Assembly: GCF_025766255.1 (NCBI RefSeq)
Contig: NW_026516676.1
Location: 367,501-431,500 of the forward strand
Length of the DNA: 64,000 bases
Direction of reading: 5' to 3'
Source of the DNA: Zychaea mexicana
Taxonomy: Eukaryota; Mucoromycota; Mucoromycetes; Mucorales; Lichtheimiaceae
How positions within the stretch are numbered: position 1 is the first letter of the stretch; each line of letters starts with the position of its first letter. Below, one piece after another: positions 1 through 64,000 of this stretch. Position numbers and translations under genes: made by a program. The notes beneath the pieces are model-generated. The model was not told where the DNA came from. It saw nothing but the letters and a program-made list of their open reading frames with translations, and did no database searches.

Positions 1-344
1 ATTGGATGTATGCCTACACTAATACAATCTGAAAATTGACATCATGTACTACTTTTACATTGTACTTTCGAATAAGGTCACAATACTGTTTATCTGCATG
101 GATAGTCACTGCAATGGCTCCGTACAACGGTCGAATATACAAAAGCTTAAAGTAAATCAAATTGGGCTGATACATGTTGGTTGCCGACTAGAAGTATCGT
201 TGCATGGCAATGGTTGCCATGTTGTATGCATTTCTGAGAATGAAATTATCCATGAATGTTTTTGATGTATACAGCAGCGCTGGCTTAACTACACCAAGAG
301 CGTAATATATCCATACCACACCACTTTTTTTTTTCCACTTGGTC
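1..344. other. Upstream region, no gene recognised
   Basis: No coding sequence here resembles a known protein. One 73-codon open frame (44-265, plus strand) has no recognisable domain and no spliced continuation. The last 40 bases include a T-run (about 324-334) just before the start codon of the J-domain gene, so this is probably its promoter and 5' leader. Confidence 0.5.
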
Positions 345-3178
345 ATGGATCCCTACCTAAACCCGCTCGATCAATCGATCCCAGACGACGATCTCGACGA
401 CGATGAGCTCCTTAAATTAGAACAGGAACTGGCACCTAAAGCAACCGACTATTATGGCATTTTGAACGTTTCGCGAAAAGTATGGAAAAAAAAATAACGA
501 ACTAGTGAACTCGACCCGTAAAGCAACACAATAACCCACATTACTTTGTACAGGCCACCGATGAAGAAATTAAAGACGCTTATAAAAAATTGTGCCGCTA
601 CTTTCACCCAGATAAAGTAAGAGACAGTGAAATGAATTTCTAATTCGCGGTCAACTCACATTCTCCTTAACTGCTTGATCTAGCATAATAACGCAGAAAA
701 CAAAAAGCTGGCAGAAGCAAAGTTTCAAGTGATACAAACTGCATATGAAGGTATTCTATCTATACATGTCTATGTCAGCTTTATAACAACAGAGAAATTT
801 CATTGAACCGTTGTCACTGAATGTCGCGCGACGAATGTAAAATACAGTTATTAGCGATCCGACAAAACGTGCCATTTACGACACATATGGTGAAGAAGGA
901 CTAAGTGCCAAATGGGAGATTGGTCCCAAGTTCAAGACGCCCGAAGAGGTAAATAAGATTGGTTTTGATTAAGCGAGGTTTCTACGATAATTGAAACGAA
1001 CTAAGTGCATACTATGATAGATGCGGGAAGAATATGAAAAGAAGGCGCGACTTCAACGCGAGCAGGATTTGGACAGTTTGGTGCGTTCGCGTGGTGAAGT
1101 TCAGATCAGTGTCGATGCCAGCAGTGTATTTGATCCATATGAGCCACCTGTGTTCGCAGGGTTTGGCCAGCCAATGGCCCCACCCAAGAAAAAGGGACCT
1201 TTGCACGCATTGACCAAGGCTCAGTTGCAACAACTTTTCATGCGTCATTCTTTTGAGGTATTGTTGTTGCCGCTGAGGATTTCTAAATGTTGTCGTTGGT
1301 TTCTATTGCTAAGGAGAGATGTTTTTGATTTTGGTAGGCGCAAATAGGAGCGCAAACACGGGCTGTTATTAGTGGATCCATGGTGTCGCGGAATGGTATG
1401 GGCGGCGGAAACATTATGGGCACAGTGCGACATACAGTATCTCCCAAATTGTGGGCTGAGGTAAAGATCCTTATGTGAGGGAGAACATATAATGAAAGTA
1501 GAAGGGGTGTGTTGATTGAAGGGTGCGTAGATATCTCAAACTTTTTCCTGGTCCATGAAATGTATGTAGGCATCATCGACATTACTCCATCCACGCGTTT
1601 TGAGCTTGAAGACTTATTACAATCCATCCTCCGACAGCTTCATCAACAGCGTTGCACAGACGCGTACATTCTATGCCCCACCTATCCTATCTGTCACTGC
1701 AGGCCGTCGTCTCTATGCCACCACGACGGGTTACGTTACATATCGCACTGGCGAATGGTCATTACTGGGCTGGGGCGGCGATGTGTCGCGCAAGATGGAC
1801 AGATCGTCAGTAGCACTGGGTATTGCAGGTGGAAAGAAGCAGGGTAGTTACAGCGTGGAGTTGCAGACAGGCATCATTGCCTCGCACATTGCTGTCGAGT
1901 ATACACGTAAACTGCCACACAATGCGCAATTACGTCTGTCCGGCGTGATATCAACCGCAGGTGGACTTAGTGCCAGTGTTGGTAGTGACCACAAGGTTAG
2001 CGAACACACCCGAATCGGCATGTCCCTCGAATGTGGTATACCCTCCGGTGTGCTGGTTAAATTCAGGTATTTTAGCTGTTTTCAAGCAAAAGGGGAGAAA
2101 AGTGGAAACAAAAAAAGGATTGCTCTGTTTGCCCAGGTTTTGAATATAACCGAAATTGGTTGGGACTGGCTGTACTGACTGATGGGGAGGTCTTTCTCCT
2201 TTGAACCTCGCTTTTTCCTTGTAACTTATTCGATGAAAAAAAAAACAATAGGGTTTCGCGCCTTGGTCAAAAGGTAGTTTTGCCAATCATATTAAGTACG
2301 GAGTTTGATCTCCAGCTGGCATTCTTTGGTGCAGTTGTGCCTGTGTCTGTTGCAGTTGCACTGGATCAGTTATTGTTAAAACCACGGCGACGGAAGCAAA
2401 TTAAGGAGTAAGCCCCCCCCTTTTTTTTTTCTTTCCCTCCAAGAATTGTTACACTAGCAGGTTACAAACACTCAAAGTTTCCAATTGTACATTTTAGGAA
2501 AATACAGCAGCTTCGGGAAGAGCACGCAGAGTACTTGGCAATGCGCAAGCAGGAAGCTCTGGAAGGCCAGCAGTTGATGGTTGAGGTTGCTGCTCGTAAG
2601 ATGCGACAAGAAGAGAAGAAGCAGGATGGTAAGGCTTTTTGCTCATAGACATTCTATCCGAGAGAGGGAATTCGTACCGTCACAGCGAAAGCTGTAATCT
2701 ATCAACATGTACAATTTGTATACATGCTAACCAGACATATCCCACCCCATGTGACGGTGTATATCTATAACAATCTTTGTCAAAAAAGGTTTGGTCGTCA
2801 TTAAGGCTTGGTATGGCCGCCTGGACGACACCGAGCTTGATGAAGACAGCGAACTACCTGAAGAGATCATTGACGTGAGCGTTGTGATCCAAGCGCTGGT
2901 CAATGACTCTCGGGTCACTGTCCCTGGTGGACACGCCAAGGTAAGACACTTTGCAATATGAAGCAGCATAATGAAGCAAAGAGGGTTATCATTTGCTAAC
3001 CACACTTGCATGTGACTTTTGAATTTAGACAAACATCCTTGGCATCTACGATCCCTGTCTGGGCGAACGCAAACAGCTCCGGGTGTTATATAGATTCCAG
3101 CACCGGCTGCATACTGTCACTGTAGAAGACACGACGCCGCTTATTTGTCCCATGCGAGGTAAGCCTAGGGAGAAGTAG
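345..3178 (+). CDS. DNAJC11-type J-domain protein (mitochondrial, MICOS-associated family)
   Basis: The gene is broken by many short introns. The first exons encode an acidic N-terminus and a J domain; the HPD tripeptide that activates Hsp70 is visible at about 605-615 (RYFHPDK). The following exons give a charged segment (1021-1257), a long beta-rich region (about 1590-2070) and, in the last exons (about 2790-3160), the C-terminal domain typical of DNAJC11 (DUF3395), including VVIKAWYG and LGIYDPC. Known DNAJC11 proteins sit at the mitochondrial outer membrane and associate with the MICOS/SAM bridging complex that shapes cristae; that role is inferred by family. The ATG at 345 opens the only frame that splices into the J domain. 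The stop at 3176-3178 follows the conserved end directly, with no extra domain. Exon ends were read by eye, so individual splice sites could be off by a few bases. Confidence 0.88.
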
Positions 3179-3550
3179 TAGTAGAAGAAAACAATGAGAC
3201 AGGAAGAGATAGGGAAGGAAGATCATCTGATCCGCCCGTCCTCTCTCTCACTGTGCGTGTGTGGGTGTGTTATTTCTGCGCAGATCTGCGAGTATCTAAA
3301 ATCGTATCATCGATTTCCTTCTTTAGCACATCTTGTTTAGACAAAACCCTCACCTGTTCGCAACAAGTAAAAATAATAAAAAAAGTCGTTACACGCAAAG
3401 TCCTTTTTTTTTCTTCCTTTCTCTTTTCTTCTTCTTCTTTGGCAAAACGTAAAAAACAGTTTTCCTTGCTTTGCACTCTTGAAGCCTCAGACCTCTGTTC
3501 GGCGCTTGGACCCAATTAGAGTTTCGTTTGCGCTCATCGATTGATCAGCC
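3179..3550. promoter_or_regulatory. Intergenic region upstream of chitin synthase
   Basis: This stretch has no convincing gene. It has a strongly pyrimidine-rich segment (about 3404-3445, CTT-rich) roughly 100 bases before the chitin synthase start, a layout common in fungal promoters and 5' leaders. Short open frames on both strands here are compositional. Confidence 0.4.
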
Positions 3551-6500
3551 ATGTCCGCTCCTCCGCCTAGAGATATGCGTTATTATGCGCCTGCGCTCCG
3601 CAATAGTGCTCGCAATCCGTCAGCGGCAGAACAGCAACAGCAACAGCAACAGCAGCGTGGACCACCACCACCGCACAACAGCAACAGACAATATACACCT
3701 CCTGGACCACCACGCTCGACTCCCCACCGATCGCCGCCACCGGGTCAGGTGCCGAAAGCTCATCGCGCACCACAGCCACCACCGCATCGCAGTTCGCATC
3801 GTCCAAGCTCGACGCAACGGTTGTCGTCTCAACCCGTTCCACCTACGCCTGGAGCTGCTGCACGACTAAGACAACAGCAGCAGATACAGTCTAGACAGTC
3901 TGGAGAGCATCAACGCAGCTATCATGGTCGTGGTCAACCTTTGCCACAGCAACAGCGGCTGCACAACAACCAACAACAACAGCAACAACAGCCTCATTAT
4001 CAACAATATCAGCAGTATCATCAGCAACAACTAAGAAACAGACACATGCAACGTCAGGGCAGCTTGTCACGATCAAGAACACTGTCCAGACCAGACCGAT
4101 ATCGACCTCGGCCGGGTATGATTCGAAGCACATCTCCTCCGCCTGCGCCCCCACCCCATCGCGCACTACCGTTTATGTCACCATCTCCGCGTCCCGTGCA
4201 ACCCATGCCCAACAGACTACAGGCACAACTGCAGCAGCAAAAGCTACAACAGCAGAGAGAAGCTGGCTTGGCACCGCGTGTGCCTCCCCCGGACAGCAAT
4301 CGGAAACGCAACAAGTCTAATCAAACAGAGGAAGAGGAAGAAGAGCCAAATGTATTGACGTCCTGGTGGGCATGGACAGCGTTTTTGATGACATGTTGTA
4401 TTCCAAGCTGGTGCATGAAAACATGTTGTCGGAAACGGACAAAGCTGGTGCAGCAAGCATGGCGAGAAAAGGTAGATTAATAGCCCATGAAGAGAGTAGA
4501 GGAACGAAAGAAGCGTAGGCGACGATGAAACACAGAAAGCGTTTAATATGTAAAAGGGGTGGGGGCGAGGAGAAAGTATGTGCTGATTATTGTCCAACTA
4601 CATCTTATAGCTGGCATTGGTTCTGGGCATCCTGCTATTGTGCGGTGTCTTGATCTTTATCACTTATGGTCTTACGCTAGTTCTGTGTCCGGAGAATCGT
4701 GCCAATACCGCCTATTCGACCGAAGTGGATGGCATCCGACGTGTTGTGTATCGTAAAGATGTGCGAGTGTTTGGCCGTGTCTATGACTTGGACGACATGA
4801 AAAACTTTTTTGCCATGAACGGGCTGAATTTGACAAACGACTATGAGAACATGGACTTGGGTCCGATTTTCAATGGTGATGCAACTGGTGCTTGTCCGGG
4901 TAACGTTGCACTAGGTCCTTGTCGCTTGGACAGTCCCTATGGTAAGACATTACACACAACTTTACTTGTACTTGTTGTTGTTTGCTACTAACAATATTGA
5001 TTGATATGACTGTCATTGCTACAATCAAGGTGGCTCGCTATCTGGACCAGACGGTGGTTGTTTATCTGTGATTGACCTGAACCGATACATGGGATCTTCA
5101 TCCAGCCTCGGCTTTGACTGGGACGATCTTCAGCCTGATCTCCGTGAGATGACAGGCCCTGTCGTGGTGTTGGGCAACGCAGTGCTAAACCTTACTGCCT
5201 ACGCGAGCAACGGCACTGCAATATTCGGCGATTACATTGACCGGGTTCTCACGAACAATATTGGCACCGATGTATCTTATATTTTATTGTACGAACCACA
5301 GGGTCATCGTATGCGCGACTGTCTGCTGGCTCGATACACGGCAGGTGTGATGGAAAGTGACACGGGAGGATGCATTGCAGCACAAATCATCATGAACATT
5401 ATGCTTTCTGTGATTATCTGTATGATCGCGATACGTTATTCAATGGCGCTTACGTTTTTGTGGTTCATTGCTGGCCGGCTTGTGAAACCCGGTGGTCGGT
5501 CCAATTGGCTTGCATGGCGTTCCATCAAGGGTGGTAACGAGGATCCTTTGAACCATATTCCAGGACCATATACCTATTACAATGCACAGAATCTCGGCAG
5601 CAATAGCTCTTCTACCAGTGTCGCAAGCAGTTCTTCTTCTGCTCGAGGAGGAGGACATGGCATGGGCGGCAACGGATCAGCAACATCATCTTCTACATCT
5701 CCAGCTGCTGCTAATAGACGGCCACAGACAGATATTGTAAAGACCGAACTCTATACCATCATGCTTGTTACATGTTACTCAGAGGGTTACGAAGGTTTAC
5801 GGACGACCATGGATAGCTTGGCCAAAACAACATATTCCAACAAACACAAATGTTTTTTTGTCATTGCCGACGGCATGATTACTGGTGCAGGCGAGTCACG
5901 ATCAACACCTGATATCATTATAGATATGTTGGATTTGGATCCAACGATGCGTGAGCCCAAGGCTTCTTCCTACGTTGCCATCGCTGACGGTGAACGTCAA
6001 CTGAATATGGCTAAAGTGGTAAGTTAGTAAAAAGTTCTCTTTGGATTAATGGCGATGACGACGACGACGACGACGACGACAACGACAACAGCTATAACGA
6101 TAGATGATGGTGTTGGATACCATACGAGTGTAGCGATTTGCCAAGTAGTAACGATTGCTTTTCTTTTTTTGTGACATGGTAGTACGCGGGACACTATCGT
6201 GGAGTACCTTGTGTAGCCGTAGTGAAATGTGGTACCGAAGAGGAGGCCAATAAGCCTAAAGCTGGTAACCGTGGGAAGCGTGATTCTCAGGTAAGGAGAA
6301 GAACAGAAAACTTATACAGATGAAATGTGGAAGATAATACAGATAGAGAAAGGCATATGACAACAGAACACTACTTACTGACTACATCGTTCGTCTGTCT
6401 TACTAGTTGATTGTGATGCAATTTTTCCAACGTGTATTGTTCAACGACCGTTTGTCTGAGCTCGACTATGAAATCTTTTGGAAGATGACATGGTTGATGC

Positions 6501-8012
6501 GAGGTGTTACGCCCGACAAGTTTGAACTGGTTCTCATGGTAATGATAGTCCTTCATGCCTGCTCGGGAAAATGATATGGCCGATTATTTTCTAATTTTTG
6601 ACGCTAAACCTGAACCGTTCTTGTATGGTGAAATATTGCTTTTCTAGGTGGATGCCGATACTAAAGTTCTACCGGATGCCATAACGTACATGGTGGCTGC
6701 TATGGCAAATGACATCACGATCATGGGTCTCTGTGGCGAAACACGTATTGCCAACAAGCGAGCATCCTGTAAGTGGAAGCAATACAGTCACTGCTGCTAA
6801 CTCATACCCAATCTCACATATACTAAAAAAATGTTCTTGTTTGGTGGTATTCCATCGGCATAGGGGTTTCGGCAATTCAAGTGTTCGAATACTACATATC
6901 GCACAACTATGCCAAAGCTTTTGAATCATTGTTTGGTATCGTTACCTGCTTACCTGGCTGTTTCAGCATGTACCGTATCAAAGCACCCAAGAACGGTGCA
7001 TGGGTCCCCATTTTGGCGAATCCGGATATTATTCTGGAATACAACCAAAACATTGTGACAACCTTGCACGCAAAAAACTTGCTTTTGCTTGGCGAAGACC
7101 GGTTCTTATCCACACTGATGTTACGTACCTTTCCTCGACGACAAATGATGTATGTCCCTCAGGCCAAATGCAAAACGATTGTTCCCGAGTCGTTCAAGGT
7201 GTTACTTTCTCAACGCAGACGATGGATCAACTCAACAGTACACAACTTGATGGAGCTTGTCCTGGTATCCGATCTCTGTGGCATTGCTTGTTTGTCCATG
7301 CAGTTTTCAGTGTTTGTTGATCTGATCGGTACTTTGGTGCTCCCTGCTGCTATCTGCTTGACAGTTTATCTGATTGTCAATACAGCCATTTCAAGCAATC
7401 CACAATGGCAATCGCTGGCTCTCCTGGTAGCTATTCTTGGTCTACCAGCTGTGTTGATTGCCATTACTACCTTTAAGCTCGTGTACATCGGATGGATGTG
7501 TAGTAAGTTTATTTGTCTCTATCCTCAAACATAGAAGTCGCAATAATCGCAAAACAATACGACTAACAAATGATTACTATGTACTCGCTTCTCTTATTCT
7601 TTTAGTATACCTTCTTGCTTTACCAATCTGGAACTTTGTGCTACCCATCTACTCATACTGGCACTTTGACGACTTTTCTTGGGGTGCCACGCGTAAAGTG
7701 GCGGGCGAAAAGAAAGACAAGGGCCATATGGATCCAGAAGGCAAATTCGACTCTTCTCGTCTGGTGATGAAGAAATGGGAGGACTGGGAAGCTGAACGTA
7801 CGGGCCAGAAGATTTTGCCCCGCAACAGATTAACACTGATCACACCGCATGATCCGTTGCCAGCACCTGTCGTTCCTCAAATGGCCAATACTGCTGGTCC
7901 TGCTGGCTCACGAACATCAATGATGACACCCATGTTTGCAAACCGTCAAAGGTTTACATCACCCATCAATACTCCTCCCCAACTTGCATCCACTCCACCA
8001 CCGCATCATTGA
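3551..8012 (+). CDS. Chitin synthase, class IV type
   Basis: This is a processive family-2 glycosyltransferase that polymerises UDP-GlcNAc into chitin at the plasma membrane. The first exon (3551 to about 4471) encodes a long Pro/Gln-rich, disordered cytosolic head and then a WWAWTAF hydrophobic start and Cys-rich stretch before the first membrane helices. Later exons carry the lumenal and membrane segments and the GT2 core: [13 protein letters not shown] (about 5759), LVMVDADTK (about 6530-6665), EDRFL (7094-7108) and the signature QRRRW (7211-7225). Several transmembrane helices follow. The tail exon holds [19 protein letters not shown], characteristic of Chs3/class IV enzymes. At least six introns interrupt the gene; one near 6770-6862 splits a Trp codon. 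An intron at about 6020-6180 contains a (GAC)n run. The stop is at 8010-8012. The Gln/Pro-rich head is long, but there is no myosin motor, which excludes classes V/VII. Confidence 0.93.
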
Positions 8013-8649
8013 AGGTATTCTGAATGATGAGGTTTGTGGGCACCTTCTTTTCCCTCTACTCTTTTTTGTTTCTATGATGTATAAATTATATCCCTACTAC
8101 ACTTTGTAATATTCTCCATCATTCTACTTAGTCACTTTCTGATTGGCGTCCTTCCTTTTTTTAATCCGTTGTTTTATTTTATCGTAGCTCGATATGCAGT
8201 AATGAAATGTACTTCTTTGGTAGCTCGTGCTTTTTAATAAAGATCAAAACGCATCTCATTATTAGTTGTTTTGAGAGCAAATATCATCTCTTCATAACTT
8301 CCACTTGTCTGTACTAGTGCTGCCATTAATAGCTAATGTCTCACTCTATGTTGCCCGGTCAAGTATAGCAGGTTGATTGCAGGCTATTATTGCTATGTAT
8401 AAAATCACGAGACATCTGCAAAGCCTCGGGTCATCGGTGAAGACCTAATTTAGAATCTCGAGATTTTTGTATGCAGCAGAAAAAACCGGATCGCGAGGCA
8501 TTTTACACTTTTAAGCTACTCTTTCTCCGGACCTTGTCCATATATACACACTCTATACACACGCATATATCACCCATTCTAACAACAATCCCAGAAGAAA
8601 GCAGTTTCTATCTTGCGAGATAATTTAAACAAGACAAGGAACGAAAAGA
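8013..8649. other. Intergenic region between chitin synthase and TSC1-like gene
   Basis: The region is 637 bases and A+T-rich. It holds the chitin synthase 3' end (TATAAATTATAT near 8080 and TTTTAATAAAG near 8234, the latter resembling a polyadenylation signal) and then the promoter and leader of the next gene. I see no coding sequence. Confidence 0.4.
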
Positions 8650-11600
8650 ATGGTGACGCTCCGTGACATTCAACGTTCCGTGAGCCAAACCATTCGCAAT
8701 GCAACAGCGGACACGGACGGCCAAAGCACACTCGACGCCATTGACGCATTTCTCGACGAACACGGCAACGTGGATGCGATCAACACTAACAGCACCTCTG
8801 CCGCGGCAGCGTCAGGCCACACAGCCGGAACGACGAATGAAGCGAATGATCGATTATCAAACGAACTATTCCAGCTATGTAACAACATTGTCTTGACACC
8901 ACGCATTGTCGGCGTTGTGTCGTGTAGCGACGAAGCGTTGCAGATCCACAATCAACATTACTTGATCTTGCTATTTGTACGCAAACTAGCTCCCGTGCTG
9001 GGTCCCGATCGTGTTTTCAGCGACTGGTGGGAACCTGTACTAAAGCCTGTACTGGGTACTGCGTCGTATACAGACAAGGTCAGGCGAGAAGCTTGCGCCA
9101 TTGTCTCGGACTGTCTCGTCTTGGAAGACAACAACAGCAAGTATTGCAAGATGATTGTCGACGAATATCTGGGCTGGTCCGAGAATTATCATAAGCGTGA
9201 AGAAGATAGTTTGGAAGTCTTGGACAAGCCTTATGAGCAGGATGAGACGACCCGCCTCAGACTGCAGCACCAGGCCCTACTTGATTTGGAACAGGATGAA
9301 TGGTCGAAATCCTTGGTGGCGATCCTGCTCAGCTTTGGTGCAGCAGAGACCAAGCAGTTTTTTGAGCTCTTGAACGAGTATTTCTTGCAAAGCAAGCACC
9401 GGTTACAAATAGTTTATCTGCTGAGCGAATTTTTGCTGCGAAAGGTAAATGCCACATGCTTGTATGTCACTACAGCAAAGAAGATGAGAATGCTAAAGTG
9501 TATATACGCATTATCTTAGCGAACACATTTGCACGAGGTGCTCGAGACGGAACTGTTTACATCAATGCTAAAATCCATGATGGTATGTATACACGACTAA
9601 AGAACTTCTTTTATCATCGCAGGATGCTTGCTCATCGTTGTTCTACTGGCAAATTAATAATCATAGTACGATAACTCGACGACACTGATTGCAATGTCAG
9701 TGACCAACTTAATCATGTTATTGCCACGGATATGCACGTCATTACCCCCGCATTTGCCTCAGCTTTTCTACATCTTTGCACGTGCTCTTTGTTGGGATCA
9801 GCTGCGCGATATACGTCAAAAGCAAAGCATCATACCGCCTTCTGCATCATCATCTCAGGACGATGACGGCGATGATAGTTCAGCAACACCCACAGAGAAA
9901 AGTCGAAAGGCAGCTGACGGATGGGATTGTGCAGGTAATGTACCTGATTCCTCCAAGTACTTCGAAAGATGTTGAAAGGAGCTGTACTCAACCTCAAGAT
10001 CTACTGTTAAAATGGCAGATTATACCTTTTCAAAACTATCGGCACCTCCTTCCAATCCTTTGACTGGTCCTTTCTTTACATCATTGTATGGCTTATACCC
10101 GTGCAATTTTGTCAAGTTTCTCCATGCTCCTTACTCTTATTTTGTCGAGAACGATTTCCATATGCCTGAAGAATTCGATGAAGAGACGTTCAGGTCTCGC
10201 ACTTTGGTAAGTACAATACACGGCACATAAACCATAAAGTTATTTCCTGTATAATGCGTGATTTTGCTAAAACGGAAAGTTTATTATCATCAATAGACCC
10301 AAGTATCACGACATATGCTCCATCCCAACCTTGTTACCATGGATATCGCAACCGAGTTGACAGATAGATCACGCTGGATGAAGATGGAGCCTCCTGATGT
10401 GATTGCTCAAATCATGAGTTTGGACCTGACAAACGCTGCTTCTCGAGTGGCATTTAGCTCTGACAACAAGCAACATCGGAGCGGTCACCAACCTGATCTT
10501 TTGGACGAGGAAATATGGGCACATACTGGGCAGGTCCCGCGCCCATCATCCTCGCCATCTACCGCATTCACCGCGGAGGAGCAACATCACCAACAACAGC
10601 GACAAGATACCACTACCACTCCCGGTACATTTGCAGTTCCTACTGCCGATACCACTCCAGAACGTAAACAGTCGGGCAAGGCTGTCAACAGTATTCTTGA
10701 TATGCATCGCGCACTAAAAGGCGGTGCTGAAGTTTTAATCGGTGAAGATGTTTGGGTTAGTAGAACTAAATAACAGTGTGATTGATAGTTTCTATCACTA
10801 CCACTGGCATCTTATGTTATAGTCCCAATCTAGTACTTTGGCTGACTCCATTTTTATCTCTCTTTCTAAGGACGCTGATCTCGAACGTTTTTCGTCACCA
10901 TCTTCATCCGCGTCAGTTTCTCCATTGTTACCCGACCCTATATCAACTACAGCGACATCCATTGCGCACGCCTCACATCTACCAGATACCACTGCAAGTC
11001 CGACTCCCTCGCTCGCCATGTCCCCTGAAACAAAATTGCTTATCGCTGCTCTCAAGCGTGAAGTCCTGTTGCTTCGCAACGAACTGAACTTTGAATTGTT
11101 TGTCAAGCAGCAGCATCTCCAGCATATGGGCCGTTTGCATCGAGAGCATGTCGTCGATAGCTCTGTGGAAGCTGAACGACAGCGAACGGTAATTACTAGG
11201 TGTCTTCCTATTTTTTTTTGTTGTGTTGATAGGAATGGGCGGCTTTCATGAAACGAAAAAACTGACATATTAGTATTTGTCTTCAAGTACAATACAACCC
11301 GTATGCTGCGCGCTCAACTCAAGGATGCTACAAATGCCTTAACGAAACTGAAAGCCGAATCTGCGTTAACAAAGCAAAAGCATATCAAATGGGAGGATGA
11401 GCAACAAGGCAAATTGCGCAGTTATCGAGAGGCACGCAAGAAATGGCAAGCGGATATGGAAGAGGCAAAGCAAAAGTTGGCAGAACAAGAGCGAACGGCT
11501 GCGGAACAACATGCTCAACTGCTAGAAGCACAGCGGCGCGTGTTTGAAGTGGAAAGCGAGCTCAGAACTCGACAGCCTTTTTTGGAAAAAGCAGCTGAAA

Positions 11601-12411
11601 ACGAACACCGCGTCATGCAGCTCACAAAGCAAATGCTTCTTTGGTAAGTCATGATATGTAACCATCCTTTATCGACATAAGTTTACTAAGCAACATTATC
11701 AATAATGTAGGGAAGAGGATTCTGCCCACTTGGAAGAGCATAAAGGATATATCAAGGGATTGCTATCGCAATGGTGGAGCATGGAAGAACTGGTCGGTAG
11801 TTTGCAGGCAGAGAACCAGCGTCTATCAAAAGTGCAAAGGTAAATAATAAAGAAGGAGACGTAGAGACATTGGTAGCCGTTTGTCAAAGAAGAAGAAAAG
11901 TGAACTAATACAACGGACACAAAGTGAGCTCAAAGATGAAAAGGAGCAAATCACATCTCAGCTGGAGGAGCGTACCAAGAAGGAAGCAAGCCAACAGAAG
12001 ACGCGAGCTCCTGGCGTGAATAAGGTATGTAAATGGTAGCAGTTATGCTTTTAAAAAAAGAAATAAACTAACCCTTACTCGAAACAAAAACATAGTCTGA
12101 AAGGGGGGCCCATAAGAAGCAGATCAGTCAAATGAGCCAAACCATCCAAGAACTCAAGGAGAAGCTTGAGAATTTAGAGGTAAAGCAACAAATGTTTTAG
12201 TTTCGAGACGCTTTGTGTTTAAATTTCCTGCTCATCATGTCGATTTGTTTAGATGGAGAGACTAGAGTGGCAAGCCCAACTTGAGCATGCTGCTGTTAAA
12301 AGATATGCTGATAGTGCACAGAAACAGCAAGAAGAGGGACAGCAAGAAGAGCAGCAAAAAGAAAAAGAAACGGACGATGATGACATGGAAGGAAAAGAAG
12401 AAACAACATAA
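8650..12411 (+). CDS. Hamartin/TSC1-like protein
   Basis: This is a multi-exon gene. The first exon (8650 to about 9445) gives an alpha-helical repeat region. The diagnostic part is at about 10070-10150, FFTSLYGLYPCNFVKFL, followed after an intron by SRHMLHPNLVT (about 10308-10335); both are hallmarks of hamartin-family proteins in animals and fission yeast. Low-complexity Ser/Thr/Gln sequence follows (10540-10680), then a long coiled coil spread over several exons (about 11030-12180, with Glu/Lys/Gln heptads). The last exon ends in an acidic Gln-rich tail with the stop at 12409-12411. Hamartin scaffolds tuberin (TSC2), the GTPase-activating protein for Rheb, and so restrains TORC1. No TSC2 gene is in the window. 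The exact exon set between 9450 and 10010 is uncertain. Confidence 0.82.
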
Positions 12412-12530
12412 CAAAACAATACCACGATTGTACATAGCTAAAATAAAATTCACGCACACTGACCATATTGACGTGGTAATAAAAAATCCATACAACAGTC
12501 TAACATGGCACTGCTGATACAACAAGACGG

Positions 12531-13517
12531 CTACTGTTGCAAATATGTTTTTACTGCATGATCCACGTCGACGACTTCAACGCCTTTGGAATGCAAGTAT
12601 TCCATGGTAGCATCAAGTTGATCTGGAGCGACAGCGCGTGTACCTTCTTTAACAAGTACTGTTTTGAAACCAAACTTGACAGCGTCCAAGCAGGTCATTT
12701 TCACGCAATAGTCGGCTGCTAAGCCAACCACAATCACTGTGTCCACAAAGTTCTGATAAAGGATCTTTGCGAGTGATGTGATTTCTTGGTAATCGTTATC
12801 AGCAAAACCACTGTATGAGTCCACTTTTGTATTCATGCCCTACTCCACCACATTAACAAAACATACGCGTATGTGAAATAATGTATCATTCAGAGCAGAT
12901 TTTACCTTTTGCACAATGTGCTGTATAGACTGCCTTGGGAGACTTTCCAAAAGTTTTGCACCATGGCTATTTTGCTAGAAATTCATGCAAGGTTAAATCG
13001 GATGATTCAATCAAGCCCCAAGTATGAAGAGGTGTACGCGTTTTTCGTTGTATCATACCACACAATGTGCAGGCCATAAAACTTGCTTTGTATCACGGCC
13101 ATCATCATACTGTATCGTAATCTCCTCAAAAGGCTGCTTGTTCGTATGATTTACTGCAAAGCTAACGTGATCAGCAGGATGCCAGTCCTAGAGCCAACGA
13201 TAATGCAAGCAGCAAAAGAGGGGTAAGTGCATTATCCTTTCCCCTCAGTAAGCTGGTATAACGTCTACACATACAGGTAAAATTTACAATACATACTTGT
13301 GTAGCTATAATCAGCTTTGCCTTATCCATAAGTTTGTGAACTGCAGGTATTATCTTTGAGCCCTCAGGTACAGCGAGCGATCCGCCCTCAATAAAATCGT
13401 TCTGAATGTCGACCAGAATCAGGGCAACAGGTGCCTAAATAGTTTTTGCAGAATGGCAGCAATTAGAAAGTTTTGTTTGAGCAATTCACGACCACTATGG
13501 AAGATTAAGCTTACCAT
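12531..13517 (-). CDS. PNC1: Nicotinamidase (isochorismatase-fold hydrolase)
   Basis: This enzyme converts nicotinamide to nicotinate and ammonia in the NAD+ salvage pathway. Read on the minus strand, the second exon begins APVALILVDIQNDF with the catalytic Asp. Further exons supply DWHPADHVSF with metal-binding Asp/His (near 13180), PAHCV (near 13070), DSYSGFADN (about 12800) and GLAADYCVKMTCLDA with the nucleophilic Cys (about 12700). The stop is at 12531-12533. The exon model implies an unusual start: the ATG (13515-13517) is followed immediately by a GTAAGC donor, and the intron ends in CTATTTAG just before the GCA codon of APVAL, so exon 1 contributes only the initiator Met. The neighbouring TRAX gene starts 143 bases away on the other strand. 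Confidence 0.88.
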
Positions 13518-13660
13518 ATTTCTTGCTTCTGTTCTTGAGATAAGGAGTGAGAGAGCAAAGTTGCAAACCGAGTAGAAGAGGGCTGCTTCCCAATTTCTGA
13601 ACTCTTCCTTTTCTGGTGCACCCACATACACTTTTTTTTTCTCGACCACACGCTCAAAAT
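13518..13660. promoter_or_regulatory. Divergent promoter between nicotinamidase and TRAX genes
   Basis: Only 143 bases separate the two inferred start codons, which point away from each other, so both genes must draw on this interval for initiation. Short open frames seen here on the minus strand are not coding in my model. Confidence 0.45.
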
Positions 13661-15022
13661 ATGGACATTATCCCATTCTTCACAGAAGCACGCAACATAC
13701 TCGATGCGCACGTAATGTGTTTTGAACGCTTTATTGACGCGTAGAGTGATTTAACTTGCACTTCACTGACACGACTGCTCTATCACTCTTACGCTTCAAA
13801 CTTTTTGAATGGGGTACATGGTAGCACGATCGACGCGAACGCGTGATCAAAGTGTCAAGGTATGGTATGCAATGCTGCTACTAATGATAGCCCGAGCTTA
13901 TGGCTAATTCTAGTTATCCTTTATATAGAGATATTACAGCACAAAGCAAGAAAATGGTCTTTGCATTGCATCGGTATGTCATTCAGTCGACAAACGACAA
14001 AGACGCGATTCGTTATACATTGCATAATAACAAATTATCGATTGACCGGCTGACTTGCGTGGATTATGTAAAACAATATGGAAATGAACTATAGTGCGGC
14101 ACAAAAAGGTGGCAACTATAAAGAAGCAAAATTAAAACAAGAAGAAATCATGGGACTCTTTCGACAACTCGCACCAGAGGTAGCAGGAACCAACTATTAC
14201 AGATACGCACGCAGTTTCTCGGGTGGATTTGAAGAATTCGTAAGGAACCTCATTACTGGTGATCGACGTTTGTTTGTTGGAGAGGGGATCATATCCAATC
14301 AATGACAACGCAATATGTAATTTTTATGCAAAATTTCCACTATATAGATTGAAGGTGTCGCGTTCTTACATTATCTAGAGCACACGACTATGATTAAAAA
14401 AGAGGAAATCGACAAACTTTTTCAAGACGAAGATGGCGATCAGGTACGGAGAGATGAATGGATCTGTAATTATAGCAAGCATGTCGTTATCAAAGGCTAA
14501 CAGAAAAGAAAACACAGTGGTTGTACGTTCGCGCCGAGGATTATGTATTAGGAATAGCAGACTTCACGGGTGAATTGATGCGATATGCGATTAACATTAT
14601 CACGAACGGTAATTACGATCAAGCATTGCAGATATGTCGATTTTTACGTCAAATCAGCACAGGTAAACAGGAAACTCGAATAAAATTTTACTAGCGCTAG
14701 ATATTAATGCGCATGGTGTATGTATAGACTGCGAGATTTTGGCAGGTTCATCATTGCCGCAGTTAGGCAAGAAAATGGGTGCCCTTCGTTCAAGTATATC
14801 CAAGGTGGAACGAGGCAAGTTACTTTTTTAAGCATGTGTTGAAAGAGGAGAGGAATCTTGATAGACGGTGATGATAATGATGAATTATGGCATATTTGCA
14901 TGTACTCTATAGCATGTTATGCGTTTCAAATACGGGGCAGTGAATATCCAAAGGAAATGTATCAACAGATAATTCGCGACGTTCAATCACGTCACGAAGA
15001 TGAAAGGCCTCAGGATGATTGA
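13661..15022 (+). CDS. Translin-associated factor X (TRAX)
   Basis: TRAX pairs with translin to form the C3PO endoribonuclease, acting on small RNA passenger strands and tRNA precursors. The gene starts with short exons. Exon 1 (13661-13711) gives MDIIPFFTEARNILDAH; exon 2 (about 13826-13860) gives HDRRERVIKVS; exon 3 starts near 13929 with RDITAQSKKMVFALHR. After an intron ending at 14093 come GGNYKEAKLKQEEIMGLFR, then NYYRYARSFSGGFEEF, the catalytic-type Glu-rich region EGVAFLHYLEH (about 14350) and ADFTGELMRYAINII (about 14560). The final exon contains ACYAFQIRGSEYPKEMY. The GELMRY and RGSEYPK motifs mark TRAX rather than translin. The stop is at 15020-15022. Splice sites were chosen to keep the family alignment continuous. 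Confidence 0.88.
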
Positions 15023-15053
15023 TGCTGAAGCAAGAAAGATGTATGTACGATGA

Positions 15054-15674
15054 TCAAAGTAAACAGTGGTTACTTGGCAAAACCAAGTCAGGAATGTCAA
15101 TATAGTCGGGTATAGGCAAGTCTTGTAAGCTTGGTGGTGTTTCTATCCACACGTACGCCACCTCGCGCAATTCTTGCCCTGCCATTTTTTTCGTCTTGAC
15201 TATCTTTTTGCGCCTGGATAGTTGCCGCTTCTTTTTAGGCTCTTTTTCTTCTTTGGTTTCGCTGTTGTTGTTTTCTTTCATACCGGTCATGCTTGACAAC
15301 GTCCTCTTTTTACTCGGTGCTGTTGTTGTTGAAGAAGAGTTAGATGATGATGCGGATGTCGTTGATGTTTGTCGCCGTTGTGTCTCAGTTCCTGTTTTCA
15401 TTTTAAGCGGTGGTAGTCGTCGAGCTGTAGAGGATGAGGCACAAGATGATATGTCACTACTTCTTCTGCTGTTGTTGCTGACACTTTTACAGAGATGGCA
15501 TTCGCAATTGGCGGATTCAGTGGATTTATGTTTGCGATCGAGCGATTGGAGATGTTGGAGATGTGGAATAAATTCTCCTATTTCAATGCGTTAGTCTCGG
15601 GTGACTCCCTTCCTCATACGAAAATAAAGTACAAAACTTACTCGCTGAACGGTATGCCCTTTTTGATGGGTGTC
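15054..15674 (-). CDS. Unrecognised protein with Ser-rich centre, basic patch and acidic C-terminus
   Basis: I do not recognise this gene. On the minus strand an open exon runs from an acceptor at about 15577 to the stop at 15054. It reads FIPHLQHLQSLDRKHK, a possible metal-binding cluster CECHLCKS, Ser/Thr-rich sequence, a strongly basic stretch (KKKRQLSRRKK, a plausible nuclear localisation signal near 15225) and an acidic Pro-rich end (ETPPSLQDLPIPDYIDIPD). A branch-point-like ACTAAC sits just upstream of the acceptor. A plausible 33-base mini-exon precedes it (15642-15674), but I could not place the start codon, so the 5' end is incomplete. It is convergent with the TRAX gene, with only 31 bases between stops. 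Confidence 0.5.
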
Positions 15675-15858
15675 CTATATTAATTTATAAAAAATTTAAA
15701 AGTGAGAAGGATCTATCTTTGTGCACCATCAAGCCCACATAAACTTGACAGGTCACCCCGCACAGACTTTCACTTGCCAAAGATAAATTTGTCATTACGC
15801 CTACTATCCTTTCTACCTCCCAAAGCATACCCACGCGGCAGCCCACACAAGATTGCGT

Positions 15859-16137
15859 CTACAGCGATGAATTGAAACGGAAAGTTGAGCGAGGAGTTAA
15901 TGCTGGACCATTTCGTCAGAAAGGAGTGCCACAGCAACCCCAGTATCAGTATTCCTGTTTGACAGTGTCATTTATTTTACCTTGTCTTTCGCGAGCAAGC
16001 CCTTTGCCTAAAATACGGTACCATTTATGCCCTTCGAAATCTCCACTTTTTTTGAATGAATAAACTTCAAAGCCAGCCCCTTGTGCCATTGCTATGCCTT
16101 TGGCACCGTCTGAATGAATTGGTGGTGAAATGAGCAT
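15859..16137 (-). CDS. Small unrecognised protein, about 66 residues
   Basis: The gene is read on the minus strand from ATG 16137. Exon 1 contains SDGAKGIAMAQGAGFEVYSF and HKWYRILGKGLARERQ, then a GTAAAA donor. An acceptor (CCAG) at about 15903 restores the frame for 14 more codons (LTPRSTFRFNSSL) and a TAG stop at 15859-15861. The sequence is compositionally protein-like, with Gly/Ala/Lys and aromatic residues, unlike the surrounding noncoding DNA. I do not recognise the family. The alternative is an exon of a longer gene. Confidence 0.4.
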
Positions 16138-16330
16138 GTTGCTATAAAGACGAGACTGTCTGGAGGGCAGGGAAGAAAGAAAGAAAAAAAAAGGGGGGGG
16201 GGAAGAAAGATAACGCGTTTGCGACCCGAAAACTTTTGTTATTGCGACGCGTAGAAAAACGTGTGAGTGTTTACAAAGGATTGTATTTTCCCCAAAATAT
16301 TAGGTACACAGGTAAGCTACTATATTATCC

Positions 16331-17391
16331 TTAATTCATTCCTGTCTTCTCCATTCTTGCATTAACTTGTTGAGATCTGGAATTAACTTCTTTTGTAGAG
16401 TTGGTACGCGGGTAAGGCACGTCGGGCACTGGTTTACCAAGAAATTTGCACAAACGATCCCAACCCTCGCCAAGCTGAAGAACCAAAAGGCGGTCCTCGG
16501 GAACGGTCCTTTTCACCCAGTTGTAATGTTCTTCAAACTTGGCTCTGATTGCCTCCTTGTCCGAGAATCGTTTTGGATCAACGATATCTCCGCCCATGGC
16601 AATAACAGAAACCATCGAGAAAATACGTCTAGATATTATACAGTGATTAGTTACTATATTGCTCGTGCAGGTACCATAATTTGCGAGAGGAGCTACACTA
16701 TATGTGCATTATGCGTTGAAGCAACTTGTCGGGCTGCTGCTGTACGGTTACTAGAATACAACCACCACTCGGACCATATACTCTCTCATCATCGAACACC
16801 CGTCCCTCCATATGCGTAAAAGGAAAAGTTGGAGTCGTCGAGACTTACCTCATATACGCTGATTCGGATGGAGCCATGACATTGTGTGCCATTGGATGTA
16901 AGGTATTAGCAACAGAGGTATACCAGCTGTCAAAATCACGTTCGGTAAGAAGCACTTTGGCATTAGGATATTTCTTCAAGAGCGGGGCCAAGAACTCTGC
17001 AGTAGGCCTAATGAGAAATAATATATACGGGTAAGTTCATCAGCTCGCCATCACACATACTTCTATACCGTAAAGTACAAAGATTCTATGTGGTTACAAA
17101 CCAGTCTACTGCCGCATCGAATCCCTCATACAACATATCCCAATCAATTTCATGATCAGGATGCTCGTAGGCCTCTTGAAAAACTTCAGGATGGCCATCT
17201 CGCTCAAACATTTCGGTCATATGGTGCGTGTGGAACCTGATACTCCTGGTGTCAATATCACTTTCTACATCATGACATACAAAGTTTATGATATACTACG
17301 TGATTCCTTACCCTAGCATATTCAATGCAATGCGCAAGCTCTCGGTGCCGGTACGACCATAACCAGCTCCAATGATTTCAAGTGGTGCCAT
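16331..17391 (-). CDS. Sulfotransferase-family protein (Sulfotransfer_4 type)
   Basis: On the minus strand the gene opens with MAPLEIIGAGYGRTGTESLR (ATG 17389-17391); the GxGRTGT segment is the PAPS 5'-phosphosulfate-binding loop of this family. A second exon contains HHMTEMF and DWDMLYEGFDAAVDW. A third has KYPNAKVLLTERDFDSWY, where the Arg/Ser region matches the 3'-phosphate-binding segment. The last exon includes HYNWVKRTVPEDRLLVLQLG and EGWDRLCKFLGKPVPDVPYP, the usual end of the family, then a short polar tail. Fungal members are cytosolic proteins of mostly unknown substrate, so sulfate transfer is inferred from fold only. Introns lie near 16620-16850, 17010-17100 and 17240-17310. Confidence 0.85.
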
Positions 17392-19045
17392 TCTTGATTA
17401 AATAATAGCGAAAATAATTTCAAGCCTGGAAGAAAAGGTCAACTACAGAAAAAGAATTTACTTATTTATATATAACCAGACACGGAAGAATTACTTCTCA
17501 AAATCGGTGGAAAGCATAATCATTTCGAAATTTCTGAGTCATCCTTCCGCCCCTTTCCTTCATGCTACTTCTTCTCCGGAGGCGAAGTACCGCGATCGCT
17601 GTAGCCTCCTTTTTATCTGATTTTCAGGCGACCGCATATCCGCACCAGTGGAAACAGAGCTCCTGACGCTAGTACTTATTCATGCATCCGGATAAACTTA
17701 TACTCCGCATTATATGTCATTGAATGCATCTCAATTATTGGCATATGATGGGTACTACATTTACCGAGTACTAAGCAGACGCTATAGTATTCGTATGTTG
17801 ATTAGATTAGGAGCATATTTGTGGTGTTAAATCATTATTTAGCACATCTTAACCCGAGCATGTTCAATTGGTGTTAGCAGAAGCTGCCTGGCGTCAATGA
17901 TTTCAAGCGTTACCATGGATTCTTGGGCTCAATCGCAGAGAAGTATCTCGATTAAGATATCCACCAAACTCGCTGTATGTAGCCAATTTATTTTCTGTCA
18001 TAGCTTGCGTCCTGTCTTGCTGGCGGAGATCCTAAATCAGAAGCAAAAAAAGCCATTGTCAGTAGCAGAATGATGCACAGAAACTAACCCTTCACCCTGT
18101 ACAATTAGATCCATGCATTCGCCAACCATTATACGGCGTAGCTCTTCAAAGTTCGTAAAAGCTTAAAGTAACTGACTAACTGTTCCGAAAATGTCCTATA
18201 CAACTAATCTTAGCAGTGAGATTCTGTGCTATAACTAGGATGTTCTAACTTACGGATCTCGTGAAGGTCACCATCAACATAAAAGCCATGCTTTTTATAT
18301 AAGAAAATTTGGCGCATATGGATACTTGCGGAATCATCATGCTATTTAAACTAAATCATTTTCTGTTGTTTATCTGGCGTTAATTTGGTGATCTGATAAC
18401 TTGATAAATTGCACCTTTTTGCATCACCAAATTGGTACTTACTGTTACTCCAAATGGCCATAACTTGAAATTCAAAAACTTGATCACATTTGGGCGTCAC
18501 GGAGGTGTCCAGGTCATCGCATGGGCATTGTATCTTTTTCGTCTCCTTCTCGCTGCTATTCGTGTTTCAACATCACTATCAATGGATTCTGGTGGACGAT
18601 GGTCTACTTAAGGCTAACAGCATGCACTTTTTGAGGCCTGACATACTAGAAAACATACGCGCTTTATAACCACTGGACGAAGGCAGCAAAGGGTTTTCAG
18701 CCAGCTAATGTTGTTGCCGTGGAGGCTTTTCTCGCGGGTCAGCATTCGAGATATATCCGTTGCGTGCTATGGTGTCATTGTGAGCAATATGTATTCTTTG
18801 TAAGTCTCAGCTGCCATAGATGACTGTTTTTTTAAAACGTTATCAGCACTACTACACATAACACAAGCTTGTTATTCTATATTTTCAGCATACAAAGTGT
18901 AGTACGCATGGACAAGAATAAAGTTTATTGTATTATGAAGGATGCAATATGTGATTTTTTTAACCAGAATCGTGTAAGAAAAAATGAAATGTGTTTGATG
19001 TGCGATCGAATATGTAAAAAAGGGAAAGAAAAAATATTATGAGTT
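17392..19045. other. Gene-poor gap with one decayed coding scrap
   Basis: There is no intact gene in these 1.65 kb. At about 18640-18800 (plus strand) the sequence has protein-like codons (for example ALYNHWTKAAKGF and AFLAGQHSRYIRC in one frame, joined to DILENIRAL in another), separated by a stop or frameshift. This looks like a degraded exon or mobile-element fragment that I cannot assign. The rest is A+T-rich and shows no structure. Confidence 0.35.
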
Positions 19046-22000
19046 TTATGCGGAAACAGGAGTTTCCAGACGAGCCTGACACTCGTTTACTGCTTTTGCT
19101 ACCCTTTCTGACCCACTATTCACGTAGTACAAAAATTCAAGTGCTCGATCCTGAATGTCCTTCGGTAGACTGATAAACGGCCCAAACAATGATCCTAGGT
19201 TTGTTTTGGATTTTTATATGGTGAGCTTAAGACTGATAAATGATTAAAGTTTTTTGAACATGAATTACCTTTAGTCGCGAGATTGACGTGGAAGAAGGGA
19301 ACCATAGCCAATTCCGTCGCTAGCAGCGCCTAGAGAGAGACAAAATTACACAGTATTCGTTAATCATCAAGTAAAATCCTAAATTTTACACTAGTTTACC
19401 TCTTTATCAAAGATATCCTTTGTATCCCGTTTGGCAATCTCGCACATGATGTTGAGAATAAGCTATGATTCGGCAATAAATGATTAGTAAATCAAGAAAA
19501 GTATACATTTTGAGTCAATTCCTAGTGGATGTTATACTCACGCGACTCGTCCCAATATGATTGGCCTTTAGCTGCCATAAAGTCTTTGGCAGAGTACGAA
19601 GCCAGTCTTGAACAAGTTTGGCGTATTCTGAGCCATCGAGATTGAAACGCCCATTATAGCTTGGACTTGATTGAATCTACCATTCGAAGATAAATAAAGT
19701 TAACATTGGGCTTATTGAGCGCTGTTGATCGTGCACAAAATGATATAATATTTATGCATACCAGATAAACGCTGCTCAGAAACTCCAGAGCTACCCGTTT
19801 CAAGCTTGAATTGGCATTGCATCGGTGATAATAATTAACGAATGTCTAACGTATTAAAGAAGAAGGGAACAGGTTAAGTTAAGGGTTATAAACGACAGTG
19901 GGATACTTTTGGACGACAATATATATGAAGGCACCCATCCACAACATCCGCAACGAAAAATTATACCTTAAAAATTTCAAATTGGTACTCGGAATCTAGA
20001 CTGTTCATGAAACCCCATACAGCTGGTAGCAAAGTATTCAGATCAGATTCTTTGAAATTGGCAGACATTGTTGTCATTTTTCCATTGTTTATATCCTAGC
20101 AGTATTTAATGAACCCTCGTCAGTTATAGCTGTCAATTTTTCTTTTTGATATCAGACTTAAGTGTATGTACCTGAGCTCCTAATACACCAAGGACATAGT
20201 CTACAATCTTTTCTGTCCATTCAGCGTTTACACCTTCCATTTCCTCCCGTCGTCGCTTTTGTCCGGCTGAAGATTGGATATGCGCTGTTTTAGCAAGCAG
20301 AAGCAACGAAGTTAATTCGCAAGTTGCAATATTCATCTCTCGTAATACAGCCTCGGCCTATATACAATCCATGAGTTACTGATCCAGATTATGCTAAAAA
20401 ACATGGTTTCTTTCATTTGTCTTCCCTTGCACGGATACATCATCTATTTACTGCCATTACCTTTGCACCACCATCGCCAAGAGCATCTGCGCCGTATGGA
20501 AAGTAGACGGCAAAATGCTTTAATAGCTGATAACAGTGTTTTTCGAGCCATGCTAGATTCACTTTGTTGATTTCGTCGCCACTAACTAACGCACGCCAAA
20601 GTACTAGTGTCAATTTCAAAACGACGTTCAATAATTGAAGTGCAGGTGTAAGGGCAATTGAATTTGTTGTAGCGAAGACGGAAGGCGCAGTCTCAAGCCA
20701 TGAGCTCACCAACACCGGTTGAAATGTCTCAATAAGTGTCTAATAGATATACGGTAATTCGAAAAGAAAAGGTGTGAGCAATTTTCTTTGGCTATTCACT
20801 ATTTTTCCATCTTTAGGATCCACCCAATAACAATACACATACCCGAACATCAAAACTATCCAATTTGCCGCTTGCTGCGCTATTAGCTTTTGATATATCC
20901 GACCTCGTCGAAATATCGCTTAAACCTTGGCTGTTTGGACCCGATGATTCGAACAAGTTTAAGCTTGGCAAATCGGTATGTGACAAATGCGGGATGATCG
21001 AGCCTGTTGCAGGATGTGTTAAAAAACAAGATACCTTATAATTGGTTTAGAGCAATTAATTTAGCATATAAAATCATCTTTAAAGCTTATCAAAATTATT
21101 GTACTCACTGGTATCTTTGATGATGGATCATAGCGTATTACATTGGAGTCTCGTTGTGATTTTAATCGAGCCAACTGCTTTCTAAAACTGTCCTTTGCAC
21201 GTCTGTTGTCCAGCGAGCCTAACAAGAACCACATACTTGAACGTAGGAAAGTTGACGATCAATACCAATTACGTAACTTACTAGATTTAAGAATATACAT
21301 AATATATGAGACTTACTGTTCGCGGCGATTTCTTGAAAGACCTGATTCTAAAAACTTTGCGAGACTACCCAAGAGTTCTAATTTGCTCTAAAGGAGAAGA
21401 CATAGTTTAGCGCATGATTGTACGATAATAATGGTTTTAATAGCAGAAGAAACAATGGAGGTTAAATAGCTATCATCCCCCCATCCCTTCTAGCTTTTAC
21501 CTTGTGAATATGCAAATGTGATTTCGCAGCAGCAGCTTTGGCTGATCCCACATTGGTAATCTTTGTTCCACCTGCATTGCTGTTGGACATAGAAGCAGAC
21601 ATTGAGCCGACCGCATTGACCATCAATAAACTGGTGTAGATACCCACAATCTTGTTCCAAAATTTATCCACGACTGTCTCTGAAGCAAGGTCAACCCATA
21701 GATCCATCAGTTTGACAGCATCCAATCGCACATCTTCAAAAATATGGGACATGGCGGAGCATGTGTACATAACGAGCAATGGAAGAAATGGTGCCAGGTT
21801 CACCTTGTCAACGGTTGGCATAGCTTCTTGAAGAAACGCTAGCAACGCTTTGCGTACTTCACGATCCTGAATGAAATCTTGTTAGCATTCTTTTACTGTT
21901 ACTTTGATCCAATTATCAACATGATTCGGAAAAACTTACATCATCCACGAATAATTTTAAAATACCATTGACGACCGTACCAAGTGAACTCGTGAGCGTT

Positions 22001-22621
22001 TCTGGATGCGTTGCACAAAGCTCTTGTAATCCAAGCATAGCATCTTGGTTTTTTTTTATAAAATGACACCCGGTTGTTATTGAATAAGTATAGAAAAATT
22101 AAAGACTATGCCTCTTCTTCCCTCCAATCTTCCTATACTTTCCCAAGCTCCTAGAACAAAATTTTGAGAAAACTTATCCGGTAACTTACCCTTGCGTACA
22201 CCGGAATTGTAATGCTTTAACTGGATTATTAGATCGGTAAGGGTCAGGTTTCTACGTGTAGTCACTTGCTTCGTTTTATCCTCGGTAATGCTTTGATTTG
22301 GGAGCGAGATGCCTAATTTTCAAAACAGCGATGAGCATATACTTGTACGCTGGATTTGAGATCGAGTGCTCTATGTAGAAATCATATTACTTTTCGAATG
22401 GAATGAAGTGTCGGTGTAGTTGTCAGGCAAAGCCTTCTTTTTGCCAATTTTCAACTTCTTTTTCTATATGCATTTATTTTCCAAAGGATCAATGTTAACA
22501 AATGCTGTTATAAGCATGTATCTGATTTTAAAAAACCGAGATCAAAGTTGAGACGTTATGTAAAATCGCACACCTTAAAGTCTTCGTTTTTTGCTGCTTT
22601 CTTTTTTCTGGCGTTAGGCAT
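19046..22621 (-). CDS. Ipi1/TEX10-type pre-rRNA processing protein
   Basis: Read from ATG 22619-22621, the N-terminus MPNARKKKAAKNEDFK is followed by exons KKKLKIGKKK (near 22450), RNLTLTDLIIQLKHYNSGVRKG (22195-22260) and LGLQELCATHPETL. The LKVGKKK and L..L..HYN.GVR pattern is the Ipi1_N signature shared by yeast Ipi1 and animal TEX10. The long remainder is HEAT-like helices (for example FLPLLVMYTCSAMSHIFEDV, about 21720-21790), and the length resembles TEX10 rather than short yeast Ipi1. These proteins form the Rix1/PELP1 complex with Rix1/PELP1 and WDR18 homologues and are needed for ITS2 processing and 60S subunit release in the nucleolus and nucleoplasm. There are about a dozen introns. 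The last exon contains SLPKDIQDRALEFLYYV, with the stop at 19046-19048. Confidence 0.85.
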
Positions 22622-22862
22622 CGTTCGGTTTTTATTACACTCTTTTTCGAAATCAAAGTCGTGTGCCACGGAAAAGGAAGTCAGAGGTTGACAAAAATAG
22701 AAGTCGTGTTTTGGCCAGTAATCAATTCGGATGATAACAAATTGAAAGTCGTTTCACAGAGAAAAAAGTTGTTGCACAAAAAAGTTTGGCAAAGCCATCA
22801 CTATAAAAGCACAACGCCTCGTTGAGGTCAAACCTCTTTTCTCTTTCACCATACTACAAATT

Positions 22863-24154
22863 ATGAACGGTCAATTTTTTTATGAAGGTGGACAGGGCCA
22901 TGTTGTTGATGAGCATGGCTGCCTTGAGCCCATGGATTATGTTGTTGATGAAGAAATGTACACCCTTCAAACAATCAGTTCTCACACCGATTATTTGCAC
23001 ACTCTTCATCGTGTGCACAACCATGAGCCTGTTGTTGTGCATGTGGACGAAATACAGAGTAAGGACGTTCATATGAAAGAATCAGTTACAAAACGAGAGT
23101 ACACAGTCTATACGGATCAGGACAAAGATTCTTCAAACTGATGTTCGAGAAGGTTTTGAGTGCATCAGCTGCTGCAAAGCAGTTGGGAATTCGTGTTCGC
23201 TCGGCGCAAAGGTGGGCGCTGCAGTATGAAAAAAATCTTGACGGCATATTTAAAAAGGGTAAAAGCTCTGGTCGTCCTCGCATTCTCAACGATGAGCATA
23301 AGAGAATTATTTTAGAATGGGTTGATGAGAATCCGTCAATAGTTCTTGAGCAATTGATGGAAGAATTACGTCAAAGATTTGAAGGGATCCAAGTGTCCAA
23401 GACAACACTTTATCGGTTTATGAAGAATGCATGCAACTTATCTTTGAAAAAAGCCAAATTTCAACCCGTTGATAGGAACAGTGAAGCCAAGATCCAAGAG
23501 CGGTTTGACTGGATACGCAAATGGGATGAGACAGACATGGATTTTAGAAAAAATTGTGTTTTTCTTGATGAGTTTGCCTTCCATATTAATTTGAAGCGTA
23601 GTATGGCGTGGTCAAAAATAGGATCTACTGCTGTGGTAACTGTCCCAAAAACAAGAGCAAAAACGACTACTATCCTGGGTGCAATCTCTGCATCTGGTCT
23701 GATTATATGCAGCTTAAGACTTCCACAGGTTTCGACCAGAAAACGAAAGCGAACAAATGCTTCTGAAATTATTAGCCGAGGAACTGTCACTGGTCATTAT
23801 CTTAGTTTTCTCAAGGCTACAATGGATGAGATGGATAAGTACCAGCACATGAAAGGTCATTATTTGGTCATGGATAATGCTCCTATTCATAAAGCCGAAG
23901 ATATTTCTCGGTATATTGAGTCTAGAGGATATCGATGTGCTTATCTTCCATCATACTCGCCTGAACTCAATCCTATTGAACAGTTTTGGTCCGTTCTCAA
24001 GAGTAAAGTTAAACGCAACAGGTTCTTGGAAAGCGAGACGTTGATGACACGAATCAGCGAGGCATCAAAGTGTTTGGAATTGAGTGATTTTGAAGGATTT
24101 GTTTCTCATTCTCATAAATGTTTAGATAGCTGTCGCAACGGAGAGTCATTATGA
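22863..24154 (+). mobile_element. Tc1-like DDE transposon coding region, two overlapping frames, nearly intact
   Basis: The second frame (23141-24154, 337 codons) is a Tc1/mariner-superfamily transposase. It has an N-terminal helix-turn-helix (AAKQLGIRVRSAQRW), a second DNA-binding helix set ending in KTTLYRFMK, and a DDE catalytic core with first Asp in FLDEFAFH, second in VMDNAPIH and Glu in SPELNPIEQFW. The spacing is DD34E, the classic Tc1 value. It has no internal stop. A separate frame (22863-23141, 92 codons, acidic and His-rich, no known domain) ends in a TGA overlapping the ATG of the transposase by one base (TGATG). I found no convincing terminal inverted repeats in the flanks, so element ends are unmarked. 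Related but broken copies lie at 45.7-46.0 and 48.7-49.1 kb. Confidence 0.85.
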
Positions 24155-25336
24155 TATGACGTTCAGTTTCCTTGAACGATTTATGATAACAAGCAAAAAC
24201 ACAAAAAAAAGGAGTCGAGTATCGCAGGTGTGCAAAGAACGTTGAGGCAACCGAGCAGGAACTGAAGACGAGAGGTGTCGTCGAACATCAACAATGGGAT
24301 CAACATTATGGTATAGTGATGTCGTTAATACGTGACTTGAGGGCGCCATCCAGAGTTGAGCTAAAAAAATAAGCGTCATCAGCTTCAGATTTGAGTGTTC
24401 CACCAGTGAGTCTGTTCCAAAATAAGAGTGTGGTGAAGAGTACGCCCTGAAGTGTGCGTTGTGTTGGTCGCACTACTATTCTTAGTGCAATCACAACTGT
24501 CATGGCATATTGGGTTTATTGAAACAAATTGTCATTTTGGGGGAGGTAGGGAAGAATGATTCCAAAGTGCACATGGGTAAATATTACAGAGTGGAGGATG
24601 AGAAGAGGGTGACAGCACGCCGTCAGAGAGATAAGAGGAAGGATACAGGATTACCATGACCCTCAAGATTCGAAAAGCTGCATATTTGTCATAGCATACA
24701 CAGTCCATGATTGCGAACATATCGAATACCCCATTATTTTAGCAACTTCAGAAGAGCAATTGGAGACAGAGGCATACGAAATCGAGTAAGTAGTATTTAT
24801 TTGATGTCATTAAAAAGTGGAGACCATCGTGGTTCTCCCACTGCGAGGAAGCCGCCCGTCACAAACGACCCTTTGGTCAACATCCATGGGCAGTTTGTGC
24901 ACATGCATTCACCAACGGAATGGTAGTCCTCGCACATTTTACCGGGTAGGAGCAACATGGAACGTTTGCGATCAAGACATTGGCATTGTGGAAGTCGTGA
25001 TTCACGAAAATAAAACAAGTGGTTAGTACTTTCTCTTCTAATTCTGCTTTTGGACGACAAGGCAAAGGAACCCAAACATGTGTCCGTATTTAAACGATGC
25101 AGATGCCGGTAACAGTGTTGGTTCATCTCCAGTCCACCCCAAAAGAATGGCCTTCTCAGATTACTAGACTCAGTGCTCCGCGAAATCCAACGTCCAAAAG
25201 CCAGCGTGTATGTGTTTACTTACCTGGAAAAGGACACCACTTGCAAGCGAAATGAAAGAAATGGAAGAACAAAACTCTCCTATTTTTATGGGTCCGATCC
25301 CGGACTTTACGATGCAGCTATTTATCGTCACAAAAT
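24155..25336. other. Region between Tc1-like element and DIRS fragment
   Basis: I see no recognisable gene. Several open frames of 60-110 codons occur on both strands, but none shows a domain, and they overlap without splice logic. The last few hundred bases may be the degraded 5' (gag-like) part of the DIRS element. Confidence 0.35.
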
Positions 25337-26966
25337 TTGAAACTAAGCAACCCTTATCTGAGCTGTTCCAATTCGACAAGAAACCACAATCTTTTTTTTT
25401 GGCCAAGGCAATCAGCGACAACCGAATCCAAACCAATCAACCCATCCATCGCCCAACCCCCCAAACCATTAACACCGAATCCCAGTACAGAGAAGATAGC
25501 GGACCATTATTCTACTCCCGAAGATGGGATCAAACTGGGCAGTCGGCTCCAGCATTTTGCACAGAATTGGACGGAGATGACTTCGAACCAATGGGCATGG
25601 TCAGTTGTGGGTTGTGGCGGAAGGATATCGTATTCAATGGGACAAGACACCGATACCATGGCGTTCCTCACCTTTGAAACTCCCATTATCAGATCAGGAA
25701 GCGGTGGATCAAGCGGTCCAAAAATTTTTGTTATCAGGGGTGATCGAACGATCCCCTACACAAGACCGCAACTTCTTGTCGAACATGTTCACAATTCAAG
25801 AGGAGACAAAGAAACGGCCTATCTTAGATTGCAAATGCATCAACGAATTCGTCCAATGCCAATACTTCAAAATGGAGGGAGTCTCAGTACTACCAGAATT
25901 GATCGAACCAGGTGACTTTTTGACGAAGATCGACCTAAAGGATGCCTACTTGGTAGTGCCGATACACCCAGACTCCCGCAAATATCTATCCTTCATGAAC
26001 AAGGGCACAGTGTACCAGTATCGTACGCTCCCGTTTGGTATCAGTGTAGTGCTGAGAATTTTTTCAAAATTAATGCGATTTGTGATAGAACCATTACGGA
26101 AACAGGGGATCCGCCTGGTATACTACTTGGACGATGTTTGTGTAGTGGCACAGAGCAAGAAAACAGCCAGCTCCCACATCCAGCAAATCATCCAACACGT
26201 GCACTCCCTGGGGTTTATGATAAATTGGCAGAAGAGTGCATTGACGCCATCGCACCAACAAGACTTCCTGGGTTACACCTTCAACACGTGGAACATGACC
26301 ATCAAGGTCCCAAAGCGCAAATTCGAAAAAATACAGTCAAGGATCAGACAAGTTTCGACAGCGACGAGATCATGCAGATGGATGGCTTCTCTTCTGGGGA
26401 AACTCACTGCAATCATACCAGCATTGGGCGAGGCCTTAATTCATATACGTTACCTCCAACGCGACCTGACGAAGAGTCTCCGTGGATATCGGAAATGGGA
26501 AGGGCCATACAACATATCCTAGGAAGCGATACAAGAGTTGGAATGGTGGAAGATGATAGCCAAGACCAGGAATGGATTACCGATTCACGAGAATTAAGAC
26601 CAACCACCACCAGATCTTACCATATATGTAGATGCGTCGAATATGGGGTGGGGAATCAAATCGACCACCGTAGAAACATCGGGAGCATGGCCCCATCAGG
26701 AAAAAGAACAATCCATCAATGTACGGGAACTGCAGACCATCCTCTTTGCATTACAAATCCATGGCCCAAAAAACTAAGGGTCGTCCATCCAGATCTACTC
26801 CGACAATACTACCGCGATCAAATATGCGATGAAATCAGGCGGCACAGCTTCACTTTTCTGCAAGAACTGGCGCTGGAGATACTTGAAACCACCATACGAC
26901 ACCGGCTGACAATACGAATCAATCACATTGCGGGAGCGATGAATGTGGACGCGGACCGGCTGAGCC
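25337..26966 (+). pseudogene. DIRS-type retrotransposon fragment: reverse transcriptase and RNase H, frameshifted
   Basis: A pre-RT segment (GSRLQHFAQNWTEMTSNQW, near 25540) leads after a frameshift at about 25605 into a reverse transcriptase: FLTKIDLKDAYLVVPIHP, LPFGIS and the catalytic YLDD (near 26130). RNase H follows in another frame: YVDASNMGWGI (about 26620), NVRELQTILFAL and IYSDNTTAIKYA. The segment ends with NVDADRLS, close to the end of this domain. The order and wording (SDNTTA, ADRLS) match DIRS-like elements of early-diverging fungi rather than Ty3. At least three frame changes make it non-functional. The expected tyrosine-recombinase part is missing because the foldback element inserted at 26967. 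Confidence 0.8.
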
Positions 26967-27539
26967 CTGCTCTGCTATACTTAATATATTATCTACTTCA
27001 ACTTTTATTATGTCTTAGTTGGCTAAAACCACAGGTTGCCTGTTATTATGTCCACGTTGTCTAATATTCATGTTTAGATTGATTATTATTCTTGTCCAGA
27101 ACGAATTTCAGTCATGTATAGATTGATTTTTATTTTGTCCAGATTGATTTTACTCATGTCCAGATCGATTTATATTCATGTCCAGGTCAATTTATATTCA
27201 TGTCCAGGTCAATTTATATTCATGTCCAGGTCAATTTATACTCATGTCCAGCTCGATTTTCATTCATGTCTAGATCGATTTTCATTCATATCTAGGTCAA
27301 TTTATATTCATGTCCAGCTCGATTTTCATTCATGTCTAGATCGATTTTCATTCATGTCCAGCTCGATTTTCATTCATGTCCAGCTTGATTTTCATTCATG
27401 TCCAGATTAATTAATATTCATGTCCAGATTAACTTTTATTCATGTCCACTCAGATTAACATTCATGTCCACTCTGCCTAACATTAAATCCCTTCAGCCTA
27501 AATAAAAGTTCAAACGTCTGCTAGGAGATGAAAAATCCT
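26967..27539 (+). repeat. Left terminal inverted repeat with 22 bp tandem repeats
   Basis: After about 130 bases of unique sequence the arm becomes a tandem array (about 27100-27450) of a 22-base unit of the form ATTCATGTCCAGCTCGATTTTC, with variants at the GCTCG positions. It ends in a unique inner segment, GCTAGGAGATGAAAAATCCT, that is repeated in inverted form in the right arm. Because 22 is not a multiple of three, the array stays open over long stretches and yields spurious repetitive open frames. Confidence 0.85.
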
Positions 27540-28730
27540 GTATTACTATAATATATGAAAAGTAGGCTCGAGATAGACCTGCTGAAGATGAACCTCTTAA
27601 AAAAGGACAACATATTAAAAAAGTGGATCCAGATTTTACAGACTCTAATATTATCAGTGATAGTGGTGAATCGGTAAGTAATTCACAGGTAATTTTTGAT
27701 GATGGTAAGGATCGTAAAAGGAAACGATCGTCTGATATTAATCTTCTCTTATTATATATAATCTTTTTTCATTTATAGAATGATCCAACTAGTGCATTAA
27801 CTGCATCATCTTATTCTCCGTCTGATTTGAAACATTCACTGTGTGGATTTACATGGCTATTTGATAATTGTGAACTGAAAAGAAACGATACACCACCAAC
27901 ACCATCACCAATCCTCAATTCGTCAATCCAACAACTTTTTGAAGAAGCTCAACAGCTGGTTAATGAAAATCACCTCTTCCTGTTCAACTTGACAAGTCGA
28001 CTACAAGCCTCCGTAATATTTAAATCATCCTCGACCATTGGTACCATCCCCGTTCACTCATACACTATGAACTTTCCGAATCAATATATGCCAACATTCG
28101 TATTTTGCAAAGATCTATTCAACAAGAGCAACTGTACTCACCACCCAATGGCAGCACCAGTATTGAAGAGTTTACACTCAATAATATCCTCACAAGCATT
28201 TACACATTCCATGATCATCCTTTGATTCAATCAATTCATTCCGAAATTCATTTAATTGCTACCTCTGTATCTTTATTTATGGGTCCATTCTTTTCTGCCC
28301 ATGATCCAGTTCAATTAGGTTAGGATGTAACATCTTGGATATATAAACAACAAAACGAAGTGAACCCAAACAAATTACGACCTGACATTGTTCTAAATAT
28401 CGAAGGCGAAAATGGTGTGATCGAAATTGGATGTGGTGAGGTGAAGAAAGACGATGCTGACTACTATCACAAAGAAGAAGCAAAAATTCGTGTCCTGGAG
28501 ATTATGAAATGGCAATTACATTTACGATTAAAATCAGCCAAGAAAGAATACCAAGGTGTCACGTTTGGCTTTGTATTTACTGGTATGAACAGTGTGTGGT
28601 GTAATGCATATATGCAGGTACAAAAGTTACATTATTAGAGATGAAGTTAGATTTGGAGCATGGGGCGTATATTTATGAAGAATACCCATGTTTTACATTA
28701 CCTACAACGTACAACACACACACTCACTTA
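27540..28730 (+). pseudogene. Captured fragment of a lineage-specific gene with a PD-(D/E)XK-like motif (copy 1)
   Basis: Reading frames RPAEDEPLKK, SPSDLKHSLCGFTWLFDN (27827 on) and NKLRPDIVLNIEGENGVIEIG continuing into CGEVKK (about 28366-28450) are collinear with copy 2 at 37826-39318. The PD followed about 16 residues later by GEVK fits the PD-(D/E)XK nuclease fold signature; nuclease activity is not shown. It carries a frameshift near 28045 and an in-frame TAG at 28321-28323 that copy 2 shares. The 3' end is cut at 28730: copy 2 continues CAAACATCC there, whereas here GGGGAC begins. The copy lies inside the foldback arms, which suggests capture of host DNA. Confidence 0.7.
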
Positions 28731-28816
28731 GGGGACAAGTCGGAATTGATGCAATTTTACTATTATCTATTAACAAAATAAATACAATAGAAATTGAAAA
28801 AATAGTATAATAAAAA

Positions 28817-29227
28817 ATAGACATTGATAATATAAATATCGAATTTAAAAATAAATTAAATGATGAAGTTAATAAATTAATAGTTAATAATTGGAATTTC
28901 TTACAGGATCCTTGGCCTGAAATAAAAAATAGATTTAATCTTCGTATAAAAATAAAAGATATAAAAAGTAATGAAATTATGAAAGGAATAAAAAATGAAC
29001 TATTAGAAATATTAGGATATATTCCTGTTTATTATTTTTTAACTAAATTATATACTAACCGAGAATATCTAAGACCTTATCGTGAAGTAGAAAAAGGATT
29101 AATTTTACTATATTATATAGTATCTGGTAGAACAGGACCTGAAATGGTAAATATAAGTCCATACACATCTTTTAATGTTTTAGATAAGGATTTTTGGATA
29201 AATAAGTATAATAATATTAATAAATAA
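28817..29227 (+). pseudogene. Transposase N-terminal frame, copy A (start codon lost)
   Basis: The open frame runs from codon ATA at 28817, where copies C and D have ATG, to TAA at 29225-29227. It shares NNWNFLQDPWPEIKNRFN, GYIPVYYFLTKLYTNREY and VEKGLILLYYIVSG with copies C and D. The last segment resembles the helix-turn-helix preceding the catalytic core in HARBI1-like transposases. GAAATTGA, one mismatch from AAAATTGA, lies at 28790-28797. The next methionine in frame is at 28979, so an internally started protein would lack a third of the domain. Confidence 0.65.
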
Positions 29228-30310
29228 GTAAAAAATGATTTAGAAAATTTATTTTCAAATATAAAAATTAGAATTTTAGCAGCAAATACATATAATCCAA
29301 ATGGATTTGAAAATGTAACTTTATATATTGATGGTCATGATAGTAAAATAAAATACTATAATCTAAATGAAAGTAAAAGTGTATTGTATTTATATAAATT
29401 AAAGGGACCTGGTTTAAGAACTCAAATAATAGTAGATATTAATAAAAGTATTATATATATTTCAAATAGTGAAAAATGTGCAAAGGGTAATGATGGAACT
29501 ATGTTCCTTAATATGAAACTATATAAAAATATAAATAATCAAGATTGTATTGGAATAGATGGTGGATATAATCTATTTGTTGAAAAACTTATAGAAAATG
29601 CAAATGAATATGGTTATGATTTTAGTCATAATAATTTTGTTTATCCAATAAGAAAAGAGGTTAATAAAAATTTAACTGTTAATGAGTTAAATTATAATAG
29701 TAAATTTGGCTCATTTAGATCTGAAATTGAAAGTCAATTTTCTATATTAGCATCAAAATCTAATAGATTTAATAATAATAAAGCAGCATTATAAATGTCT
29801 GATAAAAAATATTATAATCTTCAATTCTGCATTGCATATTTATTAAAGAATATTTATAACTTTTGTGAAAGTTATAATATAGAAGTTCAATCTCATCATA
29901 TGGCATGGTATGGTGATAGATTTGAATTTCCTACAAAAATAAATAAAATTAATTTAGTTTTTAGTAGTGAACAAAAAGTAAATAAACAATATAAAGAATT
30001 GAGAGAATTACAATCTAAAATTTTAAATTCAAATATTGAAGATATTGAAAAGGATATAGAAAAAAATATAGATAATAATGAATTTTCAATAAATAATGTA
30101 CCTAAGAAAAGAAAACGTAACCAACAAAAGAATAATGATAATATATTTCAGGTAGAAAAAATAATAGATCATATGGTTGATAATAATAATAAATTAATAT
30201 TTTATATAAAATGGCTTAGTTATAGTGATGATGAAAATACCTGGGTAAAACAAAATGATTTTAATACAAAAGATATTGTTAATGATTATATGAAAGAAAA
30301 AAATCTTTAA
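29228..30310 (+). pseudogene. DDE transposase with C-terminal chromodomain, copy A (internal stop)
   Basis: Harbinger-like catalytic motifs are in place: YIDGHDSKI (first Asp), IGIDGGYNLF (second Asp) and FRSEIESQFS (Glu). An in-frame TAA at 29792-29794 occupies the position of a Gln codon in copy C, and the rest (YYNLQFCIAYLLKNI onward) continues in the same frame. The C-terminus (about 30148-30300) is a chromodomain: VEKIIDHMV, FYIKWLSYSDDENTW, with the aromatic cage residues Y/W/W recognisable. A 9 bp hairpin follows the stop. This frame is convergent with the zinc-protein remnant. Confidence 0.75.
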
Positions 30311-30343
30311 ATAAAAAAATAGTATAGTCTACCCTATATATTT

Positions 30344-30363
30344 AAAGAGGATAAATCCTCTTT
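30344..30363 (+). terminator. Hairpin after transposase copy A
   Basis: The nine-base perfect stem AAAGAGGAT / ATCCTCTTT, with a two-base loop followed by a T-run, begins 33 bases after the stop. It is the strongest of the stop-codon-associated inverted repeats in the A+T-rich blocks. It may mark the mRNA 3' end in the manner of mimivirus transcripts. Confidence 0.55.
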
Positions 30364-30555
30364 TTTTTATAAATATAATGAGTTACATCTGTATGAGTTA
30401 TTGCATTATTCTATTAATAATATCAGTAAAACTAAGAATCCCTCCATTGCATATATATATTCTTTTAATTTTTTTAATTTTTGTGATTTTTTTAGTATTA
30501 TTTCTTTTTTTTTCTGCTTTTTTTATTAGTGTTTTATTTTTTTTTTCTCTTTTTT

Positions 30556-30759
30556 TCATATATGTAGCTTACTATGTTGACAGCATAGAAAGTCAGGTTT
30601 ATTATTACCAATGTTTGTCTTAATCTTTTTATGACACATGCGACCCTCTTTTTTTCCTCTTCTATGTATATAGGTACATACATTTGGACTAGTATTCATA
30701 TACCAAAAATAGTTAGTTTTTGTTTCATCTATTTTTTCTTTTATTATAGGATTTTTCAT
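30556..30759 (-). pseudogene. Zinc-binding protein, copy A (N-terminus replaced by foldback arm)
   Basis: On the minus strand, CTYIHRRGKKEGRMC followed by 16 residues and CCQH reproduces the C-x13-C-x16-C-x2-H pattern of the intact copy at 34818-35297, including the HSKLHI that follows. The apparent ATG and first codons (about 30748-30759) come from the inner end of the foldback arm, so the true start is gone. The frame ends shortly after the motif, about 40 codons earlier than the other copy. Confidence 0.6.
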
Positions 30760-31284
30760 CTCCTAGCGGACGTTTGAACTTTTATTTAGGCAGAAGGGAT
30801 TTAATTTTAGGCAGAGTGGACATGAATGTTAATCCGAGTGGACATGAATGAAAATCGAGCTGGACATGAATGAAAATTGATCTGGACATGAATGAAAATC
30901 GAGCTAGACATGAATGAAAATCGAGCTGAACATGAATGAAAATTGAGCTGGACATGAATGAAAATCGATCTAGACATGAATGAAAATCGAGCTGGACTTG
31001 AATGAAAATCGAGCTGGACATGAATAAAGATCGAGCTGGACATGAGTATAAAACGATCTGGACATGAATATAAATTGACCTGGACACGAATATAAATCGA
31101 TCTGGACATGAGTAAAATCAATCTGGACAAGATAAAAATCAATCTGTTACTGAATGAAAATCATTCTGGACAAGAATAATAATCAATCTAAACATGAATA
31201 ATAGACAACCTGGACATAATAACAGTCAACTAAGACATAATAAAAGTTGAAGTAGATAATATATTAAGTGTTGTAGCAGAGCAG
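30748..31284 (-). repeat. Right terminal inverted repeat with 22 bp tandem repeats
   Basis: This is an inverted counterpart of the left arm: AGGATTTTTCATCTCCTAGC at the inner edge, a tandem array of the 22-base unit in complement form (GACATGAATGAAAATCGAGCTG type, about 30830-31130) and the unique outer segment ending TAGCAGAGCAG. The arrays of the two arms differ in unit order and several point changes, so they have diverged since insertion. Confidence 0.85.
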
Positions 31285-31626
31285 AATATTTGAGTATCTA
31301 AGATTTTCAATTCAAGTCAAGACATTATAGATGTTAAGCAGTACAAAGCCAATGTCACGATATAGTAGTATGGCTGTTTCACTCATGACAAGAAGCTTGT
31401 AGGCTAATGTACAGGAAATGGTAAGGGTACGTCAGAGACTCACTGTGTGCATAAGCTTATTTTGCTGCTATGGGAACAGGGCCTGAGCGTTTCCCCTCAT
31501 TTCATTTTACCCGGGTTGAGTTTGAAACAAATTGGAGGCTGGTGGCAGAGGTAGGTGGAAAGTGTGGGGTTTGTTAGCAGCAGCAGGGAGGAAAAAAACA
31601 ACAACCAAAGATCCTTTTTTTTCTCA

Positions 31627-32391
31627 TTACCATTTGCCACGGCAAATCAACAGCTTCGACGCACTGCTCGATAATGACATGACGGAGATTTTATGGTTGT
31701 AATAGTGTTCAGCGTAAACAACACCTTGCAACTTGTTCACCCTCATTAGCAATTCGGTCCTTCTGGTCTTTTCGTGTTGCCTTGGGAATGGAGTGGTTCG
31801 AGCCACCTTGAACTTCCTTCTTCGCAAAAATGATGGTTTAGTTGGATGGTTCGTCTTAGGTGCTTTGCGGGGGTAGCTGTTTCGTGGTTGCGGACATGCA
31901 ATGGAGATATGTCCTTTGTGAGCAGGACCGGGACAATCTTTGATAATGCAATCCTGAGCGTGGCAATATCTGCAATAATCACCCATCGATTGCCAGGTAC
32001 TATAGAAAACGCGATTATGATAGTGAAGGGCGCCGAAATCAATACAATGCGTTAGAGTTTCGTATCGTTCTTAATGGTTATCCTTGTTGGGCAACATGAA
32101 TACAGCAAAGCCTTTGCCTTGGAACCATCCGCCTTCCACGGACCGGTACAGGCCTAAGTGCTATACGTGTCTAAATTTAGATAGAGCCATTCTCAGTTTA
32201 AGCACAAGGTCACCAGATTTCAAACCGGTTGGTAGGCAACTTTGTGAGTCGTTATTCAGGAGGTAGAGAACGAACAGCCTGTTAGGGATGCCCTGCAATA
32301 TCAGAGCCACGAAGACAGGAATATAGACATGAGCGGTCAAGTCTTTTTGTTTTCTGGTTCCTTTTTCTTTGTTTTTCTTTCCAATAGCCAT
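31627..32391 (-). pseudogene. Retroelement Gag/ORF1-like zinc-knuckle fragment
   Basis: On the minus strand, frames at 31627-31986 and 32161-32391 have protein-like content. The first contains clustered Cys/His of zinc-knuckle type (CRYCHAQDCIIKDCPG, then HKGHISIACP) followed by a basic Arg/Lys-rich stretch. This arrangement is usual near the end of Gag or ORF1 of retroelements in these fungi. It is fragmented, with no matching reverse transcriptase beside it. It is flanked by the foldback element and a C2H2 gene. Confidence 0.45.
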
Positions 32392-32413
32392 TCGTTTTTC
32401 ATCATATTATATC

Positions 32414-34067
32414 ATGGCAGCCATCATATCTCTCAAAAGTTGTTGTTACATTTGTCATCGCCCATTTGCTGAATCAAAAAAGTTAAGAAATCATCTATTT
32501 ACTCTTCACAGTGTTGATGTTGAGCCTCGTCCTCATGGCAAAAGTCGTTACAACACTGAACACTACGTATACGTTAAAAAGAACTCGGACGCGTCACATT
32601 CAATGATATTGGAACATTTTGAATGCCCATCATGCCTCAATCACTACGCTACCATGAACGAGTTAAAGGATCATATTGCTTCGCACTATAGAAAGAAACA
32701 GCAATATGGTGAAAAAAGGAACGCTTCAACAAGCGATAAACAACAAAAGCAAGTAAGCGAGCAAATTTAATGGCATTTGATTATATCCTTCTCTACAGAT
32801 TTTTTTCTCACTCTATGCTTTCCATCTATTACATAGCCAGCAGATGCAGACGACGATACTGTTTCCAACAAGGTAGCATAAAATGCACCTGTTTTTTTTT
32901 TAAAAAAAACCGAGACTTAATTCAGTTCTACTTTTTAGAAGAAAAAATTATCGTGTTATGAAGGTGATTGTGATTCTCTCCACGAAATACTTTATTTTTG
33001 TAGGGCGGGGAAGCCCCCAGTCGGGGTTCAGTTTATTAAAGTGTGCAATTATCAGTAACTGCCAATAACGTTAAAGATACATAGTGTACAGGATGAAGTG
33101 ACTAAGACACGCCGATGTGCTTTAACTACGGACCAATCAAGAGTACCAGGGAGGACCATGCATATCTTGTCATAGCGATTTCCCACGAAGTGACGACCCA
33201 CAACAGGACAGCAGCGAGGGACAACAAGCAGCCGGATTCGAACTGACAACCTCTTGGACAGAAGTTACCTGCCTTGAACGAGTCAACCAGGGCCTGTGCT
33301 CTCTCTATGAGATACAAGAATCACTGGAATCCAGTTATGAAGATAAATTTAAAGTCAGTTTATGATCGTTGCTTTATTTGTGGGCGTTTCGTCTGGTAAG
33401 TTTTTGATTGGTCGTTAACTGGTCGTTCAGTCGCATTACTCACTTCATCTTCAGTATGAATCAAAGCCAGTCGACGGGATTGATACAGCTGTTGAAAAGA
33501 AGCTTGTGGATTTAGTATCTCCCTCCGATATTTTAAACAGAATGTCAGCCAGTATTATGCAGCAATGGCAATCAGGATATGATTTAGATGAGAGACTCAA
33601 GGAATCATTAAGGTACTGTACCGGTACAGAAGAGATATTAATACAGAAATATCTGTTTCAACTATTAATTTTCACATTTTTTATTTTCATGGGACAACCT
33701 CTCCCTTTCTTTGACCGTCAACACAATGATGGTTGGGAATCCACTGAAACCTCTCTTCGATCTGGGAACATGGAACATTTTTAGGACTGTTGGTGACGTC
33801 GATGGTATTGATGTGCTGCCAAAAATGGTCGATGAGCTTGTGATGGATATTGAAAAGGTAAGGAAAAAGTGCACTCATATACAACAATCAGTCAAAAGTA
33901 ATTGAATTTTTTCTATTTGAAAATACATGTAGGCATTAATGGAAGATGGCATCCTATCCTATATCAGGCAACTAACAAAATTGAAATCAGATTTTGTCAA
34001 TGACTCTATTGATTCCATTATGATTCAAGTCATTGATATATATGAGTTTGTGTATGATTTAGCTTAA
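32414..34067 (+). CDS. C2H2 zinc-finger protein of a lineage-specific family, possibly truncated
   Basis: Exon 1 starts at 32414 and encodes two C2H2 fingers, CYICHRPFAESKKLRNHLFTLH and, about 50 residues on, CPSCLNHYATMNELKDHIASHY. A long intron-like gap (about 32770-33455) precedes exons with VDLVSPSDILNRMSASIMQQW and WQSGYDLDERLKESLRY, then LGTWNIFRTVGDVDG and LTKLKSDFVNDSIDSIM. A TAA at 34065-34067 closes the frame. An A+T-rich block begins 90 bases later at 34158. Possibly the 3' part of this gene was displaced: related PD-(D/E)XK-like sequence resumes at about 37826. A tRNA-like sequence lies inside the large intron. Function is unknown; DNA binding is suggested by the fingers. Confidence 0.5.
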
Positions 34068-34222
34068 ACAAAATGAAAAATCACCAAAGTACTTGTGTTA
34101 ATGAACACCCTTTTTGATTTCTATTTAGCATCCGCCACATTAAAAAATGGGAGACAGGGGGACATCTAACTCCAATTAGATATTAGATAATACTATTGGC
34201 TGTAAAAATCCAAATTGTACAA

Positions 34223-34230
34223 AAAATTGA
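34223..34230 (+). promoter_or_regulatory. AAAATTGA motif upstream of unknown ORF
   Basis: Exact octamer, extended as AAAAAATTGAATTTT. It lies about 130 bases before the first long-frame ATG (34361). In-frame homologous-looking sequence may begin nearer, at about 34276, before a frameshift. Confidence 0.5.
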
Positions 34231-34360
34231 ATTTTGTATATATATAGAAACAATTGGTAAGAAAGGAATACCAGGTATGAATTCACATTATGTTATATAC
34301 CAGTTGAAGAAAATATTGTAAATATTACTGAATTTATAGCAAAATATTTATTATTAGAAT

Positions 34361-34720
34361 ATGTTCATCAAAAAATTGTATTTAGTATATAAAAGTGATA
34401 AAATTTATGATGGTGAGCATTATATTGTAAAGAAGCATATTAAAATTAACAAGTTGAAAATTAGAAATATTATATATGATCCTATATTTATTGCATATAA
34501 GCTAATTAAATTTAATCATTATAAGAATTTATTTAAAATAGTAGATCTGATTTTATTTATGAATATCATTAAAAAGATATTGAATGAAAAAGAATATATT
34601 GAAATTGATGAGCAAGATATTGAAGGATTTTTCAAAAATGATGATGAATTGTATATTGTAAATGGTAATGAATATAGGTTTCGAGAGCATTTAATAGAAA
34701 TGTTATTAGAAAACTATTAA
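34361..34720 (+). CDS. Unrecognised Lys/Ile-rich ORF, 119 codons
   Basis: I do not recognise this protein. It is rich in Lys, Ile, Asn and Tyr (for example YDGEHYIVKKHIKINKLKIRN) and ends with an acidic helix-like segment (EIDEQDIEGFFKNDDELYIV). A second open frame just upstream (EFTLCYIPVEENIV onward, about 34279-34375) could be its N-terminal part shifted by one base, so the gene may be broken. Composition resembles proteins of A+T-rich large DNA viruses, but that is not evidence of homology. It precedes the zinc-protein gene on the same strand. A perfect 7 bp hairpin sits on its stop codon. Confidence 0.45.
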   Translation: MFIKKLYLVYKSDKIYDGEHYIVKKHIKINKLKIRNIIYDPIFIAYKLIKFNHYKNLFKIVDLILFMNIIKKILNEKEYIEIDEQDIEGFFKNDDELYIVNGNEYRFREHLIEMLLENY

Positions 34721-34740
34721 TTTATACTAAGAAATAAATT
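34719..34740 (+). terminator. Hairpin at the stop of the unknown ORF
   Basis: The stem AATTTAT / ATAAATT (7 bp, perfect, 8-base loop) starts on the last two bases of the TAA stop (34718-34720). The same relation to a stop codon is seen at the zinc-protein gene and at the transposase N-terminal frames. Confidence 0.45.
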
Positions 34741-34764
34741 TTAAGCTCAATTACTTTTTTGACA

Positions 34765-34772
34765 AAAATTGA
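34765..34772 (+). promoter_or_regulatory. AAAATTGA motif upstream of zinc-protein gene
   Basis: Exact octamer within ACAAAAATTGAATTTTTGT, 45 bases before the ATG at 34818. It lies between the hairpin of the previous ORF and this start, as expected for an independent transcription unit. Confidence 0.6.
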
Positions 34773-34817
34773 ATTTTTGTATTTGAAAAAAGAAATTGTT
34801 TCAAAGATTCAATCAAA

Positions 34818-35297
34818 ATGGTTGCATTAAATGAATTCCTCCCAATCAACTATATCCAATTACGTAATAATCTTAACAAAGAATTAGATGTATTTATGGA
34901 AAATGAATTGGACTCTTACATTAATAAAAATATTGTAGAAAAATTAAAAATGAAATTACAAAATAAAATAAAGTCATTGTTTTCAACAGACTACTTTTTA
35001 TACTTGAGCATGAATAATGATTTTTGTACCTATAAATTTAAAAAAGGAAAACGTGATGGTCAGTTGTGTGGTAGAAATATCAGAACAAATTTACCTGATG
35101 GTAAAAAGGATTACCTTTGCCGTCAACATAGTAAGCTTCATATTCCTAAAAATAAAAAACTTGTTGTTTATAAATCTAATAACACTGAAGATGAGAAAAT
35201 TGAAAAAAAAGAAAACAAGAAAAAGAAAAAAACTAAACCTATTAAAATTATTACAGGAAACCCATTTTATTTATGTTTCAATTCAATCATTCCTTAA
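34818..35297 (+). CDS. Zinc-binding protein with C-x13-C-x16-C-x2-H motif
   Basis: The protein has 159 codons with no internal stop. The N-terminal half is helical (NNLNKELDVFMENELDSYIN). The centre carries FCTYKFKKGKRDGQLC and, 16 residues on, CRQHSKLH, giving C-x13-C-x16-C-x2-H; the same spacing occurs in copy A. The C-terminus is strongly basic with an EKKENKKKKK run. Similar Cys/His modules with a central G-x2-x-G-x-x-C pattern occur, from memory, in uncharacterised proteins of nucleocytoplasmic large DNA viruses; this needs a profile search. Role unknown; nucleic-acid binding is plausible. It has an AAAATTGA motif 45 bases upstream, a hairpin on the stop, and is convergent with transposase copy B. 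Confidence 0.6.
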   Translation: MVALNEFLPINYIQLRNNLNKELDVFMENELDSYINKNIVEKLKMKLQNKIKSLFSTDYFLYLSMNNDFCTYKFKKGKRDGQLCGRNIRTNLPDGKKDYLCRQHSKLHIPKNKKLVVYKSNNTEDEKIEKKENKKKKKTKPIKIITGNPFYLCFNSIIP

Positions 35298-35313
35298 ATA
35301 TAATCAATATTTA
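35295..35313 (+). terminator. Hairpin at the stop of the zinc-protein gene
   Basis: The stem TAAATAT / ATATTTA (7 bp, perfect, 5-base loop) begins with the stop codon TAA at 35295-35297. Confidence 0.5.
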
Positions 35314-35365
35314 TAAATAATATGGTATTAATGATATATTACCCAGAGTATGCAATTTTTTAATA

Positions 35366-36267
35366 TACCAAGATTATGATTATTGATATATTCCTTCAAT
35401 AAATCCTTTTGATTAAATTTATCAATTAATAACCAACTGTTATCATCAGCACTATATCCAGCCCATTTTACTTCAAACAAATATGTACCATTTTAGTTTT
35501 ATGCCTAATAATCTCTTCTATTTCATATGATGCTATTGCTCATTGTTTCCCTTTATTTCGCTTTCTTTTTTTACCACACTTATTAAATCTTGGAACATCA
35601 TCATTATCACTATTACTCTGATTTGAATTATTATCAGATTCATTATCAACAATCATTTCTTCATTTGATATAGCCATATTAAGCAGGTCATTTTGCAATC
35701 TGATCATTTTATCCAGTTTATCTTTATTTTGTTTATTATTGCTGACCACTATATCAATTAGTTTATGCTCTACTAAAAAATCAAAATCATTACTGTGCCA
35801 TAGTTTATAGTGTGGTAAAATAGGAATATTGAACATTTCTACAAATTTTGTAATATTTTCTAATAAACAAGCCACACAAAATTGCAGATTATAGTATTTT
35901 ATGTTATCTATCTAACAACTGACTTGTTATTATTGAATCGGCAAAATTTATTCCCAATTTCTGAAAATTGATTCTCAACTTTTGTCCTAAAACTTCCAAA
36001 TGTTTTATTAAAATGATCTTCAGTAATCATTAAGGGCTCATTTACATTTTTACGTATAGGGTATACAAAATTATCATGGCTAAAGTTATATCCTTTTTCA
36101 TTAGCAAGCTCTGTAAATTGTGTGATAAGAAAAGTATATCCACCATCAACTGCCATTATGTCATTCTCATGCATATATTTAAATAATTTCATGTTTAAAA
36201 ACATGCTACCATCTGAGCTATCAGAACAAAGTCACTTTTAAAAGTATAAATAATTATATCATTCATA
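35366..36267 (-). pseudogene. DDE transposase with chromodomain, copy B (truncated, frameshifted)
   Basis: On the minus strand the sequence starts inside the gene at the block C insertion point (36267), where copy C reads through. It includes MFLNMKLFKYMHEND, MAVDGGYTFL (second Asp), GSFRTKVENQFS (Glu), then after a frameshift near 35900 YYNLQFCVACLLENI, a Glu/Asp/Asn-rich linker, a basic KKRKRNKGK, and after another shift chromodomain residues FEVKWAGYSADDNSW (about 35400-35480). The first catalytic Asp is missing. This copy shows block C inserted into an already present transposase. Confidence 0.7.
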
Positions 36268-36301
36268 GGGGACCGGCCATGGTTATGATGATCTTAATGC
36301 G

Positions 36302-36318
36302 ATCTAGTAACCCTAGAT
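36302..36318 (+). promoter_or_regulatory. Leader hairpin, candidate replication origin (block C)
   Basis: A perfect 6 bp stem ATCTAG / CTAGAT with 5-base loop TAACC lies 34 bases from the GGGGAC end and is conserved at 39578-39594 in block D. HUH-type Rep proteins nick in or beside such hairpins. The loop is not the canonical CRESS nonanucleotide, so the assignment is tentative. Confidence 0.4.
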
Positions 36319-36412
36319 GACTTATTAGCTAAGATATATCAGGATAGCCAAATTAATTTTTATTGAAATAATTCATGCAGGAATGTCTTGGCATGCATAC
36401 ATTTAAATTTTT

Positions 36413-36420
36413 AAAATTGA
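36413..36420 (+). promoter_or_regulatory. AAAATTGA motif upstream of Rep copy 1
   Basis: Exact octamer in TTAAAATTGAATTTTTTTT, 87 bases before the Rep start codon at 36508. Confidence 0.55.
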
Positions 36421-36507
36421 ATTTTTTTTAATATAAAAATAATACCACAGAATATAAAGCAAAATATATTTGTTATATTTTTTATTTTTATTACTTCAAC
36501 AATCAAC

Positions 36508-37676
36508 ATGAACCAACTCAACCTTCTTGCATTCTTAGCCATTATGGCTGAATTTGTTCCTATTTAGGAATTACATTGACACTCTTAATTGAAAGAGCAA
36601 AACACCTTGCTGAAAACCATCAGCATATTGAGTATGAACCTCTTGTCACACAACTGAGGTCAGAACTCGAAAAAGACCTTACACAGACTAAAGTAGATAA
36701 AAAAACTAAAGCTAATGCATGCAATAAAATAATTGGAAGAATTCGAGAATATGTGAGATTCCTCAAATCCTCAACTCCTCAATTTTCCGATGCAATAATG
36801 TTAGAGGGTAACACCTCTGGTGCATATTCCTCACAGGGCGGCAAAGAATTCCGATTCTAAAACACTAAAGGGCTGTTCACATATATTTGTAAGGACTTCC
36901 ATTTAACAAAAGAACAAATCATGGAATGGTTTATAAAACATGAACGTATTGGTTATCGAATTGAAAAGGCAATTGCATGTGATGAAATTGCACCAGAAAC
37001 CAACGAGAAACATGTATACATATGGATACAAATGGATGAGCGGTTCGACACAAAAACAGCACGAAAATTCTTTACTATTGATGGTGTTACTCCAAATATT
37101 GAACCAGGTGGTAATCCACAAAAGTCTATTAGCTATTGTATGAAAGGAAAAGATTATATTTATTATAATAATCCAAATTATGAAATTAAAACCAGAAAAA
37201 TGCACCAACAGTTACTTGGATATCAATTAATTACTAAGCAGCTTAATATGCAGAAGGCTACCGAAATATATCCAGAATTGCTATGGAAATATAATACTGT
37301 AGAATCAAATTTAAATTCTTACTTTCATGATGCCGATATGGAAAATAACCCTGGAAATAAATTACATATGTGGTCTATGTTTGGTATTGAAACAATGTTT
37401 GGTGGTAAAAATAAGATACCACAATACTGGATTGTAGGTCCATCAAATGTAGGTAAGATATATAACATTGATGTATTAGAACAAGGTGGTCATCGAGCAT
37501 ATCTAATGAATAAAGAAAATGATTGGTCAGATTATAAGGATGATGATTATGATTTTATGTATAATGAAGAAACAGGTTCTGATTTCAAATTAACATTTTT
37601 AAACCAAATGTTAGAAGGAACACAGTTAAAACTTAATAGCAAATTCACAAAGTCAATAACTAAAAAGAAAAAATGA
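36508..37676 (+). pseudogene. CRESS-type Rep (HUH endonuclease plus SF3 helicase), copy 1, broken
   Basis: Collinear and very similar to copy 2 over its length. The start MNQLNLLAF is followed by a one-base deletion near 36565 and a nonsense TAA at 36858-36860, where copy 2 has Gln. Motif I (FTYICKDF) is intact. Motif II reads HVYIW, so the second His of the HUH pair is lost. Motif III keeps the Tyr of YCMK. The helicase Walker A is GPSNVGKI, with Ile where Ser/Thr is expected. The gene is cut after TKSITKKKK, just before helicase motif C. It cannot encode an active Rep. Confidence 0.8.
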
Positions 37677-37825
37677 GAAGTTTTGTTGTCTGACAGATAT
37701 GTCTTTAACTCCATCAATGAAAACTAGAACTTCAACTTTGGTAGCCAAGAAAATGATAGTCAAGTTATATTTTCATCACTTTTTATTTTTTATTTTTGCA
37801 AAAGGAGACCAGCTGGAAAAACTCA
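37673..37825. other. Unassigned 150 bp between Rep copy 1 and PD-(D/E)XK-like copy 2
   Basis: The sequence begins at the Rep truncation point and contains TCTTTAACTCCATCAATGAA and a T-rich stretch. It may be the 5' continuation of the PD-(D/E)XK-like gene that copy 1 lacks. No confident frame. Confidence 0.3.
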
Positions 37826-39318
37826 GTATTACTGTAATATATGAAAAATAGGCTCGAGATAGACCTGCTGAAGATGAACCTCTTAAAAAACGACAACATA
37901 TTAAAAAAGTGGATCCAGATTTTACAGACTCTAATATTATCAGTGATAGTGGTGAATCGGTAAGTAATTCACAGGTAATTTTTGATGATGGTAAGGATCG
38001 TAAAAGGAAATGATCGTCTGATATTAATCTTCTCTTATTACATATAATCTTTTTTTATTTATAGAATGATCCAACTAGTGCATTAACTGCATCATCTTAT
38101 TCTCCATCTGATTTGAAACATTCACCGTGTGGATTTACATGGCTATTTGATAATTGTGAACTGAAAAGAAACGATACACCACCAACACCATCACCAATCC
38201 TCAATTCGTCGATCCAACAACTTTTTGAAGAAGCTCAACAGCTGGTTAACGAAAATCACCTCTTCCCGTTCAACTTGACAAGTCGACTACAAGCCTCCGC
38301 AATATTTAAATCATCCTCGACCATTGGTACCATCCCCCGTTCACTCGTACACTATGAACTTTCCGAATCAATATATGCCAACATTCGTAGTTTGCAAAGA
38401 TCAATTCAACAAGAGCAACTGTACTCACCACCCAAAGGCAGCACCAGTATTGAAGAGTATACACTCAATAAATCCTCACAAGCATTTACACATTCCATGG
38501 TCGTCCTTTGATTCAATCAATTCATTCTGAAATTCATTTAATTGCTACCTCTGTATCTTTATTTATGGGTCCATTCTTTTCTGCCCATGATTCAGTTCAA
38601 TTAGATTAGGATGTAACATCTTGGATATATAAACAGCAAAACGAAGTGAATCCAAACAAATTACGACCTGACATTGCTCTAAATATCGAAGGCGAAAATG
38701 GTGTGATTGAAATTGGATGTGGTGAGGTGAAGAAAGACGATGCTGACTACTATCACAAAGAAGAAGCAAAAATTCGTGTCCTGGAGATTATGAAATGGCA
38801 ATTACATTTACGATTAAAATTAGCCAAGAAAGAATACCAAGGTGTCACGTTTGGCTTTGTATTTATTGGTATGAACAGTGTGTGGTGTAATGCATGATTT
38901 TGATTTTGATTTTCATATTAAAATTTAATACCCTATTTTTATATGCAGGTACAAAAGTTACATTATTAGAGATGAAGTTGGCTTTGGAGCATGGGGCGTA
39001 TATTTTTGAAGAATACCTATGTTTTACATTACCTACAACGTACAACACACACACTCACTTACAAACATCCATAGAACTCATGTTATCCTTCAAAGTATGT
39101 ATATTTATCAATGTTACTGTTATTGTTGTTGGCTTTAGGTTTTGTGTATATTTGTGAACGGTTGTTTAACGAGTATCCTGCTTTTTTCTAGAATCGGATT
39201 TTGGATTCTTTGTTGAAAGCTGAGCATGAGAAAGATAATGATGATGTTTGGCGTCAACATCGAGACTTTGTTCGACCGACAGCAGCTGCATTTGAACCAT
39301 TATATGATGAAGACTAGT
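37826..39318 (+). pseudogene. Lineage-specific gene with PD-(D/E)XK-like motif (copy 2)
   Basis: The segments are RPAEDEPLKKRQHIKKVDPDF, an intron (about 37958-38063), SPSDLKHSPCGFTWLFDN, IPRSLVHYELSESIYANIRS, NKLRPDIALNIEGENGVIEIG then CGEVKK (PD...ExK), a second intron, GTKVTLLEMKLALEHGAYIFEE and, after a third, VWRQHRDFVRPTAAAFEPLY with stop TAG near 39316-39318. It preserves the frame where copy 1 is shifted but has its own one-base loss near 38468. Both copies share the TAG at 38607-38609, so the gene was dead before duplication. It is longer at the 3' end than copy 1. Function is unknown; a nuclease-like fold is inferred only from PD and GEVK. Confidence 0.65.
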
Positions 39319-39543
39319 CGATAATGTTTATTTGTTGTACATTATTATCTTATATTGTGTACCCTTTTTTTTTGATACATGATCTTAAACACACACACAA
39401 CATATAAAATTTTCTTGCTCCTTTGTTACTATGTTCAAAATCGAGTTACTTTTATCTCGATTATCTTGTACTTTCGTCAAGGTACACCAACTCCAACACA
39501 CTCATAACAGCACTGTTTGCTGTCCTTTCTCTTCTTTCCTATT
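39319..39543. other. 3' flank of PD-(D/E)XK-like copy 2
   Basis: This is A+T-rich noncoding sequence with an ACAC run near 39391-39402. It ends CTATT immediately before the GGGGAC of block D. No duplication of CTATT is visible at the far side because the right end of block D is not defined. Confidence 0.35.
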
Positions 39544-39577
39544 GGGGACCGGCCATGGTTATGATGATTTTAATGCG

Positions 39578-39594
39578 ATCTAGTAACCCTAGAT
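39578..39594 (+). promoter_or_regulatory. Leader hairpin, candidate replication origin (block D)
   Basis: The same perfect stem ATCTAG / CTAGAT with loop TAACC as in block C, at the same distance from GGGGAC. One nearby base differs between the leaders (GATGATTTT versus GATGATCTT) while the hairpin is unchanged. Confidence 0.4.
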
Positions 39595-39698
39595 GACTTA
39601 TTAGCTAAGATATATCAGGATAGCCAAATTAATTTTTATTGAAATAATTCATGCATGAATGTCTTAGTATGCATATATTTAAATTTTTGAAAAAAATA

Positions 39699-39706
39699 AA
39701 AATTGA
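39699..39706 (+). promoter_or_regulatory. AAAATTGA motif upstream of Rep copy 2
   Basis: Exact octamer in ATAAAAATTGAATTAATTTT, 102 bases before the inferred Rep start at 39809. Confidence 0.55.
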
Positions 39707-39808
39707 ATTAATTTTTTAATATAAAAATAACACCACAGAATATAAAGCAAAATATATTTGTTATATTTTTTTAGCACTCCAACAAAACTACCCCAACGAA
39801 AACACAAT

Positions 39809-41899
39809 ATGGACCAAATGAACCTCCTCGAATTTATTCCTATTTTAGGAATAACATTGACGCTCTTAATAAAAAGAGCAAAGCATCTTGCTGAACATCA
39901 TCAAGATGTTAGTGAAAAAACAATTGCTGACCAACTAAGGGTCGAACTCGAAAAGGACCTCAAAAAGGCTAACATAACAAAGGAAGTAAGGGACGAGAAC
40001 CATACTGCAATAATGGGATGGATTAGGGCTTTTGCAAAATTCCTCAAATCCTCAAATCCTCAATTTTCCGATGCAATGTTAGAGGGTAACACCTCTGGTG
40101 CAGATTCCTTGCAGGGCGGCAAAGAATTCCGATTCCAAAACACTAAAGGGCTGTTCACATATATTTGTAAGGACTTCCATTTAACAAAAGAACAAATCAT
40201 GGAATGGTTTATAAAACATGAACGTATTGGTTATCGAATTGAAAAGGCAATTGTATGTGATGAAATTGCACCAGAAACTGGTGAGAAACATGTTCATATA
40301 TGGATACAAATGAATGAGCGGTTCGACACAAAAACAGCACATAAATTCTTTACTATCGATGGTGTTACTCAAAATATTAAACCAGGTGGTAATCCACAAA
40401 AGTCCATTAGCTCCTGTATGAAAGGAAAAGATTATATTTGCTATAATATGGATCCAAATTATGAAGTTAAGACCAGAAAAATGCACCGACAGTTACTTGG
40501 ATATCAACTAATTACGAAGCAGCTTAATATGCAGAAGGCTACCGAAATATATCCAGAATTGCTATGGAAATATGATACTGTAGAATCAAATTTAAATTCT
40601 TACTTTCATGATGCCGATATGGAAAATAACCCTGGAAATAAATTACATATGTGGTCTATGTTTGGTATTGAAACAATGTTTGGTGGTAAAAATAAGATAC
40701 CACAATACTGGATTGTAGGTCCATCAAATGTAGGTAAGATATATAACATTGATGTATTAGAACAAGGTGGCCATCGAGCCTATCTAATGAATAAAGAAAA
40801 TGATTGGTCAGATTATAAGGATGATGATTATGATTTTATGTATAATGAAGAAACAGGTTCTGATTTCAAATTAACATTTTTAAACCAAATGTTAGAAGGA
40901 ACACGGTTAAAACTTAATGGCAAATTCACAAAGTCAATAACTAAAAAGAAAAATATGCTAATAATACTGAATAGTAACTATATGCCGCACATGTTATACA
41001 AAAACAAATCAGTATATGAGTTAGAGCCAACGCTCAATCGTTTATATATTATCTATGTTGATAAGAACCGTAAAGGTCATATAATATGGAATCCATACAC
41101 AAAGAAGGTGAAGGATTATGAAAATAAATTCATGTATTATGAAAACATGGATATGTATGAGGACTTATACAAAGGTGAATTCGAAAACGAATACCAAGAT
41201 CAGCATACATTTATCCGTTATGCGCATAATAGTGGTCAGGATGATATTGAGAAATATACACCGATGGATAAAACAGTAGAGGAACTACAAGAATTAGCTG
41301 ACACAGAAGAATATATGAAGGAACAAGAAGAAAAACATAATAGTAATAATACACAGAACAATAAACAGCATAAACCGCCTCAACAAAATAATAGAGGATG
41401 GTCAACTGTAAAGGTACCATCATCAGTAGATTGTAGGCATTGGGAAGATGTGTTTAATGATATAAAATGTGATGATGTTGTAAATGATACTACTGATTGG
41501 GAAAACCCACCAGAAGATATAGAGAAACATAAATACATAGATGTAAGTACATCTGAATCAGAGAAAAGCAGTGACTGCAACATACCAAGTAATATACCAA
41601 AACGTAAAAAGAAAAAAAGACACATTAAAAATAAATGGAGAAATAAGCAAATAGTAGAAGAAATACAGCCAAAAGAATATTTTAAAAAGCATAAGGATAT
41701 AAAACAGGCTATAATAGATGATATAGATATAACAAAAGAAACTGACGTCAAAAATAAATCAACAGATACTAATATAAGTACAAGTATAACTAATGAATGC
41801 ATAAAACATAAATATAATTGGGCAAGTAAACGAAAAGTTGATACAGTCAGTTTCAATATGAATTTTTTTAATAAGCAAATAAGTAAGAAATTAATTTAG
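39809..41899 (+). CDS. CRESS-type Rep protein (HUH endonuclease plus SF3 helicase), copy 2, open but catalytically altered
   Basis: The open frame is about 696 codons. The ATG at 39809 (MDQMNLLEF) was chosen over 39758 because it aligns with the copy 1 start. From this start: a helical N-terminal region; motif I FTYICKDF (about 116); motif II HVHIWIQ (about 161, both His present); motif III ISSCMKGKDY (about 202), where the nucleophilic Tyr seen in copy 1 is Ser; SF3 Walker A GPSNVGKI (about 304, lacking Ser/Thr); Walker B-like DFMYNEE (about 342); and motif C IILNSNY (about 385). The C-terminal 250 residues are an Asn/Lys/Glu-rich extension with basic runs (KRKKKKR), long for a Rep. Known Reps initiate rolling-circle replication by nicking and joining a hairpin origin. 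As read, this copy should not nick normally. The stop (41897-41899) overlaps that of the convergent transposase. Confidence 0.8.
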   Translation: MDQMNLLEFIPILGITLTLLIKRAKHLAEHHQDVSEKTIADQLRVELEKDLKKANITKEVRDENHTAIMGWIRAFAKFLKSSNPQFSDAMLEGNTSGADSLQGGKEFRFQNTKGLFTYICKDFHLTKEQIMEWFIKHERIGYRIEKAIVCDEIAPETGEKHVHIWIQMNERFDTKTAHKFFTIDGVTQNIKPGGNPQKSISSCMKGKDYICYNMDPNYEVKTRKMHRQLLGYQLITKQLNMQKATEIYPELLWKYDTVESNLNSYFHDADMENNPGNKLHMWSMFGIETMFGGKNKIPQYWIVGPSNVGKIYNIDVLEQGGHRAYLMNKENDWSDYKDDDYDFMYNEETGSDFKLTFLNQMLEGTRLKLNGKFTKSITKKKNMLIILNSNYMPHMLYKNKSVYELEPTLNRLYIIYVDKNRKGHIIWNPYTKKVKDYENKFMYYENMDMYEDLYKGEFENEYQDQHTFIRYAHNSGQDDIEKYTPMDKTVEELQELADTEEYMKEQEEKHNSNNTQNNKQHKPPQQNNRGWSTVKVPSSVDCRHWEDVFNDIKCDDVVNDTTDWENPPEDIEKHKYIDVSTSESEKSSDCNIPSNIPKRKKKKRHIKNKWRNKQIVEEIQPKEYFKKHKDIKQAIIDDIDITKETDVKNKSTDTNISTSITNECIKHKYNWASKRKVDTVSFNMNFFNKQISKKLI

Positions 41900-42963
41900 A
41901 GCTGGATACCATGTGTGGCCATATATTCATGTAGCATTTCCCAGGAATTAAACTTATCAACTGTTAACCAACTATTATTCTTTACACTATATCCAACCCA
42001 CTTAACCTCAAATATGTACTTATTATCAGTATACACATGTCCTACAATCTTCTCAATTTCATATGAATTACTATGTTCTATATTTCTCTGTTCTCTTTGA
42101 TTTTTTCTCTTGCGTTTAGATGTATTATTTTCAGTTTCGTCTTCACTATCTATAGCCATATCTATTGATTGGTTAATGTTAAGCTGTAGAAATTTCTGCT
42201 GCATGTCAACTATTTCATTATATTCAGTATTTACTTTTTGCTCATTTGAAAATACTAAGTCAAGTTTGTTTTTCTTACTTGGGAATTCAAAATCTTTTCT
42301 ATACCATAATTTATGATGTGGTTTTACCTCTATATTATACTTATTTACAAATCGCCATATATTAGTAAGAATACAAGCAACACGAAACTGAATATTATAA
42401 TATCTTAAATCAGTTATTTGCAATGCTGCACGATTATTATTAAATCGTTCAAATTTAGAGCCTAACATAGAGAACTGTGCTTCTATTGCTGAACGAAATG
42501 ATCCAAACTTGTTATTAAAGTATGTCTCATTAATTGTTAACTTTTGTCCTGGTTCTTTTCTTATGGGATGTAAAAAATTACGGTCATAAAAACTATATCC
42601 AGCATCTGTCGCATTATCTTTAAACTTTTGTATAAATAAGTTATATCCACCATCCATTCCTAAACAATCTGCCTCACTTATTTTTTTATATAGTTTCATA
42701 TTAATAAACATAGTACCATCATTTCTGATAGCACATTTTTCAGATACTGAAACATGTGTAATTATTTCATTCATATCCTGTATAACTTGTGTACGTACAG
42801 CTGGCCCTTTTAATTTATATGAATATAATTGTGAATGTGACTCATTTGGTTTATAATACTTTATTTTACTATCATGTCCATCAATAAATAGTGTAACATT
42901 CTTAAAACCATCTGGATTGTTTATTATTGCTAATAGAATGCGAATACGTGGTGATGAGAACAT
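41896..42963 (-). CDS. Harbinger-like DDE transposase with C-terminal chromodomain, copy C
   Basis: The best-preserved copy, 355 codons with no internal stop. The start MFSSPRIRI (42963) aligns with MFSS in copy D. Catalytic residues: FIDGHDSKI (first Asp, near residue 29), CLGMDGGYNLF (second Asp) and FRSAIEAQFS (Glu), as in DDE_Tnp_4/HARBI1 enzymes; the FNNKFGSFR...FERFNNN context around the Glu is typical. An acidic linker and basic KRKRKNQREQR precede a chromodomain (about residues 300-350: YEIEKIVGHVY, FEVKWVGYSVKNNSW). Chromodomains usually bind methylated histone H3 tails and, in retrotransposons, steer integration to heterochromatin; their use here is inferred. The N-terminal helix-turn-helix is a separate frame upstream (43020-43385). 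It is convergent with Rep. Confidence 0.8.
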   Translation of the reverse strand: MFSSPRIRILLAIINNPDGFKNVTLFIDGHDSKIKYYKPNESHSQLYSYKLKGPAVRTQVIQDMNEIITHVSVSEKCAIRNDGTMFINMKLYKKISEADCLGMDGGYNLFIQKFKDNATDAGYSFYDRNFLHPIRKEPGQKLTINETYFNNKFGSFRSAIEAQFSMLGSKFERFNNNRAALQITDLRYYNIQFRVACILTNIWRFVNKYNIEVKPHHKLWYRKDFEFPSKKNKLDLVFSNEQKVNTEYNEIVDMQQKFLQLNINQSIDMAIDSEDETENNTSKRKRKNQREQRNIEHSNSYEIEKIVGHVYTDNKYIFEVKWVGYSVKNNSWLTVDKFNSWEMLHEYMATHGIQL

Positions 42964-43019
42964 ACTATCTAGATCTTGTTTTACCTTTTAATTCAATTCA
43001 TTACTGTATAGTTAGTAAT
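42963..43019 (-). terminator. Intergenic hairpin between the two transposase frames, copy C
   Basis: Directly next to the TAG stop of the N-terminal frame (43020-43022) is a perfect 6 bp stem ATTACT / AGTAAT (43000-43005 and 43014-43019, 8-base loop). Just past it lies AATTGAATT in minus orientation (42990-42998), about 27 bases before the ATG of the DDE frame. It matches six of eight bases of the AAAATTGA promoter element. This favours two separate transcription units over one interrupted gene. Confidence 0.4.
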
Positions 43020-43385
43020 CTAGAACCGCTTATATAAATCATAAAATGTTGCATATTGCATATCAGTATGCATATCCTTTCCTGATACACCTGATACCAT
43101 ATGATATAATAATGCAAGTCCTTTTTCAATCTTGCGGTATGGCCCTAGATATTCAATATTTCCATATAAAACTGTAAGAAAATAAAATACAGGTATAAAT
43201 CCAAATCTATTAAGTAATACATCCTTTATATCATTTATTGTATTATCCTTCATATCTTTAATAGCTGTTCTATGATTAAATCTATGTTGCATTTCAGGCC
43301 AAGATTTATCAAGAAAAGTCCATTTATTATCAATTAAATTTTTAATTTCAATATCGAGTTGTTCAGTGTGTTGTATTGTGTTCAT
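43020..43385 (-). CDS. Transposase N-terminal (helix-turn-helix) frame, copy C
   Basis: An intact 121-codon frame beginning MNTIQHTEQLDIEIKNLIDN and ending YDLYKRF. The segment RFGFIPVFYFLTVLYGNIEY and KIEKGLALLYHMVSG resembles the helical DNA-binding region that precedes the catalytic core in HARBI1-like transposases. Normally this would be fused to the DDE domain; here a TAG separates them and the downstream frame lies in another register. AAAATTGA (minus) is 77 bases upstream of the start, and a hairpin follows the stop. Confidence 0.6.
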   Translation of the reverse strand: MNTIQHTEQLDIEIKNLIDNKWTFLDKSWPEMQHRFNHRTAIKDMKDNTINDIKDVLLNRFGFIPVFYFLTVLYGNIEYLGPYRKIEKGLALLYHMVSGVSGKDMHTDMQYATFYDLYKRF

Positions 43386-43462
43386 TTTTATTTATTATTA
43401 TGTACTTTAAACAATCGCTCTTTTTTTTTCTCGTGGGAGGCTACCAATATTAGTAAAAAAAT

Positions 43463-43470
43463 TCAATTTT
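43463..43470 (-). promoter_or_regulatory. AAAATTGA motif upstream of transposase copy C
   Basis: Exact octamer on the minus strand within AATAAAAATTGAATTTTTTT, 77 bases before the start codon at 43385. Confidence 0.6.
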
Positions 43471-43574
43471 TATTATTTTTATTGTAAATCAATAATTAAT
43501 TCGTCCACTAATGGTTATACCAATCATAGCAATTTTATTATCTATATTACAGCTAGTAGATTATAATTAGTTAG
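43471..43574. other. Unassigned spacer between transposase copies C and D
   Basis: A+T-rich sequence with no frame. It may hold the junction of two elements; no GGGGAC or GTCCCC is visible here. Confidence 0.3.
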
Positions 43575-43821
43575 ACAACTAATAGCAGGACGCCATATCA
43601 CTAACAAATTGGGTACGTATTCCATTCTTCTTAAATTTATAAGAATACATTCTTTAAAAGTGGCCAATTTCAGTATCTACATAGTTAATTCTTGAATCAT
43701 AGCCATCCAATACAAGTGTTACATGTTTAAATAAGTCGGGATTATGCTTTCTAGCAGATAGAATACGTAATTTGATAGATGAAAACATGTTATTCATTGA
43801 ATCATTTACTATTTTGTTGAT
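43575..43821 (-). pseudogene. DDE transposase, copy D (only the first part remains)
   Basis: On the minus strand, MFSSIKLRILSARKHNPDLF, LVLDGYDSRI (first Asp) and, after a stop, MYSYKFKKNGIRTQFVSDM align with copy C. Similarity ends near 43575, so the second Asp, the Glu and the chromodomain are lost. Confidence 0.65.
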
Positions 43822-43824
43822 TCA
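43798..43824 (-). terminator. Hairpin at the stop of transposase N-terminal frame, copy D
   Basis: The perfect 7 bp stem TGAATCA / TGATTCA with a 13-base loop includes the TGA stop (43822-43824) as its first three bases on the minus strand. Confidence 0.45.
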
Positions 43825-44205
43825 TTTGTAGTTGTCCTCATCCATCTTAAACTTTTTATAAAATGTATGAAATATGCTATGTGGTAAGTAATTTTCAAAT
43901 TGTTCACTACATACTCCAGAGACTGAATGATATAATAAAAACAATCCTTTTTCAATTTCAAAGTAAGGTCCGGGATATTCCTTGTTTGTATATAAAACTA
44001 CTAGAAAATAAAATACAGCAACATAACCTAATTTACATAACAATTCATCCTTACTTTTATCTATGAATTTAATATGTCCCAAATCAGTTCTATGTTTATA
44101 TTTATTATATACAGTAGGCCAATTCCATTCTAGGAATTGCCAATAATTTGCAATAATTGAGTTTACTTCATTTGTAATTAGTGGTGTATAGTTTGTTGTA
44201 TCCAT
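43822..44205 (-). CDS. Transposase N-terminal frame, copy D
   Basis: An intact 127-codon frame, MDTTNYTPLITNEVNSIIAN to KFKMDEDNYK. It aligns with copy C (YWQFLEWNWPTVYNKYKHR; GYVAVFYFLVVLYTNKEY; EIEKGLFLLYHSVSG). It ends in TGA where copy A has TAA and copy C TAG. The catalytic partner frame next to it is truncated, so this copy survives alone. AAAATTGA lies 30 bases upstream. Confidence 0.6.
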   Translation of the reverse strand: MDTTNYTPLITNEVNSIIANYWQFLEWNWPTVYNKYKHRTDLGHIKFIDKSKDELLCKLGYVAVFYFLVVLYTNKEYPGPYFEIEKGLFLLYHSVSGVCSEQFENYLPHSIFHTFYKKFKMDEDNYK

Positions 44206-44235
44206 TGGGTCGTTCTTTATTTATATTTTGGATTT

Positions 44236-44243
44236 TCAATTTT
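44236..44243 (-). promoter_or_regulatory. AAAATTGA motif upstream of transposase copy D
   Basis: Exact octamer on the minus strand in ATAAAAATTGAAAATCC, 30 bases before ATG 44205. It pairs with an oppositely oriented motif at 44284-44291. Confidence 0.6.
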
Positions 44244-44283
44244 TATAATCACTGAATGCATGATTTTGGCTACATAATGTCAT

Positions 44284-44291
44284 AAAATTGA
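44284..44291 (+). promoter_or_regulatory. AAAATTGA motif upstream of a divergent truncated ORF
   Basis: Exact octamer on the plus strand, 31 bases before ATG 44323. Together with the minus-strand motif at 44236 it forms a compact divergent promoter between transposase D and the next ORF. Confidence 0.55.
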
Positions 44292-44322
44292 TAAAATATC
44301 AAAATAGATGATATAATTTAAT

Positions 44323-44373
44323 ATGGCAGCAAGCAATTTATTAGATTTACAAAAAACTATTGTAAATTTATAG
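44323..44373 (+). pseudogene. Truncated ORF start (MAASNLLDLQKTIVNL)
   Basis: Sixteen codons then TAG at the edge of block D, just before host-gene sequence begins. It is too short to classify. Its position after AAAATTGA suggests the beginning of a fifth element gene that was cut off by rearrangement. Confidence 0.35.
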
Positions 44374-44377
44374 CCAA

Positions 44378-45240
44378 TTTGGTACTGCACATCCCACACA
44401 GTTAAATACAACAAACCTACAGAAATGTATTTTTTGCAACTTTTCTATTAAGTCATCAGCATTTTACTCAGAGACGCTGATCTTATGCCGACAATGTAAG
44501 CTCTTAAAAGTATAAATAGAATATCAGTATTACAAATTCTTTGGTTGATGATTTTTACGCATTTAGTGGTGAAGAACAAGCAATGCAACGAGAGCGGCTC
44601 GTCAATTACATGGCAAATTTTTGGGTGATCGTCATAAAGTCAATGTTTACGGGCGAAAGGTTGATTTACTACTTTGCGTTTCTGATATGGAGCTCTGCGC
44701 GAACGAGTGGAAAGCATCGGCTTCTGACAATACCCTGGTGAGACAGCAATCCAAAAACGCTCGAGTAAATAAATGTCTGCTCGATAATATGACGAAGGTT
44801 CTCTCTGATGGTGGACTCAATGCTGATGAATGCAGTTTACTTAGCATGGATTGGACTGGTAAGCTGAAGATGACCATGAATGTATGAGAATAATCAGTAA
44901 TCATTTCGAAACGTTTCTAAAATAGAACTTAATGGATACATGTTCATCATCAGGAAGATTAATGGCGTAACAGTTGCTAATTCCTATTCATTTCAAAGAG
45001 TTGCGATCTTTTAAACAAACACTGGCATGTCTTTTATACTGGAAGGTCAGTACAATGATACATGTAATACTCTTCAAAATTAAATTAACAATGATTTCTG
45101 TGTTCTGTTTTTACCAATGATAGAATCACTACTTAAATTTAGCCGAAGAGTTGGAAAATGCAATGTTGATCCAAAAACGGAAGTTAGCTTTCAACAATGT
45201 TGTAGAAAGTTTGTCAATTCCTGTCCCTGATCGTAGTCCA
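44378..45240 (+). pseudogene. Fragment of a second lineage-specific family with PD-(D/E)XK-like motif
   Basis: Sequence HPTQLNTTNLQKCIFC, then LILCRQC across an intron (about 44496-44530) into SLVDDFYAFSGEEQAMQRERL, gives a C-x2-C...C-x2-C cluster. A one-base frameshift near 44620 leads to GDRHKVNVYGRKVDLLLCV and MELCANEWK, where Asp followed by E-x-x-x-E-W-K could be a nuclease-like core. Further exons supply FKELRSFKQTLACLLYWK and KFSRRVGKCNVDPK. The start is absent, cut by block D at the left. Such genes occur in large families in early-diverging fungi (from memory); function unknown. Confidence 0.5.
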
Positions 45241-45417
45241 TCCCCAACTGTCTTCCTTTCTCCAAAAAGAGACTGATCTCCAGGAGAGAGCATTTTTCCT
45301 TCTAACCTTGTCTGTTGTCCTTCCATTGAATAAAACCGTCTCTGTTCTGATCTGTTTATTTTCATATTTCAACTTGTTTTTAAAAAAATATACTTGACCA
45401 CTCATTTCCATAATCCC

Positions 45418-45970
45418 ATCTTTGAGCCGTCTTGAGCTGTCTTGGGCCGTCTTGGGCCGTCTGCGCTGTCTTGAACCGTCTGCGCTGTCTTGGGCCGTCT
45501 GCTATCTTGGGCCGTCTGCGCTGTCTTAGGCCGTCTGCTGTCTTGGGCCGTCTGCGCTGTCTTTCCCCTTGCGACTGTCTTAATTGAGCCTAACACTTGC
45601 CGAATGCATTGCATTCACCAATGTTGTAAAATTCACAGCAAAAAAATCGTGTGCTGTTATCTGATTGTTGCTTATCTAATTCTTATTGCTGCATTTTTAG
45701 CTTTTTTGAATGAAGTCGTTTATGACCATTAACTACTTAGACTCCTTATTTCGACACTTATCTCCCAGTACTAGTAAGAATGCGAAACGAAGCCTTTGAA
45801 ATGACTTTTCTCCACACACTTGCAGGCTCATGTGATAAAGTGTCTTCATGCAAAAGTCTATGGCGCTTAACTTTACTCTTTGCTACTGTCCAGAATTGCT
45901 CTACTGGGTTAAGCTCAGGCAAATACGCACGAAGATAAGACACATTCGTATCCTCGGTATTCTATGTACT
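45418..45970 (-). repeat. Left inverted arm: Tc1-like 3' end plus short tandem repeats
   Basis: In complement orientation this arm matches 48870-49475. Its outer part is a tandem run of variants of CGTCTTGGGC / CGTCTGCGCTGTCTT (45425-45560). The inner part holds the last 60 codons of a Tc1-like transposase (minus strand, 45758-45943; YLPELNPVEQFW includes the catalytic Glu). A deletion of about 27 bases relative to the right arm lies near 45985. Confidence 0.7.
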
Positions 45971-46149
45971 TCTTTATGTTTTCCATAGCTGTATAATGGC
46001 CAAAAGAGAAAAGGGGTAGTATCGGTTTTGAATTTTTGGTTGTCCTCACAAACTAGGCAGCGGTCAAAATATTCGAGTGGTCTATATAGCCAACGTGATC
46101 GCGTGGTTAATGTTAGTAATTGCCATCGCCAATCGATCATCTATATCTT

Positions 46150-47363
46150 TCATCTGCTTGTGTTTATTTCCTGAGACTGGCTGTTCCCTGTATCCTGATG
46201 CTGTTGCTGCTGCTGGATGTTAACGCGTATGAAGCCGAACTTGACCTTTGAGAAAAATTCCTCGATTGGATTAAGAAAAGGGGAATAACCCGGCAACAGG
46301 ACAAGGCGATATCCACGGTCAGCCACCTTGTTGCGGATATATTCTGCCGTATGGGTTGCTGCATTGTTCGAGTCCATCCATTACCATGGTCAAAAAGGCA
46401 TAAAAGTTGTGGGTTCTTGTTCCGCCTCCTTTTCCTCCTTTGTTGATCTTGGAACATATCTTGACAGCACCAGTGTAGCTAATGGCTGCGAGCATAGAGC
46501 GCGATCGGCGTACCTCTGTAGAACGATAACATGTGCTACTTCCCCTACAGGTGGCCATGCATAGTTTCATCGCATATTTGCCATGAAAGATGCCTCATCA
46601 ACAAAAACACTGTTGAGTCTATAGTCGACGATGCCGGTTTGGATATGATCACGACCAAATGCGGCATGCCTATCCTTTGTTTCCTCATCTGTGCGGCGTT
46701 CTGAATAGATATGCGCTCGTTTGATCGTGATACGGAGCTTGTGTAGAGATGACGGTAAATTGTTGAGACAGCTAATAGCTGCCCAAACTTCTTGTAGTAT
46801 AATTCCTGTAGCTTCTCTAGGGTTGCAGTGTTGATTGTTTCGACGGTCTTTACAAGGAAATTGCTTCCAGCTTCTGTAATCTTTGATGGTCGTGTCTTTT
46901 TATGTGTGATAGGCTCGGCGTTACCATCTCGTGCTTGAAGCCGATAATCTTGATCTCTGATGGTGCTCGCTAATAGTCCTAACATTTTGGATGCCTTCTT
47001 GTTGGTCGCTCCACACAAGTTTAAGAAAAAAGCCCGGTCTTTAATATCTGACGAGCGCGGCACATTTTTGCCCCGTGCAATTTTGAATGCTTTAGCTTGT
47101 TTGCGGCTACCTGTGGCAAACTGTAAAAAACTGATATTATCTTCAGCAGTATCCATGGGAGTGACTATCGTATCGATCGGACGCAATTGATGCTCATCAT
47201 CATCAATTTCATGGCCGTTATCACAATTGCTACTGCTGTCCTCATCAGTATCACCGCTAATGCCATCATTCTCCTGTATAAGCCGGGTAGGGTCGCTAGG
47301 AAAGCTGACAATTTCGTAACTGCCCAGCTCCTCAGAGCGGCCAAAAGTTACTTCTTCCTCCAT
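46150..47363 (-). pseudogene. Tc1/mariner-superfamily transposase, second lineage, frameshifted
   Basis: Minus strand from 47363: an acidic N-terminus, DNA-binding helices (IKDRAFFLNLCGATNKKASKML; TLEKLQELYYKKFGQ; STIYRHL), then after frameshifts VFVDEASF (first Asp, near 46590), MDSNNAATHTAEYI (second Asp) and YSPFLNPIEEFFSKVK (Glu). The last two are 36 residues apart (DD36E), unlike the DD34E element at 23 kb. The tail is Gln-rich. It lies between the two inverted Tc1 arms, so it is a separate insertion or the internal part of a composite. Confidence 0.7.
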
Positions 47364-48721
47364 CTCAATACCCTCGTTTAGTATCGAGGTCGTGCTACCT
47401 GTAGCTAGGTAACGAACTGATTAGAGAGATTGTTAGCTATGTACGTATATTGAAAAAAGAATGAGGTATACCAGGAGTTTCGGTGCTAAGTTATTACTCA
47501 ACTGCATCTGCGTCATAGCTTTTTTGAAGCAGCCGAAGTGACCGTCTAGTGCTCACTATTGGCTGTGGTTGTCGAGAGCGTTTTGTTATTGCTCTTGGGG
47601 TGAAAGGGACGTTGGTTTTCTTTTGATGCTGGCGTGCTTCATAATATAGAATACAAAATTCTTTTAGAGGAGGCGAAAAAAGAGGGAGCTTAACGTTTAT
47701 GTTTATTGAAGTATCTTTGTATCCATAAAGTGTCGTTTGTAACACAAACCATCTCAATCTTAAAAGTAAAAACATCGAACTGTAAACAAATAAAGACTCT
47801 CGGTAAGTACTTTGGAACAATTAGCTCTACTTTATTATAATGTGGTTTATGGGAGACATTCTGGTTCTGGTGTTATGCTCATCAACTATGGCATCGATAT
47901 GAGTACATTGACACAAACGTTTCTTTTCATATTAAAAGTTGTACCTGGTTTATTAAGTTGCTTTTTGCTAGTTGTCTTTAAGCTAAGACGCTTCAGTTTC
48001 GCGGTTAGGATGCTGATTTCATACTAATCAGGCACCCATTTTTGCTGCGAGAGCTTGGCATCATCCGTAAACGAGCGTAGAACGAGCGTAGGTCAGCAAG
48101 CGATTCTTTAAGCTCTTACGGCGACGGCTCCGGTACTTTTTCTGACGCGCTTTTCCTGGAAGCTGAAGTTTTTTTTTGACTTTGTCGATCTTGTTTCGGT
48201 TTATTCTTTCCACAGGATATACAAACGGGGTAAAAGGAAGCCCGTTCAGAAAATGAAATAAGTACTGGAAACGGGTACCGACAGATCCTTGTAATACATA
48301 AGCATTCGGATAAACACGAACGCATCCGATTCTGGCGTCAAAAGGCGTGGACTTATTAATAAACTCGGTTGCTTTTCAATTACGATTGCGAGATGACGAA
48401 TGTGAACACTGCTATTTCTCTTGTACGAACTTTGTTTTTCTTCAGTGCGAATAATTGGTTAGCTCCACTGCGAATTACTGCTTGCCCCAAGCGAAAAGTA
48501 AGCACTTCCATTAACGGACATTTGCACGCCCGACAACGAAAAATATACTTGCTCAGTAACGAACATTTACTTGCCCACTGCGAAAAAAAATTATTCCCAC
48601 TTGCGAAGTTCTGGTAACCCAGGTCGAACAAGCTGTTGCCCAGATACCACCATACGAAAAACCTGCCACCCGTATACACGAAGAAATAGAAGGCCGACAG
48701 CGGTATCGAATGCAAAATCCT
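47364..48721. other. Spacer inside the inverted Tc1 arms
   Basis: No recognised gene. A minus-strand frame (47494-47820) ends in a basic KRSRQPQPIVSTRRSLRLL and could be a remnant of an upstream exon. A minus frame at 48116-48325 is Ser/Lys-rich. Around 48440-48600 short motifs of the form ACTGCGAA and ACTTGC recur imperfectly. Confidence 0.3.
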
Positions 48722-49072
48722 GTAGTTCAGGGTCAGTAACAGGACACTATATCAGCTTCTTAAAATTGACTCTAGATGAAATGGACAAGCATCCGCAAAT
48801 GAAAGGCGATTATACAGTTATAAACAGTGCACCCATTAACATGCATGAAAACATAAAGAAGTACATAGAATACCGAGGATACGAATGTGTCTTATCTTCG
48901 TGCGTATTTGCCTGAGCTTAACCCAGTAGAGCAATTCTGGACAGTAGCAAAGAGTAAAGTTAAGCGCCATAGATTCTTGCATGAAGACACTTTATCACAG
49001 AAGCCTGCAAGTGTGTGGAGAAAAGTCATTTCAAAGGCTTCGTTTCGCATTCTTACTAGTACTGGGAGATAA
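48722..49072 (+). pseudogene. Tc1-like transposase fragment (same family as the 23 kb element)
   Basis: GSVTGHYISFLKLTLDEMDK and KGDYTVINSAPINMHENIKK correspond to SRGTVTGHYLSFLKATMDEM and HYLVMDNAPIHKAEDISRY of the intact copy. The second catalytic Asp is replaced by Asn (VINSAP). After a frameshift near 48885, YLPELNPVEQFWTVAKSKVK follows to the stop at 49070-49072. It lacks the N-terminal half. Confidence 0.75.
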
Positions 49073-49475
49073 GTGTCGAAATAAGGAGTCTAAGTAGTTT
49101 AATGGTCATAAACGACTTCATTCAAAAAGCTAAAAATACAGCAATAAGAATTAGATAAGCAAACAATCAGATAACAGCACACAATTTTTTTGCTGTGAAT
49201 TTTACAACATTGGTGAATGCAATGCATTCGGCAAGTGTTTAGGCTCAATTAAGGCAGTCGCAAGGGGAAAGACAGCGCAGACGGCCCAAGAGGACCCAAG
49301 ACGCAACTCCCGCCCCTTACCCCAATTTTTTTCAAAGCCAGCAGAGGACCCAAGAGGACCCAAGAGGACCCAAGAGGGCCCAAGAGGACCCAAGAGGACC
49401 CAAGAGGACCCAAGAGGGCCCAAGAGGGCCCAAGACGGCTCAAGACAGCGCAGACGGCCCAAGACGGCCCAGGAT
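48870..49475 (+). repeat. Right inverted arm: Tc1-like 3' end plus decamer repeats
   Basis: Complementary to 45418-45970 across the transposase end, the AAAAATACAGCAATAAGAAT segment and the CAATGCATTCGGCAAGTGTT segment. The distal part (49285-49440) is a tandem run of the decamer GAGGACCCAA and GAGGGCCCAA, about a dozen units, interrupted by a G+C-rich insert (49300-49345). Confidence 0.7.
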
Positions 49476-49753
49476 GGGGGATTATTATTAACTTTCAGGC
49501 GCGCTGTAAAAGCGTCGAGTTTTATTTCAGGATACGTCATATTGAGCGGTAGAAAGAAGGGATCAGATTGCTGCAAAATGACAATATGCTATTTTGAAGT
49601 CTTTACACCTTAAAATATCATATCAAAGTGTGCTACTTATCATTGTTACTTTGTTGTGTGACTTTTTTGTATACACAACTATCATCTTGACGATACACCT
49701 TAAATTTTCAAAAAAGCCCGCTTCTTTACTCTTTTTTTTTTGTGTACCTCGAA

Positions 49754-50333
49754 ATGGGCCTTTACTCATGGTTCTTCCCTTCGTCAACAACTCCAGAGCT
49801 CGATGAGATTCCAAAGAAGACCGCATGCTACCACATTGTAATTCCCGGCATGAATTTTTTGAACGAAACCCTGCCTTTCTTTATATTGATCATTGAGGTT
49901 TTTTAAAAATAGGAAGGATTCCTGACCTGTCATTACTTTCAACTTGCAACCGAAGTTGCCGATCGCCTTACTGCGAAACATCCTCACGTGAAAACCGACG
50001 TCAGTGCATATATCAAACAACAATGGTACGATCGATCCAAGGAATTGCAAGAGGTAAAATAACGAGACGCACCTGTATTTTTTGCCTGGGCTCAGCAACC
50101 CCACTTTCCATATCATCTATTACATATCTGCATATAGCAAGATAGATAAGAGAGATGATCAAGCTAAAAAAAATAATCCCTCGATTGAAAACTAGGAGTT
50201 CGGCAATAATCACAGAACATCACCGTTTATCTACGAAGGCTGCGTTGCTGGACAACAGAAGTTTGTAGGAGGTTATAGCGAATTTGCAAAGGCTGTCAAG
50301 GACAGCTACAAGATGAACATCCCGCTGGATTAA
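49754..50333 (+). CDS. Small glutaredoxin/thioredoxin-fold-like protein
   Basis: Three exons. Exon 1 (49754 to about 49836) gives MGLYSWFFPSSTTPELDEIP and KKTACYHI. Exon 2 (about 49913-50053) gives EGFLTCHYFQLATEVADRL, KHPHVKTDVSAYIKQQWYD and RSKELQE. Exon 3 (about 50197-50333) gives SPFIYEGCVAGQQKFVGGYS and EFAKAVKDSYKMNIPLD. The layout CHYFQLA, then (H/S)-S-P-F-I-Y-E and FVGGYSEF, mimics glutaredoxin-like domains attached to dehydrogenases in some fungi and parasites. No CxxC redox motif is seen, so redox function is doubtful. About 120 residues. Confidence 0.55.
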
Positions 50334-50723
50334 AAGGACAATGGATGGAGGAGTACGAAACCAAACCTGTATGCAGTATCGAAAATCGGGGAGCGACTCC
50401 ATAGAGGACAGGAGACCGAGAAGAGAAAATGTAGATAGACTCGCTATATGCAAACTGTACTTTAACAAATATTACTTTTATACAATTGCCAGTAATGTGG
50501 CACTGCTCTGCAACCCCGTGAGAGAGTTGTTGCCATCCGGTGACCCTCACATCTTTCATCATAATGGCTGTTTTTGGCGGGTGTTAAGCAACAGACATGG
50601 ATAGGTGGTCAAATTCCTGCAACAGCAAAACCAATTTTTCCCACGAGGGACTCCTGCTAATTCGACTGCAATTTCCCTTCTTCTTATTTTTAACTCTCTT
50701 TCGTTTAGTTTACTATTATCATC
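50334..50723. other. Intergenic region before the aminoadipic semialdehyde synthase gene
   Basis: 390 bases. Open frames on both strands are short and unsupported. A T/C-rich stretch (about 50670-50720) lies just before the start codon. Confidence 0.4.
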
Positions 50724-53700
50724 ATGACATTATCATTTGTGGCCACGACGAGGGCAATGACGACAATGAGTCATCGTCCGCTTCACAATAGGATCACTAC
50801 TTGTATTCTTCCTCAGAAGATTCCTACGACTACTAGCTCCCTGATCAAGCAACAAAGAACAATATCCTCGAAAAATGGTTATGTATGGCGATCGAGCGAA
50901 AAACCATGGGGACAAGGCTATCGCAGTATTGGCATCCGTCGCGAAGACAAAAGTCGCTGGGAACGCCGAGCTCCATTGACCCCAGATGCCGTGAATGCCT
51001 TGGTCCAAGAAACGGGTGCTCGCGTGTACATCCAACCAAGCACCAAGCGAATCTTTCCAGACTCGGCATATACAAAGGCAGGTGCCATCGTCTCAGAGGA
51101 CTTGTCGGCTGCAGATATCATTCTTGGTATCAAAGAAGTGCCTCCATCCAAATTGATGCCGGACAAAACGTATGTCTTCTTCTCACATACGCACAAGGGT
51201 GCTCCAAAGAATATGCCGATGCTTAAAGATATTCTAGACAAAGTAATAAATATAAAATCTGAATACGAGGAATCATGATAAATGAAAAGATAGCTAAAAA
51301 GTGTCAATATTACTGCTACATATCTATCAATAGAGAATTCGCCTTATCGATTATGAGTTGATGAAGGATCCCGCTACTCATACGCGCTTGGTGGCGTTTG
51401 GCAAATTCGCAGGAAATTCCGGTATGGTTGATGGGCTGCACGGCATGGCTCACCGGTTCCTAGGACTTGGTTATAACACGCCGTTCATGGTAAAGGATAT
51501 TTCAGATTTACTCGAAAAATCGGTAAAAAGAGAGACTCATACTGTGATTGTTATATTCGTTGCTTATCTATGCTAGTACCTCTCCATGGCCCACACGTAT
51601 CGAGGTCTCCCATCAGCGAAGCTGGCTACACGTAACATGGGTAACATTATCGAGAACGAAGGAACGCCTAAAGACTTTGGCCCGTTAGTTTTCGCATTCA
51701 CAGGCTCAGGAAACGTGACCCAGGTATCTAGGCGAAATATAATACTAGAAAAATCTGAAACGAACAACTTTGTTATCGGATATACTGATTCAAGCATTCA
51801 ATCAATATACACTTCAGGGCGCGTTGGAAATCTTCAAAGAGCTACCCCATGAATTTGTACCTGCAGCAGATTTGGCAAAGCTAGTCAACGATAAGAGTAA
51901 GTAGTGAGAATGAATTCACACAACCTTGTAAAAATTCACACGAGATTTCACACGAATTTTCTGAAATTCGTTACCATACTTATTTTCTCTCTGATAGATC
52001 CAAGATTAAACAAGGTTTATGGCACACACCTTAAAGTCGGGGACTATACACAACGAAAAAGAGATGGGGTTTTCTCGTATCAAGAGTATCTAGAGCACCC
52101 GGAACGATACCATTCGGCCTTTGCTGATAATGTAAGTGGCGGTTTACACTAAACAGTACTGTATATAATCTCTTCTATATATCAAGAAATACCTGGTCTA
52201 ATCGTGCGTATGTGTATATAACCCATAGATTGCTCCTTATGTAAACTCGGTCATCACCGGTGCTTACTGGGATGAGCGATATCCACGAATGATGACTAAT
52301 GCACAGCTTCGAGAACTCCAGCTGAGGCAAAAGCAAGGTCTTGTCAACAAAGGACGCATGATGAGTTTGATCGATATCGTTTGTGACACAAGGGTAAAAA
52401 GTCAAAGTTCGTGTATGATTAGATCTGTGTTTGCATGTGTGTAACACGGATATGTTCGTGTATGATATCTACAGGGAGCATTTGAATGCTTATCGCACTC
52501 GACCAATATTGAAGATGGCTTTTACTACTATGATGCCATCAATGGCGCTGAGCATAAAGAGTACGTATGCTGGTCTTATCGGAGATTGAGATCTGTTTAT
52601 GCATGAAAGAAATTAGCACGAGACTAACAATGGGGTGTATATACTACACTCATTCGTACGCTGCCCTAATTTTTATGCAGTGTGGAAAAGGACGGAATAC
52701 AAATTATGGGGATTGATATTCTACCTGCGGAATTGGCCAGCGATAGTAGCAAGCACTTCAGTAGCGTCTTGTATCCTCATATCAAGGACTTGGTAATACG
52801 AGTATACTTTCAACTGTCTGTGCAATTATGTTCACTAATGTACACAACGTATATGATACCATGTATAGATTCATCCAAAAGCAGAGTCTCTGATAAACTT
52901 GCCACCCATGCTCGCACACGCTACCATTGCTGATAACGGGCAACTCGTCGGAGCCCATTCATCCCTCGAATCCTTGCTCCCACAGACAAATTCAGGTCAT
53001 GGAGGCAGCAGTAGCAAGCGCACTGTGCTGCTGCTAGGCTCAGGAATGGTCGCTGGTCCACTTGTGCAGCGTCTAACTCAGCGATCGGACGTACGAGTTG
53101 TTGTCGGTAAGTTCTTTTGCTCCTTGTTTCTAGAGAACAGTGCTACCATGGCCACAGTAACGCATGAAAAAAAGTGAGAATGAGTCATTATTATAAAATA
53201 TGTCGTGGTACTCATGATGATGATTTGGATATAATAGCAAGTAATGCAACCTCTGAAGCACAAGCACTAGTTGCAAATTGCAGCAATCCGAATCAAGCAG
53301 AATCTGTTCCGTTGGACATTGCAGATAAGCCTGGCCTTGCCCGACTTGTTTCTAATGCTGATGTTGTCGTGAGGTAAACAAAAAAAGAAGAACTTGATTT
53401 GAAGATTATGCAAGGGTTCCGCATCTTTTATCGATAACCGTACTAATCTTGACAAAAAGTTTGGTGCCTGCATTCTTGCATGCTCAAGTCGCACAAGTAT
53501 GCATTGATCAAGGAAAGCATATGGTCACTGCAAGCTATGTCTCCGAGGAAATGGAAAGATTGGATGGGGCGTAAGTATCCGGGCGTCGTTGTGACTGGGC
53601 TAAGCATTGGAAACTGGCAATGATAACTTAAAACTCGTTTATTAGTGCTAAAAAAGCGGGCGTATTGATTATGAATGAAGTTGGTTTGGATCCAGGAATT

Positions 53701-55289
53701 GACCACATGTCAGCGATGAAGATAATCGACGAGGCCAAATCGAGTGGGAAAAAGGTTATTGTTTGCCCAAAGTTGCTCAAAATGACAAGAAGAAAAGAAT
53801 GTGACCTCATACATTTTTCTTTTGGAAGTCTCACAATATTCTACATGTGGATTAGGTCCGATCTTTTATTTCATGGTGCGGCGGACTGCCGGCTCCGGAG
53901 GCGTCAAATGTACCGTTGGGATACAAGTTTAGCTGGTCGCCCAGAGGTGTGCTGACAGCAAGTGGTAACGATGCTACGTATTGGTCAGGTGGAAAGGTAA
54001 TAATGGAACGTTACCTGGGTAGCTAACTTTGTATGCTTTGCGATGACAACAACACTCGCATCGGTTAGCAAAATTAAAATGGCTTAATAATTACCTTCCT
54101 ATAGAAACGCACTGTCTCAGGAGATGTTCTACTAAAGCATCATTTCCCCACGATCCGCACACCGTTCCAAGGCTTTGTATTCGAAGGTTTAGCCAATCGA
54201 GATTCGCTCAAGTATACAGACATTTATTGTCTTGGTAATCTGAGTGAAATGGATACCATGTTCCGCGGTACACTTCGATACCAGGTACTGCTTTGTTTCA
54301 TGACTCTCTTCTATTTCCGGGAAAAGATCATTGTTATTATACTCTAAGACCCGCTCATTGACGATCAATGATTTGTAATTTAGGGCTACTCTGATTTGCT
54401 ATATGGACTAAGAAAGCTGGGTTTTTTAAATCTCGCTGATACATTGCCAGATAGCTTTGCAAACTGGGTAAGGGATTACATATCTGAATTTGGACGTTTG
54501 TTTTCTAACGTTTGCTTTTCTCCGTTTAAAGCATCAATATGTCAATCATGTAATTACCGGAAGTATTTCTGGTGAATGGAAGACTGCCATTCATGCAAAG
54601 CTTGAAAGCGAGACAATGGTGCCTCAAGTAGCCGACGCATTGCAGTATCTTTTGGGGGCTGGCGAAGAACGTGGCGTTCCACCCCGCCAATTGCCCAGTG
54701 CATTAGACGCTTTTTCGACGTTACTTGCTGGTCGTTTGCGTTATTTGCCTGGAGAGCGAGACATGGTTGCCATGCATCATGAGTTCGGTATTGAAGACCA
54801 GCGTACAGGCAAAAAGGTAATTATAGTTTATTATTGATGAGTTCTAACGAGTGGCCCCTCCTCGATGATGATGATCATTTCTTTGTACTGTATATCATAT
54901 GTGTAATTATATGGAAAACTACTCCTTGTTCTCATTTCTCACCATTTCTTCCTTTTTGCCGCCGCATAACCCCACCGCATAATCTCCATATATAGGAAAA
55001 AGCAACATCAACTTTGATCCATTATGGCAGTAGCGGTAGTGACGGTGACACAGCCATGGCAACCACGGTTGGTTTACCTGCTGCAATGGCTACAGAGCTT
55101 GTTCTAGACAACAAGATTCAGCAAAGGGGCATTCTGCGGCCTACTACACCAGATGTCTATCTGCCAATTCTTGAGCAGCTGCATGATCAAGGCATTAAGT
55201 TTGTCGAACGCAGTCAAGAAGTACTTCAACTAGAAGGATCACAAAAACGTGCATTGATTCCCACAGGAAGCGGTGTTTGGGACGCATAG
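50724..55289 (+). CDS. Bifunctional alpha-aminoadipic semialdehyde synthase (lysine-ketoglutarate reductase / saccharopine dehydrogenase)
   Basis: The N-terminal 50 residues are Arg/Ser/Thr-rich without acidic residues, like a mitochondrial presequence. The LKR half follows: [55 protein letters not shown] and a Rossmann-like [10 protein letters not shown] (51696-51720). The middle exons (about 52000-52800) include [16 protein letters not shown] sequence and [10 protein letters not shown]. The SDH half starts with [15 protein letters not shown] (about 53025), then [24 protein letters not shown] and [12 protein letters not shown], ending GSGVWDA with stop at 55287-55289. In animals and plants the fused enzyme degrades lysine to saccharopine and then aminoadipic semialdehyde plus glutamate. 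Many fungi instead use separate Lys1 and Lys9 for lysine synthesis. About 18 exons. Both dinucleotide-binding motifs are present. Confidence 0.93.
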
Positions 55290-55756
55290 AGCGTGTACTA
55301 TCTCTGATGTTTTCTGTCACAATTTATCAACGAATTATATACGTATTGCAGAAGTAGATTTCTTTTATGATGATAAATAGAGCATGTCATCATTGATCGC
55401 AGTATATAGCTAGATACACTCCTTTTTCTTCTGTATCTGTGATGGACGTTTTTGTCAAAATTGAAAAAGACAATACATATCAGCTTGTTCATAGTACTGC
55501 ATTGATGTCAGTTCTAACGACGGTGTTAGCGATAAATAGCAGCGATATTGGCTGCGACAGCAGACACTGCAACAGCATAACTGTTATGTAAACAGTATAT
55601 TAGAAAAAATAAAGAGACGCTACTTTATGATTGTTTCACTATCTGCAGCCGTTTCTTTGTTTACATTGTTGCTTTTCTTTTCGTAAAGAGTTGCCGCGCC
55701 CACCAAAAACAATGAATCTTGATTCCTTAAAATCGCTACAACGACATTAAATAGCA
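55290..55756. other. Intergenic region upstream of the protease gene
   Basis: 467 bases, A+T-rich, no coding sequence recognised. It includes AGAAAAAATAAAG near 55600. Confidence 0.35.
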
Positions 55757-57016
55757 ATGACAGACACATACAGCAACACGAGCATGTTCATCCCACTATT
55801 GTCACTGCTTTACGCTGCTCTTATTCTCGTTGGTCTCAGTAGCCTTGTCGTTGTTGAAGCTATGATGACCCCAGAAGATAGCGTGTCAAGCCAATGGACC
55901 GACTACCCATTCTTTGTGGTCTTTCTCAGCCCGATGCTATGTGGCGGCGTCTTATTATCCACCAACCCTGCATGGGTACTTACAGCTGGTCACTGCGTAA
56001 AGGGCACATCATCAAAAGACACCGCTGCTGTTCAAGTTAAGGTTCTCGATTCCGCCTCTACATCATCATCGTCATGGAAGGAACAAGGACAAACAAGAGA
56101 AATAATTCGCCTTATTAAGCATCCATCTAAAGACATTGCGGTCGCTCAACTGACAAGTTCGCCACCTATACGATACGCCTCTCCAATACCAATCTATTCA
56201 TTATTATCATCACAAGTGAATCAAGAAGAGACCAGCAGCAATGATGACGGTGACACCATCGTCATTGGGAAAAACGGTATCTTCGTAGGCGTCGGCTATC
56301 AAAGCATTGAATTACCGGCAGGACAAGACGCACCTAGATCTGCAAAGACATTGCAACAAACCAATTGTACAATATCAAGTACAGGGACCTCCTCGCCGTC
56401 ATCGTCAACATCAACAGCAACAGCACAGCCTAATTCAATTTTTGCAACGTCATATGCACGCTTATGTCATGGTGACTCTGGTAAGTTTTTGAACAAAGAA
56501 TAAAACTCTTTCGAAATGCATAATTTGAACAGTTAAAGCTTACGTAGAAAAGCACCGTACGTACGTATAAATGTGCCATTGATGTAACTCTCCCATATAT
56601 TAGGTGGACCACTTTTAATCCAAAGACCATCCGCACGAGCCAATCAACAGAAACAACTTACAGAAGGAGAATCAAACGAAAGGCGACTGGTGCTTCTTGG
56701 AGTGCTCAGTCGAATCTACAACGTCAATGACCTTGATCCAGAAAAGCCGACATGTCCAGTGCAAAACGATCGAGAAGTAGATGTCTATAATGCGTTTGTT
56801 TATGCTGGTGCACATTTGGATTGGATATCAGAGTCTACAGGACTATCCCAAGACAGTTTGCTCAATGGACAAGATCATACGATGCCTTTGCTTTCCAGTG
56901 GCGGTGCCGGTGGATATAGTGTAATTCTCACCAGAAGATCTGGCCCGAATGGTTCCACTAGCTTACTTTTATTGTCAATCATGACGATGCTAACGTTTCT
57001 GTTATCTCTAATATGA
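55757..57016 (+). CDS. Trypsin-like serine protease (S1 family), probably membrane- or GPI-anchored
   Basis: Two exons separated by an intron at about 56480-56603, which falls inside the active-site Ser motif. An N-terminal hydrophobic segment (FIPLLSLLYAALILVGLSSL) is a signal peptide or anchor. The catalytic triad is complete: His in WVLTAGHC (about 55976-55995), Asp in SKDIAVAQL (about 56130) and Ser in CHGDSGGPLL, across the splice. Ser-rich insertions near 56060 and 56390 enlarge surface loops. The C-terminus is a short polar stretch (GPNGSTS) then a hydrophobic tail to the stop (LLLLSIMTMLTFLLSLI), the form of a GPI-attachment signal. It is likely secreted and held at the cell surface. 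Confidence 0.9.
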
Positions 57017-59703
57017 TGATGATAATAAATTAAACTTTTTAAAGCAATGAAACGCTCGAGCCATTCTTTGGTGTTGTACACATGAATCGGTAACTAAAGA
57101 ATATCAATTGTTCGAACCTTGTAATTGCATTATGCAGCTATAATCTAGGGCTGATATTCCGTAACTTTACTTTGAATCGCTAATTATCTTTTTTTATTTT
57201 CTATTATCCAATTATTCACTGAGCCGCGAAGGTAAGAAATAAAAACAAATTAGGGGCGATGTTTGGAACGCTGTACGAGTATAGGTTAGTTCCCTTATAC
57301 TGACAAGCCTGAAAAAGAAACACTAGATGCAACACATGCACAACACAAAGATAACCACCATCTGTAATCGCTTTCGCTTTCACTTTCACTTTGTGTGTGC
57401 GTGTGTGTTTCTTCTATCTCTGCTCACACAAATTACACAGATATCATGATGACATCTGTATACGGATTTAAGCTATGGTCATCCACCCACCAGCAGGGTC
57501 CCATCAAAAGGCCCTGGGTCCAGCCTTCTTGTCTTGTCTTGTCTTGGGGGAGGGTGTGTGTGTGTGTGTGTGTGTGCTTGTAGTGAATGGGGGGCTACAC
57601 TTGCAAAATGCGGGATGAAAACAGCAACAGCAACAGCACCGTTATAAGAGAACAAACCTCCTTAAACTTTTTTTTTGCCAGGAAGGATAGATGCATTCCG
57701 TCCGTCATCTGTGCATCTTGTTATATCCTACCGTCCTTCTTTTTATGGGGCCTCCCCGCGCGGCATGGTGATTGGATGGTGTACGGCTCTATTCTTGGGG
57801 GATAAGGGATGTCGTTGGGGTATTTGTTAATCCGTTCTCTTACACACACTATCTCTCTCTCTCATACAAAGCACTGAAACAGATAGTAGCCCGTTTCTAT
57901 TAGTGAACACAGAGTGGACCAGCATATGTATTAGAAAATGCTTGGCTGTTGCAAAACGTGACACTATGCGCTGGACATGTGTGTGCTGGTACAGACACAT
58001 CATCGCAATAGCCATATGGAGCTATCATGATATCATGGTCCAAGCTTGTGTGGCATAAACTATTTTTTTCCCGCGGTGTTGAGTGTGAAGACACGGATTT
58101 ACCATCACTTTTCTGGCTTATGAACCCACGCTCTGATACAATGCCTTGTTCTTTACGCTACTACGTAGCTCCTTCTCCTTTTATAAGTAGTATAGCAGAT
58201 AATTTGCAGATAGTGCTGCGTGCTGGTGGTATAGTAAAAAGTTATACGGTGCACCATGTGAATAAAAGTAGCCTGGGAACTTAAATGCACTCATAGTGTA
58301 ATGATATCCCCACCCCCTTGAACTCCGTATGTACGTTCTGCTCCAATATATACGACGATATACCCAGGAAACAAGAGATCTCTACTAATATACATGCGCT
58401 CTCTGTACCTTTTCTCTCTTACTAAATTACATGCAGCATAGAATATGAAGATGCTGATGAACTGAAGATATGCATACGTGTATACTCATAGTCGTGGGGC
58501 AGAAAGACGGGAAATGTACAGGGTACGAGATAAGTAAGCCTTATCTCCCATAAACAAAAGAGCACACACCACATAGACCATCATCGTCATTGTTGCTCAT
58601 GACCGCCACCCCCCACACAGCAATACACGCTGGCACAACAAACAAAGACATAATGCCGACAATGCTCTACTAATATCCTTTGGCCTTTTCAAATGATATA
58701 AACAAAACGGCTACTTTTGAGTGAGATCGTCGCTCAGCAGGACGCACATTTTGTTCTCGTGGGTTGTGGTAACACCATATTAAGCATATGAAGTCAGATT
58801 TCGTGTTCTATGAACTATAATGCACAGAAACCCTCTTTCGTCTTTTGCTTACCGCAACCAGATATACACAGTGTCGAGTCGACGACGACACCAAGAACAA
58901 TAACAAAAAGAAGTCATGATTCTTGAGACAGGGGCAGGTACCATTTAAAAGAAGTTGATCACAAGGTGCTGGTGACGATAGATGCTGGCGGTGCGGCAAA
59001 GAAAAAGAAAATTATCTTGGTAGTTTGGTGTAGTATGGGATGGGATGGGATGGGATTCGTTTTATGACCAAGTGCAAGCTCAAACATATTCGTAGTATAT
59101 TCTAGAGTGAGAGGTATACATCTTCCGACCTCCGGAAGAAGTGCTCCAGCATTTCTATTAGCAGAATCAGCAGCCTTCGTACGCCACTGCCATGCAGCAA
59201 CGGTATCTGGCTATTATTAGGGTGCTACGGTCAAAGCATGTCTGTGGTGTAAACAATGAGACCTTGTAACATATATTTGCCTTAGGCAAACAAAAACATA
59301 TCTGCATCGAACGCACACAACATTTGCCAAGGTCGGGTTTGCAATGAAAAACAGCAAAGAAAAGGCTGGGGGGGGGGAAAGGGAAGGAGAGAGGGGAGGT
59401 GTTGAGAGGTTTGATGTACTACCACCTCTTTATGGCAATCCTGTCCCTGTGACCAGAGAAAGTTGGTATTTAGAGCGGACCTCTTTTGCTCTTGCAAAGA
59501 GAACATACCCCCTTGAATTTCCTGATAACCCCCCCCCCTCCCCTCCCCCCCCAACCAACCAATCCTTCAAGCCCCTATCATACAAATGTGCTCGCTATCG
59601 CTGGCTGCCATATTCGGAAGAATCAATTTCAAATATAAAAAGGCCATCTCCCCCCTCCTTCGTCCTTTCTCTTTCCATTTCCAATCTTTCATTACATTTT
59701 CAT
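57017..59703. other. 2.7 kb intergenic region with simple repeats
   Basis: I find no gene. Features: a (GT)n run at about 57551-57574; a polypurine G-rich stretch at 59368-59400; a polypyrimidine C-rich stretch at 59528-59560; several GGGATGGGATG repeats at 59035-59053. The last 200 bases, pyrimidine-rich, form the likely leader of the following gene. Open frames of 60-90 codons here are of low complexity. Confidence 0.45.
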
Positions 59704-61305
59704 ATGCCGCGCCGAGACACTTTTACTACTGTTACCTTTACTGCTACGGCCACTCCTCCTGCCGCAAAGGCAGCTAGCCGAGACGTGTTCCAAACCCGTG
59801 CAAAGCTCATTGCTTCTCATTCTCCGAAGCCCTATGGTGCGATCCCGAAGCGCCGGAAGCACAAACCTCAGAAAAAGGCAAGTTATCCTGTATCAAAACA
59901 AGCTTTGCTTTCTCTTCCTCCTAGTGCTTATTGTGTAGTGTGAGTGTGTGGCAAGAAATGTGCGGTTGTGCCGAGCCACGTTGGGTACATGTCATTGATG
60001 AGAGGTCAGGGGAAAGGAAAGTCTATTCGTTCGTCAATGATGTAATGTCACTGCCACATACTATCACTACTACGGGGCACTACAACAAAAGTTTGTGCGG
60101 GACTGCATAATAAAATATCGACTTGAAAGCCTTACACGTACCTTTGAATGTATCTTTCTTTTGGATTATAATAGCAGAAGCAGCAGCCACAGCAGCAAAG
60201 CCATGCTCCCTATCCATACTACTTATTTGATGATAATAACCTGAATTCAGCGTCTCTCCTGGCATCACTTCTCCAACGACTCTTCTCCTCCAGATCAACG
60301 ACAGCACTAGACGTCGCCGCTCCATCCCCTGTTGGCTTCATGCCACGCAGTAGTCCTGATGTTGCCACTTCAGCACTTGACGTAATTGCTCCCTCCAGCC
60401 TCCCAATCACCATCCACAATAGTACCAATAGCAGCATCTCCTCCTCTACCTCCGATGAAGACAGTTGTAGCTGTCTAAGCAGTAGCACATCCTCTAGTGG
60501 CAGTCTGTTAAGCAGCAGCGCTGAGAGTTATTGTAGCAGCTGTAGCAGTATTAGTACCACCCTCTTTGATGACGAACGACTCGTTTTTCCTCCTTCCGAC
60601 TGCAGCAGCACAGCTGCATTATCGGACTTGCTTTGCGACCATTATGTTCAGTCGACTCAGGCAGCAGCAGCAGCCGCCGCCGCCGCTGCAGCAGCAGGTG
60701 ACGGCACTGTCACTTCCACCAACTGCAACAGCAATAACAACAGCTCCGGTGTAACCAGTACAACATCCTCCTCCTCCTCCAGAGATTTGCAAGACGACCC
60801 CTATGACGATTCTGTAAAAGACGTACCACTGGAGACATTCCGCATGTTTGAAGCACCTTCCCCGGATGACGATGAACGGTGGGTCATTTGGCAGAGTCCT
60901 AAACACTGGACACCTGTGGATGATGACGACGACGACGACAACAATAACAATAATATTAGCACCGACAGCACCGACAATGCCGATGTAACGCATAGCAGCC
61001 TTGTTGATGATAACAATCATCACAACAACGATATCGTCACCAAGAAACTACCATCCACAGTAACGACCAAAAAGCCCAAAAGACAAAAGGGAGGACGAAA
61101 GACAACAATGCCTAATCCTAAGGAGTGTCGGCGAGTCCGAGACCTTCGCATCAACTGTGCACATCTACGCATGATCGTTGCCGAGGCAAACATGATGCGG
61201 GCCCAGAAAATTGTAGGGCCATTAAGGCCACGAGGTTATCTACCCAAGCGGCTGGATGCATTTGCATTGAATCGTCCGAGCTACTTACAATACCCAGTGC
61301 AATAA
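59704..61305 (+). CDS. Unrecognised Ser/Asp/Asn-rich protein
   Basis: Exon 1 (59704 to about 59878) reads MPRRDTFTTVTFTATATPPA and then basic PKRRKHKPQKK. It appears to end at AAG|GCAAGT, a GC-type donor; without splicing the frame closes 21 codons on. Exon 2 enters before 60300 and is open to 61305. It is dominated by Ser runs, a poly-Ala tract (60661-60697), Asp and Asn runs (about 60918-60960), then a compact conserved-looking end: FRMFEAPSPDDDERWVIWQS, KKPKRQKGGRKTTMPNPKEC and LRPRGYLPKRLDAFALNR. The folded C-terminal 60 residues with a basic stretch suggest a nuclear regulatory protein. No known domain. Confidence 0.55.
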
Positions 61306-61630
61306 AAGAAATAACCGATAGTCATCTATACGTACTACTATACCATACGTTTTTTTACATCTTCTACATACATAAAAGTAACCTTTCATTATTTATCTAT
61401 ACACCTTATTGGTCTTTTAATATAGTAATCCATGCAGATGTTCATGGAGAGACTTCTTTTGTTACGAAAATGTACAAGCGTTGATGGAGACAACGAGGAT
61501 TTTGGGTGTGTGAGTGTTGAGTTGTATTTGCGTGTGACAGAGGGAGAAAAAGGGGGAGTATGTGCTAGTATATGGAGTAAAAAAAGCGGGGATAACGTGG
61601 TTGACTCGGATTCGAAGAGAAGTATTTCGT
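61306..61630. other. Convergent 3' region between the Ser-rich gene and TOM22
   Basis: 325 bases holding the two 3' ends. No further coding sequence is visible. Confidence 0.4.
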
Positions 61631-62188
61631 CTAGAAGCCGGGAGGAGCAAGCTGCTGGGGTTGACCAGGTTGCTGCTGCTGTTGTGGCTGACCGGGCTGC
61701 TGACCGACCAACATCTATTATCATTCACGCATCATTTGGAAAAAATTATACCTTGTTAACACCCAATATTACCATAGCTACCGTTTCCATTGCCACCACC
61801 AACGTTGATACGTTACCTGTTGAGCACCCTGCTGCTGCATGGCTTCCTTTTCATAAGCCACCAAGGCCTGTTCCTTTTCGATTTCCAAAGCAAGCGGCAA
61901 TACCAAAAGTAACATGGACGTGGTAATGACCCAAGCGCTCTTGCCTACAAAGGTGACGCCGGTCTTACCCCATGAAGTCAACGTCGACGCGCTCGATGAG
62001 AATCTGTTGCGGTGCTTGAGCGGGATAATCTCTTTAAGGGCTGCAATGCGATCCAAGATGGATTCGTCTTCGTCATCGTCAAAGTCATCGTCGGAAAAGT
62101 CAGAGTAGTTGTCGTCACCGTCGTCGCTCAAAGCTTGCTGATCGACATTGTCGAATTGTTCGGGGGAGACTTCCTCAAGTTTGACCAT
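61631..62188 (-). CDS. TOM22: Mitochondrial import receptor subunit TOM22
   Basis: Minus strand from ATG 62186-62188. The acidic cytosolic receptor domain (SDDGDDNYSDFSDDDFDDDE) binds presequences. It is followed by ESILDRIAALKEIIPLKHR, the family signature, and a single tail-proximal membrane helix (SAWVITTSMLLLVLPLALEI). After GAQQ a GTAACG donor and an acceptor near 61712 bring in a Gln/Pro-rich intermembrane-space tail ending QQLAPPGF, the usual TOM22 ending; unspliced, the frame would give an atypical WWWQWKR end. TOM22 links Tom20 and Tom40 in the outer-membrane translocase. Its upstream neighbour (DAHP synthase) is divergent. Confidence 0.92.
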
Positions 62189-62803
62189 GGTTTTGGCGTT
62201 TTATATATAATGTGCGCGTTGTATGTGCAGTTGAAGAAAAAAGAGTTTTATTTTTTTTTTCATGGTGTTAGTTCCACCCAGGTTTCCCGCAAAGACAGCT
62301 CCGCTTGTGACGGCCATTGCTGGGCTGGCTGGCTGGTTGCCATGGTGATTTTCCATGATATATGCCCTTCGTCAACGTGGAATCAACTGAAACTCGGCAC
62401 CAAGTTCCGATAAACATTGGGCATAATTCATCAGGTTGCTAGGCAACCATCAATAGCAGCCGTGTGTATGTTATCACAAGTATATAGGCAACGATGAAGG
62501 TTCATTCTTAGGTTAGTACGTGAGTATACTACTAGTAGTATGGAGTTTTTCTGTAATAGAAACTTTATATTTTTGCACCATGGTTGAAAATGACGGCATG
62601 CACTTTTTTTCTTTTTTGTGCGACAGCTGCCGAATAAGGCCAAGAAAAAAAACTGGTCAACACTGACTCATAGCGAAAAAATCCTGTGGGCGATCTCCGC
62701 CCACTTACATAAAACTGATAAAACTCGGATCCATCTTTTTTTTTTCTTTTTTAACTTTTAAATAACCCCAACTCACCAACTCTTCCATACATACTACACA
62801 GTC
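62189..62803. promoter_or_regulatory. Divergent promoter region, TOM22 / DAHP synthase
   Basis: 615 bases between the two start codons. T-runs lie close to each start (62251-62261; 62736-62745). No coding sequence is recognised. Confidence 0.4.

Positions 62804-64000
<1,197 letters not shown>

Follow-up and report, generated by a model that had tools for sequence, protein, structure and literature searches.

Why do a CRESS-type replication gene and a DDE transposase lie side by side at one fungal locus? In the window analysed here, a 64,000-nucleotide stretch of a Zychaea mexicana contig, block D carries a Rep gene (plus strand) tail to tail with a transposase gene (minus strand), and their stop codons, TAG (41897–41899) and TAA (41896–41898), overlap. 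A sequence-only reading had described this arrangement, which the open-reading-frame coordinates confirm, and had offered three origins for it: a transposon that acquired a Rep, a satellite of a large DNA virus, or viral debris carrying a transposon. Our data support the first best, the second is possible because of a promoter-like motif, and the third is not supported. Our account, to which we give a probability of about two in three, is that D is a mobile DDE element with a resident Rep, replicated through a linker-joined form and transcribed from AAAATTGA sites.

D is a discrete mobile element

In this Mucorales-type fungus, D forms a discrete mobile element with two genes (Table 1). Dozens of element copies are found across its own genome (the 50.3-Mb fungal assembly containing the window, which was the genome searched). 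The ends of D read GGGGACC.../...GGACGCC; of the 40 matches scored for each end, 36 begin at base 1 on the left and 38 run to the last base on the right, and 11 left/right pairs lie 4031–4075 bp apart. A perfect 3-bp target-site duplication (ATA, ACA, ATG, ATT, CTA or CTC) flanks six of the nine insertions with both flanks read, and is absent from the other three (C262, C242 and C35:287k). The window itself is nested, with element B (34158–44394) interrupted by a 7.3-kb insertion (36268–43594) that comprises a truncated D copy, a fragment shared with 27530–28730 and the complete D. Empty sites had been proposed as the means of defining ends, and one was found for this composite insertion in four B copies; a target-site duplication for B was looked for and none was established. 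Because D combines sharp ends, 3-bp duplications and an empty site, it is a mobile element and not debris.

The terminal inverted repeat of D is weak (GGGGACCGGC versus GGCGTCCTGC, matching by eye at 7 of 10 bases). A short stretch near the left end, TAGTAACCCTA (TAGTAGCCCTA in L022 and L037), is mostly conserved; no compensatory changes were seen by eye, and we do not claim it as a structured element.

Table 1 Features of the nested locus (positions are those of the window)
Feature	Position	Strand	Remark
Element A	28731..30741	.	left end 28731; right end not fixed
A transposase, three frames	28814..30310	+	Chromo domain
A zinc-like ORF, truncated	30559..30762	-	
Element B, left part	34158..36267	.	
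AAAATTGA upstream of B zinc protein	34765..34772	+	
B zinc protein	34818..35297	+	C-x13-C-x16-C-x2-H; orphan family
B transposase, fragments	35540..36239	-	
Composite insertion in B, left target-site duplication	36265..36267	.	ATA; empty site in L041, L044, L051, L053
D', second D copy, truncated	36268..37675	+	left end and part of Rep
Gene fragment separating D' from D	37816..39061	+	presumably Crinkler-like; 97% identity to 27530–28730
Element D, complete copy	39544..43594	.	4051 bp; ends set by many own-genome copies
D left end	39544..39553	+	GGGGACCGGC
AAAATTGA upstream of Rep	39699..39706	+	
Rep (HUH endonuclease and SF3 helicase)	39809..41899	+	frame 39746–41899; first ATG at 39809
D transposase, catalytic part and chromodomain	41896..42987	-	DDE_Tnp_4, Chromo
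D transposase, N-terminal part	43020..43385	-	split off by break in window copy
AAAATTGA upstream of D transposase	43463..43470	-	
D right end	43585..43594	+	GCAGGACGCC
Composite insertion in B, right target-site duplication	43595..43597	.	ATA
Element B, right part	43595..44394	.	
B transposase, N-terminal part	43822..44205	-	severed by insertion
AAAATTGA upstream of B transposase	44236..44243	-	

Rep and transposase form a recurrent pair

The identification of the D partner as a chromodomain DDE transposase was upheld by matches to DDE_Tnp_4 (2.2e-11, 44 bits; cut-off 24.8) and Chromo (8.8e-6, over the cut-off). Among 17 transposase sequences the first Asp and the Glu of the catalytic residues are invariant, and the second Asp is conserved in at least 90%; the window copies of the transposase gene in A, B and D are all interrupted. 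Blocks A and B had been read as a zinc protein converging with the same transposase. The convergence stands, with transposase (+) facing a truncated zinc-like frame (−) in A and zinc protein (+) facing transposase (−) in B, but the A and B transposases are relatives of the D enzyme and not the same one, with 54% (A) and 45% (B) amino acid identity to it. Rep occupies the same slot as the orphan zinc protein of these sister elements, and L063 carries a zinc gene in place of Rep. The zinc protein matched nothing in Pfam above noise, and a structure model of it was discarded as too poor (pLDDT 47).

The proposed HUH/SF3 nature of Rep was also borne out, as both domains are present in the D Rep family by fold and motifs. 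The window copy has lost two motif residues (motif III Tyr to Ser, Walker-A Thr to Ile) and its match to Pfam Gemini_AL1 lies under the cut-off of 24 (E 7e-4, 20 bits); 8 of 12 family members match this model (best E 2.3e-8), and a family profile retrieves geminivirus-type Rep from the PDB (7e-9). Stop codons are frequent among Rep copies, yet long uninterrupted frames occur too.

D has a CRESS-type HUH/SF3 Rep as a regular component. Within its own genome, a transposase match lies within 3 kb at 42 of 65 merged Rep loci, and the two genes are convergent at 38 of these 42, 16 of them with an identical 3-base spacing; the remaining 23 of 65 lack a transposase match within 3 kb, in a transposase list that is a lower bound. 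Relatives of both proteins, at about 50% identity, appear to share one independent metagenome contig of 4459 bp: the Rep (P0001) and transposase (P0037) relatives come from one source, and the longest contig has that length for both. The earlier suggestion to look for the pair beyond this genome has one apparent positive outcome. In scans of IMG/VR none of the three proteins (Rep, transposase and zinc protein) had a relative, plasmids and GTDB genomes yielded none, and PHROGs gave no match. Co-divergence of the two genes would be expected and is absent because Rep alleles are mosaic, modules having recombined within the element family; distances among copies are uncorrelated (r 0.16; 351 of 2000 permutations as high), with greater divergence in Rep than in transposase.

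Tandem junctions suggest a circular or concatemeric form

At seven head-to-tail junctions the adjoining ends are connected by a 15-bp linker of nearly constant sequence, which was not found beside a lone element end. Since the linker occurs only at junctions, the assembled sequence suggests a circular or concatemeric form of the element. The analogy to circular CRESS genomes drawn previously rests on these assembled junctions. We propose that Rep would nick and replicate this form, its ends joined through the specific linker, and that the transposase would put copies back without the linker. Insertion of D by the DDE_Tnp_4 chromodomain enzyme would be expected to give the ends, 3-bp duplications and empty site described above. 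The junctions folded no better than shuffled sequences, and the terminal regions of D contain no CRESS nonanucleotide and no iterons; a loose nonanucleotide pattern has a single match in D, within the Rep gene.

An alternative reading, which we regard as unlikely although it deserves weight, is that a DDE transposon captured Rep once as useless cargo and that the arrays are copies of one old side-by-side insertion. Such a history is in keeping with linker variants that differ about as much as the elements themselves, and with the C115 array, in which TCA flanks the right-hand copy on either side once the final three bases of the linker are included, the pattern expected of a separate insertion. 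This pattern was seen in one of three readable tandem arrays; in the C174 and C79 arrays the flanks of the right-hand copy do not match. The common stops in Rep genes and their excess divergence over the transposase point the same way. By contrast, 38 loci keep the pair, as very likely does a second species at about 50% identity, Rep substitutions favour the third codon position (0.052/0.045/0.084), and the motif III Tyr is conserved in 29 of 30 Rep copies, all of which argue against passive cargo. In C79, moreover, the element to the left of the linker is not D but one that has only about 25 terminal bases in common with it, which likewise counts against this reading.

A giant-virus-like motif precedes the genes

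The motif AAAATTGA lies 38–111 nt 5' of most start codons examined. It precedes 23 of 26 Rep genes, 18 of 26 zinc genes, both of the D-transposase genes scored and the one B-transposase gene scored; its frequency in the host parts of the window is at chance level. Across the genome, AAAATTGAATTTT is counted 477 times, against 8 for a reversed control. Among the 100 AAAATTGAATTTT matches listed, 49 fall in the regions up to 1 kb from a match to Rep, zinc protein or transposase, which together make up 1.7% of the genome, and the other 51 have no explanation. According to published work, mimiviruses, CroV and pacmanvirus use AAAATTGA as an early promoter, and transpovirons carry the motif too (PMC5294985, PMC11788076). 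In our account the genes of the elements would be transcribed from these early-promoter-like sites. Because inverted copies of AAAATTGA lie near both ends of D, the motif may instead be a transposase-binding site.

This motif makes dependence of the elements on a giant virus possible. D, A and B could be integrating parasites of a large DNA virus, or provirophage-like responders to it borne by the host: virus transcription proteins would read AAAATTGA, Rep would amplify the element while the infection lasts, and storage in the host genome would fall to the transposase. We consider this doubtful. The promoter-like sites, the enrichment of AAAATTGAATTTT, the low GC content (0.21–0.30 versus 0.43) and the long unbroken Rep frames are all consistent with it, but relatives are missing from IMG/VR, half of the listed AAAATTGAATTTT matches stay unaccounted for, and Capsid_NCLDV and VLTF3 (PF04451, PF04947) had no match in the assembly, in a search in which the control genomes were silent too. 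This satellite scenario extends the account of a DDE element with a resident Rep and does not oppose it. More speculatively, D could represent a new class of mobile element, a capsid-less circular replicon of Mucorales, with a CRESS Rep acting at the 15-bp junction, a DDE integrase and a giant-virus early switch-on, the genome serving as a satellite library. We found no paper on endogenous viral elements or giant viruses of Mucoromycota in the open-licence literature.

Finally, it is highly improbable that a Rep relic and a transposon were brought together in the window by recombination between unrelated insertions, as the nested structure, truncated copies and gene fragment between D' and D might suggest and as the sequence-only reading had named as its refuter (genes apart elsewhere, joined here at recombination points), because the convergent pair recurs across the genome with the same spacing, sharp common ends and 3-bp duplications, and apparently on an independent metagenome contig.

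Relation to known systems

D resembles PIF/Harbinger elements in its DDE_Tnp_4 transposase, 3-bp duplications and two convergent genes. The second PIF/Harbinger protein is Myb-like, whereas here that position is taken by a Rep of CRESS type or by an orphan zinc protein; the D transposase also has a chromodomain, the inverted repeat is weak, and the duplications extend beyond TWA. With CRESS DNA viruses (geminiviruses, redondoviruses and endogenous Rep copies), D shares a Rep with HUH nuclease and SF3 helicase and, if circularized, two ambisense genes with one intergenic region. Unlike them, it has no capsid gene, Rep and transposase being its only frames of size, no nonanucleotide stem-loop was found in it, and it exists as a transposon whose ends are fixed and flanked by target-site duplications. 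An HUH nuclease is also encoded by Helitrons and Replitrons, mobile elements of eukaryotes; we know of none that carries a DDE transposase, and D differs in its SF3-bearing CRESS-type Rep and in its 3-bp duplications, Helitrons inserting without any. Transpovirons and virophages are small and AT-rich, as is D, and like D they have genes behind giant-virus-type promoter motifs (PMC5294985, PMC11788076); in contrast to them, D measures about 4 kb, is scattered through a fungal genome and makes 3-bp duplications, no common genes were shown, and no giant virus was detected with the two marker genes.

No element combining Rep and a DDE transposase was found in the open-licence literature searched, and an earlier description (for example, in Repbase reports) is possible. 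To our knowledge, HUH replication and DDE transposition normally reside in separate elements. Both chemistries in one 4-kb unit offer a direct model of module exchange among viruses, plasmids and transposons. Should the AAAATTGA sites function as promoters, the elements would also point to a giant virus of Mucorales that has so far gone unseen, and to a provirophage-like system. The exchange of Rep and zinc protein in one slot is visible within this single genome.

The Rep–transposase pair is a recurrent unit

Element D (4051 bp) is a real element, mobile by its marks, in which a gene for a CRESS-type Rep is joined tail to tail with one for a DDE transposase. Searches of its own genome (50.3 Mb assembled in 305 contigs) found at least 71 Rep matches, or at least 65 after merging, and at least 113 transposase matches. 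A transposase match lay within 3 kb at 42 of the 65 merged Rep loci, convergently at 38 of these (the other four: 2 divergent, 2 same strand), and the exact stop-overlapping spacing is common to 16 Rep loci. The orphan zinc protein, which holds the slot of Rep in the sister elements A and B, gave 147 merged loci, 35 of them with a transposase match within 3 kb (29 convergent, 4 same strand, 2 divergent); the other 112 are little informative, because the transposase list used for zinc neighbours was skewed to D- and A-like copies.

Outside this genome, Rep has 11 relatives (2 from Rhizopus and 9 from metagenomes), the transposase 184 and the zinc protein 1. Relatives of Rep (P0001, the best one) and of the transposase (P0037) come from the same source and are listed with the same longest contig, 4459 bases, so the pair very likely recurs elsewhere, at about 50% identity. 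Two other Rep relatives (P0003 and P0004) have Cys-rich C-terminal stretches reminiscent of the zinc protein.

Rep and transposase of element D

The D Rep frame is open over 717 codons and contains an HUH nuclease motif (HVH), a YxxK motif region and SF3 helicase motifs (GPSNVGK, DFMYNEET and ILNSNYMP). Eight of 12 family members matched Gemini_AL1 (best 2.3e-8), and a PDB search with the family profile found geminivirus-type Rep (7e-9). In the AlphaFold model, only the HUH part is of fair quality (pLDDT about 80; whole model 55, pTM 0.34). With Foldseek, this part matched the Rep of TYLCV (TM 0.83 by target length) and that of Vientovirus; helicases of AAV and papillomavirus were also matched, with poor superposition. 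Across 30 Rep loci, HxH is conserved in 27, and the motif III tyrosine and the Walker-A GKT in 29 each. The sole exception for both is the window copy, and its Rep is therefore probably inactive despite the open frame. In 13 of the 30 loci, a stop stands at the same codon, that of the motif II Trp (L011–L036).

The D transposase has DDE_Tnp_4 and Chromo domains, both over the cut-off. The first Asp and the Glu of the triad, as assigned here, do not vary among 17 sequences, at least 90% of which also have the second Asp. The gene is broken in the window, with open frames of about 500 codons at other loci. Among the 120 of 184 relatives listed, the closest named ones come from Mucorales: three are Circinella minor proteins (74–77%), and others belong to Mucor, Phascolomyces and Lichtheimia. 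This points to a probable Mucorales host. Transposase type and target-site duplication length resemble those of PIF/Harbinger elements, but D has no Myb partner, and we therefore do not class it as an ordinary member.

Ends, target sites and layout

Across copies with diverse left flanks, D homology starts at one common base (GGGGACC), and its right boundary is GGACGCC. Among scored matches, 36 of 40 began at base 1 of the left end (70 candidates) and 38 of 40 extended to the last base of the right end (76 candidates); 11 left/right pairs are spaced 4031–4075 bp apart. Of nine insertions with both flanks read, tandem-joined copies excluded, six have perfect 3-bp duplications (ATA in the window, ACA, ATG, ATT, CTA and CTC) and three have none (C262, C242 and C35:287k). 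Four B copies (L041, L044, L051 and L053) are continuous across the position of the window insertion and provide its empty site: the site is CATTCATATCACTAAC in L041, against CATTCATA, the insertion and ATATCACTAAC in the window. The ATA duplication is that of this composite insertion and not of the inner complete D, whose immediate flanks differ (ATT/ATA). At C79:237492-257237, two inverted D copies have a common right flank and wholly different left flanks, the break falling exactly at the D left end.

The three elements are AT-rich (GC 0.21 for A, 0.25 for B and 0.30 for D, versus 43% in surrounding DNA). The sequence-only reading had drawn the unit of Rep or zinc protein and transposase from 28731 to 44377; its start is the left end of A, and its end falls 17 bases before the right end of B.

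Features of the window
Feature	Position	Remark
Element B	34158-44394	interrupted at 36267 by a 7.3-kb insertion
Truncated D copy	36268-37675	within the 7.3-kb insertion
Complete D	39544-43594	within the 7.3-kb insertion
Gene fragment, presumably Crinkler-like	27530-28730; 37816-39061	two copies, 97% identical, adjoining A and D; the second is within the 7.3-kb insertion
22-bp tandem repeats	26967-27545; 30742-31284	two inverted arms flanking the gene fragment and A
Retroelement, presumably DIRS-like	25581-27064	RVT_1 reverse transcriptase domain; directly left of a 22-bp repeat arm
Additional 119-aa ORF of B	34361-34717	AAAATTGA upstream
Inverted repeat arms	45541-45999; 48833-49291	97% identity; transposase-like ORFs close by

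Module exchange and divergence

At locus L063, a zinc gene occupies the position that Rep has in D, next to a D-type transposase (84.5% nucleotide and 82% amino acid identity) and D-type left subterminal DNA (82.6% over 109 columns). In the transposase tree, D clusters with L063 and two Circinella proteins; A and B, whose partner is the zinc protein, stand apart, and P0037 lies on another branch. The placement of D with L063, away from A and B, indicates that the partner gene was exchanged at least once.

Across 20 D copies, median divergence is 2.5% for the transposase and 6.4% for Rep, whose alleles contain blocks at 15–25% against a 2% background elsewhere in the gene. Rep and transposase distances are uncorrelated (r 0.16; 351 of 2000 permutations equally high). 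Substitutions are highest at third codon positions in both genes (0.052/0.045/0.084 for Rep and 0.029/0.012/0.036 for the transposase).

A 15-bp linker joins element ends

At seven places (C51, C53, C79, C115, C174, C194 and C303), a right end is followed by 15 bp near AATTTTAAAAATTCA and then by a left end. Own-genome linker searches found no linker beside a single end; the one leftover row in each was a two- or three-mismatch match, of a kind that controls also gave (4 and 1). We infer that the linker connects the ends in a circle or concatemer of the element; it would be passed on as that form replicates, presumably driven by Rep, and then lost at insertion. The main alternative is that all junctions descend from one old side-by-side insertion, later copied around the genome. 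At C115, the same three bases (TCA, with the last linker bases counted) border the right-hand copy left and right, as for a separate insertion, but those at C174 and C79 are without matching 3-base flanks. The three right-hand partners examined belong to three different Rep allele groups, and the left partner at C79 is a different AT-rich element with only about 25 terminal bases in common with D. Junction folding was no better than that of shuffles.

A promoter-like motif upstream of element genes

Within 150 nt upstream of the ATG, AAAATTGA is found in 23 of 26 genes for Rep (shuffled mean 0.62), 18 of 26 for the zinc protein (0.87), 2 of 2 for the D transposase (0.04) and 1 of 1 for the B transposase (0.01). 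These counts are not independent, because many copies are closely related; the motif is also present in zinc families of just 56–59% identity or so. The motif starts 95–111, 40–109, 84–85 and 38 nt before the ATG, respectively. Element A has a near match at best. Inside elements, it occurs 6 times in B (1.1 expected) and 3 times in D (0.9 expected), versus chance level in host parts of the window (3 and 3 observed, 3.1 and 1.8 expected). Genome-wide, AAAATTGAATTTT occurs 477 times against 8 for a reversed control; 49 of 100 listed places have a Rep, zinc or transposase match no more than 1 kb away (such regions make up 1.7% of the genome), and the remaining 51 are unaccounted for by such matches.

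In published work, AAAATTGA is placed upstream of 45% of mimivirus genes and in 35% of CroV genes (PMC5294985); a second paper gives it for 44% of pacmanvirus genes and depicts transpovirons with host-virus promoters (PMC11788076). Given these reports and the motif data, we retain as a serious reading that the elements are satellites of a giant virus whose machinery would use the motif as a promoter. This reading is opposed by searches of the assembly for capsid and VLTF3, which gave no match, with controls equally silent, and by IMG/VR scans, which gave no relative. The motif could also be a transposase binding site, since it is situated close to both D ends in inverted orientation.

The additional ORF of B, which had no match in a Pfam search, is missing through deletion in several other B copies. 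The 22-bp repeats also adjoin zinc-type elements at five loci (L002, L006, L043, L044 and L062). The inverted-repeat unit at 45541-49291 is probably a transposon, its type guessed as Tc1.
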